Below, in pieces: positions 1 through 64,000 of a stretch of DNA of 64,000 bases. The position numbers and the translations under genes were made by a program. Under the pieces are notes generated by a model. It saw only the letters and a program-made list of their open reading frames with translations. It had not been told where the DNA came from and did no database searches. The stretch is from Stenotrophomonas maltophilia (GTDB taxonomy: Bacteria; Pseudomonadota; Gammaproteobacteria; Xanthomonadales; Xanthomonadaceae). Each line of letters starts with the position of its first letter. Position 1 is the first letter of the stretch. The stretch lies in contig NZ_CP033877.1 of assembly GCF_006970445.1 (NCBI RefSeq), positions 4,162,750 through 4,226,749 on the forward strand, read 5' to 3'.

Positions 1-643
1 GGCCAAGGTCGGGCAGTTTCAGCAGCGCACCGTAGTTTTCGCAGATGTAGCCGCGGCTCGGGCCGTCGGGCAGTTCGACGCGGAAGCGCACGCCGCGCGG
101 GATCACCGCGATCTGCTGCGGCTCGATCTCGATCACGCCCAGCTCGGTCAGCAGGCGCAGCGCGCCCAGCTGCGGCACGATCAGCAGTTCACCGTCGGCG
201 TCGTAGAAGTAGCGGCCGACCATGTCGCGGTTGGCAGCGTAAAGGTGGATGCCCACGCCGGCATGCGCGTCGGGCGAACCGTTGCCACCCATCGTGTACA
301 GGCCTTCGACAAAGTCGGTCGGCAGCTGCGGCAGCGGCAGCGGGCTCCAGCGCAGCTGGTTCGGCGAGGCCGGCTGTGCGCCGAAATCACACTGCAACTG
401 CGACTGCGCGAACGGAGTGAATTCGCCATGGGTCACCGCCGGACGGATCCGGTACAGCCAGCTGCGGCGATTGCTGCCACGCGGCGCGGTGAACGCGGTG
501 CCGGTCAACTGTTCGGCGTACAGGCCGTGGGCCACCTTCTGCGGTGAGTTCTGCCCGACCGGCAGCGCGCCGGCGACGGCCTCGGTGGCGAATTCGTTGC
601 CGAAACCGGACTGATAGCCACGGGCGGTGATGGCGGGGGACAT
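1..643 (-). CDS. hmgA: Homogentisate 1,2-dioxygenase, N-terminal part (runs off left edge)
   Basis: Opens the ring of homogentisate to maleylacetoacetate in tyrosine and phenylalanine catabolism. The leftward frame starts [20 protein letters not shown], and the [10 protein letters not shown] block is typical of the HmgA N-terminus; later GPFYHG-like motifs are absent and no catalytic residues are expected in this portion. About 214 codons are present, roughly half of the usual 430 or so residues, and the C-terminal iron-binding region lies outside the window. It follows hppD in the same direction with an 85-base gap, so the two probably form an operon for consecutive pathway steps. The ATG at 641-643 was chosen because it gives the family N-terminus. 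Confidence 0.93.
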
Positions 644-659
644 GGGAACTCCAGAGATT

Positions 660-721
660 GCCGGCCAGCGGCCGGCACTACCATTCGGACAGGCAATGCC
701 GGCGGGAAGCCGGCATTGCCT
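660..721. repeat. GTAG-type palindrome plus strong hairpin between hppD and hmgA
   Basis: The gap between hppD and hmgA holds a GCCGGCCAGCGGCCGGCACTAC palindrome-type unit at about 660-681, in SMAG style with the GTAG head read on the minus strand. Beside it is a perfect 13-bp hairpin: arms 691-703 and 709-721, loop 704-708. There is no T tract. In an intergenic region inside an operon such a hairpin could stabilise the upstream hppD message or attenuate hmgA; that role is inference. Confidence 0.75.
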
Positions 722-728
722 GCAGACC

Positions 729-1841
729 TTACAGCACGCCGCGGCGGATCTGGTCGCGCTCGATGCTCTCGAACAGCGCGGTGAAGTTGCCTTCGCCGAA
801 GCCTTCGTTGCCCTTGCGCTGGATGATCTCGAAGAAGATCGGGCCGATACAGTTCTGGGTGAAGATCTGCAGCAGCTTGCGCTGGTGGGTTTCCGGATCG
901 GCATCGATCAGGATCTTGTTCTTCGCCAGGCGCGCCACGTCTTCACCGTGGTTCGGCACGCGCTGGTCGATCACGTCGAAGTAGGTCTCCGGCGTATCGA
1001 GGAAATCCACGCCCTGCGCGCGCATTGCTTCGACGGTCTCATAGATGTTCTCGGTGAAGCAGGCGATGTGCTGGATGCCCTCGCCCTTGTACGCGTCCAG
1101 GTACTCGTTGATCTGGCTCTTCGGGTCGGACGATTCGTTCAGCGGGATGCGCACGATGCCATCCGGCGCGGTCATCGCCTTGGACACCAGGCCGGTCTTC
1201 AGGCCCTTGATGTCGAAGTAGCGGATCTCGCGGAAGTTGAACAGACGCTCGTAGTAGTCCGACCACTGCTGCATGTTGCCGAAGTACAGGTTGTGGGTCA
1301 GGTGGTCGATGAAGGTCAGGCCGAAGCCCACCGGGTGCAGGTCGGCACCGGCGATCGGCTCGTAGTCGCCGTCGAAGATGCTGCCGGCGCTGCCGTAACG
1401 ATCGACCAGGTACAGCATGCAGTCGCCGATGCCCTTGATGATCGGCGCGCTGACCGCCTTGCTGTCCGGCTTGAAGGCGATGGCTTCGGCGCCGTTGCCC
1501 AGCGCGGTCTGGTAGACCTCCTGGCCCGGCTTCTTGAAGCGGATGGCGAAACCACAAGCGCACGGACCGTGCTTTTCAGCGAAGTCCGAAGCGAACGAAT
1601 CGGGGTCTTCATTGACCAGGAAGTTGACGTCGCCCTGGCGATAGACGGTAATCGGACGCTGCTTGTGCTTGAGCACCGCGCTGAAGCCCATTTTCCGGAA
1701 GTACTCGTGCAGCTCCTGGCCACGGCCGGCCGGGGCGGCGAATTCGACGAACTCGAAGCCGTCGATGCCCATCGGGTTCTCGAAGGTGGTGACCTGCATG
1801 CCGGGGTTGGGGTGCGAGGCGGTCGGGACTGCGGTATTCAT
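729..1841 (-). CDS. hppD: 4-hydroxyphenylpyruvate dioxygenase
   Basis: Converts 4-hydroxyphenylpyruvate to homogentisate, the step before HmgA. The 370-residue length is normal for bacterial HPPD. The three Fe(II) ligands of the vicinal-oxygen-chelate fold can be placed: His in IDHLTHNL, His in [13 protein letters not shown] and Glu in [18 protein letters not shown] near the C-terminus. It is the first gene of a leftward operon with hmgA and diverges from a MarR-family gene at 1971, which is the likely regulator. The ATG at 1839-1841 gives the start [14 protein letters not shown]. Confidence 0.97.
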
Positions 1842-1970
1842 GGCGTGGCTCCGAATCGGTACCGCATCGGTACAAACCAGGTGCGGGCAGGTAGGGACCC
1901 GGCGAGAATGCAGGGTCTGGACCTACCCCTTATAGTTACACTTGAAACCACCAGCAAGGTGCACCGCAAC
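1842..1970. promoter_or_regulatory. Divergent hppD / MarR promoter region with ATCGGTAC direct repeats
   Basis: The 129-base divergent spacer contains two ATCGGTAC octamers at 1855-1862 and 1866-1873, 11 bases (one helical turn) apart, close to the hppD start. A TATAGT hexamer near 1930 could be the -10 of the MarR gene. The octamers are plausible operator half-sites for the adjacent MarR protein; this is inferred from position and repetition only. Confidence 0.45.
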
Positions 1971-2465
1971 ATGAGCCCCGCCGATCCCGTTTCGACCCGC
2001 CTGCGTTCCTCGCACGTCCTGCTCGACCTGGAACAGTTCCTGCCATATCGGCTGAGCGTGCTGTCCAACCGGGTCAGCGGCAACATCGCCAAGCTATACG
2101 GCGATCGTTACGGTCTGGCGATCCCCGAGTGGCGGGTGATCACCATCCTGGCGCTGTACCCGGGCTCCTCGGCCAGCGAGGTCTCCGACCGCACAGCGAT
2201 GGACAAGGTGGCGGTCAGCCGGGCCGTGGCCCGCCTGCTGGAGCGCGGTTTCATCAAGCGCGAGACCCATGGTGACGACCGCCGCCGCTCGGTGCTGGCG
2301 CTGTCGGCAGCCGGCTTCGAGGTGTACGAGACCATCGCCCCGATGGTGATCGAGATCACCCGCAAGCTGATGTCGGTGCTGAGCGACGAGGAAGAGCAGG
2401 TACTGGAAAAGCTGATCCTGCGCCTGGCCGGCGAAGGCCTGGAACGGATGGGCGAAGGGGTCTGA
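1971..2465 (+). CDS. MarR-family transcriptional regulator of the hpp/hmg operon
   Basis: A 164-residue winged-helix DNA-binding protein. The helix-turn-helix region reads SSASEVSDRTAMDKVAVSRA, followed by the wing LLERGFIKRETHGDDRRRS, which is the standard MarR pattern (DxRxxxLxLT-like DDRRRSVLALS). The start ATG at 1971 is preferred although the frame stays open far upstream; the upstream part is antisense to hppD and is not protein-like. Its divergent position from hppD suggests control of tyrosine catabolism in response to a pathway intermediate. Ligand and operator are not known from sequence. Confidence 0.9.
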   Translation: MSPADPVSTRLRSSHVLLDLEQFLPYRLSVLSNRVSGNIAKLYGDRYGLAIPEWRVITILALYPGSSASEVSDRTAMDKVAVSRAVARLLERGFIKRETHGDDRRRSVLALSAAGFEVYETIAPMVIEITRKLMSVLSDEEEQVLEKLILRLAGEGLERMGEGV

Positions 2466-2468
2466 GGG

Positions 2469-2544
2469 AAAAGGGGACGGAGGGGATTAAGTCGTAATCA
2501 GCACATGTGTGCGTGATACGACTTAATCCCCTCCGTCCCCTTTT
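2469..2544. repeat. 28-bp perfect inverted repeat (long hairpin) at converging gene ends
   Basis: The arms 2469-2496 and 2517-2544 are perfectly complementary over 28 bases and enclose a 20-base loop. The outer part reads AAAAGGGGACGGAGGGG on one side and ends in TTTT on the other, so it could work as a bidirectional terminator between the MarR gene and the leftward gene at 2546. The GGGGACGGA outer arm resembles the GGGGTCAGA outer arm of two other hairpins at 21031 and 63026. Confidence 0.85.
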
Positions 2545-2545
2545 T

Positions 2546-3685
2546 TCAGCTCAGATGCTTGCGCCGTGCATGGATCCACGGCACGGCCAGCGCTGCGATG
2601 GCACCGCCGGCGAAGCCCAGCGAGGCGGCAACCGTGGCGGCTTCGACTGCCCCCGGCAGCGCCAGCGCCGCGGCCACCAGCAGCAGCGACGGCAGGCCGA
2701 CGAAGGTGCCCAGGAAGAAGTGCCAGCGGGGTGACCAGGTGTTGAGCTGCAGCAGACTGACCGGTTGCCAGGCGTCGGACGCTGCATCCTCGGCGATCTT
2801 CGCCACCACCTTGCCCAGATCCACTTCCGGCAGCGCGCGCCCCAGGCGGGCGGTCGCCAGCAGTTCGGCCACGGCCTCCACCGGCGGGAAGCTGGACGGC
2901 CACGCAACCGGCGCCGGCACGCCGTAGGCGGTCAGCAGCGGCACACTCAGCCACGGCGCCACCAGCGGGCGCATGCGGCGGCGGCCGTGCACGCACCAGA
3001 TCTGCGGCTGTCCGTGCGCAGTGACGCTGTACAGCGCCAGTTCGTTGGCCGGCGGATAGCCCAGCATGGTCACCCGCGCTGCCAGGCTGTCCTGGCCCAT
3101 CGCGCGCAGGAAACCGGGGCGGCTACGCCCTTCCTGCATCCACGCCAGGCCCAGCGCGCCGACCAGCCAGGCCTCTGCGACGTCCTTGCTGCCGGCGGTG
3201 GCACGTTCGTCACTGGCCAGATACCAGGCCAGCGATTTCGGCTCGGCGACATCGTCCAGGCCCCAGCGGCTGTCGTCCCCCAGCACGTGGCGTACCGGCA
3301 GGCGGGCCGGTGCGGTTTCGCCACGTTCGCCGGTCTGCAGGAACGGCAGCACGCCCTGGATGAAGGTGGACAGATCGATGGCACGCACGCCGTGGCCCTG
3401 CCATTCCGGCGGCAGCAGGCCAGCCAGCTGGCCCTCGGCGGCCAACGCGTCCAATCGCGATTTCTGCTCCACCAGTTTCTGCACCGCGCCCTTCAGCACC
3501 ACGTTGTCGGGCAGCGCGATCTGCGGCAGGCGGTGGCGTGGCGGTTCCAGTTCAACAGCGTCCTCGCCGATGCCCGCGTCATCCAGCAGGGCCTCCTGCG
3601 GCGGCAGGGTCACGCCCTCGCCTGCCCCACCCTCGGCCAGGTCGCTGGCAGGTTCGGGCAATCGTTCGGCGTGGTCGCTGTGCAT
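2546..3685 (-). CDS. Hypothetical protein with two C-terminal membrane segments
   Basis: A 379-residue protein not recognised as a named family. The N-terminal 60 residues are acidic and low in complexity (MHSDHAERLPEPASDLAEGG). The middle has a conserved-looking globular part with RPLVAPWLSVPLLTAYGVPAP. The C-terminus has two hydrophobic stretches, FFLGTFVGLPSLLLVAAAL and the Ala/Gly-rich segment ending GGAIAALAVPWI, followed by basic HARRKHLS, so it is probably a cytoplasmic protein anchored by a C-terminal hairpin. The start at 3685 (ATG) is preferred over an upstream in-frame start that would run through GTAG repeats. Confidence 0.7.
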   Translation of the reverse strand: MHSDHAERLPEPASDLAEGGAGEGVTLPPQEALLDDAGIGEDAVELEPPRHRLPQIALPDNVVLKGAVQKLVEQKSRLDALAAEGQLAGLLPPEWQGHGVRAIDLSTFIQGVLPFLQTGERGETAPARLPVRHVLGDDSRWGLDDVAEPKSLAWYLASDERATAGSKDVAEAWLVGALGLAWMQEGRSRPGFLRAMGQDSLAARVTMLGYPPANELALYSVTAHGQPQIWCVHGRRRMRPLVAPWLSVPLLTAYGVPAPVAWPSSFPPVEAVAELLATARLGRALPEVDLGKVVAKIAEDAASDAWQPVSLLQLNTWSPRWHFFLGTFVGLPSLLLVAAALALPGAVEAATVAASLGFAGGAIAALAVPWIHARRKHLS

Positions 3686-3795
3686 GGGCGTTCCGGTAGG
3701 TTGCGTCGACGGGGCGTCGACTGAGGTCCTTGCCGGTAACGGCGAGCGCGGTGCGATATTGAGATGCCGATTCCGGGAATGTGACCGCAACCACA

Positions 3796-3887
3796 GTAGA
3801 TCCACGCCATGCGTGGATGCGACCCAACATCAGTGCCGACCAACGGTCGGCACCCACCGAAGCTGCCGGCCAGCGGCCGGCACTACC
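3796..3887. repeat. Cluster of three GTAG-type (SMAG-like) palindromes
   Basis: Three short palindromes lie side by side: GTAGATCCACGCCATGCGTG at 3796, a GTGCCGACC/GGTCGGCAC pair near 3834-3854, and GCCGGCCAGCGGCCGGC ending in CACTACC at 3887. Each has the GTAG or CTAC head next to a hairpin, as in the REP-like SMAG family of S. maltophilia. Confidence 0.8.
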
Positions 3888-4493
3888 CTATTCCGGTTTG
3901 TCAGGCGCCCACTGCTTGAGGAAGGCGGTCACCCGTGCGGCCTGGAAGGATTCGCCCTTGCGCAGCTCGCCGGTCGCCTGCGACACCAGCAGGCCGCCAT
4001 CGGCGTCGAGTACCAGCAGGTACGGGTAGTCGCGCTCCATCACCGGGTAGTGGGCGAAGAAGGCGGCGTTGGGCTGTTCGTCGCTGGCGTTGACCTTCAC
4101 CCACACGTAGTGGGCATCGCGGAAGCGGCGCAGGTCGCCGTTGCCTTCCACCACTTCGTCCAACGCCCGGCAGCGATCGCAGGCGGCGTTGCCGACCTCG
4201 AGCAGGATGCGCTTCTTGCCGCGCTGGGCTTCCACCTTGGCGGTGGCCAGATCGTCGGCGGGGTCGCGGGCCGGGTCGAACTGCGCGCCGAGCCCGGCGA
4301 TGGCGGCGATGTCCGCCGCCACCGGGGTGTTGCCCGAGGCCACCGGTTCGCTGGGGTCAGCGACCGGTGGCTCGGTGGGTCGGGTATCCAGGGGCTGCGT
4401 AGGCTCGGCAGCGGCAGGCGGTTGCGGTTGGGAACAGGCGCCGATCAGCGCCGCACAGACCACCACCACTGCACTACCGAGCTTGCTACGCAT
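3888..4493 (-). CDS. Thioredoxin-like lipoprotein
   Basis: A 201-residue predicted lipoprotein: the N-terminal hydrophobic segment ends in the lipobox LIGAC, giving a lipidated Cys20, followed by a Pro/Ala/Glu-rich linker. The C-terminal half has a thioredoxin-type fold signature, RILLEVGNAACDRCRALDEV, with a CDRC redox pair, then YVWVKVNASDE and YPYLLVLDADGGLL as in thioredoxin_7/DUF255-like proteins. It probably acts in the periplasm in disulfide handling or in protection of a partner. The next gene downstream is a POT transporter in the same direction but upstream of it in transcription, so the two may be cotranscribed (20-base gap). Confidence 0.82.
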   Translation of the reverse strand: MRSKLGSAVVVVCAALIGACSQPQPPAAAEPTQPLDTRPTEPPVADPSEPVASGNTPVAADIAAIAGLGAQFDPARDPADDLATAKVEAQRGKKRILLEVGNAACDRCRALDEVVEGNGDLRRFRDAHYVWVKVNASDEQPNAAFFAHYPVMERDYPYLLVLDADGGLLVSQATGELRKGESFQAARVTAFLKQWAPDKPE

Positions 4494-4512
4494 GCCTTCT
4501 ACCCTCTCATCA

Positions 4513-6012
<1,500 letters not shown>

Positions 6013-6193
6013 GCGGATTTCCTGGTTCGGTGGATGACGAGCACGTCCGGTGTGCAGTTGGAGCAACGCGCGAGGATCACCGACTTCTGGCGTTCACGTC
6101 AAATACACGCCGTTTGAGGCAGGTGGCAACCTGCTCGCTGAACTTGCATCTGAAACGATCCAGCCGCCGGCCGGGAACCAAGCTGAATGGGGA

Positions 6194-7069
6194 TCAGCCC
6201 AGCTCTGCCGGGGGCGCGGCCTGCAGGCTGGTGCGCACCTGGAACAGTTCGGGGAAGAAGGTCAGTTCCAGCGCCTTGGCCAGGAAGCCCACGCCGGACG
6301 AGCCGCCGGTGCCGCGCTTGAAGCCGATCACGCGCATCACGGTGCGCATGTGTCGGAATCGCCACAGCTGGAAGGCAGTCTCCAGGTCCACCAGGTCCTC
6401 GCACAGCGAGTACTCGCGCCAATAGCGGTCGGTGTCCTGGTAGATGCGTTCGAAGACCGGCTGCAGTGCGTCGTCGGCCACATGCGGCTGGGTCCAGTCA
6501 TGGGCCTCGTAGACCGCCGGGACGGCATGGCCGAAGCGGGCCAGGTACTTCAGGAACTCCTCGTACAGGCTGGGCGCTTCCAGCACGATGCGCAGCTGCG
6601 CCTGCCCGGCCGGGTCGTGTTCGAACACCTGCAGCATCTGCGCGTTCTTGTTGCCCAGCAGGAACTCGATGTAGCGGTACTGCAGCGACTGGAAGCCCGA
6701 AGACGGGCCCAGCACGTCGCGGAAACCCATGTATTCCGACGGGGTCAGCGTTTCCAGCACCGACCACTGCTCGGTGAGCTGGCGCAGCACCTGCTTGCTG
6801 CGTGCCAGCACCTTGCGGCACTGCCAGACTTCATCGCGCTGCAGGAAGCCGATCGCCGCGCGCAGTTCGTGGCCGAGCAGCTTCAGCCACAGCTCCGAGG
6901 TCTGGTGCTGGATGATGAAGAGCATCTCGTCGTGGTGCGGCGGACTGGACAGCGGCTGCTGCGCGCTGAGCAGCTGGTCCAGCCGCAGGTAGCCGCCGTA
7001 GGTCAGGCGTCCCTGCAGGTCGGTGTGGATGCCGGCTTCGAGATCGCGTTGGTTGTTGTCGACGGACAT
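6194..7069 (-). CDS. kynA: Tryptophan 2,3-dioxygenase
   Basis: Oxidises L-tryptophan to N-formylkynurenine, the first step of the kynurenine pathway, using a heme. The 291-residue helical protein shows the family signatures [30 protein letters not shown] (active-site His and substrate contacts) and GRSSGFQS-like [12 protein letters not shown]. The glycine-rich [12 protein letters not shown] segment near the C-terminus is also typical. The start ATG at 7067-7069 yields [13 protein letters not shown]. It is divergent from the E1 alpha gene and appears to be a single-gene unit; the other kyn genes are not in this window. Confidence 0.96.
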
Positions 7070-7404
7070 GGGCGGGACCAGATCGGGGGCGGCAAGGGTA
7101 GCGCGTTGCCGCCGCGCTGGCAGCCGCCGGGTCCATACCGGGGCGTGCGGTTGGTCGTGGAGCATCGGCCGATGCCGGGCCTGCGCGTGGAACCGTCCAG
7201 GCCGTTGTACTGGCGGTCAGCCAGAGGCGTATTCTGATGCTTTGCAGCAACGACTGAATACGTTGTTGTTATTGGCCCCCCACCCGCCGGCAGGGGTAAA
7301 ACGGGGAATCGCCGTGTTGCGGCGCAGGAAGGCTATTCCGTACGCGTTCCTTAACATGGCGATTCATATCATTTGTAACTTCTCTGTCGAAGGTGCAGTA
7401 CGCA

Positions 7405-8487
7405 ATGACGGTTGCCGCTGAATTCAAGATCGAATACCTGCAGTACCTGGACGCGGACGGCAAGCTCGTCCGCGATGACCTGCCCGCGTCGCTGCGCGAC
7501 CCCAAGGTCCTGGTACCGCTGTTCAAGCAGATGCTGTTCGTACGTACGTTCGACAGCAAATCCATTGCGCTGCAGCGCACCGGCAAGCTCGGCACCTATG
7601 CCGCCTGCCTGGGCCATGAAGCCGCGCACGTGGGTATCGGCGCTGCGATGCAGAAGGACGACGTGTTCGCACCTTCGTACCGCGAGTATGGCGCGATGTT
7701 CATGCGTGGCGTGCGCCCGCACGACGTGCTGATGTACTGGGGCGGCGACGAACGCGGCAACGATTACGGCGGCAACGCGGCCAAGGACTTCCCGTTCTGC
7801 GTGCCGATTTCCACCCAGTGCCTGCATGCCGCAGGCGCCGCGCTGAAGTTCAAGCTCAACAAGGAACCGCAGATCGCCGTTGCGGTGTGCGGCGACGGCG
7901 GCAGCTCCAAGACCGACTTCTACGCGGCACTGAATTCGGCCGGCGCCTACAAGCTGCCGCTGATCCTGTGCATCGTCAACAACGGCTGGGCCATCTCGGT
8001 TCCGCGTTCGGCACAGACCGGTGCCGAAACGCTGGCGCAGAAGGGCCTGGCCGGCGGCCTGCACTGCCTGCAGGTGGACGGCAACGACCTGATCGCGGTA
8101 CTGGCGGCAATGGAACAGGCGCGCGAACGTGCGCTGGCCGGCGACGGCGGCACCGTGCTGGAACTGATGACCTACCGCCTGTCCGACCACACCACCGCCG
8201 ATGACGCGCGCCGCTACCGCGACGACGCCGAAGTGAAGGATGCCTGGCAGCGCGAGCCGATGCTGCGCCTGCGCAAGTACCTGATCAACGCCGGTGTGTG
8301 GAGCGAAGAAGAGGAAACCGCTTGGGTCGCCGAGTGCGGTACGCGCGTGGACGAGGAAGTGAACCTGTACCTCAACACGCCGGTGCAGCCGGTCGAGGCA
8401 ATGTTCGACTTCCTGTATGCCGATCCGCCGCCGGACCTGCTGGCCCAGCGTGCCCAGGCAATCGCCCTGGAGAAGCGCCATGGATGA
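7405..8487 (+). CDS. 2-oxo acid dehydrogenase E1 component, alpha subunit
   Basis: The thiamine-diphosphate-dependent alpha subunit of a heterotetrameric E1 that decarboxylates a 2-oxo acid, either pyruvate or a branched-chain 2-oxo acid. In about 360 residues it has TYAACLGHEAAHVG, the YREYGAMFMRG loop and the ThDP motif from GDGGSSKTDFYAALN to IVNN. An in-frame GTG lies 12 bases upstream, but the ATG at 7405 is preferred. First gene of an operon with E1 beta, an SH3 protein and E2; no E3 gene follows. Stenotrophomonas is rich in iso-branched fatty acids, so a branched-chain substrate is plausible. Pyruvate cannot be excluded because related genes in xanthomonads carry pdhA-type names. Confidence 0.9.
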   Translation: MTVAAEFKIEYLQYLDADGKLVRDDLPASLRDPKVLVPLFKQMLFVRTFDSKSIALQRTGKLGTYAACLGHEAAHVGIGAAMQKDDVFAPSYREYGAMFMRGVRPHDVLMYWGGDERGNDYGGNAAKDFPFCVPISTQCLHAAGAALKFKLNKEPQIAVAVCGDGGSSKTDFYAALNSAGAYKLPLILCIVNNGWAISVPRSAQTGAETLAQKGLAGGLHCLQVDGNDLIAVLAAMEQARERALAGDGGTVLELMTYRLSDHTTADDARRYRDDAEVKDAWQREPMLRLRKYLINAGVWSEEEETAWVAECGTRVDEEVNLYLNTPVQPVEAMFDFLYADPPPDLLAQRAQAIALEKRHG

Positions 8488-8560
8488 GATCAAGAACGGC
8501 GCGCCCGGCGCGCACACCAACGCCGCCGACAGCGCTGCTGTCGCGCGCGGAGATGACAGC

Positions 8561-9547
8561 ATGACCACCACCCCGATCACCCTCATCGAAGCCATCACTC
8601 AGGCGCTGGCCTGGGAGCTGGAACACGACCCGTCGGTGCTGGTGCTGGGCGAAGACGTGGGCGTCAACGGCGGCGTGTTCCGCGCCACCGCCGGTCTGCA
8701 GCAGCGCTTCGGCTCGGACCGCATCCTCGACACCCCGCTGGACGAAACCACCATCGCCGGCCTGACCATCGGCCTGGCCGCGCAAGGCATGAAGCCGGTG
8801 GCAGAGGCCCAGTTCGATGGCTTCATGTACCCGATGGTCGACCATATCGTCTGCCACGCCGCACGCCTGCGTTACCGCACGCGTGGCCGCCTGCACTGCC
8901 CGATGGTGCTGCGCGTGCCGTGGGGTGGTGGCATCCGCGCGCCGGAACACCACAGCGAAGCCAACGAGGCGATCTTCACCAACGTGCCGGGCCTGCGGGT
9001 GGTGCTGCCATCGTCGCCGCAGCGTGCCTATGGCCTGCTGCTGGCCGCGATCCGCGAGCCGGATCCGGTGATCTACATGGAGCCCAAGCGCATCTACCGC
9101 CAGTACAAGGAAGTGGTCGTCAACGACGGCGAAGCCTTGCCGCTGGACGTCTGCTTCGTGCTGCGCGACGGCACCGACGTGACCCTGGTGACCTGGGGCG
9201 CGCAGGTGAAGGAAGCGCTGGAAGCGGCCGACAAGCTGGCCGGTGAAGGCATCAGTGCCGAAGTCATCGACGTGGCCACGCTGCGTCCGCTGGACTTTGC
9301 CACCATCGCCGAATCGGTGGCCAAGACCGGCCGCTGCGTGATCGTGCAGGAGGCCCCGAAGACCGCGGGCTTCGGCGCCGAGATCGCCGCGCGCCTGGCC
9401 GAGGAATCGATCTACGACCTGCTGGCCCCGGTCGAGCGCGTCACTGGCTACGACACCCACATTCCGCTTTTCCGCCTGGAAATGAAGTACCTGCCGAGCG
9501 TTGAGCGGATCGTGGCTGCGGCCAAGCGCGCGGTGGCGGCCGGCTGA
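8561..9547 (+). CDS. 2-oxo acid dehydrogenase E1 component, beta subunit
   Basis: Partner of the preceding alpha subunit; together they bind ThDP at the subunit interface and transfer an acyl group to lipoyl-E2. The 328-residue protein has LGEDVGVNGGVFRAT, ETTIAGLTIGLAAQGMKPV and QFDGFMYPMVDHI, then the transketolase C-terminal domain with VIDVATLRPLD. The ATG at 8561 is chosen because GGAG lies eight bases upstream and it gives the usual family length. An earlier ATG at 8480 overlaps the alpha stop codon and would add 27 low-complexity residues, so translational coupling from there remains possible. Confidence 0.9.
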   Translation: MTTTPITLIEAITQALAWELEHDPSVLVLGEDVGVNGGVFRATAGLQQRFGSDRILDTPLDETTIAGLTIGLAAQGMKPVAEAQFDGFMYPMVDHIVCHAARLRYRTRGRLHCPMVLRVPWGGGIRAPEHHSEANEAIFTNVPGLRVVLPSSPQRAYGLLLAAIREPDPVIYMEPKRIYRQYKEVVVNDGEALPLDVCFVLRDGTDVTLVTWGAQVKEALEAADKLAGEGISAEVIDVATLRPLDFATIAESVAKTGRCVIVQEAPKTAGFGAEIAARLAEESIYDLLAPVERVTGYDTHIPLFRLEMKYLPSVERIVAAAKRAVAAG

Positions 9548-9548
9548 C

Positions 9549-9902
9549 ATGCGGGCCCGCCTTCTGGGGGCTTACCGCAGCCAGTATCCCAACCCGCTCC
9601 GGTTCCACACCGGCCAGATCGTCGAAGTAGGTGTCCGTGACGAGGAATGGCCGGCGTTTGCCTGGGTTCGCACCAACGATGGGCGCGCTGGATGGGCGCC
9701 CGTCGCCTGGTTGCAGCTGCTGGACGAGGGTCGCGCCGAAGCGCTGTGCGACTACGACGCCCGCGAGCTGGATGTGGAAAGCGGCGAGATGGTGAAGCTT
9801 CATCACGAACACGGCGGGTGGTGGTGGTCCGAGCGCGCCAATGGCGCGACGGGTTGGCTGCCGGCCCGCGAACTGGAACTGCTGGAAGAGAACTGCAAAT
9901 GA
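9549..9902 (+). CDS. Small tandem SH3-domain protein encoded inside the 2-oxo acid dehydrogenase operon
   Basis: A 117-residue protein without signal peptide or membrane segment. It consists of two SH3-like repeats. Repeat 1 has the pattern ALLGAYRSQYPNPLRF..GQIVEVG..WPAFAWVRTNDGRAGWAPVAWL. Repeat 2 has ALCDYDARELDVESGEMVKL, GGWWWSERANGATGWLPARE, i.e. the ALYDY and GxxGxxPxxY-like signatures of eukaryotic-type SH3 folds. Its ATG follows the E1 beta stop by one base and its stop overlaps the E2 start (ATGA), so it is translated with the complex. A role in docking or assembly of E1 and E2 is inference. Not a known catalytic subunit. Confidence 0.8.
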   Translation: MRARLLGAYRSQYPNPLRFHTGQIVEVGVRDEEWPAFAWVRTNDGRAGWAPVAWLQLLDEGRAEALCDYDARELDVESGEMVKLHHEHGGWWWSERANGATGWLPARELELLEENCK

Positions 9903-11287
9903 GCCAGACCAAGAACTTCAACCTGCCCGACCTGGGCGAAGGCCTGCCGGACGCGACCATCGTCGAGTGGTTCGTCAAGGAAGGCGATGTGATCAAGCTG
10001 GACGAGCCACTGGTCTCGATGGAGACCGCCAAGGCCGTGGTGGAAGTGCCCTCGCCGTTCTCCGGCAAGGTGCTGAAGCTGTCCGGTGGTGCCGGCGACA
10101 TCATCCCGACCGGATCGGTGCTGGCCAGCTTCGAACTGGACCCGAACCTGCCGCAGCGTGCCGATGGCCAGGACACCGGCCACAGCCATGGCCACGCCGC
10201 ACCGGCCGCCGCACCGACCCCGCCGCCGCTGCCGGCCGCCGCTGCACCGGTGGCCGCCGAAGCCGCCAAGCCGGCCGCTGCCGAGCGTGATGACGCCGGT
10301 ACCGTGGTCGGCGCGATGCAGAGCTCCAATGCCGTGCACGCCGAACAGGCGCTGGCCGTCGGTGGCGTCAAGGCCGTGCCGGCCGTGCGTGCGATGGCGC
10401 GCAAGCTGGGCGTGGACCTGAGCCGCGTGGCCGCTACCGGCACCGATGGCGCGGTCACCATGGCCGACGTCAAGCAGGCCGCCGCCAACGGCACCGCCAA
10501 GCTCGGCGCTGCTCCCGCACCGGTCGCTGCCGCCGCCTATGCCGCGCCGGCCCCGGCACAGGTGTCTGCCCCGGTGCAGAGCGAAGCACGCACCCCGCTG
10601 TCTGCCGCCGGCAAGCCGATGCGCACCCAGCCGCCGGGCGTGGTCGCCAAGGGCCAGCCGGAACCGCTGAAGGGCGTGCGCCGCAACATGGCCCGCGTGA
10701 TGGCCGATGCGCACAGCAAGGTCGTGCCGACCACGCTGAACGACGACGCCGACATCCACGCCTGGCTGCCGGGCAACGACGTCACCGCACGCCTGGTGCG
10801 CTCGATCGTGGTCGCCGCGCAGAAGGTTCCGGCGATGAACGCCTGGTTCGACGGCGAAGCGCTGACCCGCACCCTGCACGCGCAGGTGGACATCGGCATC
10901 GCCGTGGACACCGACGACGGCCTGTTCGTGCCGGCGCTGCGCAATGCCGACATGCTCGATGCACGCGGCATCCGCGAAGGCGTCAACCGCCTGCGCGAGC
11001 AGGTGGAATCGCGTTCGATCGCCGCCTCGGAACTGAGCGGCTACACCATCTCGCTGTCCAACTTCGGCATGTTCGCCGGCCGCTACGCGACCCCGGTCGT
11101 GGTGCCGCCGTGCGTGGCCATTGTCGGTGCCGGCCGTGCCCGCCACCAGATGACCCCGGTGATGGGCGGCGTGGAAGCGCACAAGGTGATCCCGCTGTCG
11201 GTCACCTTCGACCACCGCGCGGCCACCGGTGGCGAAGCAGCCCGCTTCCTGCGCGCGATGATGGACGACCTGGCACTGGCCAGCTGA
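9899..11287 (+). CDS. 2-oxo acid dehydrogenase E2 (dihydrolipoamide acyltransferase)
   Basis: The acyltransferase core of the complex, 462 residues. Residues 1-80 form a lipoyl domain with the lipoylated Lys45 in METAKAVVEV. A long Ala/Pro linker with a His patch follows. A peripheral-subunit-binding domain at about 158-192 has VPAVRAMARKLGVDLSRVAATG. The catalytic domain occupies the C-terminal half. The active-site block reads TFDHRAATGGEA, so the His is present but the Asp of the usual HxxxDG motif is Thr. A start overlapping the SH3 stop codon (ATGA) gives the correct N-terminus MSQTKNFNLPDLGEGL. Upstream in-frame extensions are antiparallel-frame artefacts. Confidence 0.93.
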   Translation: MSQTKNFNLPDLGEGLPDATIVEWFVKEGDVIKLDEPLVSMETAKAVVEVPSPFSGKVLKLSGGAGDIIPTGSVLASFELDPNLPQRADGQDTGHSHGHAAPAAAPTPPPLPAAAAPVAAEAAKPAAAERDDAGTVVGAMQSSNAVHAEQALAVGGVKAVPAVRAMARKLGVDLSRVAATGTDGAVTMADVKQAAANGTAKLGAAPAPVAAAAYAAPAPAQVSAPVQSEARTPLSAAGKPMRTQPPGVVAKGQPEPLKGVRRNMARVMADAHSKVVPTTLNDDADIHAWLPGNDVTARLVRSIVVAAQKVPAMNAWFDGEALTRTLHAQVDIGIAVDTDDGLFVPALRNADMLDARGIREGVNRLREQVESRSIAASELSGYTISLSNFGMFAGRYATPVVVPPCVAIVGAGRARHQMTPVMGGVEAHKVIPLSVTFDHRAATGGEAARFLRAMMDDLALAS

Positions 11288-11301
11288 TCGACCACCTGAT
11301 C

Positions 11302-11367
11302 GGTGGGTGCCAACCGTTGGTTGGCACATGTACGGGAAAAGCGCCGGGCACTGCCCGGCGTTTTTTT
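11302..11367 (+). terminator. GTAG-less palindrome and Rho-independent terminator after E2
   Basis: A GGTGCCAACCGTTGGTTGGCAC palindrome lies at about 11305-11326. It is followed by a strong terminator: arms CGCCGGGC at 11342-11349 and GCCCGGCG at 11353-11360, preceded by AAAA and followed by seven T residues. It ends the E1-SH3-E2 operon and, with A on the other side, may also serve leftward transcripts. Confidence 0.9.
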
Positions 11368-11381
11368 GTGCCTGCTCTACC

Positions 11382-11473
11382 GTAGAGCCGAGCCATGGCC
11401 GGCTGCTTCTTGCCTTCATCCACGCATGGCGTGGATCTACTGAAAAGCAAGCCGAGCGTGGCTCGGTTCTACA
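11382..11473. repeat. Three SMAG-like palindromes
   Basis: GTAGAGCCGAGCCATGGC at 11382, CATCCACGCATGGCGTGGAT ending in CTAC at about 11418-11441, and GCCGAGCGTGGCTCGG ending in CTAC at about 11452-11473. The last two have the GTAG head on the minus strand. Confidence 0.75.
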
Positions 11474-11485
11474 GAACGCATGTGC

Positions 11486-11872
11486 TCAATCGCGCGCGAC
11501 CATGCCCTCGGCACGGCTGTACACACGCAGGCGGTGACCATCAGGGTCGGCACCGACGAAGGTGTGGCCGAATTCCAGTGTCACCGGTGCCTGCAGAATC
11601 CGCACGCCGAGCGCGCGCCACGCATCGTGCATCTTCTGCACGGCCTCCGGGTTGCCGACCACCATCGCCAGTTCCGCGGCGCCGGCCTGCGCGGACACCG
11701 GCGGCTGCACGTCGTCGCCTTGCCACAGGCCCAGTGCGGCGCCATCGCCGAGCAGGAACAGGGCGAAGCCAGGCGACTGCTCGACCGGCGGCTTGCCGAG
11801 GATGCCGCTGTAGAAGGTGGCGCTGGCGGCGACGTCGCGCACGTACTGCAGCAGGGTGCTGGGCTTGAACAT
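11486..11872 (-). CDS. VOC-family (glyoxalase/bleomycin-resistance-like) protein
   Basis: A 128-residue single-module vicinal-oxygen-chelate protein. The N-terminal half, LLQYVRDVAASATFYSGILG, and the C-terminal FGHTFVGADPDGHRLRVYS show the paired beta-alpha-beta-beta-beta motif of the superfamily; DPDGHRLRV matches the DPDGN-x-hydrophobic pattern. Substrate unknown. Downstream in transcription order, past a cluster of palindromes, is no gene; upstream on the same strand is a WYL regulator, a pairing common for small VOC genes, so control by that regulator is possible. Confidence 0.85.
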   Translation of the reverse strand: MFKPSTLLQYVRDVAASATFYSGILGKPPVEQSPGFALFLLGDGAALGLWQGDDVQPPVSAQAGAAELAMVVGNPEAVQKMHDAWRALGVRILQAPVTLEFGHTFVGADPDGHRLRVYSRAEGMVARD

Positions 11873-11913
11873 GGGGAAGCTCCGTTGTTGGGAGCGTTCA
11901 TGGTGGTACGGCG

Positions 11914-12200
11914 CTACTGACAGATTCTGTCAGTAGCGTCGAGCGTGCTCGACTGCTGTTGCCCCCGCCTTGGTAGAGGTCGAGCTTGCTCTACTGCTGT
12001 TGCCTCTGCCGTGGTAGATGTCGAGCTTGCTCGACTGCTGTTGCCCTTGCCCTGGTAGATGTCGAGCTTGCTCGACTGCTGTTCGCGAAGATCAAAAGCG
12101 GTCGAGCAAGCTCGACCCCTACCAGGAACGAAGAACGAAGGCCCCCTCCCCCAGAAGCAGGAAGCGAAGCGCGGAAGCAGTCGAGCAAGCTCGATGCTAC
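11914..12200. repeat. SMAG-type cluster: ~41-bp tandem units and inverted copies
   Basis: Begins with a perfect palindrome CTACTGACAG/CTGTCAGTAG (11914-11936). GTAG heads followed by a TCGAGCTTGCTCGA-type hairpin recur at 11933, 11973, 12014 and 12055, i.e. every 40-41 bases, joined by a CTGCTGTTGCC linker. Two copies of the same hairpin in the opposite orientation end in CTAC at 12119-12122 and 12197-12200. The last CTAC supplies the TAG stop codon of the WYL gene. Confidence 0.85.
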
Positions 12201-12904
12201 AAACGATCCAGCCAGTCCGGCGCAATGCCCTGCGCCTTCTGCCAGCGCCGCAGCAGCGTGGCACGAGGCACGAGGTAGTGATCCTCCAGCGCGCGCACCT
12301 GGCGGATGCGGTCCAGTCGGAAATGACGGAAATCCTCGCGGCTCTCGCACCACGCCGCCAGCATCGGCACTTCGTCGAAGTAGCCCAGCGCGAACGGCCA
12401 TACAATGCGCTCGCTGCGCCGGCCTTGCGCATCCTCGTAGCCGAACTTCAGGCGCTGCTGTGAACCCACAGCCTCACGCACGGCCTGCAGACGCGCGGGG
12501 GGAACCTTGCTCCCAGCGCGCGAAGGGCCAACGCGCAGACCACTGTCACGCAGCGCTTCGCGACGCGCGGCAGGCAATACATGCGCGATGCGCGCCAGGG
12601 CATCACGTGCGGCCTCGGCCAGCGCAGGCTCGGTGCGCGCCGCAACCCAACGCAGGCCCAGCACCAGTGCATCGATCTCGGCGGGTGGCAGGGTCATCGG
12701 CGGCAGGGTATCGCTCGGTGCCAGCTGGTAGCCGACGCCAGCCTCACCACGCAGGTCGGCGCCCTGCTCGCGCAGGGTCTCGATATCGCGGTACAGCGTG
12801 CGCAGGCTGATGCCCAGCGCTTCGGCCAGCACCTGCCCCGCGACCGGCCGCCGATGGCGGCGCAGCAGCTGTTGAAGCTGTGTCAGGCGCAGCGCACGCG
12901 ACAT
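12197..12904 (-). CDS. YafY-like transcriptional regulator (HTH + WYL domain)
   Basis: A 235-residue regulator. Residues 1-60 form a DeoR/HTH_11-type helix-turn-helix (LAEALGISLRTLYRDIETLREQG). The rest is a WYL-type ligand-binding domain with LKFGYEDAQGRRSERIVWPFALGYFDEVPMLAAWCESREDFRHFRLDRI, where WPFALGYF replaces the usual P.GLvy.g..WYL block and the FR.dRI motif is present. WYL proteins sense nucleotide-like ligands or control stress genes; the target here may be the neighbouring VOC gene. The ATG overlaps the stop codon of the upstream NAD(P)-binding gene (TGATG), so both are cotranscribed. Confidence 0.88.
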   Translation of the reverse strand: MSRALRLTQLQQLLRRHRRPVAGQVLAEALGISLRTLYRDIETLREQGADLRGEAGVGYQLAPSDTLPPMTLPPAEIDALVLGLRWVAARTEPALAEAARDALARIAHVLPAARREALRDSGLRVGPSRAGSKVPPARLQAVREAVGSQQRLKFGYEDAQGRRSERIVWPFALGYFDEVPMLAAWCESREDFRHFRLDRIRQVRALEDHYLVPRATLLRRWQKAQGIAPDWLDRL

Positions 12905-13539
12905 CAGCCGGCCAGTGCGCTCGATGCCACCACGTGCTCACCCGGTTGCGGGGCCAGCGCGGCATCCACCAGTGCCTTGGCGATCTCGCTGGCCGGGTTG
13001 ATCCGCCACGCCCGCGGCAGTACCGGCCCCAGCACGCCGAGTACCGTCAGTGCGAAACGCTCGCCACGGCGTACCTGCTGCCGCTGCCCGCCAATCAGGC
13101 CGGGCCGCACCAGAGTGAGCGAAGCAAATTCGAGCGCGCGCAGATCGCGCTCCAGTTCACCCTTCACCCGGTTGTAGAAGATCGCGGAGCCTGCATTGGC
13201 CCCTGCTGCCGAATTCAGTACGAAGGCGCGCGCACCCTGGCCGCGTGCCAGCCGCGCAAATGCGAGCGGGTAGTCATGGTCGATGCGATGGAAGGCCTCA
13301 CGGCTCCCCGCCTGGGCCATCGTGCTGCCCAGCGCGCAGATCACCGTATCGACCTGCGCCCAGTCGGGCGCCTCCGGCAGGGCGTCGAACTGCAGCAGCG
13401 GGGCGTACAGCTTCGGGTGGGCCAGGGTCAGCGCCCGTCGGGTCGGGGCCACCACGGCACGGCAGCGCGGGTCGTCCAGCAGCATCGGCAGGGCCAGCCC
13501 GCCGACCAGCCCGGTTGCCCCCAGCAACATCACGCGCAT
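12904..13539 (-). CDS. Atypical SDR / NAD(P)-binding epimerase-like protein
   Basis: A 211-residue Rossmann-fold protein beginning MRVMLLGATGLVGGLALPMLL, with the GATGLVG dinucleotide-binding loop. It continues with CALGSTMAQAGSREAF, then the pattern FVLNSAAGANAGSAIFYNRVKGELE, in which Y-N-R-V-K-G matches the YxxxK of SDR proteins; LVRPGLIGG is also typical of the HTATIP2/NmrA-like group. It is similar in size to bacterial oxidoreductases related to the TIP30 family. A GTG start 12 bases upstream is possible, but GGAGGT lies seven bases before the ATG at 13537-13539. Its 3' end overlaps the WYL regulator by one base. Confidence 0.85.
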   Translation of the reverse strand: MRVMLLGATGLVGGLALPMLLDDPRCRAVVAPTRRALTLAHPKLYAPLLQFDALPEAPDWAQVDTVICALGSTMAQAGSREAFHRIDHDYPLAFARLARGQGARAFVLNSAAGANAGSAIFYNRVKGELERDLRALEFASLTLVRPGLIGGQRQQVRRGERFALTVLGVLGPVLPRAWRINPASEIAKALVDAALAPQPGEHVVASSALAG

Positions 13540-13644
13540 CACCACCTCCACTGCGGCATCCTGTCGCCCATCCTAGCCGTTCAAGCCGTCGGCGGCCGCG
13601 CCGATATGCTGGAACCAGTCCCTGCCAACTCCAGGATTTGCTCG

Positions 13645-15183
13645 ATGACGGACCAGCCCGACCACCGCCCTGCCCCCGGTACCGCCCTTGGGCCGCCGGC
13701 ACGCGTGCGCGCGGTGGTGGACGATGGGCTGGGCGACCGCGTGGTGTTGCAGGGTGGCGGTGGCGTGGCCCTGCAGCAGCTGTTCGCCGGCGCCGATGCG
13801 CCGGAGCCGCTGCTGGCGGCGTTCGCCAACGGCATGGCCACCCTGCCCGGCGAGCTGGGCGACATGGGCGACCGCCTGCAATCGGCGCAGGCCAGTGCCG
13901 ATTGGCCGCGCTACGGGCGCGCGATGCGGCAGTTGATCGACAAGTACATCCGCACCATCGAACAGCATTCCCCGGATGGGCAGCCGGAAAGCCTGCGCTT
14001 GTCCGAGCAGCTGCGGCTGCTGCTGGGCGGCGCCGTGGTGGCCCTGCTGCAGCACGACCCAGATCTGCGCGAACAAGCGCAGGCACTGGCCATGAACCTG
14101 CGCCAGTGGCAGCCCGGTACGGCGCTGGAACCGATCGAACAGGGCGTGCGCGAACTTGGCCACCAGGTCGGCGTGCGCGCCGAGAGCTGGCAGGAGCAGC
14201 AGGCCTTGCTGCTGGAGCTGTTCGCGTTGCTGCTGGAGAACGTGAGCGAGCTGCTGGATGACCGCAGCTGGCTGCAGGGCCAGATCGCGGCGGTACGCCA
14301 GCTGCTGGACGGGCCGCTGGAAGCCGAGGCGGTCGAGCGCACCCGCGCCGAACTGCGCGAAGTGATCTACAAGCAGGGCCTGCTGCGCCAGGGCATCGAC
14401 GACTCGAAGGCGGCGATGCGCGGGTTGATGGGCGAGTTCATCGAGCGCATGGACGGCATGGCCACCAGCACCGGTGAGTACCATGACCGTATCGGCAGTT
14501 ACGCGCTGCAGCTGCGTGAGGCGCGCAGCATCGCCGACCTCAACCAGCTGCTGCAGGACGTGATGCGCGACACCGGCAAGGTGCAGCAGCAGGCCGCACA
14601 GGCCCGCGACCACCTGGCCAACGCGCGGCAGGAAGTGGAACGTGCAGAGCAGCGCATTGCCGAGCTGGAGCAGGAACTGCGTGCCGCCGGTGACCTGGCA
14701 CGCATCGATCCGCTGACCCAGGCGCTGAACCGACGTGGCCTGGACGAACTGCTGCAGCGCGAGCTGGCCCGCGCCGCACGCAACAACTCGCCGCTGGGCG
14801 TGGCGGTGATCGACCTTGATGATTTCCATCAGACCAACGATGCGCACGGCCACGCCGGTGGCGATGCGCTGCTTCAACACCTGGTGGCCGTGTGCAAGCT
14901 GCTGCTGCGCGCCACCGACGGCATCGCACGCCTGGGCGGCGACGAGTTCGTCCTGGTGCTGCCGGAAACCCAGGGCGCCGACAGCATGGCCACCGTGCAG
15001 CGCCTGCAGCGTTCACTGGCGCATCGCGTGCTGACCGTACAGGACCGCCGCGTGCCCGTGCATTTCAGCGCCGGGCTGGCGCAATGGCAGCCCGGCGACG
15101 ATATCGAAACCCTGCTGCGGCGCGCCGATGACGCGCTGTATGCAGCCAAGCGGCAGGGCAAGAACCGGGTACAGGCGGGGTAG
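13645..15183 (+). CDS. Diguanylate cyclase (GGDEF) with helical N-terminal sensor region
   Basis: A 512-residue soluble protein making cyclic di-GMP from GTP. The first 330 residues are helical with no obvious membrane segment. A coiled coil follows (RQEVERAEQRIAELEQELRA), then a GGDEF domain from about 350. The active site LGGDEF is intact at 430-435 and an inhibitory RxxD site, R422-A-T-D425, sits five residues before it, so product inhibition is expected. The start ATG at 13645 is the first ATG after the divergent gene; upstream sequence in this frame is antisense to the SDR gene. Signal sensed is unknown. SMAG arrays follow the stop codon directly. Confidence 0.92.
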   Translation: MTDQPDHRPAPGTALGPPARVRAVVDDGLGDRVVLQGGGGVALQQLFAGADAPEPLLAAFANGMATLPGELGDMGDRLQSAQASADWPRYGRAMRQLIDKYIRTIEQHSPDGQPESLRLSEQLRLLLGGAVVALLQHDPDLREQAQALAMNLRQWQPGTALEPIEQGVRELGHQVGVRAESWQEQQALLLELFALLLENVSELLDDRSWLQGQIAAVRQLLDGPLEAEAVERTRAELREVIYKQGLLRQGIDDSKAAMRGLMGEFIERMDGMATSTGEYHDRIGSYALQLREARSIADLNQLLQDVMRDTGKVQQQAAQARDHLANARQEVERAEQRIAELEQELRAAGDLARIDPLTQALNRRGLDELLQRELARAARNNSPLGVAVIDLDDFHQTNDAHGHAGGDALLQHLVAVCKLLLRATDGIARLGGDEFVLVLPETQGADSMATVQRLQRSLAHRVLTVQDRRVPVHFSAGLAQWQPGDDIETLLRRADDALYAAKRQGKNRVQAG

Positions 15184-15210
15184 TTCTTCCGTACACCGAA
15201 AACTGCTTCG

Positions 15211-15608
15211 GTAGGTGCCAACCCTGGTTGGCACACGTGGAAACAAAGCGCCGACCAAGGTCGGCCTCTACCAACGCAGAGGACAGCGCTTCGGTAGGTG
15301 CCAACCTTGGTTGGCACACGCGGAAACAAAGCGCCGACCAAGGTCCGCCTCTACCAACCCAGAGGACAGCGCTTCGGTAGGTGCCAACCTTGGTTGGCAC
15401 ACGCGGAAACAAGGCGCCGACCAAGGTCGGCCTCTACCAACCCAGAGGACAGCGCTTCGGTAGGTGCCAACCCTGGTTGGCACGCGTGGAAACAAAGCGC
15501 CGACCAAGGTCGGCCTCTACCAACGCAGAGGACAGCGCTTCGGTAGGTGCCAACCCTGGTTGGCACGCGTGGAAACAAGGCGCCGAACAAGGTCGGCCTC
15601 TACCGGGC
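15211..15608. repeat. Five tandem copies of an 83-bp unit made of two head-to-head GTAG palindromes
   Basis: GTAGGTGCCAACC heads occur at 15211, 15294, 15377, 15460 and 15543, exactly 83 bases apart. Each unit holds a GTAG palindrome GTGCCAAC(C/T)..GGTTGGCAC, a GGAAACAAAGCG linker and an inverted palindrome CCGACCAAGGTCGG ending in CTAC, followed by a 23-base spacer with AGAGGACAGCGCTTCG. A pair of inverted REPs facing each other corresponds to a REPIN-like doublet. The copies differ at a handful of positions (for example CCTGG/CTTGG and AAAGCG/AAGGCG). Confidence 0.93.
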
Positions 15609-15621
15609 AATGAGCCGCCGC

Positions 15622-16548
15622 TTACTTACCGCGCAGCTTCTGGAACCCGGTCACCGCCGCCAGCACGATGGCGCCGGCGATGATGCCGACCACCATGTTG
15701 GCCGCAGCACCGATCAGCCAGCCCCACTGCCCCTCGCCGCCCAGCGCCTGCACCGCGTGGTGCAGCGCCGGCACGTTGTGCACCAGGATGCCGCCGCCGA
15801 CCAGGAACATGGCGATGGTGCCGGCTACCGACAGGAACTTCATCAGCCACGGCGCCGACGCCACCAAGCCGCGACCGAAGGCGGCAATGGCACCGCCCTT
15901 GCGCGACAGATACAGGCCAACGTCATCGAGCTTGACGATGCCTGCCACCAGTCCGTAGACGAACACGGTCATGGCCAGCGCAACCACGCTCAGGGTGAGG
16001 ATCTGGTTGGTGAACGGCGCGGCGGCGACTACGCCCAGGGTCAGCACGATGATCTCGGCCGAAAGGATGAAGTCGGTGCGGATCGCACCCTTCACCTTGT
16101 CCTTCTCCCACGCAACCATGTCCACCTGCGCATCGGCCAGCGCCTTGCGGCGTTCGGTCTGGCGCTCGGCATCGTCGTCGGAGGAGTGCAGGAAGCGGTG
16201 CGCCAGCTTCTCCACGCCTTCAAAGCACAGGAAGGCACCACCGATCATCATCAGCGGCACGATCAGCGGCACGTTCCAGCCGCGGCTGTGCAACCACGCC
16301 TCCAGCGCACTGATCGCCAGGGCCGCCGGCACCAGGATGACCTTGTTGACCAGCGAGCCCTTGGCCACCGCCCACACCACCGGCAGCTCGCGGTTGGCGT
16401 TGACCCCGGTGACCTGCTGCGCATTCAGCGCCAGGTCGTCGCCCAGCACGCCCGCGGTCTTCTTCGCCGCGACTTTGGTCAGCACCGAGACATCGTCGAG
16501 CAGGGAGGCGATATCGTCGAGCAGGGCGAACAGGCTGGCACCGGCCAT
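15622..16548 (-). CDS. DUF808 (YedI-like) inner-membrane protein
   Basis: A 308-residue membrane protein matching DUF808/YedI. The N-terminal hallmark ASLFALLDDIASLLDDV is followed by KKTAGVLGDDLALNAQQV. It has about seven hydrophobic segments, including LIVPLMMIGGAFLCFEGVEK and IVLTLGVVAAAPF. Function is not known; family members are proposed transport proteins. Leftward single gene, with its stop 14 bases from the end of the 83-bp repeat array. Confidence 0.9.
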   Translation of the reverse strand: MAGASLFALLDDIASLLDDVSVLTKVAAKKTAGVLGDDLALNAQQVTGVNANRELPVVWAVAKGSLVNKVILVPAALAISALEAWLHSRGWNVPLIVPLMMIGGAFLCFEGVEKLAHRFLHSSDDDAERQTERRKALADAQVDMVAWEKDKVKGAIRTDFILSAEIIVLTLGVVAAAPFTNQILTLSVVALAMTVFVYGLVAGIVKLDDVGLYLSRKGGAIAAFGRGLVASAPWLMKFLSVAGTIAMFLVGGGILVHNVPALHHAVQALGGEGQWGWLIGAAANMVVGIIAGAIVLAAVTGFQKLRGK

Positions 16549-16710
16549 GGGGCGTCCAAGAAAGGGAATGCGCCGATTCTGACCGATCCGCCGGTCCCTG
16601 CGATAGCCGCGGGGTTCACTGTGTGCCTACCGTGCCCCGGCGACACTGCGAAATCCGGACATTGCCGGCCAGCGCCCGGCACGACCGCCTTTGCCGCATG
16701 GGAGTCCCGC

Positions 16711-18402
16711 TTGAGCAATCCGCCCACCGCCAATGGCAATCCCCCGCTGGTCAAAGGCATGAACCGGCGCAGCCAGATCCTGCGCCTGTTGATGCGCTAC
16801 CGCCATTCGGGCGTGTTCTCGGGCATGAACCTGGACGCCGCCAGCAACCAGGCCGACGTGCCGGCCGACGGCAACCCGGAACAGTTCGTCAGCGACCTGG
16901 AAGCGCTGGGGCCGACCTTCGTCAAGCTGGGCCAGATGCTGTCCACCCGCCCGGACATGGTGCCGGTGGAATTCGCCACGGCGCTGGAGCGCATGCAGGA
17001 AAAGGTGGCCGAGATCCCCGTCGAGCGCATCCATGCCATCGTCGAGCAGGAACTGGGCGCACCGGTGAACAAGCTGTTCGCCGCGTTCGATCCCGAGCCA
17101 CTGGGCTGTGCGTCGATCGCGCAGGTGCATCGGGCAGTGCTGCACGATGGCCGCCAGGTGGCGGTGAAGGTGCAGAAGCCCGAGGTCGCCGCGCAACTGC
17201 GTTCGGACCTGGAGGCGCTGCGCAGCTTCGCGCTGGCCGCCGACCACCTGACCCAGGTGGGCCGTCGCGTGCGCCTGCGCGACTGGCTCAACGAGTTCGC
17301 CAAGACCCTGATGCAGGAGCTGGACTACCACGCCGAGGCCGAGAACCTGGCCCGGTTCGGCCGACACCTGAAGCCGTTCCGCCGCCTGTGGATTCCGCAG
17401 CCGCTGTGGGATTACAGCAGCCAACGCGTGCTGACCATGGAACTGGCCACTGGCGTGCGCGTGGATGCGATTCCCGATGTGCGCCGCACCGAGCAATCGA
17501 TGGATCCTCTGGCGGCGGCACTGATCCGCGGCTACCTGGACCAGATCTTCGTGCACGGCGAGATCCATGCGGACCCGCACCCCGGAAACCTGCGGGTGAT
17601 GCCCGATGGCCGGCTGGCGATCTTCGACCTGGGCATGGTCGCGCACATGCCGCCGCGCCTGCGCGAGCGGCTGCTGAAGATCCTGTTCGCCGCTGTTGAT
17701 GGTCGTGGCGAAGAAGTGGCCGACGACCTGATCAGCATCAGCACGCGGCTGGAGGCCTTCGACGAGGAGCGCTACCTGCGCGAGACCGGCCAGCTGATCG
17801 CGCGCTACGCCGCCAGTGGCAGCTTCTCGGAAGGCCGCGTGGTGCTGGACATGGTGCGCATCGCCACTGCCTGCGGCCTGCGCACACCGCCGGAACTGAG
17901 TCTGCTCGGCAAGGCCCTGCTCAACCTGGAAACCGTGTGCCGGCTGCTCGCACCGGAGCTGGACACGCGCCGCATCGTCGAGCGCCAACTGCAGCACGTG
18001 ATGCGCGCGCGCCTGAAGAAATCACTGTCGGCGGCCAACATCGCCAGCGAAGCGATGGAGCTGCAGCAGCTGCTGCGCGATGGGCCACGCAAGCTGTCGG
18101 ACATCATGGCGCTGCTGGCCGAGAACCGCCTGCAGATGAAGGTGACCGGCCTGGAAGAATCGCGGTTGATGGAGAACCTGCAGAAGATCGCCAACCGCGT
18201 GGCGGCCGGCATCATCAGCGCGGCATTGATCATGGCCGCCGCGATGATGATGAAGATCGACACCGGCTGGCACCTGTTCGGCTATCCCCTCATCGCGCTG
18301 GTACTGCTGTTGATCGGCGTGGTGCTGGGGTTGGGCATCGTCATCAGTGCATTGCTGTTCGACCGCCGCGCACGGGCACGCGAGGAACGCGGGCACCGTT
18401 AG
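16711..18402 (+). CDS. ABC1/UbiB-family atypical kinase
   Basis: A 563-residue UbiB-like protein kinase-like ATPase linked to quinone lipid metabolism. Present are the family KxGQ motif in FVKLGQMLSTRPD, the alanine-rich loop CASIAQVHRAVL, VAVKVQKPEV with the ATP-binding Lys, HADPHPGNLRVM catalytic loop, and IFDLGMVAHM. Two C-terminal hydrophobic segments (AAGIISAALIMAAAMMM and the stretch ending GLGIVISALLF) anchor it in the membrane as in UbiB. A TTG start at 16711 is preferred because GGAG lies seven bases upstream; the alternative ATG at 16759 has a weaker site. It is not certain that this is the main UbiB of the ubiquinone pathway rather than a paralogue. Confidence 0.87.
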   Translation: MSNPPTANGNPPLVKGMNRRSQILRLLMRYRHSGVFSGMNLDAASNQADVPADGNPEQFVSDLEALGPTFVKLGQMLSTRPDMVPVEFATALERMQEKVAEIPVERIHAIVEQELGAPVNKLFAAFDPEPLGCASIAQVHRAVLHDGRQVAVKVQKPEVAAQLRSDLEALRSFALAADHLTQVGRRVRLRDWLNEFAKTLMQELDYHAEAENLARFGRHLKPFRRLWIPQPLWDYSSQRVLTMELATGVRVDAIPDVRRTEQSMDPLAAALIRGYLDQIFVHGEIHADPHPGNLRVMPDGRLAIFDLGMVAHMPPRLRERLLKILFAAVDGRGEEVADDLISISTRLEAFDEERYLRETGQLIARYAASGSFSEGRVVLDMVRIATACGLRTPPELSLLGKALLNLETVCRLLAPELDTRRIVERQLQHVMRARLKKSLSAANIASEAMELQQLLRDGPRKLSDIMALLAENRLQMKVTGLEESRLMENLQKIANRVAAGIISAALIMAAAMMMKIDTGWHLFGYPLIALVLLLIGVVLGLGIVISALLFDRRARAREERGHR

Positions 18403-18412
18403 TACATCGACA

Positions 18413-18438
18413 AAAAGCCGCGTATTCATGCGGTTTTT
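18413..18438 (+). terminator. Rho-independent terminator after the UbiB-like gene
   Basis: A nine-base stem AAAAGCCGC / GCGGTTTTT around an eight-base loop, ending in five T residues, placed ten bases after the stop codon. The remaining spacer up to 18646 contains no gene that can be supported; it holds the presumed opgB promoter. Confidence 0.8.
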
Positions 18439-18646
18439 AATGCAACCCAACGAATCATTTCACGCTCGTTTTACCTTCTGAGCGCGATTGCGCGCGCGTC
18501 ATTTCAACAAACATTTCAGTCAGGTTCGTGCATGCACTATCGGGTCATCGGCCTGTCATGTGAGTGTGCTTGCGGCAGCGTCGGTCGGATGGACACGCGT
18601 CGGTACGACGTCCATCACCACCACCCCGTCACTGCCGAAGCTGCCT

Positions 18647-20752
18647 ATGCTCTGGATACTGCTGCTGTCGTTGTTGCTGCTGTGCTGGTTGTTCCTCGCG
18701 TCCGACAAGTGGGTGTGGTGGAAGGCCGGTGCGTTCTCGGTGCTGCTGCTGACGCTCAGCGCGTGGTGGCTGATCGACAAGTTGTCCGGTGATGGGCTCA
18801 ATGCCGCCACCCTGTACCACCTCGGCGCCGACATGGAAGGCGCCGGTGTCTCCGATTTCAAGGGATATATCGCCGGCTTCATCGTGCTCGCGCTGGTCTC
18901 GCTGCTGCCGCTGTTCGCCACACGGGTGAAGCGCTGGCGCCGGCCCGGCCACGGTGGCGCGTTGTTCGCCGGTTTCGCGGCCGTGTGGGTGGCCACGATC
19001 ATGATCAGCCCGCTTGCCCGCGACGGCCAACGCCTGTACCAGCAGCTGCGCCCGGTCGACTTCGCCCGCATCGCCCCCGAGTACCAGGTGCCGACGCAGC
19101 CGCTACAGCGCCCGCGCAACATCGTCTGGATCTACGGCGAAAGCCTGGAACGCACCTATCTGGACGAGGCCGTGTTTCCCGGCCTGATGCCCAACCTCAA
19201 CCGCCTGGCGTCCAAGTCGCTGGACGTACGTGCCCTGGCTTCGGCCGAGGGCAGCGGCTGGACCATCGCCGGGCTGGTCTCGTCGATGTGCGGCGTGCCG
19301 CTGACCACCTCGCAGGGCGATGAGAACAGCATGGACCGCATGGGCAGCTTCCTGCCCAAGGCGGTCTGCCTGGGCGACTACCTCAAGCAGCAGGGCTACA
19401 CCAACCACTATCTGGGTGGTGCCAACGGCCAGTTCGCCGGCAAGGGCCAGTTCCTGGCCAGCCATGGTTTCGATGAAGTGCATGACCTGGCGTGGTTCAA
19501 GCAGCAGAAGAAGATCGGCCGCATCCACTACTCGGCCTGGGGCGTGCACGACGATGTGCTGCTGGATACCGCCTACCAGCGCTTCGAGCAGCTCTCGCGC
19601 GCCGGATCGCCGTTCATGCTGACCACGCTGACCATGGACACGCACCACCCGGCGGGCCACCTGCCGGTGTCGTGCAAGGGCGAGCGCTACCAGAGCCAGT
19701 ACGGCAACATCAACATGCTCAACGCGCTCAAGTGCAGCGACCGGCTGATCTCGCAGCTGGTGCAGCGCATCCAGGCTAGCCCGTACGGCAAGGACACGCT
19801 GATCGTGATCGCCTCCGACCACCTGGCGATGCCCAACGATCTGACCCACATCCTGACCCGGCAGAAGCGCGAGAACCTGCTGCTGTTCCTCGGCGATGGC
19901 ATTGCCCCGCAGCAGCTCAGCGCCGACGCCGGCACCACCCTGGATTCGGGTGCGACCCTGCTCAGCCTGCTGGACCCGAACCTGAAGACGATGGGCTTCG
20001 GCCGTTCGCTGATCGACAGCCAGCGCGCGCCCAGCGCCAGCGTGGCAACCCAGCGCGATGGTGGCCGTGACTATCCGCAGTACCTGGCCTTCGCGCGTTC
20101 ACTGTGGCTGGGCGAACCGACCCGCGAGCTGAAGATCGATGGTGATGACCAGGTGGTGGTCGGCCTGCAGCACGTGCAGCCACCGGTACTGCTGGAGTAC
20201 GACAAGGACTGGGGGTTGAAGTCGGTGTACCTGGAGAACACCTCGCGCCAGTTCGATGATGCCAATCCGGACAACACCCTGGCCTACGTCGACCGCTGCA
20301 CCGCATTCGAGGATGGCTCGGCCGACGGCGACTGGTGCGCCCTCCTCGTCAACCGCGACAACGGCATCAAGCTGTACCGCGACAACGACCTGCGCGGCGG
20401 AATCGCGGTGGATGCACCGCTGGATGCGCTGCAGGGCCCGCGCCCGAGCGTGCGCCAGGCGCACATGATCACCCAGAAGGGACGCCGCACCCGTGCCGGC
20501 CAGTACATGCTGCAGCTGGTGGCGAGCACGCGCCCGGATCGCGGTTTCTGGATCGAAGCGGTTTCCTCGCAGCGCAAGGTGGTGCTGGCCCAGCAATGGG
20601 TGCAGCCCGATGCCAACGGCAAGATCAACGTGTCGTTCGGGCTGGACCACGAAGTGGATGATCTGGAGATCCGCGCGTGGTTGAACCACGCCGAGAAGCT
20701 GGCGGTGGATACGTTCGCACTGGTGCCCTCGCGCAGCCGACCACGAGGATAG
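18647..20752 (+). CDS. opgB: Phosphoglycerol transferase I (OpgB/MdoB-like)
   Basis: Transfers phosphoglycerol from phosphatidylglycerol to periplasmic glucans. The 701-residue protein has three or four N-terminal membrane segments and then a periplasmic alkaline-phosphatase-fold domain. Similarity to E. coli OpgB runs along its length: IVWIYGESLERTYLDEAVFP, SGWTIAGLVSSMCGVPL (with the expected nucleophile Thr), CLGDYLKQQGY, LTMDTHHPAGHLP and IVIASDHLAMPNDL with metal-binding Asp/His. The ATG at 18647 (MLWILLLSLLLL) starts at the first membrane segment; a TTG about 160 bases upstream would add sequence unlike the family. Its stop codon is part of a 33-base sequence repeated, inverted, at the end of the converging gene. 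Confidence 0.92.
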   Translation: MLWILLLSLLLLCWLFLASDKWVWWKAGAFSVLLLTLSAWWLIDKLSGDGLNAATLYHLGADMEGAGVSDFKGYIAGFIVLALVSLLPLFATRVKRWRRPGHGGALFAGFAAVWVATIMISPLARDGQRLYQQLRPVDFARIAPEYQVPTQPLQRPRNIVWIYGESLERTYLDEAVFPGLMPNLNRLASKSLDVRALASAEGSGWTIAGLVSSMCGVPLTTSQGDENSMDRMGSFLPKAVCLGDYLKQQGYTNHYLGGANGQFAGKGQFLASHGFDEVHDLAWFKQQKKIGRIHYSAWGVHDDVLLDTAYQRFEQLSRAGSPFMLTTLTMDTHHPAGHLPVSCKGERYQSQYGNINMLNALKCSDRLISQLVQRIQASPYGKDTLIVIASDHLAMPNDLTHILTRQKRENLLLFLGDGIAPQQLSADAGTTLDSGATLLSLLDPNLKTMGFGRSLIDSQRAPSASVATQRDGGRDYPQYLAFARSLWLGEPTRELKIDGDDQVVVGLQHVQPPVLLEYDKDWGLKSVYLENTSRQFDDANPDNTLAYVDRCTAFEDGSADGDWCALLVNRDNGIKLYRDNDLRGGIAVDAPLDALQGPRPSVRQAHMITQKGRRTRAGQYMLQLVASTRPDRGFWIEAVSSQRKVVLAQQWVQPDANGKINVSFGLDHEVDDLEIRAWLNHAEKLAVDTFALVPSRSRPRG

Positions 20753-20850
20753 GGGTTTCTTTGCAGGGCTGCGCCCTGCACCCGTGGTAGTGCCGGCCGC
20801 TGGCCGGCAACCTCAGAGGCAACAGCAACAGCAACAGCGGGCATTCCGTG

Positions 20851-20970
20851 GGATGGCGGGGCGGTGTCGCAGTGCGGGGACGCCGTGAACCCATCCCTGG
20901 GGGCTTGGCAGCCGCATCCATGCGGCTGACACCCCGCACTCCGACACCGCCCCACCTCTGACAGATTTCT
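20851..20970 (+). repeat. Large structured hairpin element, copy A
   Basis: Outer stem arms 20858-20879 and 20932-20953 pair at 21 of 22 positions. An inner hairpin CAGCCGCA/TGCGGCTG sits at 20909-20928. The asymmetric strand between them, AACCCATCCCTGGGGG plus neighbours at 20880-20908, is unpaired. The element is flanked by GTGGGATGGC before and CTGACAGATTT after. Confidence 0.85.
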
Positions 20971-21030
20971 GCGGCCGCCGGTAGGTGTCGACCTTGGTCG
21001 ACACATCTGTCAGATATCGAATGAATTTCC

Positions 21031-21071
21031 GGGGTCAGATCCGTTTTCCTCCGGAAAACGGATCTGACCCC
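21031..21071. repeat. GGGGTCAGA-type perfect hairpin
   Basis: Arms 21031-21049 and 21053-21071 are perfectly complementary over 19 bases around a three-base loop. The outer nine bases GGGGTCAGA are shared with the hairpin at 63026-63064, while the inner arm differs. Confidence 0.9.
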
Positions 21072-21091
21072 AAGAGCATGTCCAGCAGATC

Positions 21092-21215
21092 ACGGAAATC
21101 TGTCAAAGGCGGGGTGGGTCCGGTTGCGGGAGTGTCCGCGGCATGGATGCCGCGGCCAAGCCCCAGGGATGGGTTTACGACGTCTCCCGCAACCGGACCC
21201 ACCCCGCCATCCCAC
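21092..21215 (-). repeat. Large structured hairpin element, copy B (inverted relative to copy A)
   Basis: Outer arms 21108-21132 and 21184-21208 pair perfectly over 25 bases; an inner hairpin CCGCGGCAT/ATGCCGCGG lies at 21136-21155. Read on the minus strand it has the same order as copy A: GTGGGATGGCGGGG, stem, AACCCATCCCTGGGG loop, inner hairpin, stem, TGACAGATTT. Stem sequences differ from copy A but keep pairing. Confidence 0.88.
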
Positions 21216-21300
21216 AGGAAACCAGCTTTTGCCGTTGCGGTTGCTGTTGCCGTTGCTCCGGCTTGTAGCAGGTGCAGGGCGCAGCCCTGCAAAGAAACCC

Positions 21301-23748
21301 CTACTCCTGCGGATCGCGGGTGATGTGGATATCGGTCGGGGTCGACAGCGGAATATTCCGCTCGGCCAGGATCTGCAGCAGGCTGAAGTACAGATCGCTG
21401 CGGGTGGCATAGACCTGCCGCGGGCTGGCCACGTACGCGAAACTGTTGATGGTGATCTGGCCACCGGCAATGCTGTCGATGTAGACCGTCGGCGCCGGCT
21501 GCTTCAGCACGTTGGTGTGCGCGGTGTACGCATCCAGCAGCGCCTGCCGCAGGTTGCCGACATCCGTGCTGGGCGGCACCGCGAACTGGATCTGGATGCG
21601 ACCCTGGTTGTTGCCCATCGTCATGTTGCGCACGGTCTTGGTGACCAGCTCGGAGTTGGGCACGATCAGCGTCGACTTGTCGCCCACCTGGATCTCGGTC
21701 GAACGCAGGCTGATGCGGCGGATGTCGCCCTCCTGGTCGCCCAGCTTCACCCAGTCGCCGATCTTCACCGGGCGCTCGGCCAGCAGGATCAGGCCGGAGA
21801 CGAAGTTCTGGGTGATCACCTGCAGGCCGAAACCAATACCCACCGACAGCGCGCTGACCAGCAATGCCAGCTTGCTCAGCTGCAGGCCCATCGCGCTCAG
21901 CGCCCAGATCACCGCGATGATGATGCCCACGTAACGGGCAACGGTACTCACCGAATTGCGTGCACCCAGGTCCAGCTCGGTCTTGGGCAGGTAGGTGTCG
22001 GTCAGCCAACGCTGTACCAGCTGGGTAACGGCCAGGCCAGCCAACAGCACCAGCACCGCCAGCACGATGCGCACCGGCTCCAGCTTGGTTCCGCCAATAT
22101 CGAATCCAGAGGTGAACAGCGAAGAAAAGCGCTCCACCACCGCGCCGATGTTGCCGAACGGCGCCACCAACGCCAGCAGCGCAAGCAGCACGACAATCGT
22201 GCGCAACGCCGCCGACAGCAGCACGCCCGCCTGTTCCAGCCGCGACACGCTCAGGCCGGTGCTGAGCAGGATGGTCTGGCCGACCTTGCTGTCGGCGTTG
22301 AGCATCCAGGTGCTCAGGTCGTCGACGAACTTGAACAGCAACGTCGCGGCCAGCACTACGATGCTGCCGCCGATCAGCTGCTGGTTCACGAACTTGGCGA
22401 AATTCAGGTAGCCCAGCAACGTGGCAATGATGGCGGCCACCACGGCGATATTGCCCGCTACCCGGGCCAGTACCAGCCAGCTGCTGCGGCGCACCGGCGT
22501 ACTCACGCCAAGGCCATCGGCCTGTGCTTCCAGCTTGGCCTCGGCCTCGGCGGTCTGCCGCCGATGCAGGCGCGCCAGGGTCACCAACATGGCCATGATC
22601 AGGCCGAGGTAGGTCAGCGCAATCAAGCCGTCCAACGCCACCGTGGTGACATCGCTGGTGCGCGTGGCCTGGTCCAGGGCCACCAGCACCGTGCTCAGCC
22701 AGGCCAGCGCCGCCGCACCCCAGGCGTACTTGCGCAGCTTCAGCGCGGCGGTATCGTCCAGGTTCAACAGCCGCCATGACGGGCGCTTGGGCACCAGCAG
22801 GCAGGCGCTGAGCGCTGCAATGAAGGCCGCACGGAAGGTGGCGGTCTCCAGCCCGTCGGCCACCACCTGCAAGCGCGGCGCGATCGCGTCGATGGCATCC
22901 AGCGCCGCCATCAGCACCACCACCGCATAACCCGGCAGCAGCGTGCCCACCAGCAGCAGCCACATGGCCAGGCCGGACCGGCGCAGGCGACCGTCAGGCG
23001 CGCGCTCGGACGCGGCGAACCTGCGTCCCAGCGCGCGCAGCCACAGCCGCAGCGGGAACATCATCACCAGCGCGGCCAGCAGGCCCAGCAACGGCGTGCC
23101 CCAGCCATGGGTGCGGATGCCGGCGACCAGCGCGTCGCGCCCCTGCTCGGCCAACGGCGCAACGCGCGCGATATCGATCGGCAGGCGCTCGGCCACCTTG
23201 CTCCACAGCGCAGGCGACAGCGGCGAGGCGACCTTCTGGCCCAGTTCTTCCGTGCGTTGTGCGGTGCGCTGCTGCTCGATGTCCGCCGCCAGCTGCTGCG
23301 CACGCACGGCACTGGCCTTGGCCTGCACCACCGAAGCGGCCAGGCCGTCGCGCTGTTTGGTGAGGGTGCGCCGCTGGGTTGCCAGTTCCGGCGGTTCGGT
23401 CGTGCCTTCTGCCGGCGTTCCCAGCTGCGCCAGCTGTTCGTTGAGTCGATCCAACTGTGGCTGCAGCGCCTTTTCCAGCGCCTCGGCGTCACGCCGTGCC
23501 TGCGAGGCATTCTCGGACAGCATCGCCAGCGTCTCGGTGGCTTCTGCATCGCCACGCTTGCGCTCCACATCCTTCAGGCTGGAATCGATATCCGCCAGCT
23601 GCTGCTTCGGCGTGGGGTCCTCATCCTGCGCCAGCACCGGCGCAGACAGCAGGAAGGCAGTGCACAGCAGCAGGACCCACCAGGGCCCCCGTGCACGGAT
23701 CGATCGCAGGAAAGAAGACACGCAGCCACACCGGTTCGCGCGGACCAC
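21301..23748 (-). CDS. Mechanosensitive channel (DUF3772 + MscS, MscK/YbdG-like large type)
   Basis: An 815-residue inner-membrane protein. It has a signal-like N-terminus (WWVLLLCTAFLLSAPVLAQ), a periplasmic coiled-coil region (DUF3772-like, about residues 45-200), ten or so membrane helices and a C-terminal MscS pore domain. The pore and beta-domain signature reads ALSVGIGFGLQVITQNFVSG, then LLAERPVKIGDWVKLGDQEG and VPNSELVTKTVRNMT. It releases solutes on osmotic downshock. The GTG start at 23748 is uncertain; an in-frame GTG at 23721 is also possible. Converges on opgB, whose glucans also serve osmoadaptation, but the shared theme may be coincidental. Confidence 0.9.
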   Translation of the reverse strand: MVRANRCGCVSSFLRSIRARGPWWVLLLCTAFLLSAPVLAQDEDPTPKQQLADIDSSLKDVERKRGDAEATETLAMLSENASQARRDAEALEKALQPQLDRLNEQLAQLGTPAEGTTEPPELATQRRTLTKQRDGLAASVVQAKASAVRAQQLAADIEQQRTAQRTEELGQKVASPLSPALWSKVAERLPIDIARVAPLAEQGRDALVAGIRTHGWGTPLLGLLAALVMMFPLRLWLRALGRRFAASERAPDGRLRRSGLAMWLLLVGTLLPGYAVVVLMAALDAIDAIAPRLQVVADGLETATFRAAFIAALSACLLVPKRPSWRLLNLDDTAALKLRKYAWGAAALAWLSTVLVALDQATRTSDVTTVALDGLIALTYLGLIMAMLVTLARLHRRQTAEAEAKLEAQADGLGVSTPVRRSSWLVLARVAGNIAVVAAIIATLLGYLNFAKFVNQQLIGGSIVVLAATLLFKFVDDLSTWMLNADSKVGQTILLSTGLSVSRLEQAGVLLSAALRTIVVLLALLALVAPFGNIGAVVERFSSLFTSGFDIGGTKLEPVRIVLAVLVLLAGLAVTQLVQRWLTDTYLPKTELDLGARNSVSTVARYVGIIIAVIWALSAMGLQLSKLALLVSALSVGIGFGLQVITQNFVSGLILLAERPVKIGDWVKLGDQEGDIRRISLRSTEIQVGDKSTLIVPNSELVTKTVRNMTMGNNQGRIQIQFAVPPSTDVGNLRQALLDAYTAHTNVLKQPAPTVYIDSIAGGQITINSFAYVASPRQVYATRSDLYFSLLQILAERNIPLSTPTDIHITRDPQE

Positions 23749-23842
23749 CGCGCCTGCGCGCGACTATACGGCAGAGGCGGTAAAGGGCGGATGCGCGGTT
23801 CCAGCAGCGTCGAGCAGGCTCGACACTGCCCGTCCGCGGTAC

Positions 23843-24091
23843 TCAGTACTTCAGGCGCAGCTCTTCCACGGTCGGCTGCTGCAGCGCGTACCAGTCCTGG
23901 AACTCTTCCTCGGTGATCTCATCGGGCGCGTACACCGCCACCGGGTGCCAGTCGTGGTCGGTCGGCAGCGGTTGGCGCGGGCCGGCACGCAGGCTGTAGG
24001 CCACGCCCTCGTAGTCGACCAGGTCGTCGACCTGCGGCCACTGTTCGCGCGCGAACGCGGATTCACTCTTCAACAGGATCACCTGGTACAT
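23843..24091 (-). CDS. Small acidic hypothetical protein
   Basis: An 82-residue protein, MYQVILLKSESAFAREQWPQ onwards, rich in acidic residues and aromatic residues, without membrane segments or known motifs. GGAGG lies about five bases before the ATG at 24089-24091, which supports translation and decides the start over an upstream in-frame GTG. It is a single gene separated from the MscS gene by a GTCGAGC/GCTCGAC palindrome near 23806-23826. No function can be assigned. Confidence 0.65.
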   Translation of the reverse strand: MYQVILLKSESAFAREQWPQVDDLVDYEGVAYSLRAGPRQPLPTDHDWHPVAVYAPDEITEEEFQDWYALQQPTVEELRLKY

Positions 24092-24273
24092 CGGCACCTC
24101 CACCTCGGTTGGATCAGGAAAACACGGCGCTGGCGGCAGGATACCGCCACGCCGGTGACAACGCGCGCTCCGCCGGGGCGACGGACCGTTCTGGACACGG
24201 CCATCGCCCCGGCTTCACCCGCCCATGGCAAGGCCATCGGCATCGTGGAGGCCCACCCCTGTCACGATGACCG

Positions 24274-24768
24274 ATGACCGAGCACCCGCCGCTGAAGACC
24301 GTCGCCGACCTCAAGCTGCCCCGCTACCTGGGCACCTGGTACGAGATCGCGCGCCTGCCGATGCGCCACGAGCCGGAGGGCTGCACCGACGTGTCGGCGC
24401 ACTACACCCTGCTCGACAACGGCAACGTCGGCGTCACCAACCGCTGCCGCATGGACGGCGAGATCGAGGAAGCCACTGGCGAGGCCTGCGCCGTCGACAA
24501 CGACAGCGCGCGCCTGGAAGTGAGTTTCCTGCCCAAGGGCCTGCGCTGGTTGCCGTTCGCCAAGGGCGACTACTGGGTGATCCAGGTTGCCCCGGACTAC
24601 AGCGTCTCGCTGGTCGGCAGCCCGGATCGCAAGTACCTGTGGCTGCTGGCGCGCGAGCCACGCCTGGACGCGACCGTGCAGGATCATTATCTGGCGGCCG
24701 CCCGCCTGCAGGGCTTCGATCTGTCCGAACTGATCCAGACCCCACATACCGGCCAGCCCACGGCCTGA
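24274..24768 (+). CDS. Lipocalin family protein (Blc-like, cytoplasmic form)
   Basis: A 164-residue lipocalin binding a lipophilic ligand in a beta-barrel. The first structurally conserved region is present as LPRYLGTWYEIARLP (GxW motif), with NGNVGVTNRCRMDGEIEEATGEA and YWVIQVAPDYSVSLVGSPDRKYLWLLARE matching bacterial Blc. Unlike E. coli Blc there is no signal peptide or lipobox, so it may be cytosolic unless the start is further upstream. Thirteen bases separate it from the FAD oxidoreductase, so they form an operon. Confidence 0.9.
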   Translation: MTEHPPLKTVADLKLPRYLGTWYEIARLPMRHEPEGCTDVSAHYTLLDNGNVGVTNRCRMDGEIEEATGEACAVDNDSARLEVSFLPKGLRWLPFAKGDYWVIQVAPDYSVSLVGSPDRKYLWLLAREPRLDATVQDHYLAAARLQGFDLSELIQTPHTGQPTA

Positions 24769-24781
24769 GCCACGCGCAGCC

Positions 24782-25990
24782 ATGGACCTGAAGAGCGGTT
24801 ACCCCTGGTGGGCGGTACGCAACGGCCTGATCCATGCCTTCCCGCCGCTGCAGCAGGACCTGCGCTGCGACGTGCTGGTGGTCGGCGGCGGCATCACCGG
24901 TGCGCTGATCGCAGACGAGCTGTCCCATAACGGCCACGACATTGCGGTGATCGAACAGCGCGACATCGGCTGGGGCAGCACCGCCGCCAGCACCGCGCTG
25001 CTGCAGTACGAGATCGATACCCATCTGCTGGAACTGACCGAGCGCTACGGTCAGGACGCCGCTGCACGGGCGTACCGGGCCTGTGCGGAGGCAATCCCGG
25101 CCCTGGCCGAGGTGGCGCGCGGGGTGAAGGACGTGGATTTCCAGCGCATGGACAGCCTGTACCTGGCCAGCCGCCATCGCGACGTGCCGCGCCTGATGGC
25201 CGAAGGCGAGGCGCGGCGCAGCATCGGCCTGGATGCCCGTTGGCTGGGCCCGGAGGCACTGCAGGAACGCTTCGACGTGAACGCTGGTGGTGCCCTGCTG
25301 ACCCGGCAGGCCGCGCGGGTCGATCCCTACCGCCTGACCTATGGGTTGCTGCAACGCGTGCGCCGGCGCGGTGGCAATGTGCATGACCGCACGGTGCTGC
25401 ACACGCTGACACCCACCGCGCGCGGCGTGAGCGCGGTCACCGAGGGCGGCGCTACCATCCATGCCCGCCACGTGGTGCTGGCAATGGGCTATGCCAACCA
25501 GGCGTGGCTGCAGCAGCGCGTCGCACGCAACCGCAGCAGTTATGCCTTCATCACCGATCCCATCGATGCGGACGTGCTCGGCCGGCTGCGCAACACGATG
25601 GTGTGGGAGAGCGCACGCCCGTACCTGTACCTGCGCGCCACCGGCGACCGTCGCCTGCTGGTGGGTGGGTTGGACGATGCCATTGATATCCCGGCCCGGC
25701 GCGACCGGCGCGTACAGCGCAAGGCCGACACGCTGATGAAACAGCTGCTGCATTGGTTCCCGCGGTTGGACCCGGTGCCGGCCTTCTCCTGGGCCGGGAC
25801 CTTCGCCGAAACCGCCGACGGCCTGCCGTTCTTCGGCCCCCACGCGCAGTGGGGCCCGCGGGTGCATTTCGCCATGGCCTACGGCGGCAACGGCATCACC
25901 TATTCGATGATCGGCGCCCAGCTGCTGCGGGCCCGGATCGAGCGGCGCAGGCATGCGCTGGAAGGGCTGTTCGGGTTCGGCCGGTTGTGA
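24782..25990 (+). CDS. FAD-dependent oxidoreductase (DAO family)
   Basis: A 402-residue flavoprotein of the D-amino-acid-oxidase/glycine-oxidase-like superfamily. The FAD-binding Rossmann motif is CDVLVVGGGITGALIADEL, followed by the ribose-binding Glu in IAVIEQRDIGWGSTAAST. The C-terminal FAVMAYGGNGITYSMIGA-like segment (here FAMAYGGNGITYS) contacts the flavin as in GlpD/DadA relatives. The N-terminal SGYPWWAVRNGL is typical of a subgroup of unknown substrate. Translated with the lipocalin gene, which could point to a lipid or hydrophobic substrate, but that is a guess. Confidence 0.87.
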   Translation: MDLKSGYPWWAVRNGLIHAFPPLQQDLRCDVLVVGGGITGALIADELSHNGHDIAVIEQRDIGWGSTAASTALLQYEIDTHLLELTERYGQDAAARAYRACAEAIPALAEVARGVKDVDFQRMDSLYLASRHRDVPRLMAEGEARRSIGLDARWLGPEALQERFDVNAGGALLTRQAARVDPYRLTYGLLQRVRRRGGNVHDRTVLHTLTPTARGVSAVTEGGATIHARHVVLAMGYANQAWLQQRVARNRSSYAFITDPIDADVLGRLRNTMVWESARPYLYLRATGDRRLLVGGLDDAIDIPARRDRRVQRKADTLMKQLLHWFPRLDPVPAFSWAGTFAETADGLPFFGPHAQWGPRVHFAMAYGGNGITYSMIGAQLLRARIERRRHALEGLFGFGRL

Positions 25991-26116
25991 CCTGCAGCCA
26001 GGCATGGCCTGGCTCTACCCCAATCCGGCGCCGACAGGCATCATTCAAGCAACCCCTGCTAGCGTCGGCCTGTACCGCCGCGTGTTGCGCGGCCACCTGT
26101 CCGCTGGAGCGCCGTC

Positions 26117-26596
26117 ATGATCCGCCCCCTGACCCTGCTGCTGTGCCTGGCCCTGCCGGGAACCGTGCTGGCCCAGTCCGCCGCTGGCGCCACCGCGCCG
26201 CAGGCTGCCGGCCTGGACCTGACGCTGCCGCAGGCGCCGATGCGCTACCTCAACGACCCGGCCCTGCAGCAGGACCCGCCCGGCACCTATTACGGTGACA
26301 AGAGCGGCCCGCGCGTGCATGACGACGCCAAGATCGCCGACGTGACCGACGACAAGGTAAAGGTGTCCGGCAGCTTCACCACCGGCATCGGCTATTCGAA
26401 GAACGGCGGCAACAGCCACTACAACGCCGCCACGCTGAACCTCAGCAAGAACTACACCACCGATGAAGGCAAGACCCACGGGGTCAACCTCAACATCCAC
26501 GTGAGTGAAGGCAAGGGTCCGGGCTTCTTCGGCCCGTATGGCGGCTACTACGGCCGCGGCCCGGGCTGGGATTACCCGCCGCCGTACGGCTGGTAA
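26117..26596 (+). CDS. Secreted hypothetical protein
   Basis: A 159-residue exported protein with a clear signal peptide, MIRPLTLLLCLALPGTVLAQ, cleaved after AxA-type LAQ. The mature part has beta-rich sequence (DDKVKVSGSFTTGIGYSKNG) and a Gly/Tyr/Pro-rich tail ending GWDYPPPYGW. Not recognised as a named family. A palindrome GCCAGGCATGGCCTGGC with CTAC head lies upstream at about 25995-26018, and SMAG units follow the gene. Confidence 0.7.
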   Translation: MIRPLTLLLCLALPGTVLAQSAAGATAPQAAGLDLTLPQAPMRYLNDPALQQDPPGTYYGDKSGPRVHDDAKIADVTDDKVKVSGSFTTGIGYSKNGGNSHYNAATLNLSKNYTTDEGKTHGVNLNIHVSEGKGPGFFGPYGGYYGRGPGWDYPPPYGW

Positions 26597-26611
26597 GCCC
26601 CGCGCCGGGCC

Positions 26612-26740
26612 TGGGCCGGCCAAGGTCGGCCGCTACCGCAGTGTACGCTTGGTAGGTGTCGACCTCGCATGTGCGGGTGGGTGTCGACCTTGGTCGACAC
26701 GCTCTGCGCTCTGTGCCGGCCAGCGGCCGGCACCTACCGG
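26612..26740. repeat. Four SMAG-like palindromes
   Basis: GGCCAAGGTCGGCC with CTAC head, then GTAGGTGTCGACCTCGC, then GTGTCGACCTTGGTCGACAC, then GTGCCGGCCAGCGGCCGGCAC with CTAC head. The second unit is interrupted by GCATGTGCGGGTGG, so it looks like a partly duplicated copy. Confidence 0.78.
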
Positions 26741-26748
26741 TACGCGAA

Positions 26749-27183
26749 TCAATCCAGCCAACCGTCACGCTCGCTGTGCAGGATACGGCCGTCATAGCCA
26801 CTCAGGCGCACTTCCACCTTCTGGTTGCGGGCATTGCGCGCTTCCAGCGACCAGGTCGCACCATCGCGTTCCAGCGAATGGATTTCGCGCAGGCCATGCG
26901 CCTGTGCACGAGCCAGTACCTGCTCGGTGGTCAGCAGCGTGCGGCCGCTGCGCTCATCGAAGATCTCGCCGGTCTTCGGGTCCACGTAGACCTCGCTGAA
27001 GCGGCCATCAGCGCGGCTCACGTCGGCTTCCCACAGGCCGTCATCGCGTTCGATCTCGTGGATCTGGGTGTAGCCGGCCTTGCGCAGGGTCTGTTCGACC
27101 TGGGCCATGCCCAGCGGTGCGGCCTGTACGGCCGGTGCGATGGCCAGCGCAGCAAGGGTGGCGAGGGTGAGGGACTTCAACAT
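26749..27183 (-). CDS. Periplasmic double PepSY-domain protein
   Basis: A 144-residue exported protein: signal peptide MLKSLTLATLAALAIAPAVQA, then two PepSY repeats (about 28-80 and 85-144). The repeats share the pattern LRKAGYTQIHEIERDDGLWEADV..PKTGEIFDE and AHGLREIHSLERDGATWSLEA..YDGRILHSE. PepSY proteins bind or inhibit other envelope proteins. It diverges from a single-PepSY gene that heads a two-component operon, so both sides of this promoter are probably one regulon. Confidence 0.88.
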   Translation of the reverse strand: MLKSLTLATLAALAIAPAVQAAPLGMAQVEQTLRKAGYTQIHEIERDDGLWEADVSRADGRFSEVYVDPKTGEIFDERSGRTLLTTEQVLARAQAHGLREIHSLERDGATWSLEARNARNQKVEVRLSGYDGRILHSERDGWLD

Positions 27184-27244
27184 GGGGGTTCTCCTGTTCG
27201 TGTTCGTGGCCGGACCATCCCGGCAACGCCACGATGCATGCCCC

Positions 27245-27285
27245 GGTTAACAGCGCCTTAGCCGTGGCTGTTAGCCCGCTGTTAG
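27245..27285. promoter_or_regulatory. Candidate PhoP-type boxes between divergent PepSY genes
   Basis: Two hexamer-N5-hexamer direct repeats lie in the 151-base divergent spacer: GGTTAA-cagcg-CCTTAG at 27245-27261 and TGTTAG-cccgc-TGTTAG at 27269-27285. The arrangement is that of PhoP boxes in enterobacteria ((T/G)GTTTA-N5-(T/G)GTTTA). The adjacent two-component system has a PhoQ-like H-box, so autoregulation is plausible. Confidence 0.55.
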
Positions 27286-27334
27286 TCATCCCGGCCACAC
27301 TCGCGCCTGTACCCCTCTTTCTTTCCGTACCCGC

Positions 27335-27625
27335 ATGCTCGCCACCCTGCCCCTGCTGCTGGCCCTGGCCAACGCCCCGATCGCCGCCGCGCCCGTACAG
27401 GACCCGGCGCAACAGGTCGCGCGCCGTGCCGTGCAACAGGGCCGCTACGTACCGCTGGAAAGCGTGGTCCGCGACGCACTCAAGCGCTACCCGGGCCAGT
27501 TGCTGGAAGTGGAGCTGGACGACGGCGTCTACGAAGTGGAGATCCTGCGCGGCGACGGCGTGGTGGTGGAGCTGGACTATGATGCGCGCAGCGGAAAGCT
27601 GCTGAAGACGGAGCTAGACGATTGA
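27335..27625 (+). CDS. Single PepSY-domain periplasmic protein
   Basis: A 96-residue protein with signal peptide MLATLPLLLALANAPIAAAP and one PepSY domain (SVVRDALKRYPGQLLEVELDDGVYEVEILRGDGVVVELDYDARSGKLLKTE). It is the first gene of an operon with a response regulator and a sensor kinase; its stop overlaps the regulator start (TGATG). Such small PepSY proteins encoded with PhoPQ-like systems are thought to modulate the kinase from the periplasm. Confidence 0.88.
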   Translation: MLATLPLLLALANAPIAAAPVQDPAQQVARRAVQQGRYVPLESVVRDALKRYPGQLLEVELDDGVYEVEILRGDGVVVELDYDARSGKLLKTELDD

Positions 27626-28284
27626 TGCGCATCCTGTTGGCCGAAGACGATGCCGCACTGGCACAACGCCTGGTGCCCCTGCTGGAACAGGCCGGCTACG
27701 TGGTGCACGTGGTCGCCGATGGCCGCGAGGCCGAAGAGATCGGCCAGATCGAGGACCTGCAGGCCGCCATCGTCGACCTCGGCCTGCCCGGGCTGGATGG
27801 ACTGAGCGTGATCGAGCGCTGGCGCGGCAACGGCCGCAGCTTCCCGGTGCTGGTACTGACCGCGCGCGGGCGCTGGCACGACAAGCTGGCCGGCTTCGAC
27901 GCCGGCGCCGACGATTACCTCACCAAACCCTTCCAGGCCGACGAACTGGTGCTGCGCCTGCGCGCCCTGATCCGCCGCAGCCACGGCCACGCCAGCCCGC
28001 GCCTGCACTGCGGCCCGCTGCAGCTGGACGTCAACGCCGGCCGCTTCGAACTGGACGGGCAGACGCTGCCCCTCAGTCCGCAGGAGTTCCGCCTGCTCAG
28101 CTACTTCATCCACCACAGCGGGCAGGTGATCGGCCGCGACCGGCTGGGCGAGCAGGTGTTCGACGGCGGCCATGACCCGGACTCCAACGCACTGGACGTG
28201 CTGCTCGGACGCGTGCGCCGCAAGCTCGGCACCGACCTGATCCAGACCGTGCGCGGCCAGGGCTGGCGGCTGGCCGCGCCATGA
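27625..28284 (+). CDS. OmpR/PhoP-family response regulator
   Basis: A 219-residue regulator with an N-terminal receiver domain (MRILLAEDDAALAQRL; phosphoacceptor Asp51 in AAIVDLGLPGLDG; conserved Lys in YLTKPF) and a C-terminal winged helix (LSPQEFRLLSYFIHHSGQVIGRDRL..DSNALDVLLGRVRRKLG..IQTVRGQGWRL). It pairs with the kinase encoded next, overlapping by four bases. The ATG at 27625 is used rather than the TTG immediately before it. Close in pattern to PhoP. Confidence 0.93.
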   Translation: MRILLAEDDAALAQRLVPLLEQAGYVVHVVADGREAEEIGQIEDLQAAIVDLGLPGLDGLSVIERWRGNGRSFPVLVLTARGRWHDKLAGFDAGADDYLTKPFQADELVLRLRALIRRSHGHASPRLHCGPLQLDVNAGRFELDGQTLPLSPQEFRLLSYFIHHSGQVIGRDRLGEQVFDGGHDPDSNALDVLLGRVRRKLGTDLIQTVRGQGWRLAAP

Positions 28285-29600
28285 AGCAACAGCCGTCGCT
28301 GCGGCGGCGCCTGCTGCTGGCCGGCGGTGTCGGCCTGCTGCTGGTCTCGCTGCTGGCCAGTGCACTGCTGGGCGAGCTGTTCAAGCGCAGCGCGCGTGAC
28401 CGCTTCGACCACGAACTGCAGCAGGACATGCTGACCCTGCTGGCGCAGGCCGAAGTGGATGCAGACGGACAGCTGCGCCTGCGCCAGGAACCCAATGACG
28501 CACGCTTCCAGCGCGTGTTTTCCGGTGCCTATTGGCAGATTGCCGGTGCCGATGGCCGCGTGCTGCTGCAGTCGCGCTCGCTGTGGGATGAGACCCTGCC
28601 GGCGCCGGCTACCGGGCCGGCCACGCGCAATCTGCCCGGACCGATGCAGCAATCCCTGCGCGCACGCGTGCAGCAGGTTCGCCTGCCACGCGCCAGCGAA
28701 CCGTTCGTGGCCGCGGTCGCCACCGATCGCAGCGCGCTGGATGCGGATGTCGCCGCGTTCCGCAAGCGCACCGCCATCGCCCTGGGCGTGCTGGTCGCGG
28801 CGTGGCTGGCGGTGCTGGTCAGCCAGGTGCACTTCGGCCTGCGCCCGCTGCATCGCCTCGGTGCGCAGCTGGAACGGGTACGGCGCGGCGATGCGCAGCG
28901 CATCGACACGCAGGAACTGGGCGCGGAGGTCGCACCACTGGGTGAAGAACTCAACGCGCTGCTGGACCACCAGCAACGCATGGTCGCGCGTGCGCGCACC
29001 AGTGCACAGGATCTGGCGCATGCGCTGAAGACCCCACTGAGCGTATTGGCCACCGAAGCTGACGGCGACGGCAGGCATTGGCGTGCCACCGTGCGCGAGC
29101 AGAGTGCGCGCATGCAGGCCAGTGTCGACCGTTACCTGGCTGCAGGACTGGCTGCCGACCATCGCCAGCGCACCGACGTGGCGGCCGTCGCACAGGCGAT
29201 GTGCCGGCTGATGGCACGCGTGCATGGCGAACGTGGCATCACATTCACGGCGGAAGGCATCGATCCGGCGCTGCAGTTCGCCGGTGCCAGTGCAGATCTG
29301 GAAGAGATGCTGGGCAACCTGCTGGACAACGCCGGGCGCTGGGCGCAACAGCAGGTCACTGTCGAAGCGGAAACCAGCGAAGGGCAGTTGCGCATCGAAG
29401 TGCGCGACGATGGCCCCGGCCTGGCTGCGGATGCGCTGGAACGGGTCACCCATCGTGGCGTGCGGCTGGATGAGCGCGAGGGCAGCAGTGGATTGGGGTT
29501 GGCGATTGTCGGGGATATCGCTGCCAGTTATGGCGGACGCGTGGCGCTGGAAAATGCGCAGCCCGGCCTGCGTGCGACGTTGTGGTTGCCGGTGGCGTGA
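28281..29600 (+). CDS. Sensor histidine kinase (PhoQ-like)
   Basis: A 439-residue membrane kinase: membrane segment at about 9-31, periplasmic sensor loop to about 163, second membrane segment 164-182, HAMP-like region, then a catalytic core. The phosphorylated His247 lies in AQDLAHALKTPLSVL, the DLAHALKTPL form typical of PhoQ and relatives. N-box NLLDNAGRWA, then DDGPGLAADAL and GSSGLGLAIVGDIA complete the ATP-binding domain. The sensor loop (residues 35-160) is shorter than a complete PAS-like PhoQ sensor could be, so the signal need not be Mg2+. Start overlaps the regulator stop (ATGA). Confidence 0.92.
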   Translation: MKQQPSLRRRLLLAGGVGLLLVSLLASALLGELFKRSARDRFDHELQQDMLTLLAQAEVDADGQLRLRQEPNDARFQRVFSGAYWQIAGADGRVLLQSRSLWDETLPAPATGPATRNLPGPMQQSLRARVQQVRLPRASEPFVAAVATDRSALDADVAAFRKRTAIALGVLVAAWLAVLVSQVHFGLRPLHRLGAQLERVRRGDAQRIDTQELGAEVAPLGEELNALLDHQQRMVARARTSAQDLAHALKTPLSVLATEADGDGRHWRATVREQSARMQASVDRYLAAGLAADHRQRTDVAAVAQAMCRLMARVHGERGITFTAEGIDPALQFAGASADLEEMLGNLLDNAGRWAQQQVTVEAETSEGQLRIEVRDDGPGLAADALERVTHRGVRLDEREGSSGLGLAIVGDIAASYGGRVALENAQPGLRATLWLPVA

Positions 29601-29620
29601 AGCGACCAACCTGACGGTGG

Positions 29621-30230
29621 ATAGTGCCGGCCGCTGGCCGGCAACCACGCGGTCATCGGGAACACCCTGCGGAAGCCGGCCAGCGGCCGGCTCTACCAAG
29701 CGCCAATCCGACCGGTCGCCGTACACCCGGTAGGTGTCGACCTCGGCCAACATGCATCAAAAAGCGCCGACCAAGGTCGGCATCTACCAAAGCAGTCCGT
29801 CAGTTCCGCCGATGATCATGCACCCGGTAGGTATCGACCTCGGCCAACCTAACGGTGGGTAGTGCCGGCCGCTGGCCGGCAACCACCTGCCCACAGGGAA
29901 CACCCTGCGGAAGCCGGCCAGCGGCCGGCTCTACCAAGCGCCAATCCGACCGGTCACCGTGCACCCGGTAGGTGTCGACCTCGGTCGACATGCATCAAAA
30001 AGCGCCGACCAAGGTCGGCATCTACCAAAGCAGTCCGTCAGTTCCGCCGATGATCATGCACCCGGTAGGTATCGACCTCGGCCAACCTGACGGTGGGTAG
30101 TGCCGGCCGCTGGCCGGCAACCACGTGGTCACCGGGAACACCCTGCGGAAGCCGGCCAGCGGCCGGCTCTACCAAGCGCCAATCCGACCGGTCGCCGTGC
30201 ACCCGGTAGGTGTCGACCTCGGTCGACACG
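29621..30230. repeat. 238-bp tandem repeat (2 full copies and a partial third) built from GTAG palindromes
   Basis: The head of the unit, (G/A)TAGTGCCGGCCGCTGGCC, occurs at 29621, 29859 and 30097, exactly 238 bases apart. Each unit contains a GCCGGCCGCTGGCCGGC doublet (direct and inverted), a GTAGGTGTCGACCTCGG palindrome, an AAAGCGCCGACCAAGGTCGG element ending in CTAC, and a second GTAGGTATCGACCTCGG. The third copy stops after its GTAGGTGTCGACC palindrome at 30230. The first copy has ATAG instead of GTAG at its head. Confidence 0.92.
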
Positions 30231-30239
30231 CACCCAGCA

Positions 30240-30560
30240 TCAACGGTGATGCATCCACCAGCAATCAATCGCGTCCAGCACGATGTGGATCATCAAACCG
30301 ATGCCGAACAACCGCGTTTTCTTCGGCACGCACAACCCGGCATAGACCGCGATGGCCGGTGCGGTGTGCAGCGGGTGGAACCCGATGCTGCAGCGATTCG
30401 GCGCATAGATCGGGTCGGCCAGCAGATGGTCCAGATCGATGATCCAGCCCAGCAGCATCAGCAGCCACGCCGAGGCGAAGCGCTTACGCCAGAACAGCCA
30501 TGCCAGCAGCGCTGGCACGGCGGCATGCAGGAACAGGTGGAAGATCGCGCGCGCGCTCAT
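30240..30560 (-). CDS. DUF6122-type small membrane protein
   Basis: A 106-residue protein with three hydrophobic segments. Its signature IIDLDHLLADPIYAPNRCSIGFHPLHT, with conserved Asp/His (DLDH, HPLHT) and a C-terminal MIHIVLDAIDCWW, fits the metal-dependent-hydrolase-like membrane family annotated as DUF6122 (related to YdjM/LexA-regulated membrane hydrolases). Start MSARAIFHLFLH. It lies directly after the 238-bp repeat array; no operon partner. Confidence 0.8.
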   Translation of the reverse strand: MSARAIFHLFLHAAVPALLAWLFWRKRFASAWLLMLLGWIIDLDHLLADPIYAPNRCSIGFHPLHTAPAIAVYAGLCVPKKTRLFGIGLMIHIVLDAIDCWWMHHR

Positions 30561-30604
30561 CGGGGCCGGTAGCGCCGGGCCGATGCCCGGCGTTCCCGTT
30601 TACC

Positions 30605-32494
<1,890 letters not shown>

Positions 32495-32526
32495 TTCAGT
32501 CGGCCTTGTTGGCAATAAAAGGGGGG

Positions 32527-32566
32527 GCATGATAACGCCTATATGCCCACAGGTTCGTTATCATGC
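32527..32566. promoter_or_regulatory. Inverted repeat in the speA/speE divergent promoter
   Basis: GCATGATAACG at 32527-32537 and CGTTATCATGC at 32556-32566 form a perfect 11-bp inverted repeat with an 18-base spacer; flanking G/C runs extend it with mismatches. Both arms contain TTATCAT/ATGATAA sequences that could serve as -10 boxes for each direction, so a shared operator or two mirror-image promoters are both possible. No matching regulator is known. Confidence 0.45.
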
Positions 32567-32684
32567 GCGCCCGCGCCCGTGACAGGTTTCAACCTGAACG
32601 GGCCGATCCGTCCGGATGTGGCATCTGTGCCACGCGGCCCCGCCCGCCAGCCCGGCTCCACCCCTCCGAACAGGACTGTTTTCA

Positions 32685-33536
32685 ATGACTGACAGCAACA
32701 ACTGGTACATCGAACACTTCGAGCGCACCGGCTCGGCCATCGGCTACCGCATCACCGGCAAGCTGGACGAGGTGCAGTCGCCGTTCCAGAAGATCGAGAT
32801 CTTCCAGACCACCGACTGGGGCAACCTGATGACCATCGACGGGGCCATCATGCTGACCAGCAAGGACAACTTCTTCTACCACGAGATGATCAGCCACCCG
32901 GTGCTGTTCACCCACGCCGCGCCCAAGCGCGTGGTGATCATCGGTGGCGGCGACTGCGGCACCCTGCGCGAAGTGCTCAAGCACACCGGCGTGGAGAGCG
33001 TGACCCAGTGCGATATCGACGAGCAGGTCACCGTGATGGCGCGCAAGCACTTCCCGGAACTGTGCGATTCCAACGATGACGCCCGCGCCGAGCTGCTGTT
33101 CGACGACGGCGTGGCCTACATGGCCAACTGCCCGGCGGGCAGCGTGGACGTGGTGATCGTCGACTCGACCGATCCGGTCGGCCCGGGTGAGGGCCTGTTC
33201 AACAAGGCCTTCTACGAGAGCTGCTTCAAGGCCCTGAAGGACGACGGCATCCTGGTGCAGCAGTCCGAGTCGCCGCTGATGCAGCTGGAGCTGATCAACG
33301 AAATGCGCACCGAGATGGGCAAGGCCGGCTTCGGTTCGTTCAAGACCCTGCCGTTCCCGCAGCCGTGCTACCCCACCGGCTGGTGGAGCGTGACCATGGC
33401 GCGCAAGGGCGACAGCAGCTTCGACTTCCGCCAGGCCGACTCGGCCGCCAAGACCTTCAGCACCCTGTACTACACCGCCGCGCTGCACACCGGCGTGCTG
33501 GTGACCCCGCCGTTCGTACAGGCGGCACTGAAGTAA
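32685..33536 (+). CDS. speE: Spermidine synthase
   Basis: A 283-residue aminopropyltransferase that makes spermidine from putrescine and decarboxylated S-adenosylmethionine. Signature sequence: YHEMISHPVLFTHAAPKRVVIIGGGDCGTLREVLKH (nucleotide-binding GGGDCGTLRE), QCDIDEQV, then VVIVDSTDPVGPGEGLF with the catalytic Asp, and QQSESPLMQ. The start ATG at 32685 (MTDSNNWYIEHF) is the family N-terminus. It is followed by a strong terminator. Confidence 0.96.
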   Translation: MTDSNNWYIEHFERTGSAIGYRITGKLDEVQSPFQKIEIFQTTDWGNLMTIDGAIMLTSKDNFFYHEMISHPVLFTHAAPKRVVIIGGGDCGTLREVLKHTGVESVTQCDIDEQVTVMARKHFPELCDSNDDARAELLFDDGVAYMANCPAGSVDVVIVDSTDPVGPGEGLFNKAFYESCFKALKDDGILVQQSESPLMQLELINEMRTEMGKAGFGSFKTLPFPQPCYPTGWWSVTMARKGDSSFDFRQADSAAKTFSTLYYTAALHTGVLVTPPFVQAALK

Positions 33537-33574
33537 GGCGTGCCGACCAACGTCGGCACCCATCAATGCAAAAG

Positions 33575-33606
33575 AAAAACCCGCGCTGGCGACAGCGCGG
33601 GTTTTT
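33575..33606 (+). terminator. Rho-independent terminator after speE
   Basis: A perfect 14-bp stem (33575-33588 with 33593-33606), GC-rich core CCCGCGCTG and flanking A and T runs, four-base loop. Symmetric A/T tails allow it to act in both directions. A GTGCCGACC/GGTCGGCAC palindrome precedes it at about 33541-33559. Confidence 0.92.
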
Positions 33607-33614
33607 TCATGTTC

Positions 33615-33642
33615 CGGTAGTGCCGGCCGCTGGCCGGCAACC
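33615..33642 (+). repeat. SMAG-type palindrome
   Basis: GGTAGTGCCGGCCGCTGGCC followed by GGCAACC; a textbook GTAG-headed unit between the speE terminator and the converging lpxO end. Confidence 0.85.
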
Positions 33643-33653
33643 GCATGTAACGA

Positions 33654-34562
33654 TCAAAGCGCCCAGATACCCGCGATCACCGCCACCACCAGGCCCCACT
33701 TGATCAACTGGTAGGCCACCACGCTGCGCTCGCGCAGTGCCTTGGCCTTCAGGCGCACCTTGTAGACACTGCCGAACGCCTTGTTGACGCCACCGGTCGG
33801 GTCACCCGGCAGGTTCGGCGAGGCACCACCGGCCAGCAGCGTGGCCGCCACCGCGCGGTTGAACAGCCCCGGCAGGCCGAAGCGCAGCGGGCGGGCGATG
33901 TCGCAGAACAGGATCACGCGGTCATCCGGCGTCTCGTTGTGCGCATGGTGGATGTACGTCTCGTCGAACATCATCCACTCGCCATCGCGCCAGCTCTTCT
34001 TGATGCCGTCCACTTCGATGTAGCAGCCGTCGTTGTTGGGCGTGGCCAGGCCCAGGTGGAGGCGCAGCGAGCCGGCGAACGGGTCGCGGTGCGGGCGCAA
34101 CTCGCTGCCCGAAGGCAGCTGCGCGAACATCGCCGCGCGCACATCCGGCAGCGACTCCAGCAGCGCGGTGGTCTTGGGACACATCGCCTTCGCCGACGGG
34201 TGCGACGGGCCGTACCACTTCAGGTAGAAGCGCTTCCAGCCACGGCGGAAGAACGAATTGAAGCCGGCATCGTTGAACGTGCTGGACGCAGCGATCTTCT
34301 GTGCATCGCGCAGCGCCAGCGCCTCGTCGCGGATCATCTGCCAGTTCTGGCGCAGCGGCTCCAGCTGCGGGAACTCCTTGGCCGGGTCCAGGAACGGCGT
34401 GGTCGGCACCTTCGAGAACATGTACATGACCACGTTGATCGGGGCCATGAAACTGGAGTGGTCCAGCAGCTGGCGCGACCAGCGCGCGCGCACCTTGCCA
34501 CGGAAGTGGATGTACAGCACGCAGGCCACGAACAGCGCTGCAATGACGATTTTGATGATCAA
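33654..34562 (-). CDS. lpxO: Lipid A hydroxylase LpxO (aspartyl/asparaginyl beta-hydroxylase family)
   Basis: A 302-residue Fe(II)/2-oxoglutarate-dependent enzyme that hydroxylates an acyl chain of lipid A. N-terminal membrane segment IIKIVIAALFVACVLYIHFRGKVR as in Salmonella LpxO; the catalytic HRD..H iron-binding motif is seen in SELRPHRDPFAGSLRLHLGL and YIHHAHNETPDDRVILFCDI. A second hydrophobic segment at the C-terminus is unusual in placement. The start is a TTG at 34562 with GGAGG upstream; it gives the family N-terminus. A kinase-like gene lies divergently upstream. Confidence 0.93.
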   Translation of the reverse strand: MIIKIVIAALFVACVLYIHFRGKVRARWSRQLLDHSSFMAPINVVMYMFSKVPTTPFLDPAKEFPQLEPLRQNWQMIRDEALALRDAQKIAASSTFNDAGFNSFFRRGWKRFYLKWYGPSHPSAKAMCPKTTALLESLPDVRAAMFAQLPSGSELRPHRDPFAGSLRLHLGLATPNNDGCYIEVDGIKKSWRDGEWMMFDETYIHHAHNETPDDRVILFCDIARPLRFGLPGLFNRAVAATLLAGGASPNLPGDPTGGVNKAFGSVYKVRLKAKALRERSVVAYQLIKWGLVVAVIAGIWAL

Positions 34563-34995
34563 AGCACTTTCCTCCAGCCGCAGCCGGAACGGGAAACGGG
34601 GCGATGCACGGCCTGGCGGCCAGCACCGGTTGGGAACGCGGCAGGGGACGGGGACGTGCCGGAGGGGGGCGGCCGCCGATGTCGCGGGTTAACAGCTTAT
34701 GGTCGGCAGGGCGTGCGCCGGGGTCAAGCCGGACGTGCGTGGCGTTCAGCGCGGCGCCGATGAATGGGCCGGAAGCGCGCCCAACTCCTTGATCCAGCAG
34801 GGCGAGCCTCATAAGTGAGACGGAATTGTCCGATTCTGCATGACGAACTGTTCCAGCCACGACCCCGACATTTCTCCGACAAATCGTGGAATAGCGAACT
34901 GGCGAGTACTAAAATTAACGAAAACTTAGTAACTCCCTGTAACACCGGTTCGCTTGACGCTTTGCGCCACCCACCGGGTCGTCCGAGACCCCGAC
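34563..34995. other. 433-base divergent spacer, lpxO / kinase-like gene
   Basis: No convincing gene. The lpxO-proximal half is GC-rich; the right half (about 34810-34955) is AT-richer, with AAATTAACGAAAACTTAGT near 34912, and probably holds the promoter of the rightward gene. An open frame at 34815-35036 on the plus strand lacks protein-like character. Confidence 0.5.
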
Positions 34996-35655
34996 ATGTA
35001 TCTTCCTGCTCTCCCCCCCTCCTCCTGCGGCAATGACGCCGCCTCCCCGCTGCTGCTCAAGCGCGGCGAGCGTTTCCTGGCCCCCGACGTCTACCGCACC
35101 TGCCTGGATGGGCGCGAGGCCGTCATCAAGGACTACTCCCGCTACCGCGGCACCCCCGTTTCACTGATCGCGCGGCTGATGGTGCGCCGTGAAGCCCGCA
35201 TGCTGCAGCGCCTGGGCGGCTGGAAGCATGCCCCCGCACTGCTCGGCACCCTGGGCGGCCTGGCGCTGGGCATGGAGTTCATTCCCGGCCAGACCCTCAG
35301 CACCGCGCAGGCCGTCGGCAACGACGTCTTCGAGCAGCTGCAGCACGCGCTCAGCCGCCTGCATGCCGCCGGCATCACCCACAACGACCTGCATGGCACC
35401 AACGTGGTGGTCAGTGGCGGCGTGCCGGTGCTGCTGGATTTCACCTCCGCCTGGCGCGTACCCCGCTGGCTGCGCTGCGGCCCGCTGAGCCGGCAGATGC
35501 GCCGCAGCGACATGAAGAACCTGCTGAAGATCCGCCAGCGCGTGACCGGCCAGGCGCCGAGTGCCGCGCAGGCCGCGCTGGTGGCCGACCCTGGTTGGGT
35601 AGCGGCTGTGCGGCAGGGCTGGAAGCGGTTCTACAAGTGGGCGAAGCGCCGGTAA
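34996..35655 (+). CDS. Small RIO/lipopolysaccharide-kinase-like protein
   Basis: A 219-residue protein of the protein-kinase-like superfamily in reduced form. It has an ATP-binding Lys in REAVIKDYSRYRGTP, a catalytic loop GITHNDLHGTNVVVSGG (HxDxxxxN) and a metal-binding Asp in PVLLDFTSAWR. The size and HNDLHGTN loop resemble bacterial RIO-like and LPS heptose/KDO kinases. Next to lpxO, so a part in lipopolysaccharide or lipid A modification is possible, but the substrate cannot be read from sequence. The ATG at 34996 follows GAGACCCCGAC. An earlier in-frame start would add 14 residues. Confidence 0.8.
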   Translation: MYLPALPPSSCGNDAASPLLLKRGERFLAPDVYRTCLDGREAVIKDYSRYRGTPVSLIARLMVRREARMLQRLGGWKHAPALLGTLGGLALGMEFIPGQTLSTAQAVGNDVFEQLQHALSRLHAAGITHNDLHGTNVVVSGGVPVLLDFTSAWRVPRWLRCGPLSRQMRRSDMKNLLKIRQRVTGQAPSAAQAALVADPGWVAAVRQGWKRFYKWAKRR

Positions 35656-35666
35656 ATGCTTTGCTT

Positions 35667-35727
35667 TGGTAGGGGTCGAGCTTGCTCGACCGCTCCTCTG
35701 TAGAGCCGGCATCGGCTCGGCTCTACA
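35667..35727. repeat. Two SMAG-like palindromes
   Basis: GTAGGGGTCGAGCTTGCTCGAC at about 35671 and GTAGAGCCGGCATCGGCTC ending in CTAC at about 35701-35726. They lie between the kinase-like gene and the converging P-II gene. Confidence 0.78.
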
Positions 35728-35744
35728 ACATCCCGCCGAACGGG

Positions 35745-36086
<342 letters not shown>

Positions 36087-36238
36087 CTATCTCCTGTCTT
36101 CCGGCGTGGAGGATAGCGCCTGAACGCGGCCCGTGCGAAGCCGCTGCCGCCTGTCCGGGCGATGGGTGCCAGCAGTATCCTTGTGCCCGAATGGCCTGCC
36201 CGCGCCGGATGCACGGGCCCACCCCCACGGAGCACCCC

Positions 36239-36490
36239 ATGATCGACCTGAACCAAATCGATGACCTCGCCCGTCGCCTCAGCGACCTGGTGCCGCCGGG
36301 CCTGCGCGAATCGCGCGAGGAACTGCAGGCCACCTTCAAGAGCGCGCTGCAGGCCGGCCTGGCCAAGCTCGACCTGGTCACCCGCGAGGAGTTCGAAGTG
36401 CAGCGCGCCGTGTTGCTGAAGACCCGCCAGAAGCTGGACGCGCTGGAAACCGCCGTGCGCGAGCTGGAAGGACGCGGCGCCGCAGAATGA
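36239..36490 (+). CDS. ubiK: Ubiquinone biosynthesis accessory factor UbiK (YqiC)
   Basis: An 83-residue helical BMFP-domain protein that assists the Ubi complex. Residues 1-15 IDLNQIDDLARRLSDLVPPG and the C-terminal trimeric coiled coil EEFEVQRAVLLKTRQKLDALETAVRELE match UbiK. The ATG at 36239 follows the CGGAGCACCCC ribosome-binding region. It is divergent from the P-II gene. Confidence 0.92.
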   Translation: MIDLNQIDDLARRLSDLVPPGLRESREELQATFKSALQAGLAKLDLVTREEFEVQRAVLLKTRQKLDALETAVRELEGRGAAE

Positions 36491-36514
36491 AAAAAGGAGG
36501 CGCACCGCGCCTCC
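36490..36514 (-). terminator. Terminator-like hairpin, leftward orientation
   Basis: GGAGGCGC (36496-36503) pairs with GCGCCTCC (36507-36514). A run of six A residues just to the left means that U tracts would follow the stem only for leftward transcripts. It is two bases after the ubiK stop codon, so it may limit antisense transcription from the right. Confidence 0.6.
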
Positions 36515-36616
36515 CGTTTACAGAGTATTTCCCGGATGGGGCCTTGCAGCAAGGCCCACCGGGCGCCCTAGACTCGCCGGCCTGTCAATCCGGCAGGACA
36601 CGCAGGGGCAGTGCCG

Positions 36617-37051
36617 ATGGCGCAGGACACCGAATGGACACCCGTTTCGCATGACACCTGCGACCAGGTCGTCGGGCCGTTCTACCACGGCACCCGCGCT
36701 GATCTGGCGGTGGGCGAACTGCTGAGCGCGGGCTTCCGCTCCAACTATCGCGATAGTGTGGTGATGAACCACATCTACTTCACCACGATTGCCAAGGGCG
36801 CCGGGCTGGCTGCGGAGATGGCCAAGGGTGAAGGGCGGCCGCGTGTGTATGTGGTGGCGCCGACCGGGCCGTTTGAAGACGATCCGAACGTGACCAACAA
36901 GAAGTTTCCCGGGAATCCGACGCGGTCGTATCGCAGTGCGCAGCCGTTGCGGGTGGTGGGGGAGATTACGGAGTGGGAAGCCTACGACGCGGAGTTCGTT
37001 CGGCAGTTGAGGGCGTTTGTTGCTTCGGGGAGTGGGGAGATCATCAATTGA
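36617..37051 (+). CDS. arr: NAD+-rifampin ADP-ribosyltransferase (Arr)
   Basis: A 144-residue enzyme that ADP-ribosylates rifamycins at C-23 and so inactivates them. The family marks are present in order: VVGPFYHGTRADL (NAD-binding His and Tyr), NHIYFTTIAKGAGLAAEMAKGEG, VYVVAPTGPFEDDPN and NKKFPGNPTRSYRSAQPLRVVGEI with the Asp of the catalytic region. Length is normal. No integron, IS element or attC-like site flanks it, so it appears to be a chromosomal resident. Downstream codon use is plain. It overlaps the converging DUF4279 gene by eight bases. Confidence 0.93.
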   Translation: MAQDTEWTPVSHDTCDQVVGPFYHGTRADLAVGELLSAGFRSNYRDSVVMNHIYFTTIAKGAGLAAEMAKGEGRPRVYVVAPTGPFEDDPNVTNKKFPGNPTRSYRSAQPLRVVGEITEWEAYDAEFVRQLRAFVASGSGEIIN

Positions 37052-37490
37052 TGACCTGTTGGCGTTGGGCGTTGCGCGCTTCTTCATCGGCTTCATAGAT
37101 GTCCAGCCCTAGCTCAATGCCGCGCTGACCAAGGGCGAGCAGCGCGCGGGGCGAAAGCGAGACACCACCGTTGCTGCTGCCCATGAAAAGACCGCAGAAC
37201 AGATCAGGCCGGAAGCGTGCCAGAGACTGCCATACGGCGAGATCGCCGGTGAGCTGATCGAGGATTTCGAAGATCTGAGCGTCCAGATCTCCAGGCTCAC
37301 GACGCTCCGCATCAAGTTGCCAGCTGCCAGTCCTGGCGATACGCACGGTGCCTGATTGGTTGCCTCTGAGTTCCTGGCCTTTGTGATGCGAAGCGGTTGG
37401 AGTCGCCCCGAGCAAGGCACTGACTTCTTCGGGCAGGAGGTCGTCCCCGAAGAATCGGAGGGTTACCAGGGAATGATCGAATGCGGCCAT
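37044..37490 (-). CDS. DUF4279 protein
   Basis: A 148-residue cytoplasmic protein of the DUF4279 type: LRFFGDDLLPEEVSALLGATPT, GSWQLDAERREPGDLDAQI and LDIYEADEE are characteristic. Members are often encoded near toxin-immunity or polymorphic-toxin loci; function unknown. Start MAAFDHSLVTLRFF. It begins the accessory stretch of lower GC to its right. Confidence 0.82.
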   Translation of the reverse strand: MAAFDHSLVTLRFFGDDLLPEEVSALLGATPTASHHKGQELRGNQSGTVRIARTGSWQLDAERREPGDLDAQIFEILDQLTGDLAVWQSLARFRPDLFCGLFMGSSNGGVSLSPRALLALGQRGIELGLDIYEADEEARNAQRQQVIN

Positions 37491-37633
37491 GGGAATCCAG
37501 TTGTCCTTTGGGAATTCCTTTCTTTCTGCATGCCTCTTGGATGTCAGCTAACTGCCAGAAGCGGACGTGCCCAGACTGCTGGCAGCCTACAAAGATGGCT
37601 CCGATTCAAAGTGCCGTCGACACAGACGAATTG

Positions 37634-38485
37634 TTAGCCGGTACGCCGAGGTATCCAGAGTAGCGTGGCTCCTAGGTACCGGCTGACAAATGACCTAAGT
37701 AGAAGGTGAACGCGCCTAGCGAAGAACGCATCATTTCCATCTGCCGAGAAGTTACGAATTCGTGCGAGTTCATCGCGATATGGACCGCCGCCTTGCTCCG
37801 ATCCTTCCTGCTCCAAAATTTCCGCCAAGTAAGCAATCAGCCTCTCATTTGCGCGTGGCAAGCTCTCGTTCAGGCGCTCCTCGGATAGGTGTATCAGCAC
37901 CTCTACGATGGGCCGCCTGTTCACTTTTTCCAATTCACTGTGGAGATAAAAGAAATTCGATTCAGGCGTGAAAGTGACATGGCGATGCTTCTTATGCTTA
38001 ACATCGTGCACGTCTAGCCAAGCAATTCGATCCAGTAACTCTCCTGCATTGTAATGAGCCTGCAGCTCCTTTTTGCAAAGTGTGCTATTTGTCGCATAGA
38101 AGGTTGCATAGCCAGCTTTCGCGAGCTTCGCAAGGCTTTCCCATTGATGAAAATCGTCAATGTATTTTTTACTCTTACCCAGCGTACTATGCGGAATCTT
38201 GAACCGGTAGTATGGCTCATTCCAATGAGCCCATTGCGCTGCGCCCTGGCTAACTAGTTGATCCGAAAGCTTGTACTGAATGAACAGGTTGCACCCATCC
38301 TGATCAGGATGCCCGCCTCCAAACCATGGCACCACAAATGCAGTATCCCAGCCAAGATCGAACTCATCCCAAAGTGAAACAACGTGTGGCAACAGCCAAG
38401 CCCCGTGGTATTCCCAAGCATGCCGGACCAAGGCGCCATTCACAGCAGATTGCAGTTGCGACTCTGAAAAATTTGGATCGACCAT
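37634..38485 (-). CDS. Hypothetical protein, possible PD-(D/E)xK-like nuclease
   Basis: A 283-residue protein of unknown family with clearly lower GC than its neighbours, so probably acquired. An acidic helix near the N-terminus, Asp47 in FDLGWDTAFVV, and Gln70-Tyr-Lys72 in GCNLFIQYKLS have the order seen in PD-(D/E)xK nucleases in which the Glu is replaced by Gln; this is a pattern reading only. No signal peptide or membrane segment. It lies 221 bases from the zinc-ribbon/HEPN-like gene in the same direction; the two may act together. Start ATG at 38483-38485. Confidence 0.5.
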   Translation of the reverse strand: MVDPNFSESQLQSAVNGALVRHAWEYHGAWLLPHVVSLWDEFDLGWDTAFVVPWFGGGHPDQDGCNLFIQYKLSDQLVSQGAAQWAHWNEPYYRFKIPHSTLGKSKKYIDDFHQWESLAKLAKAGYATFYATNSTLCKKELQAHYNAGELLDRIAWLDVHDVKHKKHRHVTFTPESNFFYLHSELEKVNRRPIVEVLIHLSEERLNESLPRANERLIAYLAEILEQEGSEQGGGPYRDELARIRNFSADGNDAFFARRVHLLLRSFVSRYLGATLLWIPRRTG

Positions 38486-38706
38486 GATTTCCCCATTGCT
38501 GGAAAATTATCTAATAGACGGCCCTATGGGTACGGTTATACAGCCTACCCAAGGCTCATATGAAAACCATCCTGTGACCCGGTTTCTAGTGCCTGAGCCA
38601 CCGACGCGCCACGCGAATAATGAAACCGTGCCTCGAACAGCGCCAGCTTGTTCGAATCGTTAGACATGCGCGGCGGGCTCTATTGCCATGATCGCTTTCA
38701 CCATCG

Positions 38707-39858
38707 CTACAGTGCACCATGTTCACGAGCCCATTCAATGGGCGCCGACCTGACGGGGATTATCGAATGGAACCCATCATGTAGGTTATTTGCTACTCGG
38801 CTCAACAAATCCAAGAGCCGGTGGGCGCTGGCCGATGACTCCCGAATTACTTGCTTCAGTTTCACGGACGCATCACCGCTTTCCCGAAGGTAAACTTCAT
38901 CAACCTCACCGCCGTTGTGCTCAAAAACGTGGCGCCTATGGAACTGTAGCGCGATGAACTTGAGATCCTCTGACCTCAAATCACGACCGATGTCGATATC
39001 AAAGAACGAATTGAACATCGAAGCCGTTTCGTCAAAGTTATGAAACCTTCTACGAAGTCTGTCGAGCCTTCTGTTTGTCATGGGGACAAGGATTGCCAGC
39101 TGCTTCGCGTACTGACCCGCGAACGAGTCGAATGCGGAAACTGCACTTCGCACCGCATCTTCGGCACGACTGTTGGAATTTAATATTTCGCGAATTGCGG
39201 ATACGGACTCACCCTTGAAAACTGCAAGATCATTGCGCGTTCCACATGACGAGCAATACGCGTAACGTCCAAGTACGTCATTGAATGATCGGCATGCGGC
39301 GCAATAAAACTGGTGCTGTTGACTCTGTTCGGATACGTAGAATGCTGGCTTTGGAGTATCCGCACCTACCGCATCAGCCACTGCATCCATGTCTATCTCA
39401 ATGACGCCATCTTCATCTGAATCGAAAGCTTCGCTCATGCGGGCGCAGTACTGCCTGATGAAAGCGTTCTGCGCATCCGACAGGAAACTAATTGGCGGAG
39501 CTTCAAAACGGCAGTAGGGGCAGATCGCTGGCCACGGTCCGCTGCGCCAATATCCCTCACAGCGCGGGCAACGATGTCCAAACTGACCCGTGCTATCTGA
39601 GCAAATCATGACCAGCCAAGCACCTGGCACCGATGGCGGCGTAGTCGCTTCTCCTATTCCTGCAGCGTCAACTGGTTCAAGGGCGATGCCCTGCGGCAGG
39701 ACATACAGTTGAATCAATGTTGCGGGGACCGCACGGCGATGGACATATCGAAGTTGGTAGGCCCTCCTTCCGGAATCGTGGTGAGTCATTACCCGAACTT
39801 CGATTCTTCCTCCAGAGTGTCCGATCTCCTGAAATTCAGCAGTCACGCGCACCTCCAT
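38707..39858 (-). CDS. Zinc-ribbon protein with HEPN-like C-terminus
   Basis: A 383-residue protein of no named family and lower GC than the chromosome. Two four-cysteine clusters suggest zinc ribbons: C97/C100 with C113/C116, and C186/C189 with C202/C205. The C-terminal 90 residues are helical with FHRRHVFEHNGGEVDEVYL, where R309 and H314 give the R-x4-H motif of HEPN RNases and the following NGG..VD..YL is common in HEPN-type proteins. Such proteins often act as toxins or defence effectors. Target and mechanism are inference. The ATG at 39856-39858 was used; ribosome-binding site is weak. Confidence 0.55.
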   Translation of the reverse strand: MEVRVTAEFQEIGHSGGRIEVRVMTHHDSGRRAYQLRYVHRRAVPATLIQLYVLPQGIALEPVDAAGIGEATTPPSVPGAWLVMICSDSTGQFGHRCPRCEGYWRSGPWPAICPYCRFEAPPISFLSDAQNAFIRQYCARMSEAFDSDEDGVIEIDMDAVADAVGADTPKPAFYVSEQSQQHQFYCAACRSFNDVLGRYAYCSSCGTRNDLAVFKGESVSAIREILNSNSRAEDAVRSAVSAFDSFAGQYAKQLAILVPMTNRRLDRLRRRFHNFDETASMFNSFFDIDIGRDLRSEDLKFIALQFHRRHVFEHNGGEVDEVYLRESGDASVKLKQVIRESSASAHRLLDLLSRVANNLHDGFHSIIPVRSAPIEWAREHGAL

Positions 39859-40147
39859 CTGACCAGAGCTTTCCGATTATCTCTAGTATCGCGTCGTCGT
39901 CCACTCGATGCCAACGACCAATGCTCTGGGCTTGCCCTCAATTGCCACGTTAACGACCTTTGTCCGCTATGATTTTCCTTCCGGCCGTCCAACAAACGAC
40001 TACCGTCTACGGATGTCTCCACCCACCACGCGCGCAGTGAAGTGATCCTGGTGCACTTGAACGTAGACCAGCTGGCGGCGAAAAGTTCTCATCTTGCTCC
40101 CAACTCCGCACGCTCAATCGTCGGCCAAGTGCATGCATACCCTTCCA

Positions 40148-40750
40148 TCAATGCGCAGGCTGCGCCTTCAGCGCGCTTGAACCCCTTCGCAGCAGGTACA
40201 ACGCAACCAGGAACGGCCACAGCGAGTTGATCGACGAGAACAGGCGCTGTGTCAGCCCCCTGAAGCCCTCCGGATCCGCTCCCACCACGTTCAACCAGAG
40301 ATAGACGATGCCCGCGATGCTCACCAATGCGGTCACGGCGTACGCCCTTCGGTTTGCAGACCACGTGCTCAATTCGATATGCGACATCGCGGGTGCAATG
40401 ATGTTTGCGATACCGATGGTGTAGAAGCCGTGCATCGGATGGCCCATGGGCCAGAGCCCGTTGGTCAGCATGGAGATACCAAAGATCATCCAGCAGATCG
40501 CACCCACGGCAATCCGTCGCCCGGACTCCCGCCACACCCCGATGGAAAACGCCACGAAGCTCACGCCGGAGCCGATGGCGGCAATCCTGGCGCAGATGCT
40601 TGCGAGCGTTGGCGCCTGCAGCAGCTCGCTGGCGTGCTGTGCAAGCGGGTTGTAGCCCGGTGCAAACACGGCGGCAACGCTGGTCCAGAACAGGAACCAC
40701 GGAAGCGGGACCAGACCCGCAGACAGAAGAAGTCGATTGCGGCGTAACAC
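40148..40750 (-). CDS. DUF998 membrane protein
   Basis: A 200-residue protein with six hydrophobic segments. The YNPLAQHASELL motif followed by GHPMHGFYTIGIANIIAPAM matches DUF998. GTG start at 40748-40750 with AAGGA about nine bases upstream. Function unknown. It lies 289 bases after the HEPN-like gene in the same direction; the gap holds the promoter of the latter and nothing else seen. Confidence 0.8.
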   Translation of the reverse strand: MLRRNRLLLSAGLVPLPWFLFWTSVAAVFAPGYNPLAQHASELLQAPTLASICARIAAIGSGVSFVAFSIGVWRESGRRIAVGAICWMIFGISMLTNGLWPMGHPMHGFYTIGIANIIAPAMSHIELSTWSANRRAYAVTALVSIAGIVYLWLNVVGADPEGFRGLTQRLFSSINSLWPFLVALYLLRRGSSALKAQPAH

Positions 40751-41165
40751 GTACAGTGATCCTTGTATTGGCCTGCGCCAGTGGGTGGAATCCGTTCAAA
40801 CGCTACAAGACCGTCCTGCTGCGGGCAGGGCAGCCCCGCGTGACTACAGCAGTAGTCAGATTGCGCGCGGCATTCGGTAGGTTCAATAGGCAAGAAGTCA
40901 TTTAAACCATCCAGCGGGTGTCGCAGCGGTTCGGTTACATGAGCGATCACACATTGCCGTCGGCCCGATGCTGTCGCATTTGCCGCTCCCTGCATCTCTG
41001 GCGGAAGGTTCTGACGACTCCGTTCCAGAAGTGCCGTCCCGCCTAGCACGCCAAGGCTCTCGCCGCTTCCGGTGCTATGCGACAATGCCAAAAGCGTCTC
41101 GGGATTTGGCGGCATTGACCCCTACCCGTTGGCATTCCGAACAACAGCAGGTAATCGTTACTCCG

Positions 41166-41365
41166 CCACCGTCCATCGGTGGTCGGGACTCGAAAGCCCG
41201 TTTTGTTGGGAAGTAGTTTGCGCTTGCCAGCCGGCACCACCGCGCGTGGTGCCGGCTGGCAATCCGTCTGCCGGCTATGGCGGGCGGGGCGTGGGGGTCT
41301 TGTACCCGCCGGTTCCCAACATCCGGTTTTCGAGCCACGCTCTGCCCGCCACCTTTATCGGTGGC
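41166..41365 (+). ncRNA. Highly structured leader region upstream of a small gene (candidate cis-acting RNA)
   Basis: Inside the 644-base gap 40751-41394. Four nested or adjacent stems: CCACCG/CGGTGG at 41166-41182; a long-range stem GGACTCGAAAGCCCG..TGTTGGGAA (41184-41212) with TTCCCAACATCCGGTTTTCG (41313-41332); a perfect 15-bp hairpin with arms 41226-41240 and 41246-41260; and GCCACC/GGTGGC at 41348-41365. The last stem lies 29 bases before the ATG at 41395. An overlapping plus-strand frame 41072-41398 ends at ATGA with that start codon. Confidence 0.5.
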
Positions 41366-41394
41366 GGCTTCTGCCTGCATGCACGGAGCCCGCC

Positions 41395-41751
41395 ATGACC
41401 ACACCGCACTCCCCGCCCCCTCGCCCGATCCAGGAAGCGCCCTCGGCCGCTCCGGCCCCGGACCCCAACAGCCTCATCGCCATCCTGCACGCCATCGGCG
41501 CGGGCGCTGCGGCCGACGGCCAGCCCTGGCCCGAGCGGCACCATCTACGCAGCCGGCAAATGGCGTTGTCCGACGCCGACTGCGCACTCACCGGCCAGCG
41601 CATCGTGCAGGAGATCCTGCTGGCGGCCGAGCGCACGCGCCAGAACGGCGAGCCGGAGCAGTACGTGGGCGACCGGGTGATGGAGGGGTTGGTGATGGCC
41701 GATCTGGCGCTGACCGCCTTCATCCACGAGCGGATGCGACCCAAGGACTGA
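41395..41751 (+). CDS. Small hypothetical protein downstream of a structured leader
   Basis: A 118-residue soluble protein starting MTTPHSPPPRPIQEAPSAAP, with a Pro-rich tail-like N-terminus, then a helical part LSDADCALTGQRIVQEILLAAERT and VMEGLVMADLALTAFIHERM. No family recognised. Comparable small genes behind similarly structured leaders are common in proteobacterial genomes, in my recollection, but their role is unclear. The start overlaps the stop codon of an upstream frame (ATGA), suggesting translational coupling if that frame is translated. Confidence 0.6.
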   Translation: MTTPHSPPPRPIQEAPSAAPAPDPNSLIAILHAIGAGAAADGQPWPERHHLRSRQMALSDADCALTGQRIVQEILLAAERTRQNGEPEQYVGDRVMEGLVMADLALTAFIHERMRPKD

Positions 41752-41796
41752 GCGCGCTTATGGCGCGGACCTTTCTGCCTGTGTGCAGGGTGACGA

Positions 41797-42327
41797 ATGA
41801 AGATGCACGGCTTTGCCGCTGCGGTGGGGTGCATCGCGGTGATCGGCGCGATGTGGGTGGAGTGGCCCGAGCCAGCGGGCGATCAGGTGTGGGCCTACCA
41901 GAAGCTACGACCGGCCGATTACCGCCAGCTGCGCAGTGATGCGCTCGGCTTCGTTACCGCGAAGGCATACGAGGGCTTTGAACTGCACGCGCGTCATGCC
42001 GGAGCGACGTCCTTCGAGATCCGGTGCAAGGGCGTGCTGGTGATGGACGTGGAGAACGCGCCCTCGCGCGTGCTGATCCGCATGCCTGCCGATGCGCGAT
42101 GGCGGGCGCCGGATATCGAACGCCTGCGCAGCAGCTTCGAGCGCTGGCTGGATCTGCACCAGAGCCAGGGGCGGTTGCTTGTGGAAAGCGCGGGGCCTTC
42201 GTGGATTGAGGCGCGGTTTGGGCGCTTCACTGGGTTGGTGCCTGATGAGCAGCGGTGTCTGCTTGGGGGCCCAGGCCACCACCAGGTCAACCCCAGCAAC
42301 TACTTCAGCGCTGGAGTGCCATCGTAG
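41797..42327 (+). CDS. Hypothetical exported or anchored protein
   Basis: A 176-residue protein with an N-terminal hydrophobic segment (MHGFAAAVGCIAVIGAMWV) and an alpha/beta periplasmic-type remainder with FELHARHAGATSFEIRCKG and DVENAPSRVLIRMPAD. AGGGTGACGA precedes the ATG. No family recognised. Confidence 0.6.
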   Translation: MKMHGFAAAVGCIAVIGAMWVEWPEPAGDQVWAYQKLRPADYRQLRSDALGFVTAKAYEGFELHARHAGATSFEIRCKGVLVMDVENAPSRVLIRMPADARWRAPDIERLRSSFERWLDLHQSQGRLLVESAGPSWIEARFGRFTGLVPDEQRCLLGGPGHHQVNPSNYFSAGVPS

Positions 42328-42379
42328 GCCGACGCTTGCAGTGGGGTTGCGCCTGCACCGCAAGGGGCAGAGCAACCGG

Positions 42380-42697
42380 TCAGGGGCCGAACCCGAGTGC
42401 CATTGCAACCACTTTTCCGTCCCGGACGTAGAAGCATATGTTCGATCCGCCTTCCGAGAACCCGCAGGTTCGCTCGACCTTGAAGCCGCCCAGCGTTGCC
42501 TGCTCTGTTTCCCCCTGGCCATACCTGCGTGCTGTGCCGATGGCCTTGGACGCCGGGTCATCCATGGCAACACCTTTCAGCTTTACACCCCGCAAGCTCT
42601 CGGTTCTGCCTGCGGCGGGTTGCCCCGCGCTGATCGATGAAACGCGGATTTCATCGATGGTTCGGAACTCCGGGGCGACGTCAGGGTTGGAGGTCAT
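42380..42697 (-). CDS. Hypothetical protein
   Basis: A 105-residue protein starting MTSNPDVAPEFRTIDEIRVS. GGAGGT with a five-base spacing decides this ATG over a GTG 63 bases upstream. Contains two Cys in VERTCGFSEGGSNICFYVRDG, possibly a disulfide. No known family, no signal peptide from this start, so the gene may be a truncated secreted protein. Confidence 0.5.
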   Translation of the reverse strand: MTSNPDVAPEFRTIDEIRVSSISAGQPAAGRTESLRGVKLKGVAMDDPASKAIGTARRYGQGETEQATLGGFKVERTCGFSEGGSNICFYVRDGKVVAMALGFGP

Positions 42698-42772
42698 CAG
42701 CACCTCCAAGCGGGTAGTGGGATCCAGGTATCTACGCCGTATCAGCACTGTCGTGTCCACGACCAGCTCAAC

Positions 42773-43312
42773 TTAATCCGGCTTTCGCTCTTCACTTGAG
42801 AAAACGCCATTGCCTCTCTCGAGAAAGAACACCGACTCCGGAATAGTGCTATTGCCGAAGTTCCTGACTCTAACGCCGATCACCCCCCTTTTTCTATCGA
42901 AGTAGAAGGAGTTGGCGTGGACGCCATCCCTTTCCACATCCACCTTTAGAACTTCGCGATCATCGGCCAGCATGGGAATGGAGAGGGCCTCTACCACGGC
43001 GAAGGTAAACGCGCCCTCTTTGTACCTGTCACCAACCTTCCCTCCTATGGGCACCTTGTAGAGCGCCATGAAGTCAATCTTGAGACAGTCCGACGAACCA
43101 CCAGCCTGGCAGGGCTCGAGCTTGCCGAACTCGCTGCCATAACCAAAAAGGCCCTTCCCGGGAAGTATGGTCAATCTGGAATCCACGCCGTTTGTCGAGT
43201 ACCGCATATCTGGCGCGTAGTTTATGTATAGGGCATCATCCGCCCTGGAATGGATACTCACCACCATACTGGCCAACGCAACTGCAGCAGCTAGTATTCT
43301 CAGCTTCATCAT
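42773..43312 (-). CDS. Secreted hypothetical protein
   Basis: A 179-residue protein with signal peptide MMKLRILAAAVALASMVVSI, cleavage likely after HSRA. The mature part has a Cys pair (EPCQAGGSSDCLKIDF) and a beta-rich fold with FYFDRKRGVIGVRVRNFGNS. AGAGGG precedes the tandem ATG codons. No family recognised. Together with its neighbours on both sides it forms a set of small envelope-directed proteins on the minus strand. Confidence 0.65.
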   Translation of the reverse strand: MMKLRILAAAVALASMVVSIHSRADDALYINYAPDMRYSTNGVDSRLTILPGKGLFGYGSEFGKLEPCQAGGSSDCLKIDFMALYKVPIGGKVGDRYKEGAFTFAVVEALSIPMLADDREVLKVDVERDGVHANSFYFDRKRGVIGVRVRNFGNSTIPESVFFLERGNGVFSSEERKPD

Positions 43313-43724
43313 CGCCGCCCTCTCGGTCCTGTCCTTATACACCGCGGCGCGTACAGCACCTCCAAATCCATCCATTGCGCTTTGGGGGAGGAATGGCGCC
43401 ATCCATGCGTCGGCCAGTAGGTTCCATGAGCTGCTGCGTGGGGAACACCTGCGTAGCCGGAGGCCGCCACGGAGATGACGCACGCAACTAAAGAGTCGTA
43501 TCGAATATCGCACGGGATCTCCTGGGCACTGACGGCGGAGGACACTGCGTCGCGTTGTGGGTCTGCCTGGCGCCGTAGATGGGCACGGGGCCGGCCAGCG
43601 CCGATTCTGCCACGGTATTGGGGCGAGTCCATGGCGTTGACTGGGCGCCACACGCCCTGCCTGCGAGCCCATCCGTATTTCTGTCTGTTCGCCCGATGCT
43701 CGATCATCAAGGGCGGCGCCAAGG
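43313..43724. other. 412-base region with no supported gene
   Basis: Several frames are open but none has a protein-like sequence with a ribosome-binding site. It separates two minus-strand genes for secreted proteins, and may contain a decayed gene. Confidence 0.4.
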
Positions 43725-44066
43725 TCATGGGCGGTCTGTACTGACGGAAACCGAGCCGTCCTCCCGCAGGCGGACGTTTACATATGCGTCTGGCGGAGGT
43801 ATCCGGTCGATCGACGCTCCTGCGGGGAGAATGTCCCAACTGGTGATCGGGCCGCAAACTGTCCTATGAACCAATCGGCGACCATCCAACCCTCGCTTGG
43901 CAAGCTCGGCCACAACTACTTCAGGAGGCTGGCGGTCGAAGCCCTTGTAGGCTGTGCACGTCTCTCCCGTCTGGCCAATGGGATACGTTGAACTCTCCAC
44001 CTCATCCCGGCACCCCGGCAGGCCCATGACGAGCGAGAGGGCCATCAGTACTCGAATGCACTGCAT
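43725..44066 (-). CDS. Small lipoprotein
   Basis: A 113-residue protein with a lipoprotein signal (MQCIRVLMALSLVMGLPGC; lipidated Cys19) and AGGAG about nine bases before the ATG. The mature part has two further Cys residues and PPPDAYVNVRLREDGSVSVS. No family recognised; may be an immunity-type or adhesin-accessory lipoprotein, without direct evidence. Confidence 0.65.
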   Translation of the reverse strand: MQCIRVLMALSLVMGLPGCRDEVESSTYPIGQTGETCTAYKGFDRQPPEVVVAELAKRGLDGRRLVHRTVCGPITSWDILPAGASIDRIPPPDAYVNVRLREDGSVSVSTDRP

Positions 44067-44289
44067 TTCAGCTCGCTCCTTTTCTTTACTGCCCTGTTGT
44101 AAGCCTTGTCTGACGCAAGACCTTCGAAACCGCCATCACAGCGCCGCGCTGCACAGGTCAACTGCCCTTGATGCGAATGCTGCACCCTTTGCAGGCAGGG
44201 ATATCCCGAGACGCATTGCCGGCAAATCCCGATAGTCCCACACAGATTACCTGTCGCACCATCAAGCGACTCTCTGCAGGAAACCACAC

Positions 44290-45192
44290 ATGAGCCTGGC
44301 GCTGGTCCACAGCCGTGCCCGCGCCGGGGTCGATGCCCCGTTGGTGCGGGTGGAGGTGCATCTCTCTGGCGGCCTGCCTGCCACCCAGATTGTCGGACTG
44401 GCCGAGACCAGCGTGCGCGAATCACGTGAGCGCGTGCGTGCCGCCCTGCTCTGCGCGCGCTTCGACTTCCCGCAGCGGCGCATCACGTTGAACCTCGCGC
44501 CCGCCGACCTGCCCAAGGAAGGTGGGCGCTACGACCTGGCGATTGCACTGGGCATTCTGGCGGCCAGCGGCCAGGTCGATCCGCAGTCGCTGCTGCAGTA
44601 CGAATTCCTGGGCGAGTTGGGCCTGACCGGAGAACTGCGCCCGGTGGCTGGCGCGCTGCCGGCGGCGATTGCGGCGGCCGACGCCGGGCGCATCCTGGTG
44701 GTGCCGCCGGGCAATGCCGCCGAGGCTGCGTTGGCCGAGCATGCCGATGTGCGGGTAGCGCGTACGTTGCTGGAGTGCTGCGCCGGGTTGGGGAACCCAC
44801 GCTTGCTGCCGCCAGTAGAGCGTGTGGACACGACGCCGTTGCCATTGCCGGATCTGGCCGACGTGCGCGGACAGGCGCATGCACGGCGCGCGTTGGAGGT
44901 CGCCGCTGCGGGTGGACACCACCTATTACTGATCGGTAGCCCTGGTTGCGGCAAGACGCTGTTGGCGTCACGCCTGCCCAGCCTGCTGCCGGACACCGAG
45001 GAAGCCGAGGCGTTACAGCTGGCCGCGATTGCCTCGGTGAGTGGTGAAGGGCTGGACCCACGGCGCTGGCGGCAACGGCCTTTCCGATCCCCACATCACA
45101 GTGCCAGTGCGGCGGCGCTGGTGGGTGGCGGCAATCCTCCCTGCCCCGGCGAAATCTCGCTGGCTCATCACGGTGTCCTTTTCCTCGATGAG
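44290..45192 (+). pseudogene. comM: comM (YifB) 5' part, interrupted by a 16.5-kb island
   Basis: The first 301 codons of a Mg-chelatase-like AAA+ protein. ComM is a branch-migration helicase that promotes natural transformation. The N-terminal domain MSLALVHSRARAGVDAPLV is intact, with Walker A GSPGCGKT and Walker B VLFLDE. After Asp-Glu the frame enters the island and stops at codon TAG (45202-45204), adding only Arg-Gly-Val. The remaining 197 codons resume in frame at 61735. Together the two parts give about 499 residues, the normal length. The truncated product keeps the ATP-binding motifs but lacks the sensor and arginine-finger regions, so it is presumed inactive. Confidence 0.95.
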
Positions 45193-45218
45193 CGCGGTGT
45201 TTAGCGCTGATAGCGGCG

Positions 45219-45247
45219 TTGTCACAGAATTAACTAACCCTTATGTA
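45219..45247 (+). promoter_or_regulatory. Candidate promoter of the recombinase operon
   Basis: TTGTCA (45219-45224), 17-base spacer, TATGTA (45242-45247), about 37 bases before the first recombinase gene. It lies just inside the left island end, so recombinases at the end could also regulate it. Confidence 0.45.
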
Positions 45248-45284
45248 TCAATAGGATAGGCGCGCATATTTAGGTCCCCGGGCC

Positions 45285-47522
45285 ATGCCAAGTGTCAATG
45301 TGATCGAGTGCTTCTCGGGTTACAGCTTCCGAGCCATCTCCCCAAAGATGGAGAGCGCCCTACGGTCCGAGCAATCGACACTATCCGACGCGGATCTTAG
45401 AAAACTTGAGTGTTACCTCCAAATTACTCGGCGCCGCTTTCACGAGGGTGATTCTCGATCGCGTCAAGTCGCGGCGATTCGAGGATTCATCTATGCGCTT
45501 TTTCACGAAGAGTTTTTCCCAAACTCATCACCTTGGGCAATCGCTCGTCGCGCGGTTCAGACCTTCGGCGTTATTTATCCCGAGGAAGATTGGCCTAAAT
45601 TCCCATGCACAGCTTTTAGGAATCGTTGGCCATCTTCGTTCGCAGATCAGGTGTCGGCATTTGGAGACACATCGTTCGACAAGGAACGACTGGACTTCTG
45701 GCGGGGTTGGTCATGCACGAATAAGCAAGGGCAGAAGGTGAATTTGCGCCTACACCAGTTCTCGGAGCACTTTGGCAACTCCCGGGCACTTGAGCTTCTA
45801 GGCGCCGCAGCAACTTGGCTACGCGGAAGGAGGGCTACAAGAGCACCACTCGTCCAAGAGTTTGCAGCTTACGCCGTCCGAACCTATCCAGAAACTGATT
45901 TCAGCCGTCCATTGGACGTCTCGCGCCTAATCAGTGGGTTCTTTGAAGACTTCTTGAGAGGCGCAGCGTCAAAGGCGTACGACTTAACAAGCGCTGTCAG
46001 TCGCTGGAATTCGTTCAGAAGCATTCTCGTCGATCATCTGCTCGGGCTAAGCTGGGCAGCGCCCTCCAAGGCCGTACCATACCCGAGCGCCCCCCGCCAA
46101 GCCCCCGAATATTCAAAGATAGTCACGCTCAAAGACGGCAGTGAAGTTAAGAATTCTCTTCTTACCCCCGTACCTCTTGACCTTTCGAGTAGCCAAGCAA
46201 GCGAGCTCATTTTCAAGTCAATCAAGAACGACGTGCGGTTAGTGGAGCAGTGGGCCACGGAAGAAACACGACAGTCTTGGGAACGTGCACGGCAACGAAA
46301 GATGCTTGCGAAGCAGGGAACTCCCCATAGCGCGGGCCAGCTTGGCGTGACAACTGGAATGAAAAAACGCCGTCAAAGGCCTCATCCAGAGTATCTCATG
46401 CACGCCGCTGCGACATTTGAAGACGAGGGCCTATCCGACCCTGCCCTGGCATACGTCAAATATCCTACACCGGGATGGCTTACGGCTTGGGAGCTCGGGA
46501 TACCCAGTGACGTACTGCTCTTTGCCCACGCTTCGCTACTTATTATCGACCACCCTGAAATTACGTCGTCGCCCCTTTCCCAAATAGAGCTCTACAACAA
46601 GGACGGTCAAATGACGGGGCTCGTAGAAATCGACGGGCGACACTACTTGACCCTCTACAAGAACCGCAAAGGTCCGGATCAAGCGGAACAGCGAATCCTC
46701 CTCACCGCGCGGTGTGTTGAGGTGGTGCATCGCCTTATCGAATTGACTACTCCACTGAGAGATCATCTTAGAAGAACCGGCGACGTCAAGTGGAGGCTCC
46801 TGTTTCTCTACATCAAGTCGATGGGATCCCTGCCTCGGAGTTGGACTCCAGCTGGCTCAGCCAACTATCGCGCTCCGATCCTTGCCACGAGAATGCAGAT
46901 AATCACGGGCATAGACGAGGAAAAATCCACCCAACTTGGATGGCGCTTCACCCTAACTCGTTTGCGCGCTTCAGTCGGAGTACTGGTACTGATTAATAGC
47001 CGGTCTACTGAGGAGATGGCAAAGGCGCTGGGGCATGCAGAGTACAGGCCAGAGCTGCTGTCACGCTACATTCCGCTGCCACTACAGCAATACCTTTCCG
47101 AAAGCCTGGTTCTCAGGTTTCAAACCAGTATGGTCTGTCGCGCCTTACAAGACTCGCCACATCTCCTTGAAGCATCCGGCTTTGCGTCGATGGATGAGCT
47201 CGATCAATTCCTTAGCGAATATGCCCTTCAGCAAGTTCCGGCACATCTGCTTCCCCTGGAGAGCAGGCATGACATCCAGACGCCAGACAAAGTCGTATTC
47301 GGCGTTAGTTTGGGCGTTCTTCAAGTGCTCTGGAGCCTGGTGATCGCTGTATCCACCGACGAAGAGAGCGCATGTGGACGTGCTATCCGGTGGGCCCACA
47401 TCGGCCGCCAGCTATTCAACCATCTCGAGAGTCAGAAGGAACAGCCCGAGTACCGGAGAATTGCGGCCGAGGCGAAAGCACGTGCGAACCCTGGCTTAGT
47501 TCGGAGCATTCTCAATGGCTAG
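45285..47522 (+). CDS. Large tyrosine-recombinase-like protein (GinA-like)
   Basis: A 745-residue protein, first of the recombination operon. Only the C-terminal part shows tyrosine-recombinase features: FTLTRLRASVGVLV where H-x-x-R would be T-x-x-R, then LGHAEYRPELLSRYI with the His/Trp-box and the nucleophile-type Tyr. The missing box-II His and unclear box-I Arg suggest an accessory or divergent recombinase. The long N-terminal 400 residues may be DNA-binding. It overlaps the next gene by eight bases. Confidence 0.75.
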   Translation: MPSVNVIECFSGYSFRAISPKMESALRSEQSTLSDADLRKLECYLQITRRRFHEGDSRSRQVAAIRGFIYALFHEEFFPNSSPWAIARRAVQTFGVIYPEEDWPKFPCTAFRNRWPSSFADQVSAFGDTSFDKERLDFWRGWSCTNKQGQKVNLRLHQFSEHFGNSRALELLGAAATWLRGRRATRAPLVQEFAAYAVRTYPETDFSRPLDVSRLISGFFEDFLRGAASKAYDLTSAVSRWNSFRSILVDHLLGLSWAAPSKAVPYPSAPRQAPEYSKIVTLKDGSEVKNSLLTPVPLDLSSSQASELIFKSIKNDVRLVEQWATEETRQSWERARQRKMLAKQGTPHSAGQLGVTTGMKKRRQRPHPEYLMHAAATFEDEGLSDPALAYVKYPTPGWLTAWELGIPSDVLLFAHASLLIIDHPEITSSPLSQIELYNKDGQMTGLVEIDGRHYLTLYKNRKGPDQAEQRILLTARCVEVVHRLIELTTPLRDHLRRTGDVKWRLLFLYIKSMGSLPRSWTPAGSANYRAPILATRMQIITGIDEEKSTQLGWRFTLTRLRASVGVLVLINSRSTEEMAKALGHAEYRPELLSRYIPLPLQQYLSESLVLRFQTSMVCRALQDSPHLLEASGFASMDELDQFLSEYALQQVPAHLLPLESRHDIQTPDKVVFGVSLGVLQVLWSLVIAVSTDEESACGRAIRWAHIGRQLFNHLESQKEQPEYRRIAAEAKARANPGLVRSILNG

Positions 47523-49569
47523 GTCGAAAGCACGTCTTGCAGAAGACGTAGAAGCCATCCTCGCACCGTTCACTTCAGATCTGAAGGGTAGATACAGGAA
47601 GGCATCATGGCTTACCTCGCAATTTGACGATGAAGTGTGGACCACTACTGTCTTGGGCGCAGTAGTTATCGACTGGCGGGTGCGCCTTAACGATGGAAGT
47701 CTCCTTACTTCGCCCAAGAATACCGAGCTTCTCGAGATATTCAAGTCGTTCGCCATACTTCAAACTCATCCGGATACGAACGGTGGGCGCCTCGTATCTT
47801 CCCGCACTCAAAGCAACCAGCTGGCCAGAGCCATCCATTGCATCGACTATTTCTTGGTGCGATCAGCAGAGTTCGACTTGGCTGCCCACGGCCTGCGGGG
47901 AGTTACGAGCGACATGCTGAAGGGCGTTCTGAAGGAAATTTGTAGCGACAGGAACGTCGCAATCGGAGTTTACAGATGGCCCCGTCGGCTATCGGAGCTT
48001 GTAAGGTCCAACATTTCCAACATCGACCCAACGCAGGCTCCCCCCCCAGATGGGAGCGATGCGATCGCCGACCATCGCTTGACCGACCTTTCCGACTCCG
48101 AGATTGCCCGCGCAAGGCAATGGCTACAACGTGCGTCGCTGTACACCTACAAGCCTGGAGTGTATCGACACACGGTCAATCGAAGGGCCATCGCGCTGCT
48201 GCTCTACGCGGATACACTGGCTGGGCAGCGAACCCATCTCCCGCTACCGCATGAGCTATGCATCGATGGCTCCCCGCTCGGTGACTGCGAACTCCCCAGG
48301 GCAAAGGTCGTCAGTGGTAGTAACGGCCGCATGAGAGCTCGCCTCGCCCGCCGGTATGCAAACACTCTTGGCGGCTTCGGCTTGCTAAGTGACGAGGGAA
48401 TGGCATGCCCCCCTGTATTCGCTGACGAGATGATCTCCGCGATTGAAGAGTTCGCGCTGCAGTCAGACGGCCGATTCAAGACCCCGCCGTTCTCGGTCAT
48501 GATGATAGCGCTGCGCGAAGCCGTCGAGTTCGTGGTCAAATTTGGCGACCCCATCGTAGACACCTTCCTCGAGGCGGCGCTGGAAGCTAAAGCCAAGGGT
48601 CAAACGATCGCCGCAGTTCTAGAAGAACCCGCCTGGTTCGATCGCACGATTGGAGCCGAAGATTCGATCTCCTTTAAAGGCTGGCGCATCCTCCACGGAA
48701 GATATGCAAATAGGCGGGATTACTATCGTGAACTCCGCTCGAGCCCCGGCCTTCTTGAATGTCTCACCCTATTGCAAGGCGCAACAGAAGTGGTTGTGGG
48801 CGCACTCAGTGCACGGCGAGAAGGTGAGATCCGGAGCGTAACCCACTGCGATCCACTCGACCAAACAGAAACCCGGCTAGTATTCAAGCAGGGCAAGACA
48901 GGCAGTGGAGACTACCGAACCACAGCCTCAAGGCCGCTTGCACCTATCGGGGTCAGGTGCATAAAGCTAATTAGACGCCTTCAGAGTGGCGTGTCCCAAA
49001 TTTTCCCACAGGTAGAGTCATCAGGCCTCCCTCTCTTTGCCAGGCTAAGAGACCGAGAGCCAATTGGCTTCACCCGCCTAACATCGCCAAGCTATCGCAG
49101 AGCCATTGATCTGTTCTTCGATTGGATTCAAATCCCTTGCGATGAGACAGGTGCTCGATACTACATTCGTCAGCACCAGTTCCGCAGGTTCTTTGCGATG
49201 TTGTTTTTCTACGGCGACGGTTTCAGCAGCATTGACACGCTCAGATGGTACCTTGGCCATACGGACGCAAAGCATCTCTGGCACTACATCACTGAGTCAG
49301 TCCCGGGGTCCGTGCTGAGGTCCGTGGCTGCCGGATTCGCAACGTACCAGGTACGACATGGTACGACTGAGGCCGAAGGGCTGGCTGAAATCCTAAAGAA
49401 GGAACTTGGTGTTAGTGAGTTCTCGGTGATCGACGACGAGACTCTTTCCGCATACGTGAATCACCTCATCGAAGACGGGCTGGTCCAGGTAGAGCCACAG
49501 TTCTTGGACAATGGGAACAGATACAGGATCGCGATCATTGTTCGCGGCACGCCAGGGCTGAAATCGTAA
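47515..49569 (+). CDS. Tyrosine recombinase (GinB-like)
   Basis: A 684-residue recombinase with the full catalytic set near the C-terminus: Arg in ALSARREGEIRSVTHCD, His-x-x-Arg in IRQHQFRRFFAMLFFYG, and LGHTDAKHLWHYITES containing box His and Tyr nucleophile. A C-terminal extension of about 85 residues follows the active-site Tyr. Similar in length to TnpB of Tn554-type elements (about 630 residues). The start overlaps the previous gene. Confidence 0.85.
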   Translation: MARSKARLAEDVEAILAPFTSDLKGRYRKASWLTSQFDDEVWTTTVLGAVVIDWRVRLNDGSLLTSPKNTELLEIFKSFAILQTHPDTNGGRLVSSRTQSNQLARAIHCIDYFLVRSAEFDLAAHGLRGVTSDMLKGVLKEICSDRNVAIGVYRWPRRLSELVRSNISNIDPTQAPPPDGSDAIADHRLTDLSDSEIARARQWLQRASLYTYKPGVYRHTVNRRAIALLLYADTLAGQRTHLPLPHELCIDGSPLGDCELPRAKVVSGSNGRMRARLARRYANTLGGFGLLSDEGMACPPVFADEMISAIEEFALQSDGRFKTPPFSVMMIALREAVEFVVKFGDPIVDTFLEAALEAKAKGQTIAAVLEEPAWFDRTIGAEDSISFKGWRILHGRYANRRDYYRELRSSPGLLECLTLLQGATEVVVGALSARREGEIRSVTHCDPLDQTETRLVFKQGKTGSGDYRTTASRPLAPIGVRCIKLIRRLQSGVSQIFPQVESSGLPLFARLRDREPIGFTRLTSPSYRRAIDLFFDWIQIPCDETGARYYIRQHQFRRFFAMLFFYGDGFSSIDTLRWYLGHTDAKHLWHYITESVPGSVLRSVAAGFATYQVRHGTTEAEGLAEILKKELGVSEFSVIDDETLSAYVNHLIEDGLVQVEPQFLDNGNRYRIAIIVRGTPGLKS

Positions 49570-49579
49570 AGAGGCAGGT

Positions 49580-50125
49580 ATGAACAGACGATCTCTCCGC
49601 TCTCGCAACTCCATTCTGGCTTTGAGGAAAGTTCTTGACCGCGCGTTGATCGAGCCGGCAGAGCTTAGCCCGGAGTTGAGAAGAGCTTTGCAAACACAGT
49701 CACTTTTGGCTGCGTACCGTAGTGATGACGAGGGCATCGTGGCAATGTCATTGAACCATCAAAAGAAGATAGCCAACGATGCATTTGGCTCTTATGAGGT
49801 ACTCGATTCCCTGCGGCGGCGCGTCCTGGAAAGGACCCAGCCAATGGACAAGAGTCAGCAACGACACTCGAGCGCCACTCGGGAGAGTCAGAGGGAACGG
49901 ATCTTGGCGCTCGAGGCTATGGTGAAGGCACTCAGCCAAGACCTCTTCATTCTACAAAGGGCGTTTGATCTCCGCTGCCTTCAAGCCAGGGCCTATGCCA
50001 CCAAGGCTGGCGACGCGGAGCTTCGACAGTGCGATACGCACCAGCGGGAGTTAGAGGCCAGTTTCCGCCTCAGAACCTTGAGCCTTCCTTCCGACAAGGT
50101 CGTTCCATTACGAGGGAGGCGCTGA
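49580..50125 (+). CDS. Small helical accessory protein of the recombination operon (GinC-like/TnpC-like)
   Basis: A 181-residue basic protein, mostly helical, with a coiled-coil-like stretch ERILALEAMVKALSQDLFILQ. It has no catalytic motif. In GInt operons a small helix-loop-helix-type protein is the fourth essential gene, and Tn554 has a comparable small TnpC that affects orientation and frequency of transposition. Its place between two recombinase genes argues for the same role. GAGGCAGGT precedes the ATG; its stop is two bases before the next start. Confidence 0.65.
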   Translation: MNRRSLRSRNSILALRKVLDRALIEPAELSPELRRALQTQSLLAAYRSDDEGIVAMSLNHQKKIANDAFGSYEVLDSLRRRVLERTQPMDKSQQRHSSATRESQRERILALEAMVKALSQDLFILQRAFDLRCLQARAYATKAGDAELRQCDTHQRELEASFRLRTLSLPSDKVVPLRGRR

Positions 50126-50127
50126 CA

Positions 50128-51549
50128 GTGCGCACGGTCATAGATGGTCAGCTACATTCTCTCACCGAGGAGAACTTTAGGGTTCCTCACTTCGTCGACC
50201 ACTACGGAGTGCTTCATACCCGCAACGGGGGGAACATTCCGCTTCTATACTGGCCGGGCGGCCACTGGTGCCATTACGGGAACGCTTTCGTGCGCCACCT
50301 GATGGAGAAAGGCCAGTCAAGACGGAACAGAGGAGGGACACTTGCGGTCACGGCGTCCAACATCTCGCATCTAATCAGGTACTGCTGGAAGGAGCGGATT
50401 GACCTAATCGAGCTCGATGACAATCACTTCAGGGTGTTCATTGACGGCCTCTGTCGAGAACCGCACGCCTCCCGCAAAGGACAACTCGCCCGAAACTCCA
50501 GTACCGTGATCGCGATTGGTAGAAGCTGCCTGCAGTTTCTTTCCTACATTGCGGACGCTAGAGGAGATGTGGATTTCATCGGGCAGAACGGCAGAATTCG
50601 AGCCACATTGCCAAAAGCAGAGCACAAAAAGCGCAACAGCAGCTTGGAGCGACGGAGTAATCACGCGGCATCCGAGAGCTCTACATGGACCCATGCCTCA
50701 CTTCCCCTTCCTACTGCCAAGCGCAGGCGCTTGCCCATCAGCAGCCGAAACATCGAGCTTCTCCGGGACGCTGCCTCTCGCATCAGCACCACGGCGCATC
50801 AACGCATGCGTCGGCAGGTGATGCTCACGCTACTGGAGACCACTCTGGGGAGGCGCAGTGAGATCAATGAGATAACGCCAAAGTCGATAATTGACGCCCT
50901 GCAGATGGATGTACCGATGATTGAACTTCCGACACTAAAGCGGCGCGGGCAATTTACTCGTCAAATTCCTATGCCCAGAAGCGATCTGGAATTCATCGCG
51001 CAGTACATCACGTTCTACCGCAGTAGCGTCACGCGACGACGTCCCAGCAATACTGGCAAGAACGGTGGCCTCCTGCTGAATGATCGTACAGGCGAGCCTA
51101 TCAAGGCTGACACAATAACCGGCGAGATCCGTCTGCTGCGGGAGGCGGCGGGTATAAGTGAGCAGGCATGTGCCCATATGTTTAGGCATCGCGGGATCAC
51201 CAAATTCCTCGTGGCGCTTATCGAGCAGTATGAGCCTAAGAGTGCAGATGACTTCAGGCGGCTGCTCGTTGACATAGAGGCGCTCAAGCTGAAGACGATA
51301 GAGTTCACCGGTCACGCCGACATCTCAAGCCTCGATCCATACATCAACTTGGCCTTTGATGAGGTCACCAACTTCAAAAAGAGCTATGACCTAGTGAAGG
51401 CAAGCTGTGCCATCGACTCGTTCAGGAACTCTATCAAGGTACAGCTTTTGGAGCTTGCGCATGGCGCTTCGGCTGAACGGACAGCCGAGGCCATGGAGTC
51501 ATTGGCCAGTGCTTTACTCAGGGACCTTGGCCCAGCCCAGTCCGAATAG
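50128..51549 (+). CDS. Tyrosine recombinase (GinD-like)
   Basis: A 473-residue recombinase with SAM-like N-terminal domain (NISHLIRYCWKERIDLIELDD) and a complete catalytic set: Arg in LGRRSEINEITP, Lys-containing beta hairpin, HMFRHRGITKFLVA (H-x-x-R), EFTGHADISSLDPYINLAF (box His and Tyr). A GTG start at 50128, with GGAGG eight bases upstream, is used in place of an in-frame ATG further upstream that would overlap the small gene. Last gene of the recombination operon. Confidence 0.85.
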   Translation: MRTVIDGQLHSLTEENFRVPHFVDHYGVLHTRNGGNIPLLYWPGGHWCHYGNAFVRHLMEKGQSRRNRGGTLAVTASNISHLIRYCWKERIDLIELDDNHFRVFIDGLCREPHASRKGQLARNSSTVIAIGRSCLQFLSYIADARGDVDFIGQNGRIRATLPKAEHKKRNSSLERRSNHAASESSTWTHASLPLPTAKRRRLPISSRNIELLRDAASRISTTAHQRMRRQVMLTLLETTLGRRSEINEITPKSIIDALQMDVPMIELPTLKRRGQFTRQIPMPRSDLEFIAQYITFYRSSVTRRRPSNTGKNGGLLLNDRTGEPIKADTITGEIRLLREAAGISEQACAHMFRHRGITKFLVALIEQYEPKSADDFRRLLVDIEALKLKTIEFTGHADISSLDPYINLAFDEVTNFKKSYDLVKASCAIDSFRNSIKVQLLELAHGASAERTAEAMESLASALLRDLGPAQSE

Positions 51550-51833
51550 GTGGGCCTACCCCATGTCCGCAGACTACTCTCGCCTGTCGAGCGGAGGCAC
51601 AGCGTCCGCTACTGAGGTCCTAGTGCGCTAAGAACTTGAGCGGCGTGATGACCGTTGTAAGACCAAAGCCCCCCTGATGGCGAGCCACCGATTTCCAATC
51701 TGGCGCCCATTGCCGTATCGGGCCATTATGCGCTCGTGATCGCCAGTTAAACGCTACGGGACGGAGAAGTCCGCTCACGGGATGGCTGCCCCTTCTTCCC
51801 TCCGCACTCGCACTTGGCCACCAAAGGATTGCC

Positions 51834-53414
51834 ATGCCGATCGAACGCGTCGTCATCAACAATTTCAAGTCACTTCGCCACCTAGACTTGACCTTAAACG
51901 CACACATGAATTTGGTGGTGGGCGACAACGAGGTAGGCAAATCCACGCTACTGGAAGCTATCCACGCAGTGGTGACGGGACAGTTGCATGGCCGAAACCT
52001 GACCTATGAGCTCACGCCCTATCTGTTCCACCAACCCACGGTACGGGAATATTTCGCTGCAGTCGACGCTGGCACGCACGGGTCACCGCCGCGGATTTCC
52101 ATCGAAGCTTATTTAGGGAACGATCCCAGGCTCGCCTCGCTGCGCGGCACCAACAATTCGTTGGGCCTAGACAGCGCGGGCATTCGGCTGCTGGTCGAGC
52201 TGAATGATGACTATCGTGATGAGTTCAATGCCTACCTAAGGCAGCACCAAGGAGTGGCGAGCCTGCCGGTCGAGTACTACACGGTACGTTGGTATTCCTT
52301 CGCCAACAATGGCGTCACCGCGCGTACCATCCCGTTTGATTCGACCATCATCGACACCCACGGCATCAGGACGCTGTCCGGAGCCGATCGCTACATCGCC
52401 GGCATCATCGAACAGGCGCTGACGCCAGCGCAGCGCGTCTCGCTGTCGCTGAGTTTCCGTCGCATGCGGCAGAGCTTCTCCGAGGAAGCCGATGTAGCCG
52501 CTGTCAATGCCTACCTCACCGAGCACACAGGGGACATCAGCCACCGGGCATTGACGGTGGGCGTGGACACATCGCCGCGCTCGACATGGGAAACCAGCCT
52601 GTCACCGTACCTGGATGAGCTTCCCTTCACCCAGGCGGGCAAGGGCGAACAAAGCGCGGTCAAGATGAAGTTGGCCATGCATGCTGCAGGCGCGGCGCAC
52701 GTTCTGCTGATCGAGGAGCCGGAGAACCACCTCTCCTTCTCCAGTATGACCCAGCTGATCGACAAGATTGCAGCGCTCTCGGCGGCCCAGCAGGTGGTCA
52801 TAGCAACCCACAGCAGCTTCGTTCTGAACAAGCTTGGCGTGGACAACGTGATCCTGTTCAGCGCCCAAGGCCAGATGAAACTAGATCAGCTACCGCCCGA
52901 TACGCACGACTATTTCATGAAGCTGCCAGGCCATGACACGCTGCGGCTGATCTTGGCCAAGCAGGCGATCCTGGTGGAAGGCCCATCCGATGAGCTGATC
53001 GTACAGCGCGCCTACCGCGACCACCACGGCGTGCCGGCACTGGCCCACGGGGTGGACATCATTTCGGTCAAGTCGCTGGCGTTCAAGCGCTTTTTGCAGA
53101 TCGCCGAGCGTCTGCACATTCAGGCAAGAGTGATCACCGATAACGATGGCGATATCGCCGTGGTGCAAGAGCGCTATGCCGACTATCCCAACGCCATCTA
53201 CTACGACTCAGACGAAAGCGCGCCATCCCTGGAAGAGCAGTTGATAAAAGCCAACTCGCTGGCTGTCCTCAACACCGTGCTGGGCAAGACATTTGCCGAC
53301 GGGGTGGCGTTGCTCAAGTACATGAAAGGTCATAAAACCGACACGGCCTTGGCGATCTTTAACAGCCCTCACTCGATCAGGTTCCCGGACTATGTCCAGC
53401 GTGCTATCGCCTAA
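51834..53414 (+). CDS. OLD-family ATPase/TOPRIM nuclease (Gabija GajA-like)
   Basis: A 526-residue protein. N-terminal ABC-type ATPase: Walker A GDNEVGKST at 30-38, AGKGEQSAVKMKLA signature-like segment, Walker B VLLIEEPENHLS at about 290-300, and THSSF switch. C-terminal TOPRIM nuclease: ILVEGPSDELIV at about 378 and VITDNDGDIAVV at about 432. This order is that of class 2 OLD nucleases, which occur with UvrD-like helicases; the pair is the basis of Gabija anti-phage defence. AAAGGA precedes the ATG at 51834. It overlaps the helicase gene by 23 bases. Confidence 0.85.
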   Translation: MPIERVVINNFKSLRHLDLTLNAHMNLVVGDNEVGKSTLLEAIHAVVTGQLHGRNLTYELTPYLFHQPTVREYFAAVDAGTHGSPPRISIEAYLGNDPRLASLRGTNNSLGLDSAGIRLLVELNDDYRDEFNAYLRQHQGVASLPVEYYTVRWYSFANNGVTARTIPFDSTIIDTHGIRTLSGADRYIAGIIEQALTPAQRVSLSLSFRRMRQSFSEEADVAAVNAYLTEHTGDISHRALTVGVDTSPRSTWETSLSPYLDELPFTQAGKGEQSAVKMKLAMHAAGAAHVLLIEEPENHLSFSSMTQLIDKIAALSAAQQVVIATHSSFVLNKLGVDNVILFSAQGQMKLDQLPPDTHDYFMKLPGHDTLRLILAKQAILVEGPSDELIVQRAYRDHHGVPALAHGVDIISVKSLAFKRFLQIAERLHIQARVITDNDGDIAVVQERYADYPNAIYYDSDESAPSLEEQLIKANSLAVLNTVLGKTFADGVALLKYMKGHKTDTALAIFNSPHSIRFPDYVQRAIA

Positions 53415-54495
53415 CCGGGTGCTGCTTTCGGCCGCCGGCTCCGGCAAGACCACCTTGCTGGTCCGCCAGGCCCTAGAGCGACCGCTGCGCCGCATCGGCA
53501 TCGTTACCTACACGCTGGAGAACCTCGAAGAGATCCGGCGTTCGTTCGAGTTCCACGCCGGCGCTGTGCCCGCGCACGTCACATTGCACAGTTGGTACGG
53601 CTTTCTGCTACGCGAGTGCATTCGGCCGTATCAGGCCGCCCTTTGCCGCGAGCCACGGATCGAATCGATCCTGTTCGTCGAAGGACGGACCAACAACCGG
53701 GCGCCGCGCTCGCAGGTCGCCCGGCACTATCTCGCCGGCAATCGGATGTACTCCGATAGGGCAGCCGACTTTGCCGTTCGCTGCGACGAGTCGACTCAGG
53801 GTCAGGTCATCGCGCGCCTGGCGGACATGTACGACGAGGTGTACGTTGATGAAGTGCAGGACTTGGCTGGCTACGATCTGGACCTGATCGAACGGCTGTT
53901 GAAAAGCTCCATTGCCGTCACGCTGGTCGGCGATACGCGCCAGGCGACGTATGCGACCAACTACGCACCTCGCCACAGCCAGTTCCGCGGGCCGAACCTT
54001 GCGACTTTGTTCCAGCTTTGGGAATCTGAAGGTTTGTGCCAGATCGATCACCGCCTTACGAGTTTGCGCTGCGTGCAGGCGCTGTGTGATCTTGCCGACG
54101 CGCTCTACCCACAGATGCCTCGGACCCACTCAGGCAATGACCAAGCGACAGGTCATGATGGCATCTACCTCGTCGCGCCAGAGCATGTGACCGCTTACAT
54201 GCAGGAGTTTTCGCCGACCGTGCTTCGGCATGATCGACGACAAGCGTGCGAAGGACTTCTCGCGGTGAACTTCGGCCAGTCCAAAGGCCGCACCTATAGT
54301 CGAGTCCTCATCTTTCCAAATGGGCCGTTAACACAGTACCTGCGCACGGGAGATGCCTCCCGTATCACCGCACCCCCCAAATACTACGTGGCCTTTACCC
54401 GGGCACGGCAGAGCCTGGCATTTGTGTATGCCGGGACGTGTGCGCTGCTGGGTCACCGGCTCTATGTACCCACAGACCCTGATGGGCGGAACTGA
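53392..54495 (+). CDS. Compact UvrD-like helicase (Gabija GajB-like)
   Basis: A 367-residue superfamily-1 helicase partner of the preceding nuclease. Motif I is LLSAAGSGKTT (residues 12-21), motif Ia TYTLENLEEI, motif II VYVDEVQDLAG at about 150, motif III LVGDTRQATY, and motif VI YYVAFTRARQSL at about 330. It is shorter than typical GajB (about 500 residues) and much shorter than UvrD, so 1B/2B insertions are reduced. Its ATG lies inside the end of the OLD gene, implying coupled translation. The pair is followed by ars genes with their own promoter. Confidence 0.85.
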   Translation: MSSVLSPNRVLLSAAGSGKTTLLVRQALERPLRRIGIVTYTLENLEEIRRSFEFHAGAVPAHVTLHSWYGFLLRECIRPYQAALCREPRIESILFVEGRTNNRAPRSQVARHYLAGNRMYSDRAADFAVRCDESTQGQVIARLADMYDEVYVDEVQDLAGYDLDLIERLLKSSIAVTLVGDTRQATYATNYAPRHSQFRGPNLATLFQLWESEGLCQIDHRLTSLRCVQALCDLADALYPQMPRTHSGNDQATGHDGIYLVAPEHVTAYMQEFSPTVLRHDRRQACEGLLAVNFGQSKGRTYSRVLIFPNGPLTQYLRTGDASRITAPPKYYVAFTRARQSLAFVYAGTCALLGHRLYVPTDPDGRN

Positions 54496-54532
54496 GTCGG
54501 CTTGGTAGCCAGGAACGCTTGCGGCGTTCCAT

Positions 54533-54567
54533 TTGCATCCTACAAGGATCGTTGTAGAATGCCCGCA
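54533..54567 (+). promoter_or_regulatory. ars promoter with ArsR-type operator; leaderless start
   Basis: TTGCAT (54533-54538), 16-base spacer and TAGAAT (54555-54560) precede arsR. A perfect inverted repeat CTACAA-ggatcg-TTGTAG (54540-54557) covers the spacer and the -10 box, as an ArsR repressor operator would. The arsR ATG begins seven bases after the -10, about where transcription should start, and no ribosome-binding site is present, so the message is probably leaderless. Confidence 0.65.
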
Positions 54568-54914
54568 TGAACGATGATTCCGCCGTGCTAGCGCTCTCTG
54601 CGCTTGCTCAGTCTGACCGCTTGGCCGCATTCAGGATGCTGGTTCGGGCTGGCCCCGAAGGCATGCCGTCCGGCGAAATTGCCGAGGCTCTCGCGATCGC
54701 ACCGCCGCGCATGAGCTTCCACCTCGCGGCTTTGGAGCGTGCGGGATTGCTGCGCTCGTGGCGCGACGGACGGCGTGTTCTGTACGCCGCGAGCTACGAG
54801 CACATGCGACAGCTTCTAGCGTTTCTCACTGAGGACTGCTGCGCCGGGACACCGGAGATCTGCGGTGACCTCTTCACACTTGGCAACCCGTGTACTTCGG
54901 AGACCTGCCCATGA
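54567..54914 (+). CDS. arsR: ArsR-family repressor
   Basis: A 115-residue winged-helix repressor: EIAEALAIAPPRMSFHLAALERAGLLRSWRDGRRVLYAAS is the ArsR HTH and wing. The As(III) ligands are not the E. coli type (no CxC in the HTH helix); instead a Cys-rich C-terminus (DCCAGTPEIC..NPCTSETCP) provides candidate thiols, as in other ArsR subtypes with C-terminal binding sites. Its stop overlaps the start of the next gene. Confidence 0.93.
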   Translation: MNDDSAVLALSALAQSDRLAAFRMLVRAGPEGMPSGEIAEALAIAPPRMSFHLAALERAGLLRSWRDGRRVLYAASYEHMRQLLAFLTEDCCAGTPEICGDLFTLGNPCTSETCP

Positions 54915-55441
54915 GCCCTCCTCAACCCTTCAACGTCCTGTTCCTGTGCACCGGCAATTCCGCCCGGTCTATCCTGGCCGAGAGCGTCCTGCGCAAGCTT
55001 GGCGATGGCCGCTTCAACGCGCACTCGGCCGGCAGCCATCCCAAGGGTGAGGTTCACCCGCTTGCGATCGAGACGCTGCGTCAGGCCGGCTATCCAGTCG
55101 AGGGCTTGCGCTCCAAGGCGTGGGATGAGTTCGGCGTGCCGGATGCCCCGCGCATGGATTTCGTGTTCACCGTCTGCGACCAAGCCGCCGGCGAGACCTG
55201 CCCGTTCTGGCCGGGACAGCCGGTTACCGCGCACTGGGGCATCGAGGACCCTAGCCACGAAACGCGCGGCGACAAGTGGCAGCGCGCCGCCTTCCGGCAG
55301 GCGCTGGTGTACATGGAGAACCGTATCAAGGCGTTCGTGGCGCTACCGATCCACACGCTGTCGAAGGCGACCTTGACAGCGCAGATAGGCGACATCGGGC
55401 AGTTCGAGGGCACCACGTCGCCCCGACCCGGCGTGGCTTGA
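54911..55441 (+). CDS. arsC: Arsenate reductase, low-molecular-weight phosphatase type
   Basis: A 176-residue arsenate reductase of the LMW-PTP fold. P-loop FLCTGNSARS has the catalytic Cys13 and Arg19. The resolving Cys region HSAGSHPKG.. and VFTVCDQAAGETCPFWPG carries two further Cys used in the thioredoxin- or glutathione-type relay. Conserved Asp in EDPS. Length a little above the S. aureus pI258 ArsC. Overlaps arsR by four bases (ATGA). Confidence 0.92.
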   Translation: MSPPQPFNVLFLCTGNSARSILAESVLRKLGDGRFNAHSAGSHPKGEVHPLAIETLRQAGYPVEGLRSKAWDEFGVPDAPRMDFVFTVCDQAAGETCPFWPGQPVTAHWGIEDPSHETRGDKWQRAAFRQALVYMENRIKAFVALPIHTLSKATLTAQIGDIGQFEGTTSPRPGVA

Positions 55442-55451
55442 GGGAATCATC

Positions 55452-55862
55452 ATGACGCTGACGATCTACCATAATCCTGCCTGCGGCACGTCCCGAAATA
55501 CCTTGGAAATGATCCGCCAGTCCGGCGAAGACCCTAAGGTCATCGAGTACCTGCAGACTCCGCCGACCCGTGAGAAGCTGGTCGAGCTGATCGGCGCGAT
55601 GGGCATCGCGCCTCGCGATCTCTTGCGCCAGAAAGGAACGCCCTTCTCGGAGCTGGGCTTGGGCAATCCCGCGCTCACGGATGACCAACTGGTGGACGCG
55701 ATGATGGCGCACCCCATCCTCATCAACCGTCCCATCGTGGTTTCCGGCCGGGGCGTAGCGCTGTGTCGGCCATCTGAGAAGGTGCTGGCGCTGCTGGAGA
55801 ACCCGGTGTCTTCCTTCACCAAGGAAGACGGCGAAATTGTGACAGCCGGAGCGCCGTTGTGA
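55452..55862 (+). CDS. arsC: Arsenate reductase, glutaredoxin-dependent type
   Basis: A 136-residue ArsC of the E. coli R773 type, unrelated in fold to the preceding reductase. The catalytic Cys11 is in [13 protein letters not shown]; a conserved Arg triad is suggested by [20 protein letters not shown]. Uses glutathione and glutaredoxin as electron donors. Presence of both reductase types in one operon means two redox couples can feed arsenite to the exporter. Its stop overlaps the arsH GTG start. Confidence 0.93.
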
Positions 55863-56584
55863 TCGATCGCGTTGCCGCAGATCTGCCAAACATCGACCCC
55901 GCTCAACTTGCACCGATCGACGTCGACGCCCTAACAGGCGCCGGCGACCCGGGCCATCCGCCGCGAATCCTCATCCTCTACGGCTCGCTGCGGGAACGTT
56001 CCTATTCGCGGCTGCTCGCGGAGGAGGTCGGTCGGCTCCTGCGCTGGTACGGCTGCGAGGTGCGCATCTTCGATCCGCATGATTTGCCACTGCCCGACGG
56101 CGCCTCTCCCGATCACCCGAAGGTGAGCGAGCTTCGCAAACTCGCTTACTGGTCCGAGGGTATGGTCTGGGTCAGCCCAGAGCGCCATGGCGCCATGACC
56201 GCCATTATGAAGGCGCAGATCGACTGGATACCTCTGGCCGACGGCGCCAAGCGACCCACACAAGGCAAGACTCTGGCCGTCATGCAGGTTTCCGGCGGCT
56301 CGCAGAGCTTCAATGCAGTGAACCAGCTTCGCGTACTCGGCCGATGGATGCGCATGGTGACCATTCCTAACCAGTCCTCCGTGGCCAAAGCCTTCCAAGA
56401 GTTCGATGAGGCCGGGCGCATGAAGCCATCAGCCTACTATCAGCGTGTCGTTGACGTATGCGAGGAGCTGGTGAAATTTACCTGGCTCGTACGCGGACGC
56501 TCAGCCTACCTGGTCGATCGTTACTCCGAGCGCGTTGAGAACGCCGAAGATCTGTCCAAGCGCGTAAATCAGCGCTCCATCTAA
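55859..56584 (+). CDS. arsH: ArsH flavoprotein
   Basis: A 241-residue NADPH-dependent FMN reductase that oxidises trivalent organoarsenicals or helps against oxidative stress. FMN-binding loop [19 protein letters not shown], the ArsH block [26 protein letters not shown], and [25 protein letters not shown] are typical. GTG start overlapping the ArsC stop. Confidence 0.95.
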
Positions 56585-56601
56585 CCCCGCCGGAGCGCTG
56601 C

Positions 56602-57906
56602 ATGCTTGCCCTCGCGATCTTCATCGCCACCCTCATATTTGTCATTTGGCAGCCTCGCGGGCTCGGCATAGGCTGGTCGGCACTGGCCGGCGCCGCCGTT
56701 GCGTTGGCCACCGGGGTTGTCGGCTGGAACGATGTCGGCACGGTATGGGGAATTGTCTGGGATGCGACGTTCACCTTCGTCGCCCTCATCATCATCTCGC
56801 TCATCCTCGACGCCGCCGGGTTCTTCGCGTGGGCGGCTCTGCATGTGGCCTGCTGGGGCGGCGGCAATGGTCGGAAGCTTTTTCCGCTCATCGTTCTGCT
56901 TGGCGCTGCGATTGCGGCAGTGTTTGCCAACGATGGCGCGGCTCTTCTACTGACGCCGATTGTTCTTGCCATCTTGTTGCGCTTGAACTTTCCGCCTGCA
57001 GGCGCGCTGGCGTTTACTGTGGCCTGCGGCTTTATCGCAGATACGGCCAGCCTGCCGCTCGTGGTCTCTAACCTGGTCAACATCGTTACGGCGAACTTCT
57101 TTGACGTATCGTTCGGGCGCTACGCCGCGATCATGGTACCGGTGAACCTGGTATCGGTCGGAGCTACCTTGGTTGTCCTATGGCTCTGGTTCCGTCGCGA
57201 CATCCCAAGCAGCTATCCAGTCCATGATCTCGAAGCACCCCGTGACGCAATACGCGACATGGCAGTCTTCCGCACCGCCTTGCCCCTTCTCGCAGTGCTA
57301 CTGGTTGCGTACTTTGTAACCGGCCCGCTCGGCGTACCCATAGCCTTGGTGACGGGGGTCGCTGCTCTGGTGCTGATGGGTGTTGCAGGCCGCTGGGCAA
57401 CCGGTGGCCGAGGCGCCACCATGGCCGTGACCCAGATCCTGCGTGACGCGCCCTGGCAGATCGTGCTGTTTTCGATCGGCATGTACCTGGTGGTCTATGG
57501 ACTGGGCAATGCCTGGTTGACCGACGTGGCAAGCGCGGTCTTGGAGTGGCTGGCAACGCAGGGCAGCTTCATGGCGACCGTTGGCACCGGCTTCGCGGTA
57601 GCTGCGCTTGCCTCCATCATGAACAACATGCCGGCAACGCTGGTCGGTGCGCTTGCCATCGACGGGGCAAACGTCCCCGCAGCCACCCGCGAACTGATGA
57701 TCTATGCCAACGTTGTGGGCAATGACCTCGGCCCCAAGCTAACCCCGATCGGGTCGCTGGCGACCCTTCTGTGGTTGCACGTCCTTGGCGGGAAGGGCCA
57801 ACGGATTACGTGGGGGCAGTACATGAAGGTGGGGCTCATCCTGACGCCCCCCGTCCTGTTGGCCACGCTCATCGCGCTCTGGATCTGGCTGCCGTTTGCC
57901 CGATAA
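56602..57906 (+). CDS. arsB: Arsenite efflux protein ArsB
   Basis: A 434-residue inner-membrane arsenite/antimonite exporter with about 11 or 12 hydrophobic segments. Signature sequences are LDAAGFFAWAALHVA, FANDGAALLLTPIVLAIL, ADTASLPLVVSNLVNIV and NNMPATLVGALAID. No arsA gene is present, so it works as a secondary (proton-linked) exporter. Last gene of the ars operon; 17 bases after arsH. Confidence 0.95.
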   Translation: MLALAIFIATLIFVIWQPRGLGIGWSALAGAAVALATGVVGWNDVGTVWGIVWDATFTFVALIIISLILDAAGFFAWAALHVACWGGGNGRKLFPLIVLLGAAIAAVFANDGAALLLTPIVLAILLRLNFPPAGALAFTVACGFIADTASLPLVVSNLVNIVTANFFDVSFGRYAAIMVPVNLVSVGATLVVLWLWFRRDIPSSYPVHDLEAPRDAIRDMAVFRTALPLLAVLLVAYFVTGPLGVPIALVTGVAALVLMGVAGRWATGGRGATMAVTQILRDAPWQIVLFSIGMYLVVYGLGNAWLTDVASAVLEWLATQGSFMATVGTGFAVAALASIMNNMPATLVGALAIDGANVPAATRELMIYANVVGNDLGPKLTPIGSLATLLWLHVLGGKGQRITWGQYMKVGLILTPPVLLATLIALWIWLPFAR

Positions 57907-58412
57907 CCGCGTTAGCACCACACAGGCAAGCCGCAGAGATCACAATTTCTTCAAGGGCGCCGCCGTGGGCGGCGGCGGCACCGGCCCCGGGTCGTTGAAC
58001 GAAAGCACCACCTGATCAATGTTGAATTGATCTGACAACACCTAGGCAATCACAGCGTGCACCAGGTCAAGGTCAACCGCGGGGGCAGCCACCGTGATGG
58101 TGGCCGCGATCGCGCGGCCAGGCGGCTTGCCCGGGACCAGCCGCAGATCGTCTACCGCCTTCACGCCTGGGTCGGTGAACATCGCCGCCCGGACCTCTTC
58201 CAAGTTGAGCTCGTTCATGAGCTTGGGGACTCCTGGATGATGCGATCGCCGCAGCTGGCCCGGTCGCGATGCAGCCAACGCGAAGCGCAGGTGCGGATCT
58301 GTGCTGATAGCCTTTGGGGTTGGAGCGCTATGGACCAGCGTTGTGGAAAGCACAATCCAACCCGCCGGAGGCTTCCGCAGCTATGCCGAACGGCGATGTA
58401 AGCGTCCTGCAG
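57907..58412. other. 506-base interval after arsB, with a possible small gene remnant
   Basis: No strong gene. A minus-strand frame 58042-58218 encodes 58 residues (MNELNLEEVRAAMFTDPGVK, then AVDDLRLVPG), which recalls the C-terminal domain of cation-diffusion-facilitator proteins (GVxxVHDLxxW) but lacks the rest; it may be a remnant or unrelated. AGGAG lies some way before it. A CAATGTTGAATTGATCTG segment near 58018 looks AT-richer. Confidence 0.3.
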
Positions 58413-58973
58413 TCAACTGCCTAGACCCAGGCCCCAATCACATATGAACTTCTCCTGCTCGCGCGTCTCGACCGCACCCGGCCTCACCTGTCGAACCATG
58501 CGTATGGCCTGCTCGCCAGTGGTGGCCATGCCTGTTCCTAACAGCAACAAGCAGGCTACGGTGCCAGCTCGTCCTAGCCCACCCTTACAGTGCACAACCG
58601 CCCGGCCTCCTCGCAGTAACTCCTGACTGAGTGCTGGGCCCAGTTCACGCCATGCCTCCAAGAAAGCTCTACTGGGAGCTGCGCCGTCTGCGATTGGGAG
58701 CCCATACCACTTGATGCCCTGCGCCATGGTCCGCTCGGGAAGCGCGGCAATCCTAAGCTCATCGAACTCCCATGGCTCTATCAGAGAGATCAAGTACCCC
58801 GCCCCCCATTGGCGAATCGTGGAAAGGTCCACGTCAATGTCACGATTCCACGCCCCCGTCATCGCGAACTCTTGAAATTTCCCGGGCGCGAAAGTTATGC
58901 CTACTGCGCCACCGCTGATTCCAACAGCGAGCGTAGCGATATGAAGTGGATGCGTGTGGCTAGTTCTGCACAT
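58413..58973 (-). CDS. CDKN3-like dual-specificity phosphatase-type protein
   Basis: A 186-residue protein of the cysteine-phosphatase superfamily, closest in pattern to the CDKN3/KAP group. The P-loop VHCKGGLGRAGTVACLL has the H-C-x5-R signature. A general acid region GLPIADGAAPSRAF precedes it. An upstream TTG would add eight residues, but the ATG at 58971-58973 is preferred. Its target is unknown. Cys-phosphatase-like genes are found near arsenic clusters on other islands, but a role in arsenate handling is conjecture. Confidence 0.8.
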   Translation of the reverse strand: MCRTSHTHPLHIATLAVGISGGAVGITFAPGKFQEFAMTGAWNRDIDVDLSTIRQWGAGYLISLIEPWEFDELRIAALPERTMAQGIKWYGLPIADGAAPSRAFLEAWRELGPALSQELLRGGRAVVHCKGGLGRAGTVACLLLLGTGMATTGEQAIRMVRQVRPGAVETREQEKFICDWGLGLGS

Positions 58974-59125
58974 AGTGAAACCCCATCGCGGGAACAAGAG
59001 AGCCGTAGCGCAGCGCGCCTACCCATGCTGCCTGTGACGATCTGTAATCACTCCAGCGGACCGCTCAGGATTGGGGCGCCGGACAGCACAGCAAAGGTGA
59101 TCCTTTTGCCTGTCGCAGGCAACAA

Positions 59126-59191
59126 GTACCAGTAGGCTCACGCTGCATGCGTACCAGTAGGCTCACGCGTGGGCGTACCAGTAGGCTCACG
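59126..59191 (+). repeat. Three direct copies of a 17-base motif (GTACCAGTAGGCTCACG)
   Basis: The 17-mer occurs at 59126-59142, 59151-59167 and 59175-59191 without mismatch, at spacings of 25 and 24 bases. It lies just before an HAD-like gene. Iteron-like arrangement suggests a protein-binding site (operator), or a tandem duplication during decay. Confidence 0.85.
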
Positions 59192-59253
59192 TGATGGACA
59201 GCGGAAGTTTACCGGAGCAAGGTGTATATCCGCCCATCCACCAGAAGCTGCAC

Positions 59254-59697
59254 ATGAAGCCAACCATCCTGGCTTTGGACCTTGAGGGAACGCTCATCTC
59301 CAACGCAGTAAGCCAGATCCCAAGGCCCGGTCTCTTCCGTTTCTTGGAAGACGTCCAATTGCACTTCAGCCAGCTCATGATGTTTACGACGGTGCCCGAA
59401 GAGCGCTTTCGCAACATCGCCAACTTATTGGTTCATGAGGGAAGCGCACCTCCATGGTTTGCGAGCCTTCATTACATCGATTGGACGGGTAACACCAAGG
59501 ATCTGCGGCTAGCCGCACCGCATCTAGGTGAGGCTTTGCTACTAGATGATCATGGCCCCTATGTACACCCAGGGCAGGAGCATCTCTGGGTGCGGATACC
59601 ACTGTTTGCATCTCCCTATGCGCCAGAGGACGATGGACTGGCGATCGCATTTGGACTATTGCTTGATCGCATCAACTCAACGAGTAGCTTCATCTAG
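59254..59697 (+). CDS. FCP1/NIF-like HAD phosphatase
   Basis: A 147-residue protein of the HAD superfamily, NLI-interacting-factor type. Motif I is LALDLEGTLI (D-x-E variant of DxDxT), motif II-like MMFTTVPEERF, and motif III GEALLLDDHGPYV with an acidic pair. The second motif I residue Glu replaces Asp, which may lower phosphatase activity. The ATG at 59254 puts motif I at residue 8; an upstream ATG at 59194 would add 20 residues and start within three bases of the iteron array. No partner gene known. Confidence 0.75.
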   Translation: MKPTILALDLEGTLISNAVSQIPRPGLFRFLEDVQLHFSQLMMFTTVPEERFRNIANLLVHEGSAPPWFASLHYIDWTGNTKDLRLAAPHLGEALLLDDHGPYVHPGQEHLWVRIPLFASPYAPEDDGLAIAFGLLLDRINSTSSFI

Positions 59698-60080
59698 GCG
59701 TCGCTCCAAACAAAGCTAGAGCCCCAAGCCAAAGCGACGGGTACTCTAGGTCGTTCAGAAGCCTCCTCGTACTGCCAAGAGATCCTGTACGACGCCTCCG
59801 TCAAGCGGGATGAACTTGCCACGCAGTGGTGCAGCGCTTCCACAGTTAGTTCCCGACTCGGGTCGTCGTTGCCCAACGGTAGTGACCCGGCCGGTCAGCT
59901 GCGCGGAGCCGGCCAACTACTCGGCGTCTATGTCACGAAGTCAGCGCCCAGCTATCGCCACCTAGACTGGCAGTTCGGTGCGGCTGGCGAGCCTATCGAC
60001 CATTTGGCAGAGATATTGTCAGTACTTCGCGAATTTGGTCCGTTCGAGATCGAGTCTGACGGACTAGCTCGCAGCAATGA

Positions 60081-60212
60081 TTGGGTGAGGCTGAGTGGTT
60101 CCTCTCACCGCACGCATTGCTCGAAGGCGTCGCCCCCGCCGAAGCCCTGGCCACCGATCCGGCACGCGTGTTGCGGGCGGCCCGTAGCGAGTTCGAGCAA
60201 GGTAACTCATAG
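60081..60212 (+). pseudogene. Fragment of an MbcA/ParS-type antitoxin (Xre-antitoxin toxin-binding domain)
   Basis: A 43-residue frame starting at TTG reads GEAEWFLSPHALLEGVAPAE and continues to PARVLRAARSEFEQGN before its stop. WF-x2-P-x2-L-x-G-x2-P and VL-x-AAR match the conserved C-terminal part of DUF2384 antitoxins of RES/Xre and MbcTA systems. The preceding stop codon at 60078-60080 separates it from an overlapping frame at 59869-60309, so the N-terminal part is missing or frameshifted. No toxin gene is seen nearby. Confidence 0.55.
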
Positions 60213-60367
60213 CTACGGGACCGATTCTCTTCGCTGGAAGCGCTCAAATCACCGCTTTGAGGCCGGGATAAACGCTACGCCAGAGTCAGCCGCAGGCTTG
60301 AACTATTGACCATCAGTAATAGAACTAGCAGCCACGCCATGATGGCGGCACGATGCTAATCCACGCG

Positions 60368-60637
60368 TCACCGAACTGGAAAGACACGCATAGTCTTCCA
60401 CTCAGACATCAGAAGCGTGCTCGCCTCGGCAGCACTCATGCCAAGAGCCGAGGTCAGCCTGAGGTACTCGAGCAAGTCCAACCTCCGGGCACCAGCCTCA
60501 ATGGAGGAGATGGTCTGCTGAGGCCAGTCCAGGCGTGAGGCAAGCGATACTTGGCTAATTCCCAAAGCCTCCCGTCTCGCTCGAAGTTGCTCTACGAGAC
60601 GCCGATACGCTTCTTGGTAGATCGTCTTGGTTGCCAT
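60368..60637 (-). CDS. XRE-family helix-turn-helix regulator
   Basis: An 89-residue phage-type repressor-like protein: RRLVEQLRARREALGISQVSLASRLDWPQQTISSIEAGARRLDLLEYLRL contains the complete HTH_3 domain (SQVSLASRLDWPQQTISSIE). Start at the ATG 60635-60637 (MATKTIYQEAYRR). It diverges from the unknown gene at 60760 and probably controls it. Confidence 0.85.
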   Translation of the reverse strand: MATKTIYQEAYRRLVEQLRARREALGISQVSLASRLDWPQQTISSIEAGARRLDLLEYLRLTSALGMSAAEASTLLMSEWKTMRVFPVR

Positions 60638-60759
60638 TCCGCCCACTCGTGGAAGCGGACAGCAATCTATGGTCCATCCTTGCTTTACACGAAAATCATG
60701 TAGACAGCCCAGCTGGCCGCTCGGTAAGATCACTCACTGGTAGGAGCCCTTGGAACTGA

Positions 60760-61566
60760 GTGCGCCATGGCCTTGACCAACCGACCCTCTCGACTCCAAG
60801 GCCAGACTTGGCCTCTCTGGTCGCGTCTCTTGGCCCCTACTACTCGTGCCTGTGGTGTGCGCTTGAAGACTCTGTCACAAGGAATGCGCCAGTCGCCTCA
60901 GATGACGAGCCTGTGCGGAGTTTGCTACGAAGCCTCCAAGCGGCAGGAGTAGTGCTGGCAAATACGAGCGAGTCTTCGTCCACTCGAAGGTCGCTTTACC
61001 ACCCTATCTCTTGGACATACTCTCCAGCGTGGGATGCTCACCCAGCCCTTCGTGGCGCAATAGCCCTTGCCCTGAGGAGCTGGCAAGGGCCAGCCCATAC
61101 GGAAGCTCGGGTCGCTCTCTGGGGGCGGCTTGTCAACGACGAGATCTCTGCCTATTTGGCAAACATCCTTCGACGGCACCGAGTAAGTCCAGAACGGGCA
61201 GACGGCGTCATCGCAATGCAAGAAAGCCCGTGGTTCAATCTCAGTTCGGGCAGACGGCGATATGTCGTTTGGTCGGGGATGCGTGTGGCAGCGAGTGTCA
61301 TGTTGCAGACAGGGATGGATGAAGTGGCAGCCATACAAGCCCTGGGTAAAGAGATGCAACTTAGGTCGCGATGGCTTCAGCGACGTGAGCAAGAAGCTAG
61401 ACTGGGCCCCAGAGAGTTCTGCTTCTTGCCCAATGCCGACTGGCGCAGCCCCATAGTTATTGAAGTCGCGCTAGAGAGCCTCTTGGGATCGAACTGTAAC
61501 TACTGGACCCTGTGCCCTTCCGCATTACGTCTTAGAGACGAGGCAAGATCTAGCCGTCAGCTTTGA
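60760..61566 (+). CDS. Hypothetical island protein
   Basis: A 268-residue protein of unknown family, starting at GTG (MRHGLDQPTLSTPRPDLASL) with GGAG about 12 bases upstream. Soluble, Arg/Trp-rich, with repeats of a WxxLxN type pattern such as ALWGRLVNDEISAYLANIL and QESPWFNLSSGRRRYVVWSGM. It is the last gene before the right island end and is divergent from an XRE regulator. No function can be assigned. Confidence 0.55.
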   Translation: MRHGLDQPTLSTPRPDLASLVASLGPYYSCLWCALEDSVTRNAPVASDDEPVRSLLRSLQAAGVVLANTSESSSTRRSLYHPISWTYSPAWDAHPALRGAIALALRSWQGPAHTEARVALWGRLVNDEISAYLANILRRHRVSPERADGVIAMQESPWFNLSSGRRRYVVWSGMRVAASVMLQTGMDEVAAIQALGKEMQLRSRWLQRREQEARLGPREFCFLPNADWRSPIVIEVALESLLGSNCNYWTLCPSALRLRDEARSSRQL

Positions 61567-61604
61567 GAGGATCGATCACATCAATCTTGGTTCCAGCGAG
61601 CTGC

Positions 61605-61732
61605 GTAGGCAACTACATCGTGCTGCCTAACACTTAGTATTGTGTCATCGTTGCGCAACCGGTGTAGGCAGCACAGACATCGCGTCTCACCGGGGCTTGC
61701 GATCATGCCAATGGAGAGCTTCCAGCGCAAAA
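61605..61732. repeat. Right island end with inverted TAGGCA motifs
   Basis: Gene-free end of the island. GTGCTGCCTA (61620-61629) and TAGGCAGCAC (61665-61674) form a perfect 10-bp inverted repeat, and a third TAGGCA occurs at 61606-61611. The terminal GCTTCCAGCGCAAAA (61718-61732) resembles, inverted, the left-end sequence TTTAGCGCTGATAGC. These are candidate recombinase-binding sites. This gap belongs to the short 3' end described for GInt elements. Confidence 0.55.
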
Positions 61733-61734
61733 TT

Positions 61735-62328
61735 CCAGAGTGGAACCGAAGTGCGTTGGAAACCCTGCGCGAGCCGCTGGAATCCGGCCACATCCGCATC
61801 GCCCGCGCGGCGCGGAGCGTGCAGTATCCCGCACGGTTCCAACTGGTGGCAGCGATGAACCCATGCCCGTGTGGCTGGGCCGGGGACCGTAGCAACCGCT
61901 GCCTGTGCAGCGACGAACGTATCAACCGCTACCGCGCGCGGGTGTCCGGTCCGTTGCTGGACCGCATCGACCTGCACATCAGCGTGGCACGTATGGACGC
62001 GGCGGAGCTGCGGGAGAGTACGCCGCTGGGTGAGCCCAGTGCTACGGTACGTGCACGGGTGGAAGCCGCCCATGCCCGGCAGCAGGCGCGTGGCGGGCTG
62101 AATGCCCATCTGCCACCGGCGGCGCTGCGGGCATGCACGAAGCTGAGCGAGGCCGATCAGGACTTACTGGAGCAGGCAATTGAACGCCTGCAACTTTCCG
62201 CGCGGGCCATGCACCGGATTCTGCGCGTGGCGCGCACGATTGCGGATCTGGCAGGTTGCGAGGTGATCCAGACGGCGCATCTGTCTGAAGCGATTGGCTA
62301 TCGGCAGTTGGATCGGGGAAATGCATGA
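61735..62328 (+). pseudogene. comM: comM 3' part
   Basis: Continues the ComM frame after the island: PEWNRSALETLREPLESGHI, QYPARFQLVAAMNPCPCGW with the zinc-ribbon-like CPCG, and the C-terminal helical domain with LSARAMHRILRVARTIADL. 197 codons to the stop. An in-frame ATG at 61705 inside the island end could start a truncated protein, but without the ATP-binding half it should not work. Confidence 0.93.
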
Positions 62329-62374
62329 GCCTGATTGCCTGGAGCCCTCGTCCGCACGGGAGCAGCAACAATCA

Positions 62375-62426
62375 AAAAAATACCCCGGCCGCATGCCCAG
62401 AAGGACAGAGACGGTACCGGGGTGTA
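62375..62426 (-). terminator. Weak terminator-like hairpin, leftward
   Basis: ACCCCGG (62382-62388) and CCGGGGT (62417-62423) pair over seven bases with a 28-base loop; seven A residues at 62374-62380 give a U tract for leftward transcripts. It would end the small gene at 62569-62931. Confidence 0.35.
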
Positions 62427-62533
62427 CCTGACCACGCTACCGCACGGGAGACAAGCATTGCAATCCGCCGCAGTGGATGCGGCAGGTACATCTGCCACGC
62501 ACGGCCTTCTACCTACAGTTGGACGCGAAGAGC

Positions 62534-62556
62534 GGTCGACTGACAGTCGACCCTAC
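62534..62556 (-). repeat. SMAG-like palindrome
   Basis: GGTCGACTGACAGTCGACC followed by CTAC, i.e. a GTAG-headed unit on the minus strand, just downstream of the minus-strand gene. Confidence 0.7.
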
Positions 62557-62568
62557 CAAGGGCAGGCA

Positions 62569-62931
62569 TCAGGCTGCGGAATCAATCCGCCCGCGCCTCG
62601 CCAGCAACGCCACCCGACGGCTGACCAGCGCGTGGAGCTCCGCCAGCTCCGCCGCCCGGCCAGCCGTCATGTTGTCGCCGAACAGCACCCGCGACAGCCC
62701 CGCCGCCTCGCTGTCCTCCGGGCGCTGCCAACGGTCGCGATAGACCTTCTGGCAGACCAGCCACGCCTGCGGGAGCCCACCGCCGGGCAGCGGGCGGACC
62801 ACGCGTTCGTAGACCTGCCAGAACTGGTACTCGGCCCGCAGGTCGATTGCAGGCGCCACGGACAGCGCCTGCCGGGGCCGTCCTGGGCCCCGGATGCCGA
62901 ACAGCGGGGTTCGCGGGTTGTGCTGTGCCAT
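62569..62931 (-). CDS. Hypothetical protein
   Basis: A 120-residue basic soluble protein, MAQHNPRTPLFGIRGPGRPR onwards with FWQVYERVVRPLPGGGLPQAWLVCQKVYRDRW. Not a family I can name. Two in-frame starts are possible: 62931 and the ATG at 62955; neither has a strong ribosome-binding site. It lies between comM and a TonB-dependent receptor. Confidence 0.55.
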   Translation of the reverse strand: MAQHNPRTPLFGIRGPGRPRQALSVAPAIDLRAEYQFWQVYERVVRPLPGGGLPQAWLVCQKVYRDRWQRPEDSEAAGLSRVLFGDNMTAGRAAELAELHALVSRRVALLARRGRIDSAA

Positions 62932-63025
62932 GCCGACAGCATGACCCAGCAACATTGTGGGAACCTTGCGTCGCCGCCAGAAAATCCCTGTTGTTTGCGC
63001 AAGGCAGGTTTGTAGGCGGGTTTTG

Positions 63026-63064
63026 GGGGTCAGAGCCCTTTGCGCAGCAAAGGGCTCTGACCCC
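63026..63064. repeat. GGGGTCAGA-type perfect hairpin
   Basis: Arms 63026-63043 and 63047-63064, 18 bp perfect with a three-base loop. Outer part GGGGTCAGA is identical to that of the hairpin at 21031; inner part GCCCTTTGC differs. It sits 13 bases beyond the end of the TonB receptor gene and has no T tract. Confidence 0.9.
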
Positions 63065-63077
63065 GCCACCCCTTGCC

Positions 63078-64000
63078 TCAGAACGCCATTGAGGTACTGA
63101 ACATCAGCTGCCGGGGGGCGCTGCGCTGTAGGGTCTGGTAATCGCCCGAGAACGACGAGCCGGCGATGGTGGCGGTGCCGATGTTGTGGCGGTTGAACAG
63201 GTTGCTCACGTCCAGCCGCAGCTCCAGCCCCGGCACCACGCTGTCCGCACCGAAGCGGTAGGCGGCATAGGTATTGACCTGCCAGAAGGTCGGCACGCGG
63301 ATATCGTTCTCGTAGGTGAAGGGCTGGCGCAGGTAGGAGGTGCTGGTGGCACCGAAGCGCCAATCACCGAAGTGCGCGGAAAGATCACTCACCAGCGAGA
63401 TCTGCGGGTAGCCCGGTTGGGCGTTGCCCTTGATCGGGTACACCGTGTCGCCCACCACGAAATCGCTGTCGTAGTACGAACGGGCCACGGCCACGCCCTG
63501 GTAGAACTGCAGGTGGTCGGTCAGGTCGGCGGTGATGCCGAGGTCGGCACCAATCACGTGCATCTTCGGCATCAACCGCACGGTATTGATCTGAGCGAAC
63601 TGGGTGCCGATGGCGGCCGATAGCAGGCGGTTGCGGATGTCGTTGTAGAACACATCGCCGGTGATCGTCAGCCGGTCGAAGCGGTGCGATGCGCCCACGG
63701 TGAGGTTCCAGTTCTTTTCCGGGCGCAGGGTGCCCGCCACGCGGTCGAACTCTTCCTGGTCGGTGATGGTCCATGCCGAGGCGGTGTAGCCGATGTTGCC
63801 ACGCTGGGCCACGCGGTAACCGTTCATGGTATTGGCCAGGTCGATGAAGGCGTCGGTGGATTCGGTCGGGCTCCAGAACAGCGAGACGTGCGGCAGGAAG
63901 TTGCTTTTCGCGCGCAGCGTGCCGTTCACCGGCCGGTCCTTGGCATCACCCAGGCCGCCACCGCTGGTGCGGAAGTCCACGGCCTTGAAGCCGACACCCA
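63078..64000 (-). CDS. TonB-dependent receptor, C-terminal part (runs off right edge)
   Basis: About 307 residues of the outer-membrane beta-barrel are in the window. Alternating hydrophobic/polar strands, SPTESTDAFIDLANTMNGYR, ASHRFDRLTITGDVFYNDIRNRL, TFWQVNTYAAYRF, LRLDVSNLFNRHNIGT (the NLFN motif) and a terminal Phe (MFSTSMAF) for BAM recognition are all typical. The N-terminal plug and TonB box are outside the window, so the ligand cannot be judged. Confidence 0.9.
   Translation of the reverse strand, partial: GVGFKAVDFRTSGGGLGDAKDRPVNGTLRAKSNFLPHVSLFWSPTESTDAFIDLANTMNGYRVAQRGNIGYTASAWTITDQEEFDRVAGTLRPEKNWNLTVGASHRFDRLTITGDVFYNDIRNRLLSAAIGTQFAQINTVRLMPKMHVIGADLGITADLTDHLQFYQGVAVARSYYDSDFVVGDTVYPIKGNAQPGYPQISLVSDLSAHFGDWRFGATSTSYLRQPFTYENDIRVPTFWQVNTYAAYRFGADSVVPGLELRLDVSNLFNRHNIGTATIAGSSFSGDYQTLQRSAPRQLMFSTSMAF

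Follow-up and report, generated by a model that had tools for sequence, protein, structure and literature searches.

The product of comM helps bacteria to use foreign DNA. The gene is also a published target of mobile elements: comM of several species is reported to contain elements with a CF65_00446-like integrase (PMC4774983), Acinetobacter comM is reported to contain diverse elements (PMC11472951), and both Tn6022 and Tsy have been shown to require Walker B of comM (PMC10293859), with Tsy laid out as YRec-HTH-TnsF (three essential genes, TnsF with its zinc-finger N-terminus serving as selector). GInt islands (Bardaji 2017, PMC5385486) encode two integrases, a large hypothetical protein and a small gene beside the cargo, are bounded by imperfect direct repeats of 10-17 nt, target ssb, an ABC transporter gene and a ribonucleotide reductase gene, and excise as a circle, with four genes required. 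Strand-biased circularizing elements (SEs) have the gene order intA-tfp-intB-srap, circularize with strand bias and leave no empty site, and Tn554 has three genes, for two active recombinases plus a small factor, and a 6-base footprint (PMC10214605).

In the window, by which we mean the whole 64,000-nt stretch of Stenotrophomonas maltophilia DNA that was analysed, an island forms a precise, site-specific insertion in comM. The 5' part of the gene (44290..45193, + strand; Mg_chelatase/ChlI) comprises codons 1-301 plus one base, equivalent to nt 1-904 of intact comM, and the rest of the gene (61733..62328, + strand) resumes at nt 905. Alignment to the intact comM of a relative (G017, locus L002), to which the left piece is 95% identical up to nt 904 (position 45193) and in which the right piece starts again at nt 905 (position 61733), places the split between these two bases, directly after the Walker B codons, as the original prediction had it. 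The inserted element accordingly occupies 45194-61732 (16,539 bp), at most 2 bp from the limits first proposed (45193-61734). Relatives show the exact empty site: G017 reads TTCCTCGATGAGC followed without a gap by TTCCAGAGTGG, and the window has the G017-like left half as far as GATGAGC at 45193 and TTCCAGAGTGG again from 61733. No target duplication was found at this bond. Joined in silico, the flanks give a single 499-aa ORF without internal stop, in which 489/499 residues are identical to G017 ComM and the joint reads VLFLDE followed by LPEW, in keeping with the single in-frame insertion that had been claimed. The GC content of the element is 58.2%, against 66.7% for window positions 1-37000.

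The island encodes a four-gene recombination module, all on the + strand, with the ORF sizes originally given (745, 684, 181 and 473 residues). C745 (45285..47522) is by motif a degenerate tyrosine recombinase, lacking R1 and the His of HxxR and keeping Lys, Arg-2 and Tyr; B684 (47515..49569) is a large tyrosine recombinase with the full R-E-K-HxxR-H-Y set; D181 (49580..50125) is a small protein outside any family matched; and A473 (50128..51549, its ORF beginning at the in-frame GTG at 50128) is an ordinary tyrosine recombinase (PF00589, 2.2e-9) with the full catalytic set. C745, B684 and D181 had no match in Pfam or NCBIfam. Across aligned relatives, B retains R, E, K, H1 and Y in 86/86 non-gap rows, R2 in 87/87 and the second H in 83/86, and A retains the catalytic set in 82/82 rows (second H in 80/82). 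C retains K, R2 and Y in 81/81 rows and the second H in 76; all 81 lack His at H1, and the R1 stretch contains no conserved Arg. None of the recombinases and accessory proteins tested was clearly similar to C or D, so that the recombinase identity of C rests on motif spacing; solved structures searched with the C and B profiles gave 0 matches.

The island belongs to a widespread four-gene recombinase family, not to GInt. We call this family CBDA, after its gene order C-B-D-A. An initial protein search recovered at least five B684 homologues from 8000 candidates scored, and a genome scan revealed many more: a species-genome collection scanned with the B alignment yielded 144 stretches, 111 relatives and 80 kept loci. 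In all 80 the genes detected by iterated profiles lie in the order C-B-D-A on one strand, with none on the other strand, as does the module of the window. One ORF per gene is found at 65 loci, including a few with C fragmentary or cut at the contig start (L113, L145, L155 and L156), and the remaining 15 have split ORFs or a missing gene. The same order occurs on four plasmids of Pseudomonas and Providencia, and in a congener (G054) at the same comM bond, where the proteins are 30% (C), 33% (B), 37% (D) and about 37-41% (A) identical to those of the window. Within the genus, B684 matched 3 and A473 matched 4 (one marginally) of 91 genomes, and at E 1e-10 A473 matched 1 of 369 genomes sampled from the class, namely the window's own. 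No description of the C-B-D-A family was found in the openly accessible literature searched, and one may be in print.

The element ends form an inverted repeat with a 6-base offset (TTTAGCGCTGATAGCGG against TTTTGCGCTGGAAGCTC, 12/17 matches), a score equalled by 4 of 20,000 random interior pairs. At the left terminus the attL hexamer GCGGTG (45194..45199) lies at the host edge, where G017 has TTCCAG; it is not native comM, and TTTAGCGCTGATAGC follows it, the left terminal repeat TTTAGCGCTGATAGCGG occupying 45200..45216. The matching right terminal repeat GAGCTTCCAGCGCAAAA (61716..61732) belongs to a terminus that reads TTTTGCGCTGGAAGC inward and adjoins native comM directly, the attR hexamer TTCCAG (61733..61738) being native sequence. 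With GCGGTG at the left edge and native comM touching the right end, the native hexamer thus lies at the far end and the foreign hexamer at the gene-bearing end. The ends of the G054 element, 11/17 alike, are laid out in the same way (left GATGAAC, CCCATC, TTTAGC; right CTTAGCGCTTG), and both left junctions read GATGARC, six bases, TTTAGC; attR was read for these two elements.

The upstream neighbour was judged in 67 of the 80 CBDA loci, the other 13 having too little upstream DNA. In 13/80 loci the module adjoins the comM 5' half cut at the same codon, in Polaromonas, Methylophilus (3), Paucimonas, Curvibacter, Methylotenera, Vibrio (4), Photobacterium and Kordiimonas, genera that span the alpha-, beta- and gammaproteobacteria; L125, where a codon-301 comM cut lies at the opposite side in reverse orientation, is not counted among them. 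All 13 have the same attL layout, in which host sequence ends at GAYGAR and the terminal motif begins seven bases later, with the form TTTRRC or TTTAAA in eight and of the AATCC/AGTCC type in the five Vibrionaceae. Hexamer borders, read with L143 and L159 set aside, gave one case against the foreign-hexamer pattern, L142, whose attL hexamer TGCCAT looks near native comM. The comM users are scattered over several parts of a tree of 84 B proteins in which deep support is weak. A further 14 of the 67 judged loci adjoin one helicase family, which by eye we take to be HrpB; in nine of these (a count leaving out L117, L121, L122, L126 and L134) the cut lies directly before RSLDADL, a motif that comes after a DExH motif in HrpB. 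It is no more than suggestive that Walker B or DExH motifs are encoded at both targets. The neighbour in the remaining 40/67 is other or unclear sequence. Islands in hrpB of P. aeruginosa are mentioned in PMC8373256, and the comM Walker B target is itself not new, because Tn6022 and Tsy have already been published there (PMC10293859).

Within the genus, comM is interrupted in 15/91 genomes (leaving out G104, G016 and G090, which have deletions or draft breaks, and with G096 judged by coordinates only), at three places and by several element types. Cuts lie near codon 281 in G022, G091, G094, the left side of G051 and part of G068; after codon 301 in G000, G054, G005, G042, G004, the left side of G058, the right side of G051 and, by coordinates, the left side of G096; and near codon 342 in G085, G014, G043, G068 and the right side of G058 and G096. 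In G068 the insert near codon 281 has genes for TniB, TniQ, a Mu-type transposase and a TnsA-like protein, as well as for a TnsF-like protein in which 12 CxxC motifs occur, and for this reason looks like Tn6022; the G094 insert there encodes a TniQ relative, the other codon-281 inserts having been checked less than G068. G005 and G042 carry four-gene modules at the exact comM bond of the window, reading inward from the 3' side of comM, with lengths of 373-540-600-127 and 405-538-594-120. We term these GInt-type, since they agree with the E. coli GInt in gene order and in lengths, although they are only slightly similar to it (44% probability for GinA, <5% for the others). G004 has a truncated GInt-type module at this bond, and these inserts have ends beginning TTAGG. 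Near codon 342, G085 carries a diverged CBDA module inverted relative to comM, and G043 a very diverged 605-747-170-385 set. The proposal that the island represents a second, independent use of the comM hotspot was therefore understated, given Tn6022 and Tsy (PMC10293859) and three cut sites in one genus.

Several described kinds of element invite comparison with the island. The original prediction held that the module matches the ginABCD layout of GInt (Tn6571), which shares with the island its site specificity, defence cargo and a set of three recombinase-like proteins accompanied by a small one, and this comM bond is indeed occupied by GInt-type modules in G005 and G042. Reference GInts were sought as islands at E. 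coli ssb (5,806 places in 5,376 records); among 60 listed of the 5,376 records, the downstream part was separated from ssb in at least four. NZ_CP093919 has genes of 415-512-677-139 residues directly after ssb, then avs4, and NZ_CP124400 carries the same genes; this element is probably a GInt, as judged not by a label but by its insertion site, gene order and protein sizes, which agree with PMC5385486. Its genes run A-B-C-D, whereas the order in the island, and in 80/80 loci, is C-B-D-A, which puts the degenerate recombinase at the start, the small gene in third place and the ordinary integrase at the end. Searched against the Gin proteins of this one E. coli GInt, the module gave a match of GinA to A473 only (hhalign 96.6%), with no relative of GinB, GinC or GinD. 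CCGTTCT stands at each end of the E. coli GInt; by eye the printed ends of the island show no such repeat, nor any direct repeats of 10-17 nt. Since gene order, Gin similarity and end repeats all fail, GInt membership is rejected, and a GInt with rearranged genes is highly improbable. Tsy, which combines tyrosine recombinases with a small HTH protein and shares the comM Walker B target (PMC10293859), is a similarly improbable candidate, either itself or as a relative: the island is set apart by description from the YRec-HTH-TnsF layout with its zinc-finger N-terminus, two CxxC motifs occur in 0/344 C, B, D and A rows against 12 in the G068 TnsF-like protein, and the latter has no match to the module. 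Tn6022/AbaR elements, which are Tn7-like, resemble the island in inserting in comM with cargo, but encode TnsA, transposase, TniB, TniQ and TnsF, with the cut near codon 281 in this genus; TnsA, transposase, TniB and TniQ are absent among the island ORFs searched, which rejects a Tni/Tn7 transposon and agrees with the original view that the island is not of the tni type.

By descent the island might be an SE whose intA was relocated to the end of the operon (Tfp-IntB-Srap-IntA), a minority possibility that would be compatible with the CBDA reading. SEs likewise encode four kinds of protein with comparable lengths (PMC10214605), those of SE-6283 being tfp 773, intB 731, srap 165 and intA 467; A resembles SE IntA (hhalign 94.9%, 4.5e-8), B is weakly like SE IntB (P 6e-4; hmmsearch 1e-3), and imperfect inverted ends with a 6-base spacer are found in both. 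D approached the SE-6945 Srap only by hmmsearch (E 0.006-0.012 in a 20-protein set), profile comparison by hhalign finding nothing, and C has no similarity to Tfp of the two SEs used (SE-6283 and SE-6945 on pSEA1). The intA-like gene of the window module is last rather than first, and the hexamer polarity is reversed, the attB hexamer of SEs lying at the gene-bearing end (PMC10214605) and that of the island at the far end. Tn554 likewise has two active recombinases plus a small factor and a 6-base footprint, but three genes and no counterpart of C (PMC10214605). A phage origin is rejected: viral contigs gave one weak relative, and the joined-ends pattern occurred in 0 of them.

Downstream of the module, family matches bear out the predicted defence and arsenic cargo, which consists of a Gabija pair and ars genes. 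GajA (51834..53414, +; PDLC00098, 2.3e-285) and the UvrD-like GajB (53392..54495, +; PDLC00140, 8.8e-182) are followed by arsR (54567..54914, +; NF033788 above cut-off), an LMW-phosphatase-type arsenate reductase (54890..55441, +, searched from 54914; PF01451 matched, with TIGR02691 below cut-off), glutaredoxin-type arsC (55452..55862, +; TIGR00014 above cut-off), arsH (55859..56584, +; TIGR02690, 1.9e-119) and arsB (56602..57906, +; PF02040, 1.9e-136). The remaining ORFs encode a tyrosine/dual-specificity phosphatase-like protein (58413..58997, -) and a helix-turn-helix protein (60368..60733, -), a NIF/HAD phosphatase-like protein (59191..59697, +; below the Pfam cut-off) and a 268-aa protein with no family match (60760..61566, +). 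Gabija is exchangeable cargo: DNA of 77-84% identity is present in 17 other genomes of the 91 in the genus (15 matches near full length, two short pieces), within the comM island in G068 and far from comM in G005 and G085. Because of these 17 genomes, cargo is rejected as proof of family.

Based on the junctions, terminal repeats, catalytic residues, gene order and repeated use of one codon observed here, we infer with a probability of roughly 0.8 that the island integrates site-specifically as a member of the CBDA family, in which C is a degenerate, B a large active and A an ordinary active recombinase, and D a small factor. A and B would cut six bases apart at the inverted terminal repeats, and excision would produce a circle with a joint of arm, hexamer and arm. 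C, with the help of D, may recognise the DNA for the ComM Walker B strand, setting the reaction after GAYGAR. Insertion would then leave the native comM hexamer at the gene-distal end (attR) and the element-borne hexamer at the gene-bearing end (attL), and would leave a product that lacks the second half of ComM, with probable loss of function. Recombination of heterologous DNA in transformation is expected to be poor without this half, so that the island may be protected from replacement.

More broadly, CBDA may constitute a class of its own among multi-recombinase transposons, with its target selected by the degenerate C; in this proposal, for which we see the odds as even, unrelated classes (CBDA, GInt-type and, by publication, Tsy) would have converged on one comM motif across proteobacterial classes, and a CBDA sub-group would use the DExH region of a helicase gene, presumably hrpB. 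The CBDA family offers a large, testable set in which to study the sharing of one integration reaction among several recombinases, and the way in which a degenerate one might choose the target. With it the range of comM-breaking elements grows, which bears on the proposal (PMC4774983, PMC11472951) that mobile elements block transformation to avoid their own removal.

At its right end, the window island carries an exact 10-base copy of the comM target, GAGCTTCCAG (61716-61725), 7 bases inside the right border. The element at the same comM bond in the congener G054 includes a predicted phosphoethanolamine--lipid A transferase gene (L028, 16690-18399), the product of which scores above the cut-off of NF028537 and below every MCR cut-off.

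Elsewhere in the genus, the region next to comM near codon 342 in G068 (L070, 14424-19351) encodes an integrase (468 aa) and an Integrase_2 protein (PF13009, 1,176 aa), and G058 (L072) has a 1,212-aa ORF in a comparable position. In G021 (L030), additional comM fragments lie approximately 11-23 kb upstream of an intact comM, as if they were scars from older insertions.

Outside the genus set, the Providencia plasmid NZ_CP145930 (L035), typed as conjugative, encodes a module of the four-gene CBDA recombinase family with umuDC on one side and a gene for a class A beta-lactamase on the other. A beta-lactamase-like ORF, recognized by eye, precedes the CBDA module in L101-L103, three of four records (L101-L104) from Thalassolituus, Colwellia, Neiella, and Acinetobacter. 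The nearly equal scores of the modules in these four records suggest that they may have spread recently.
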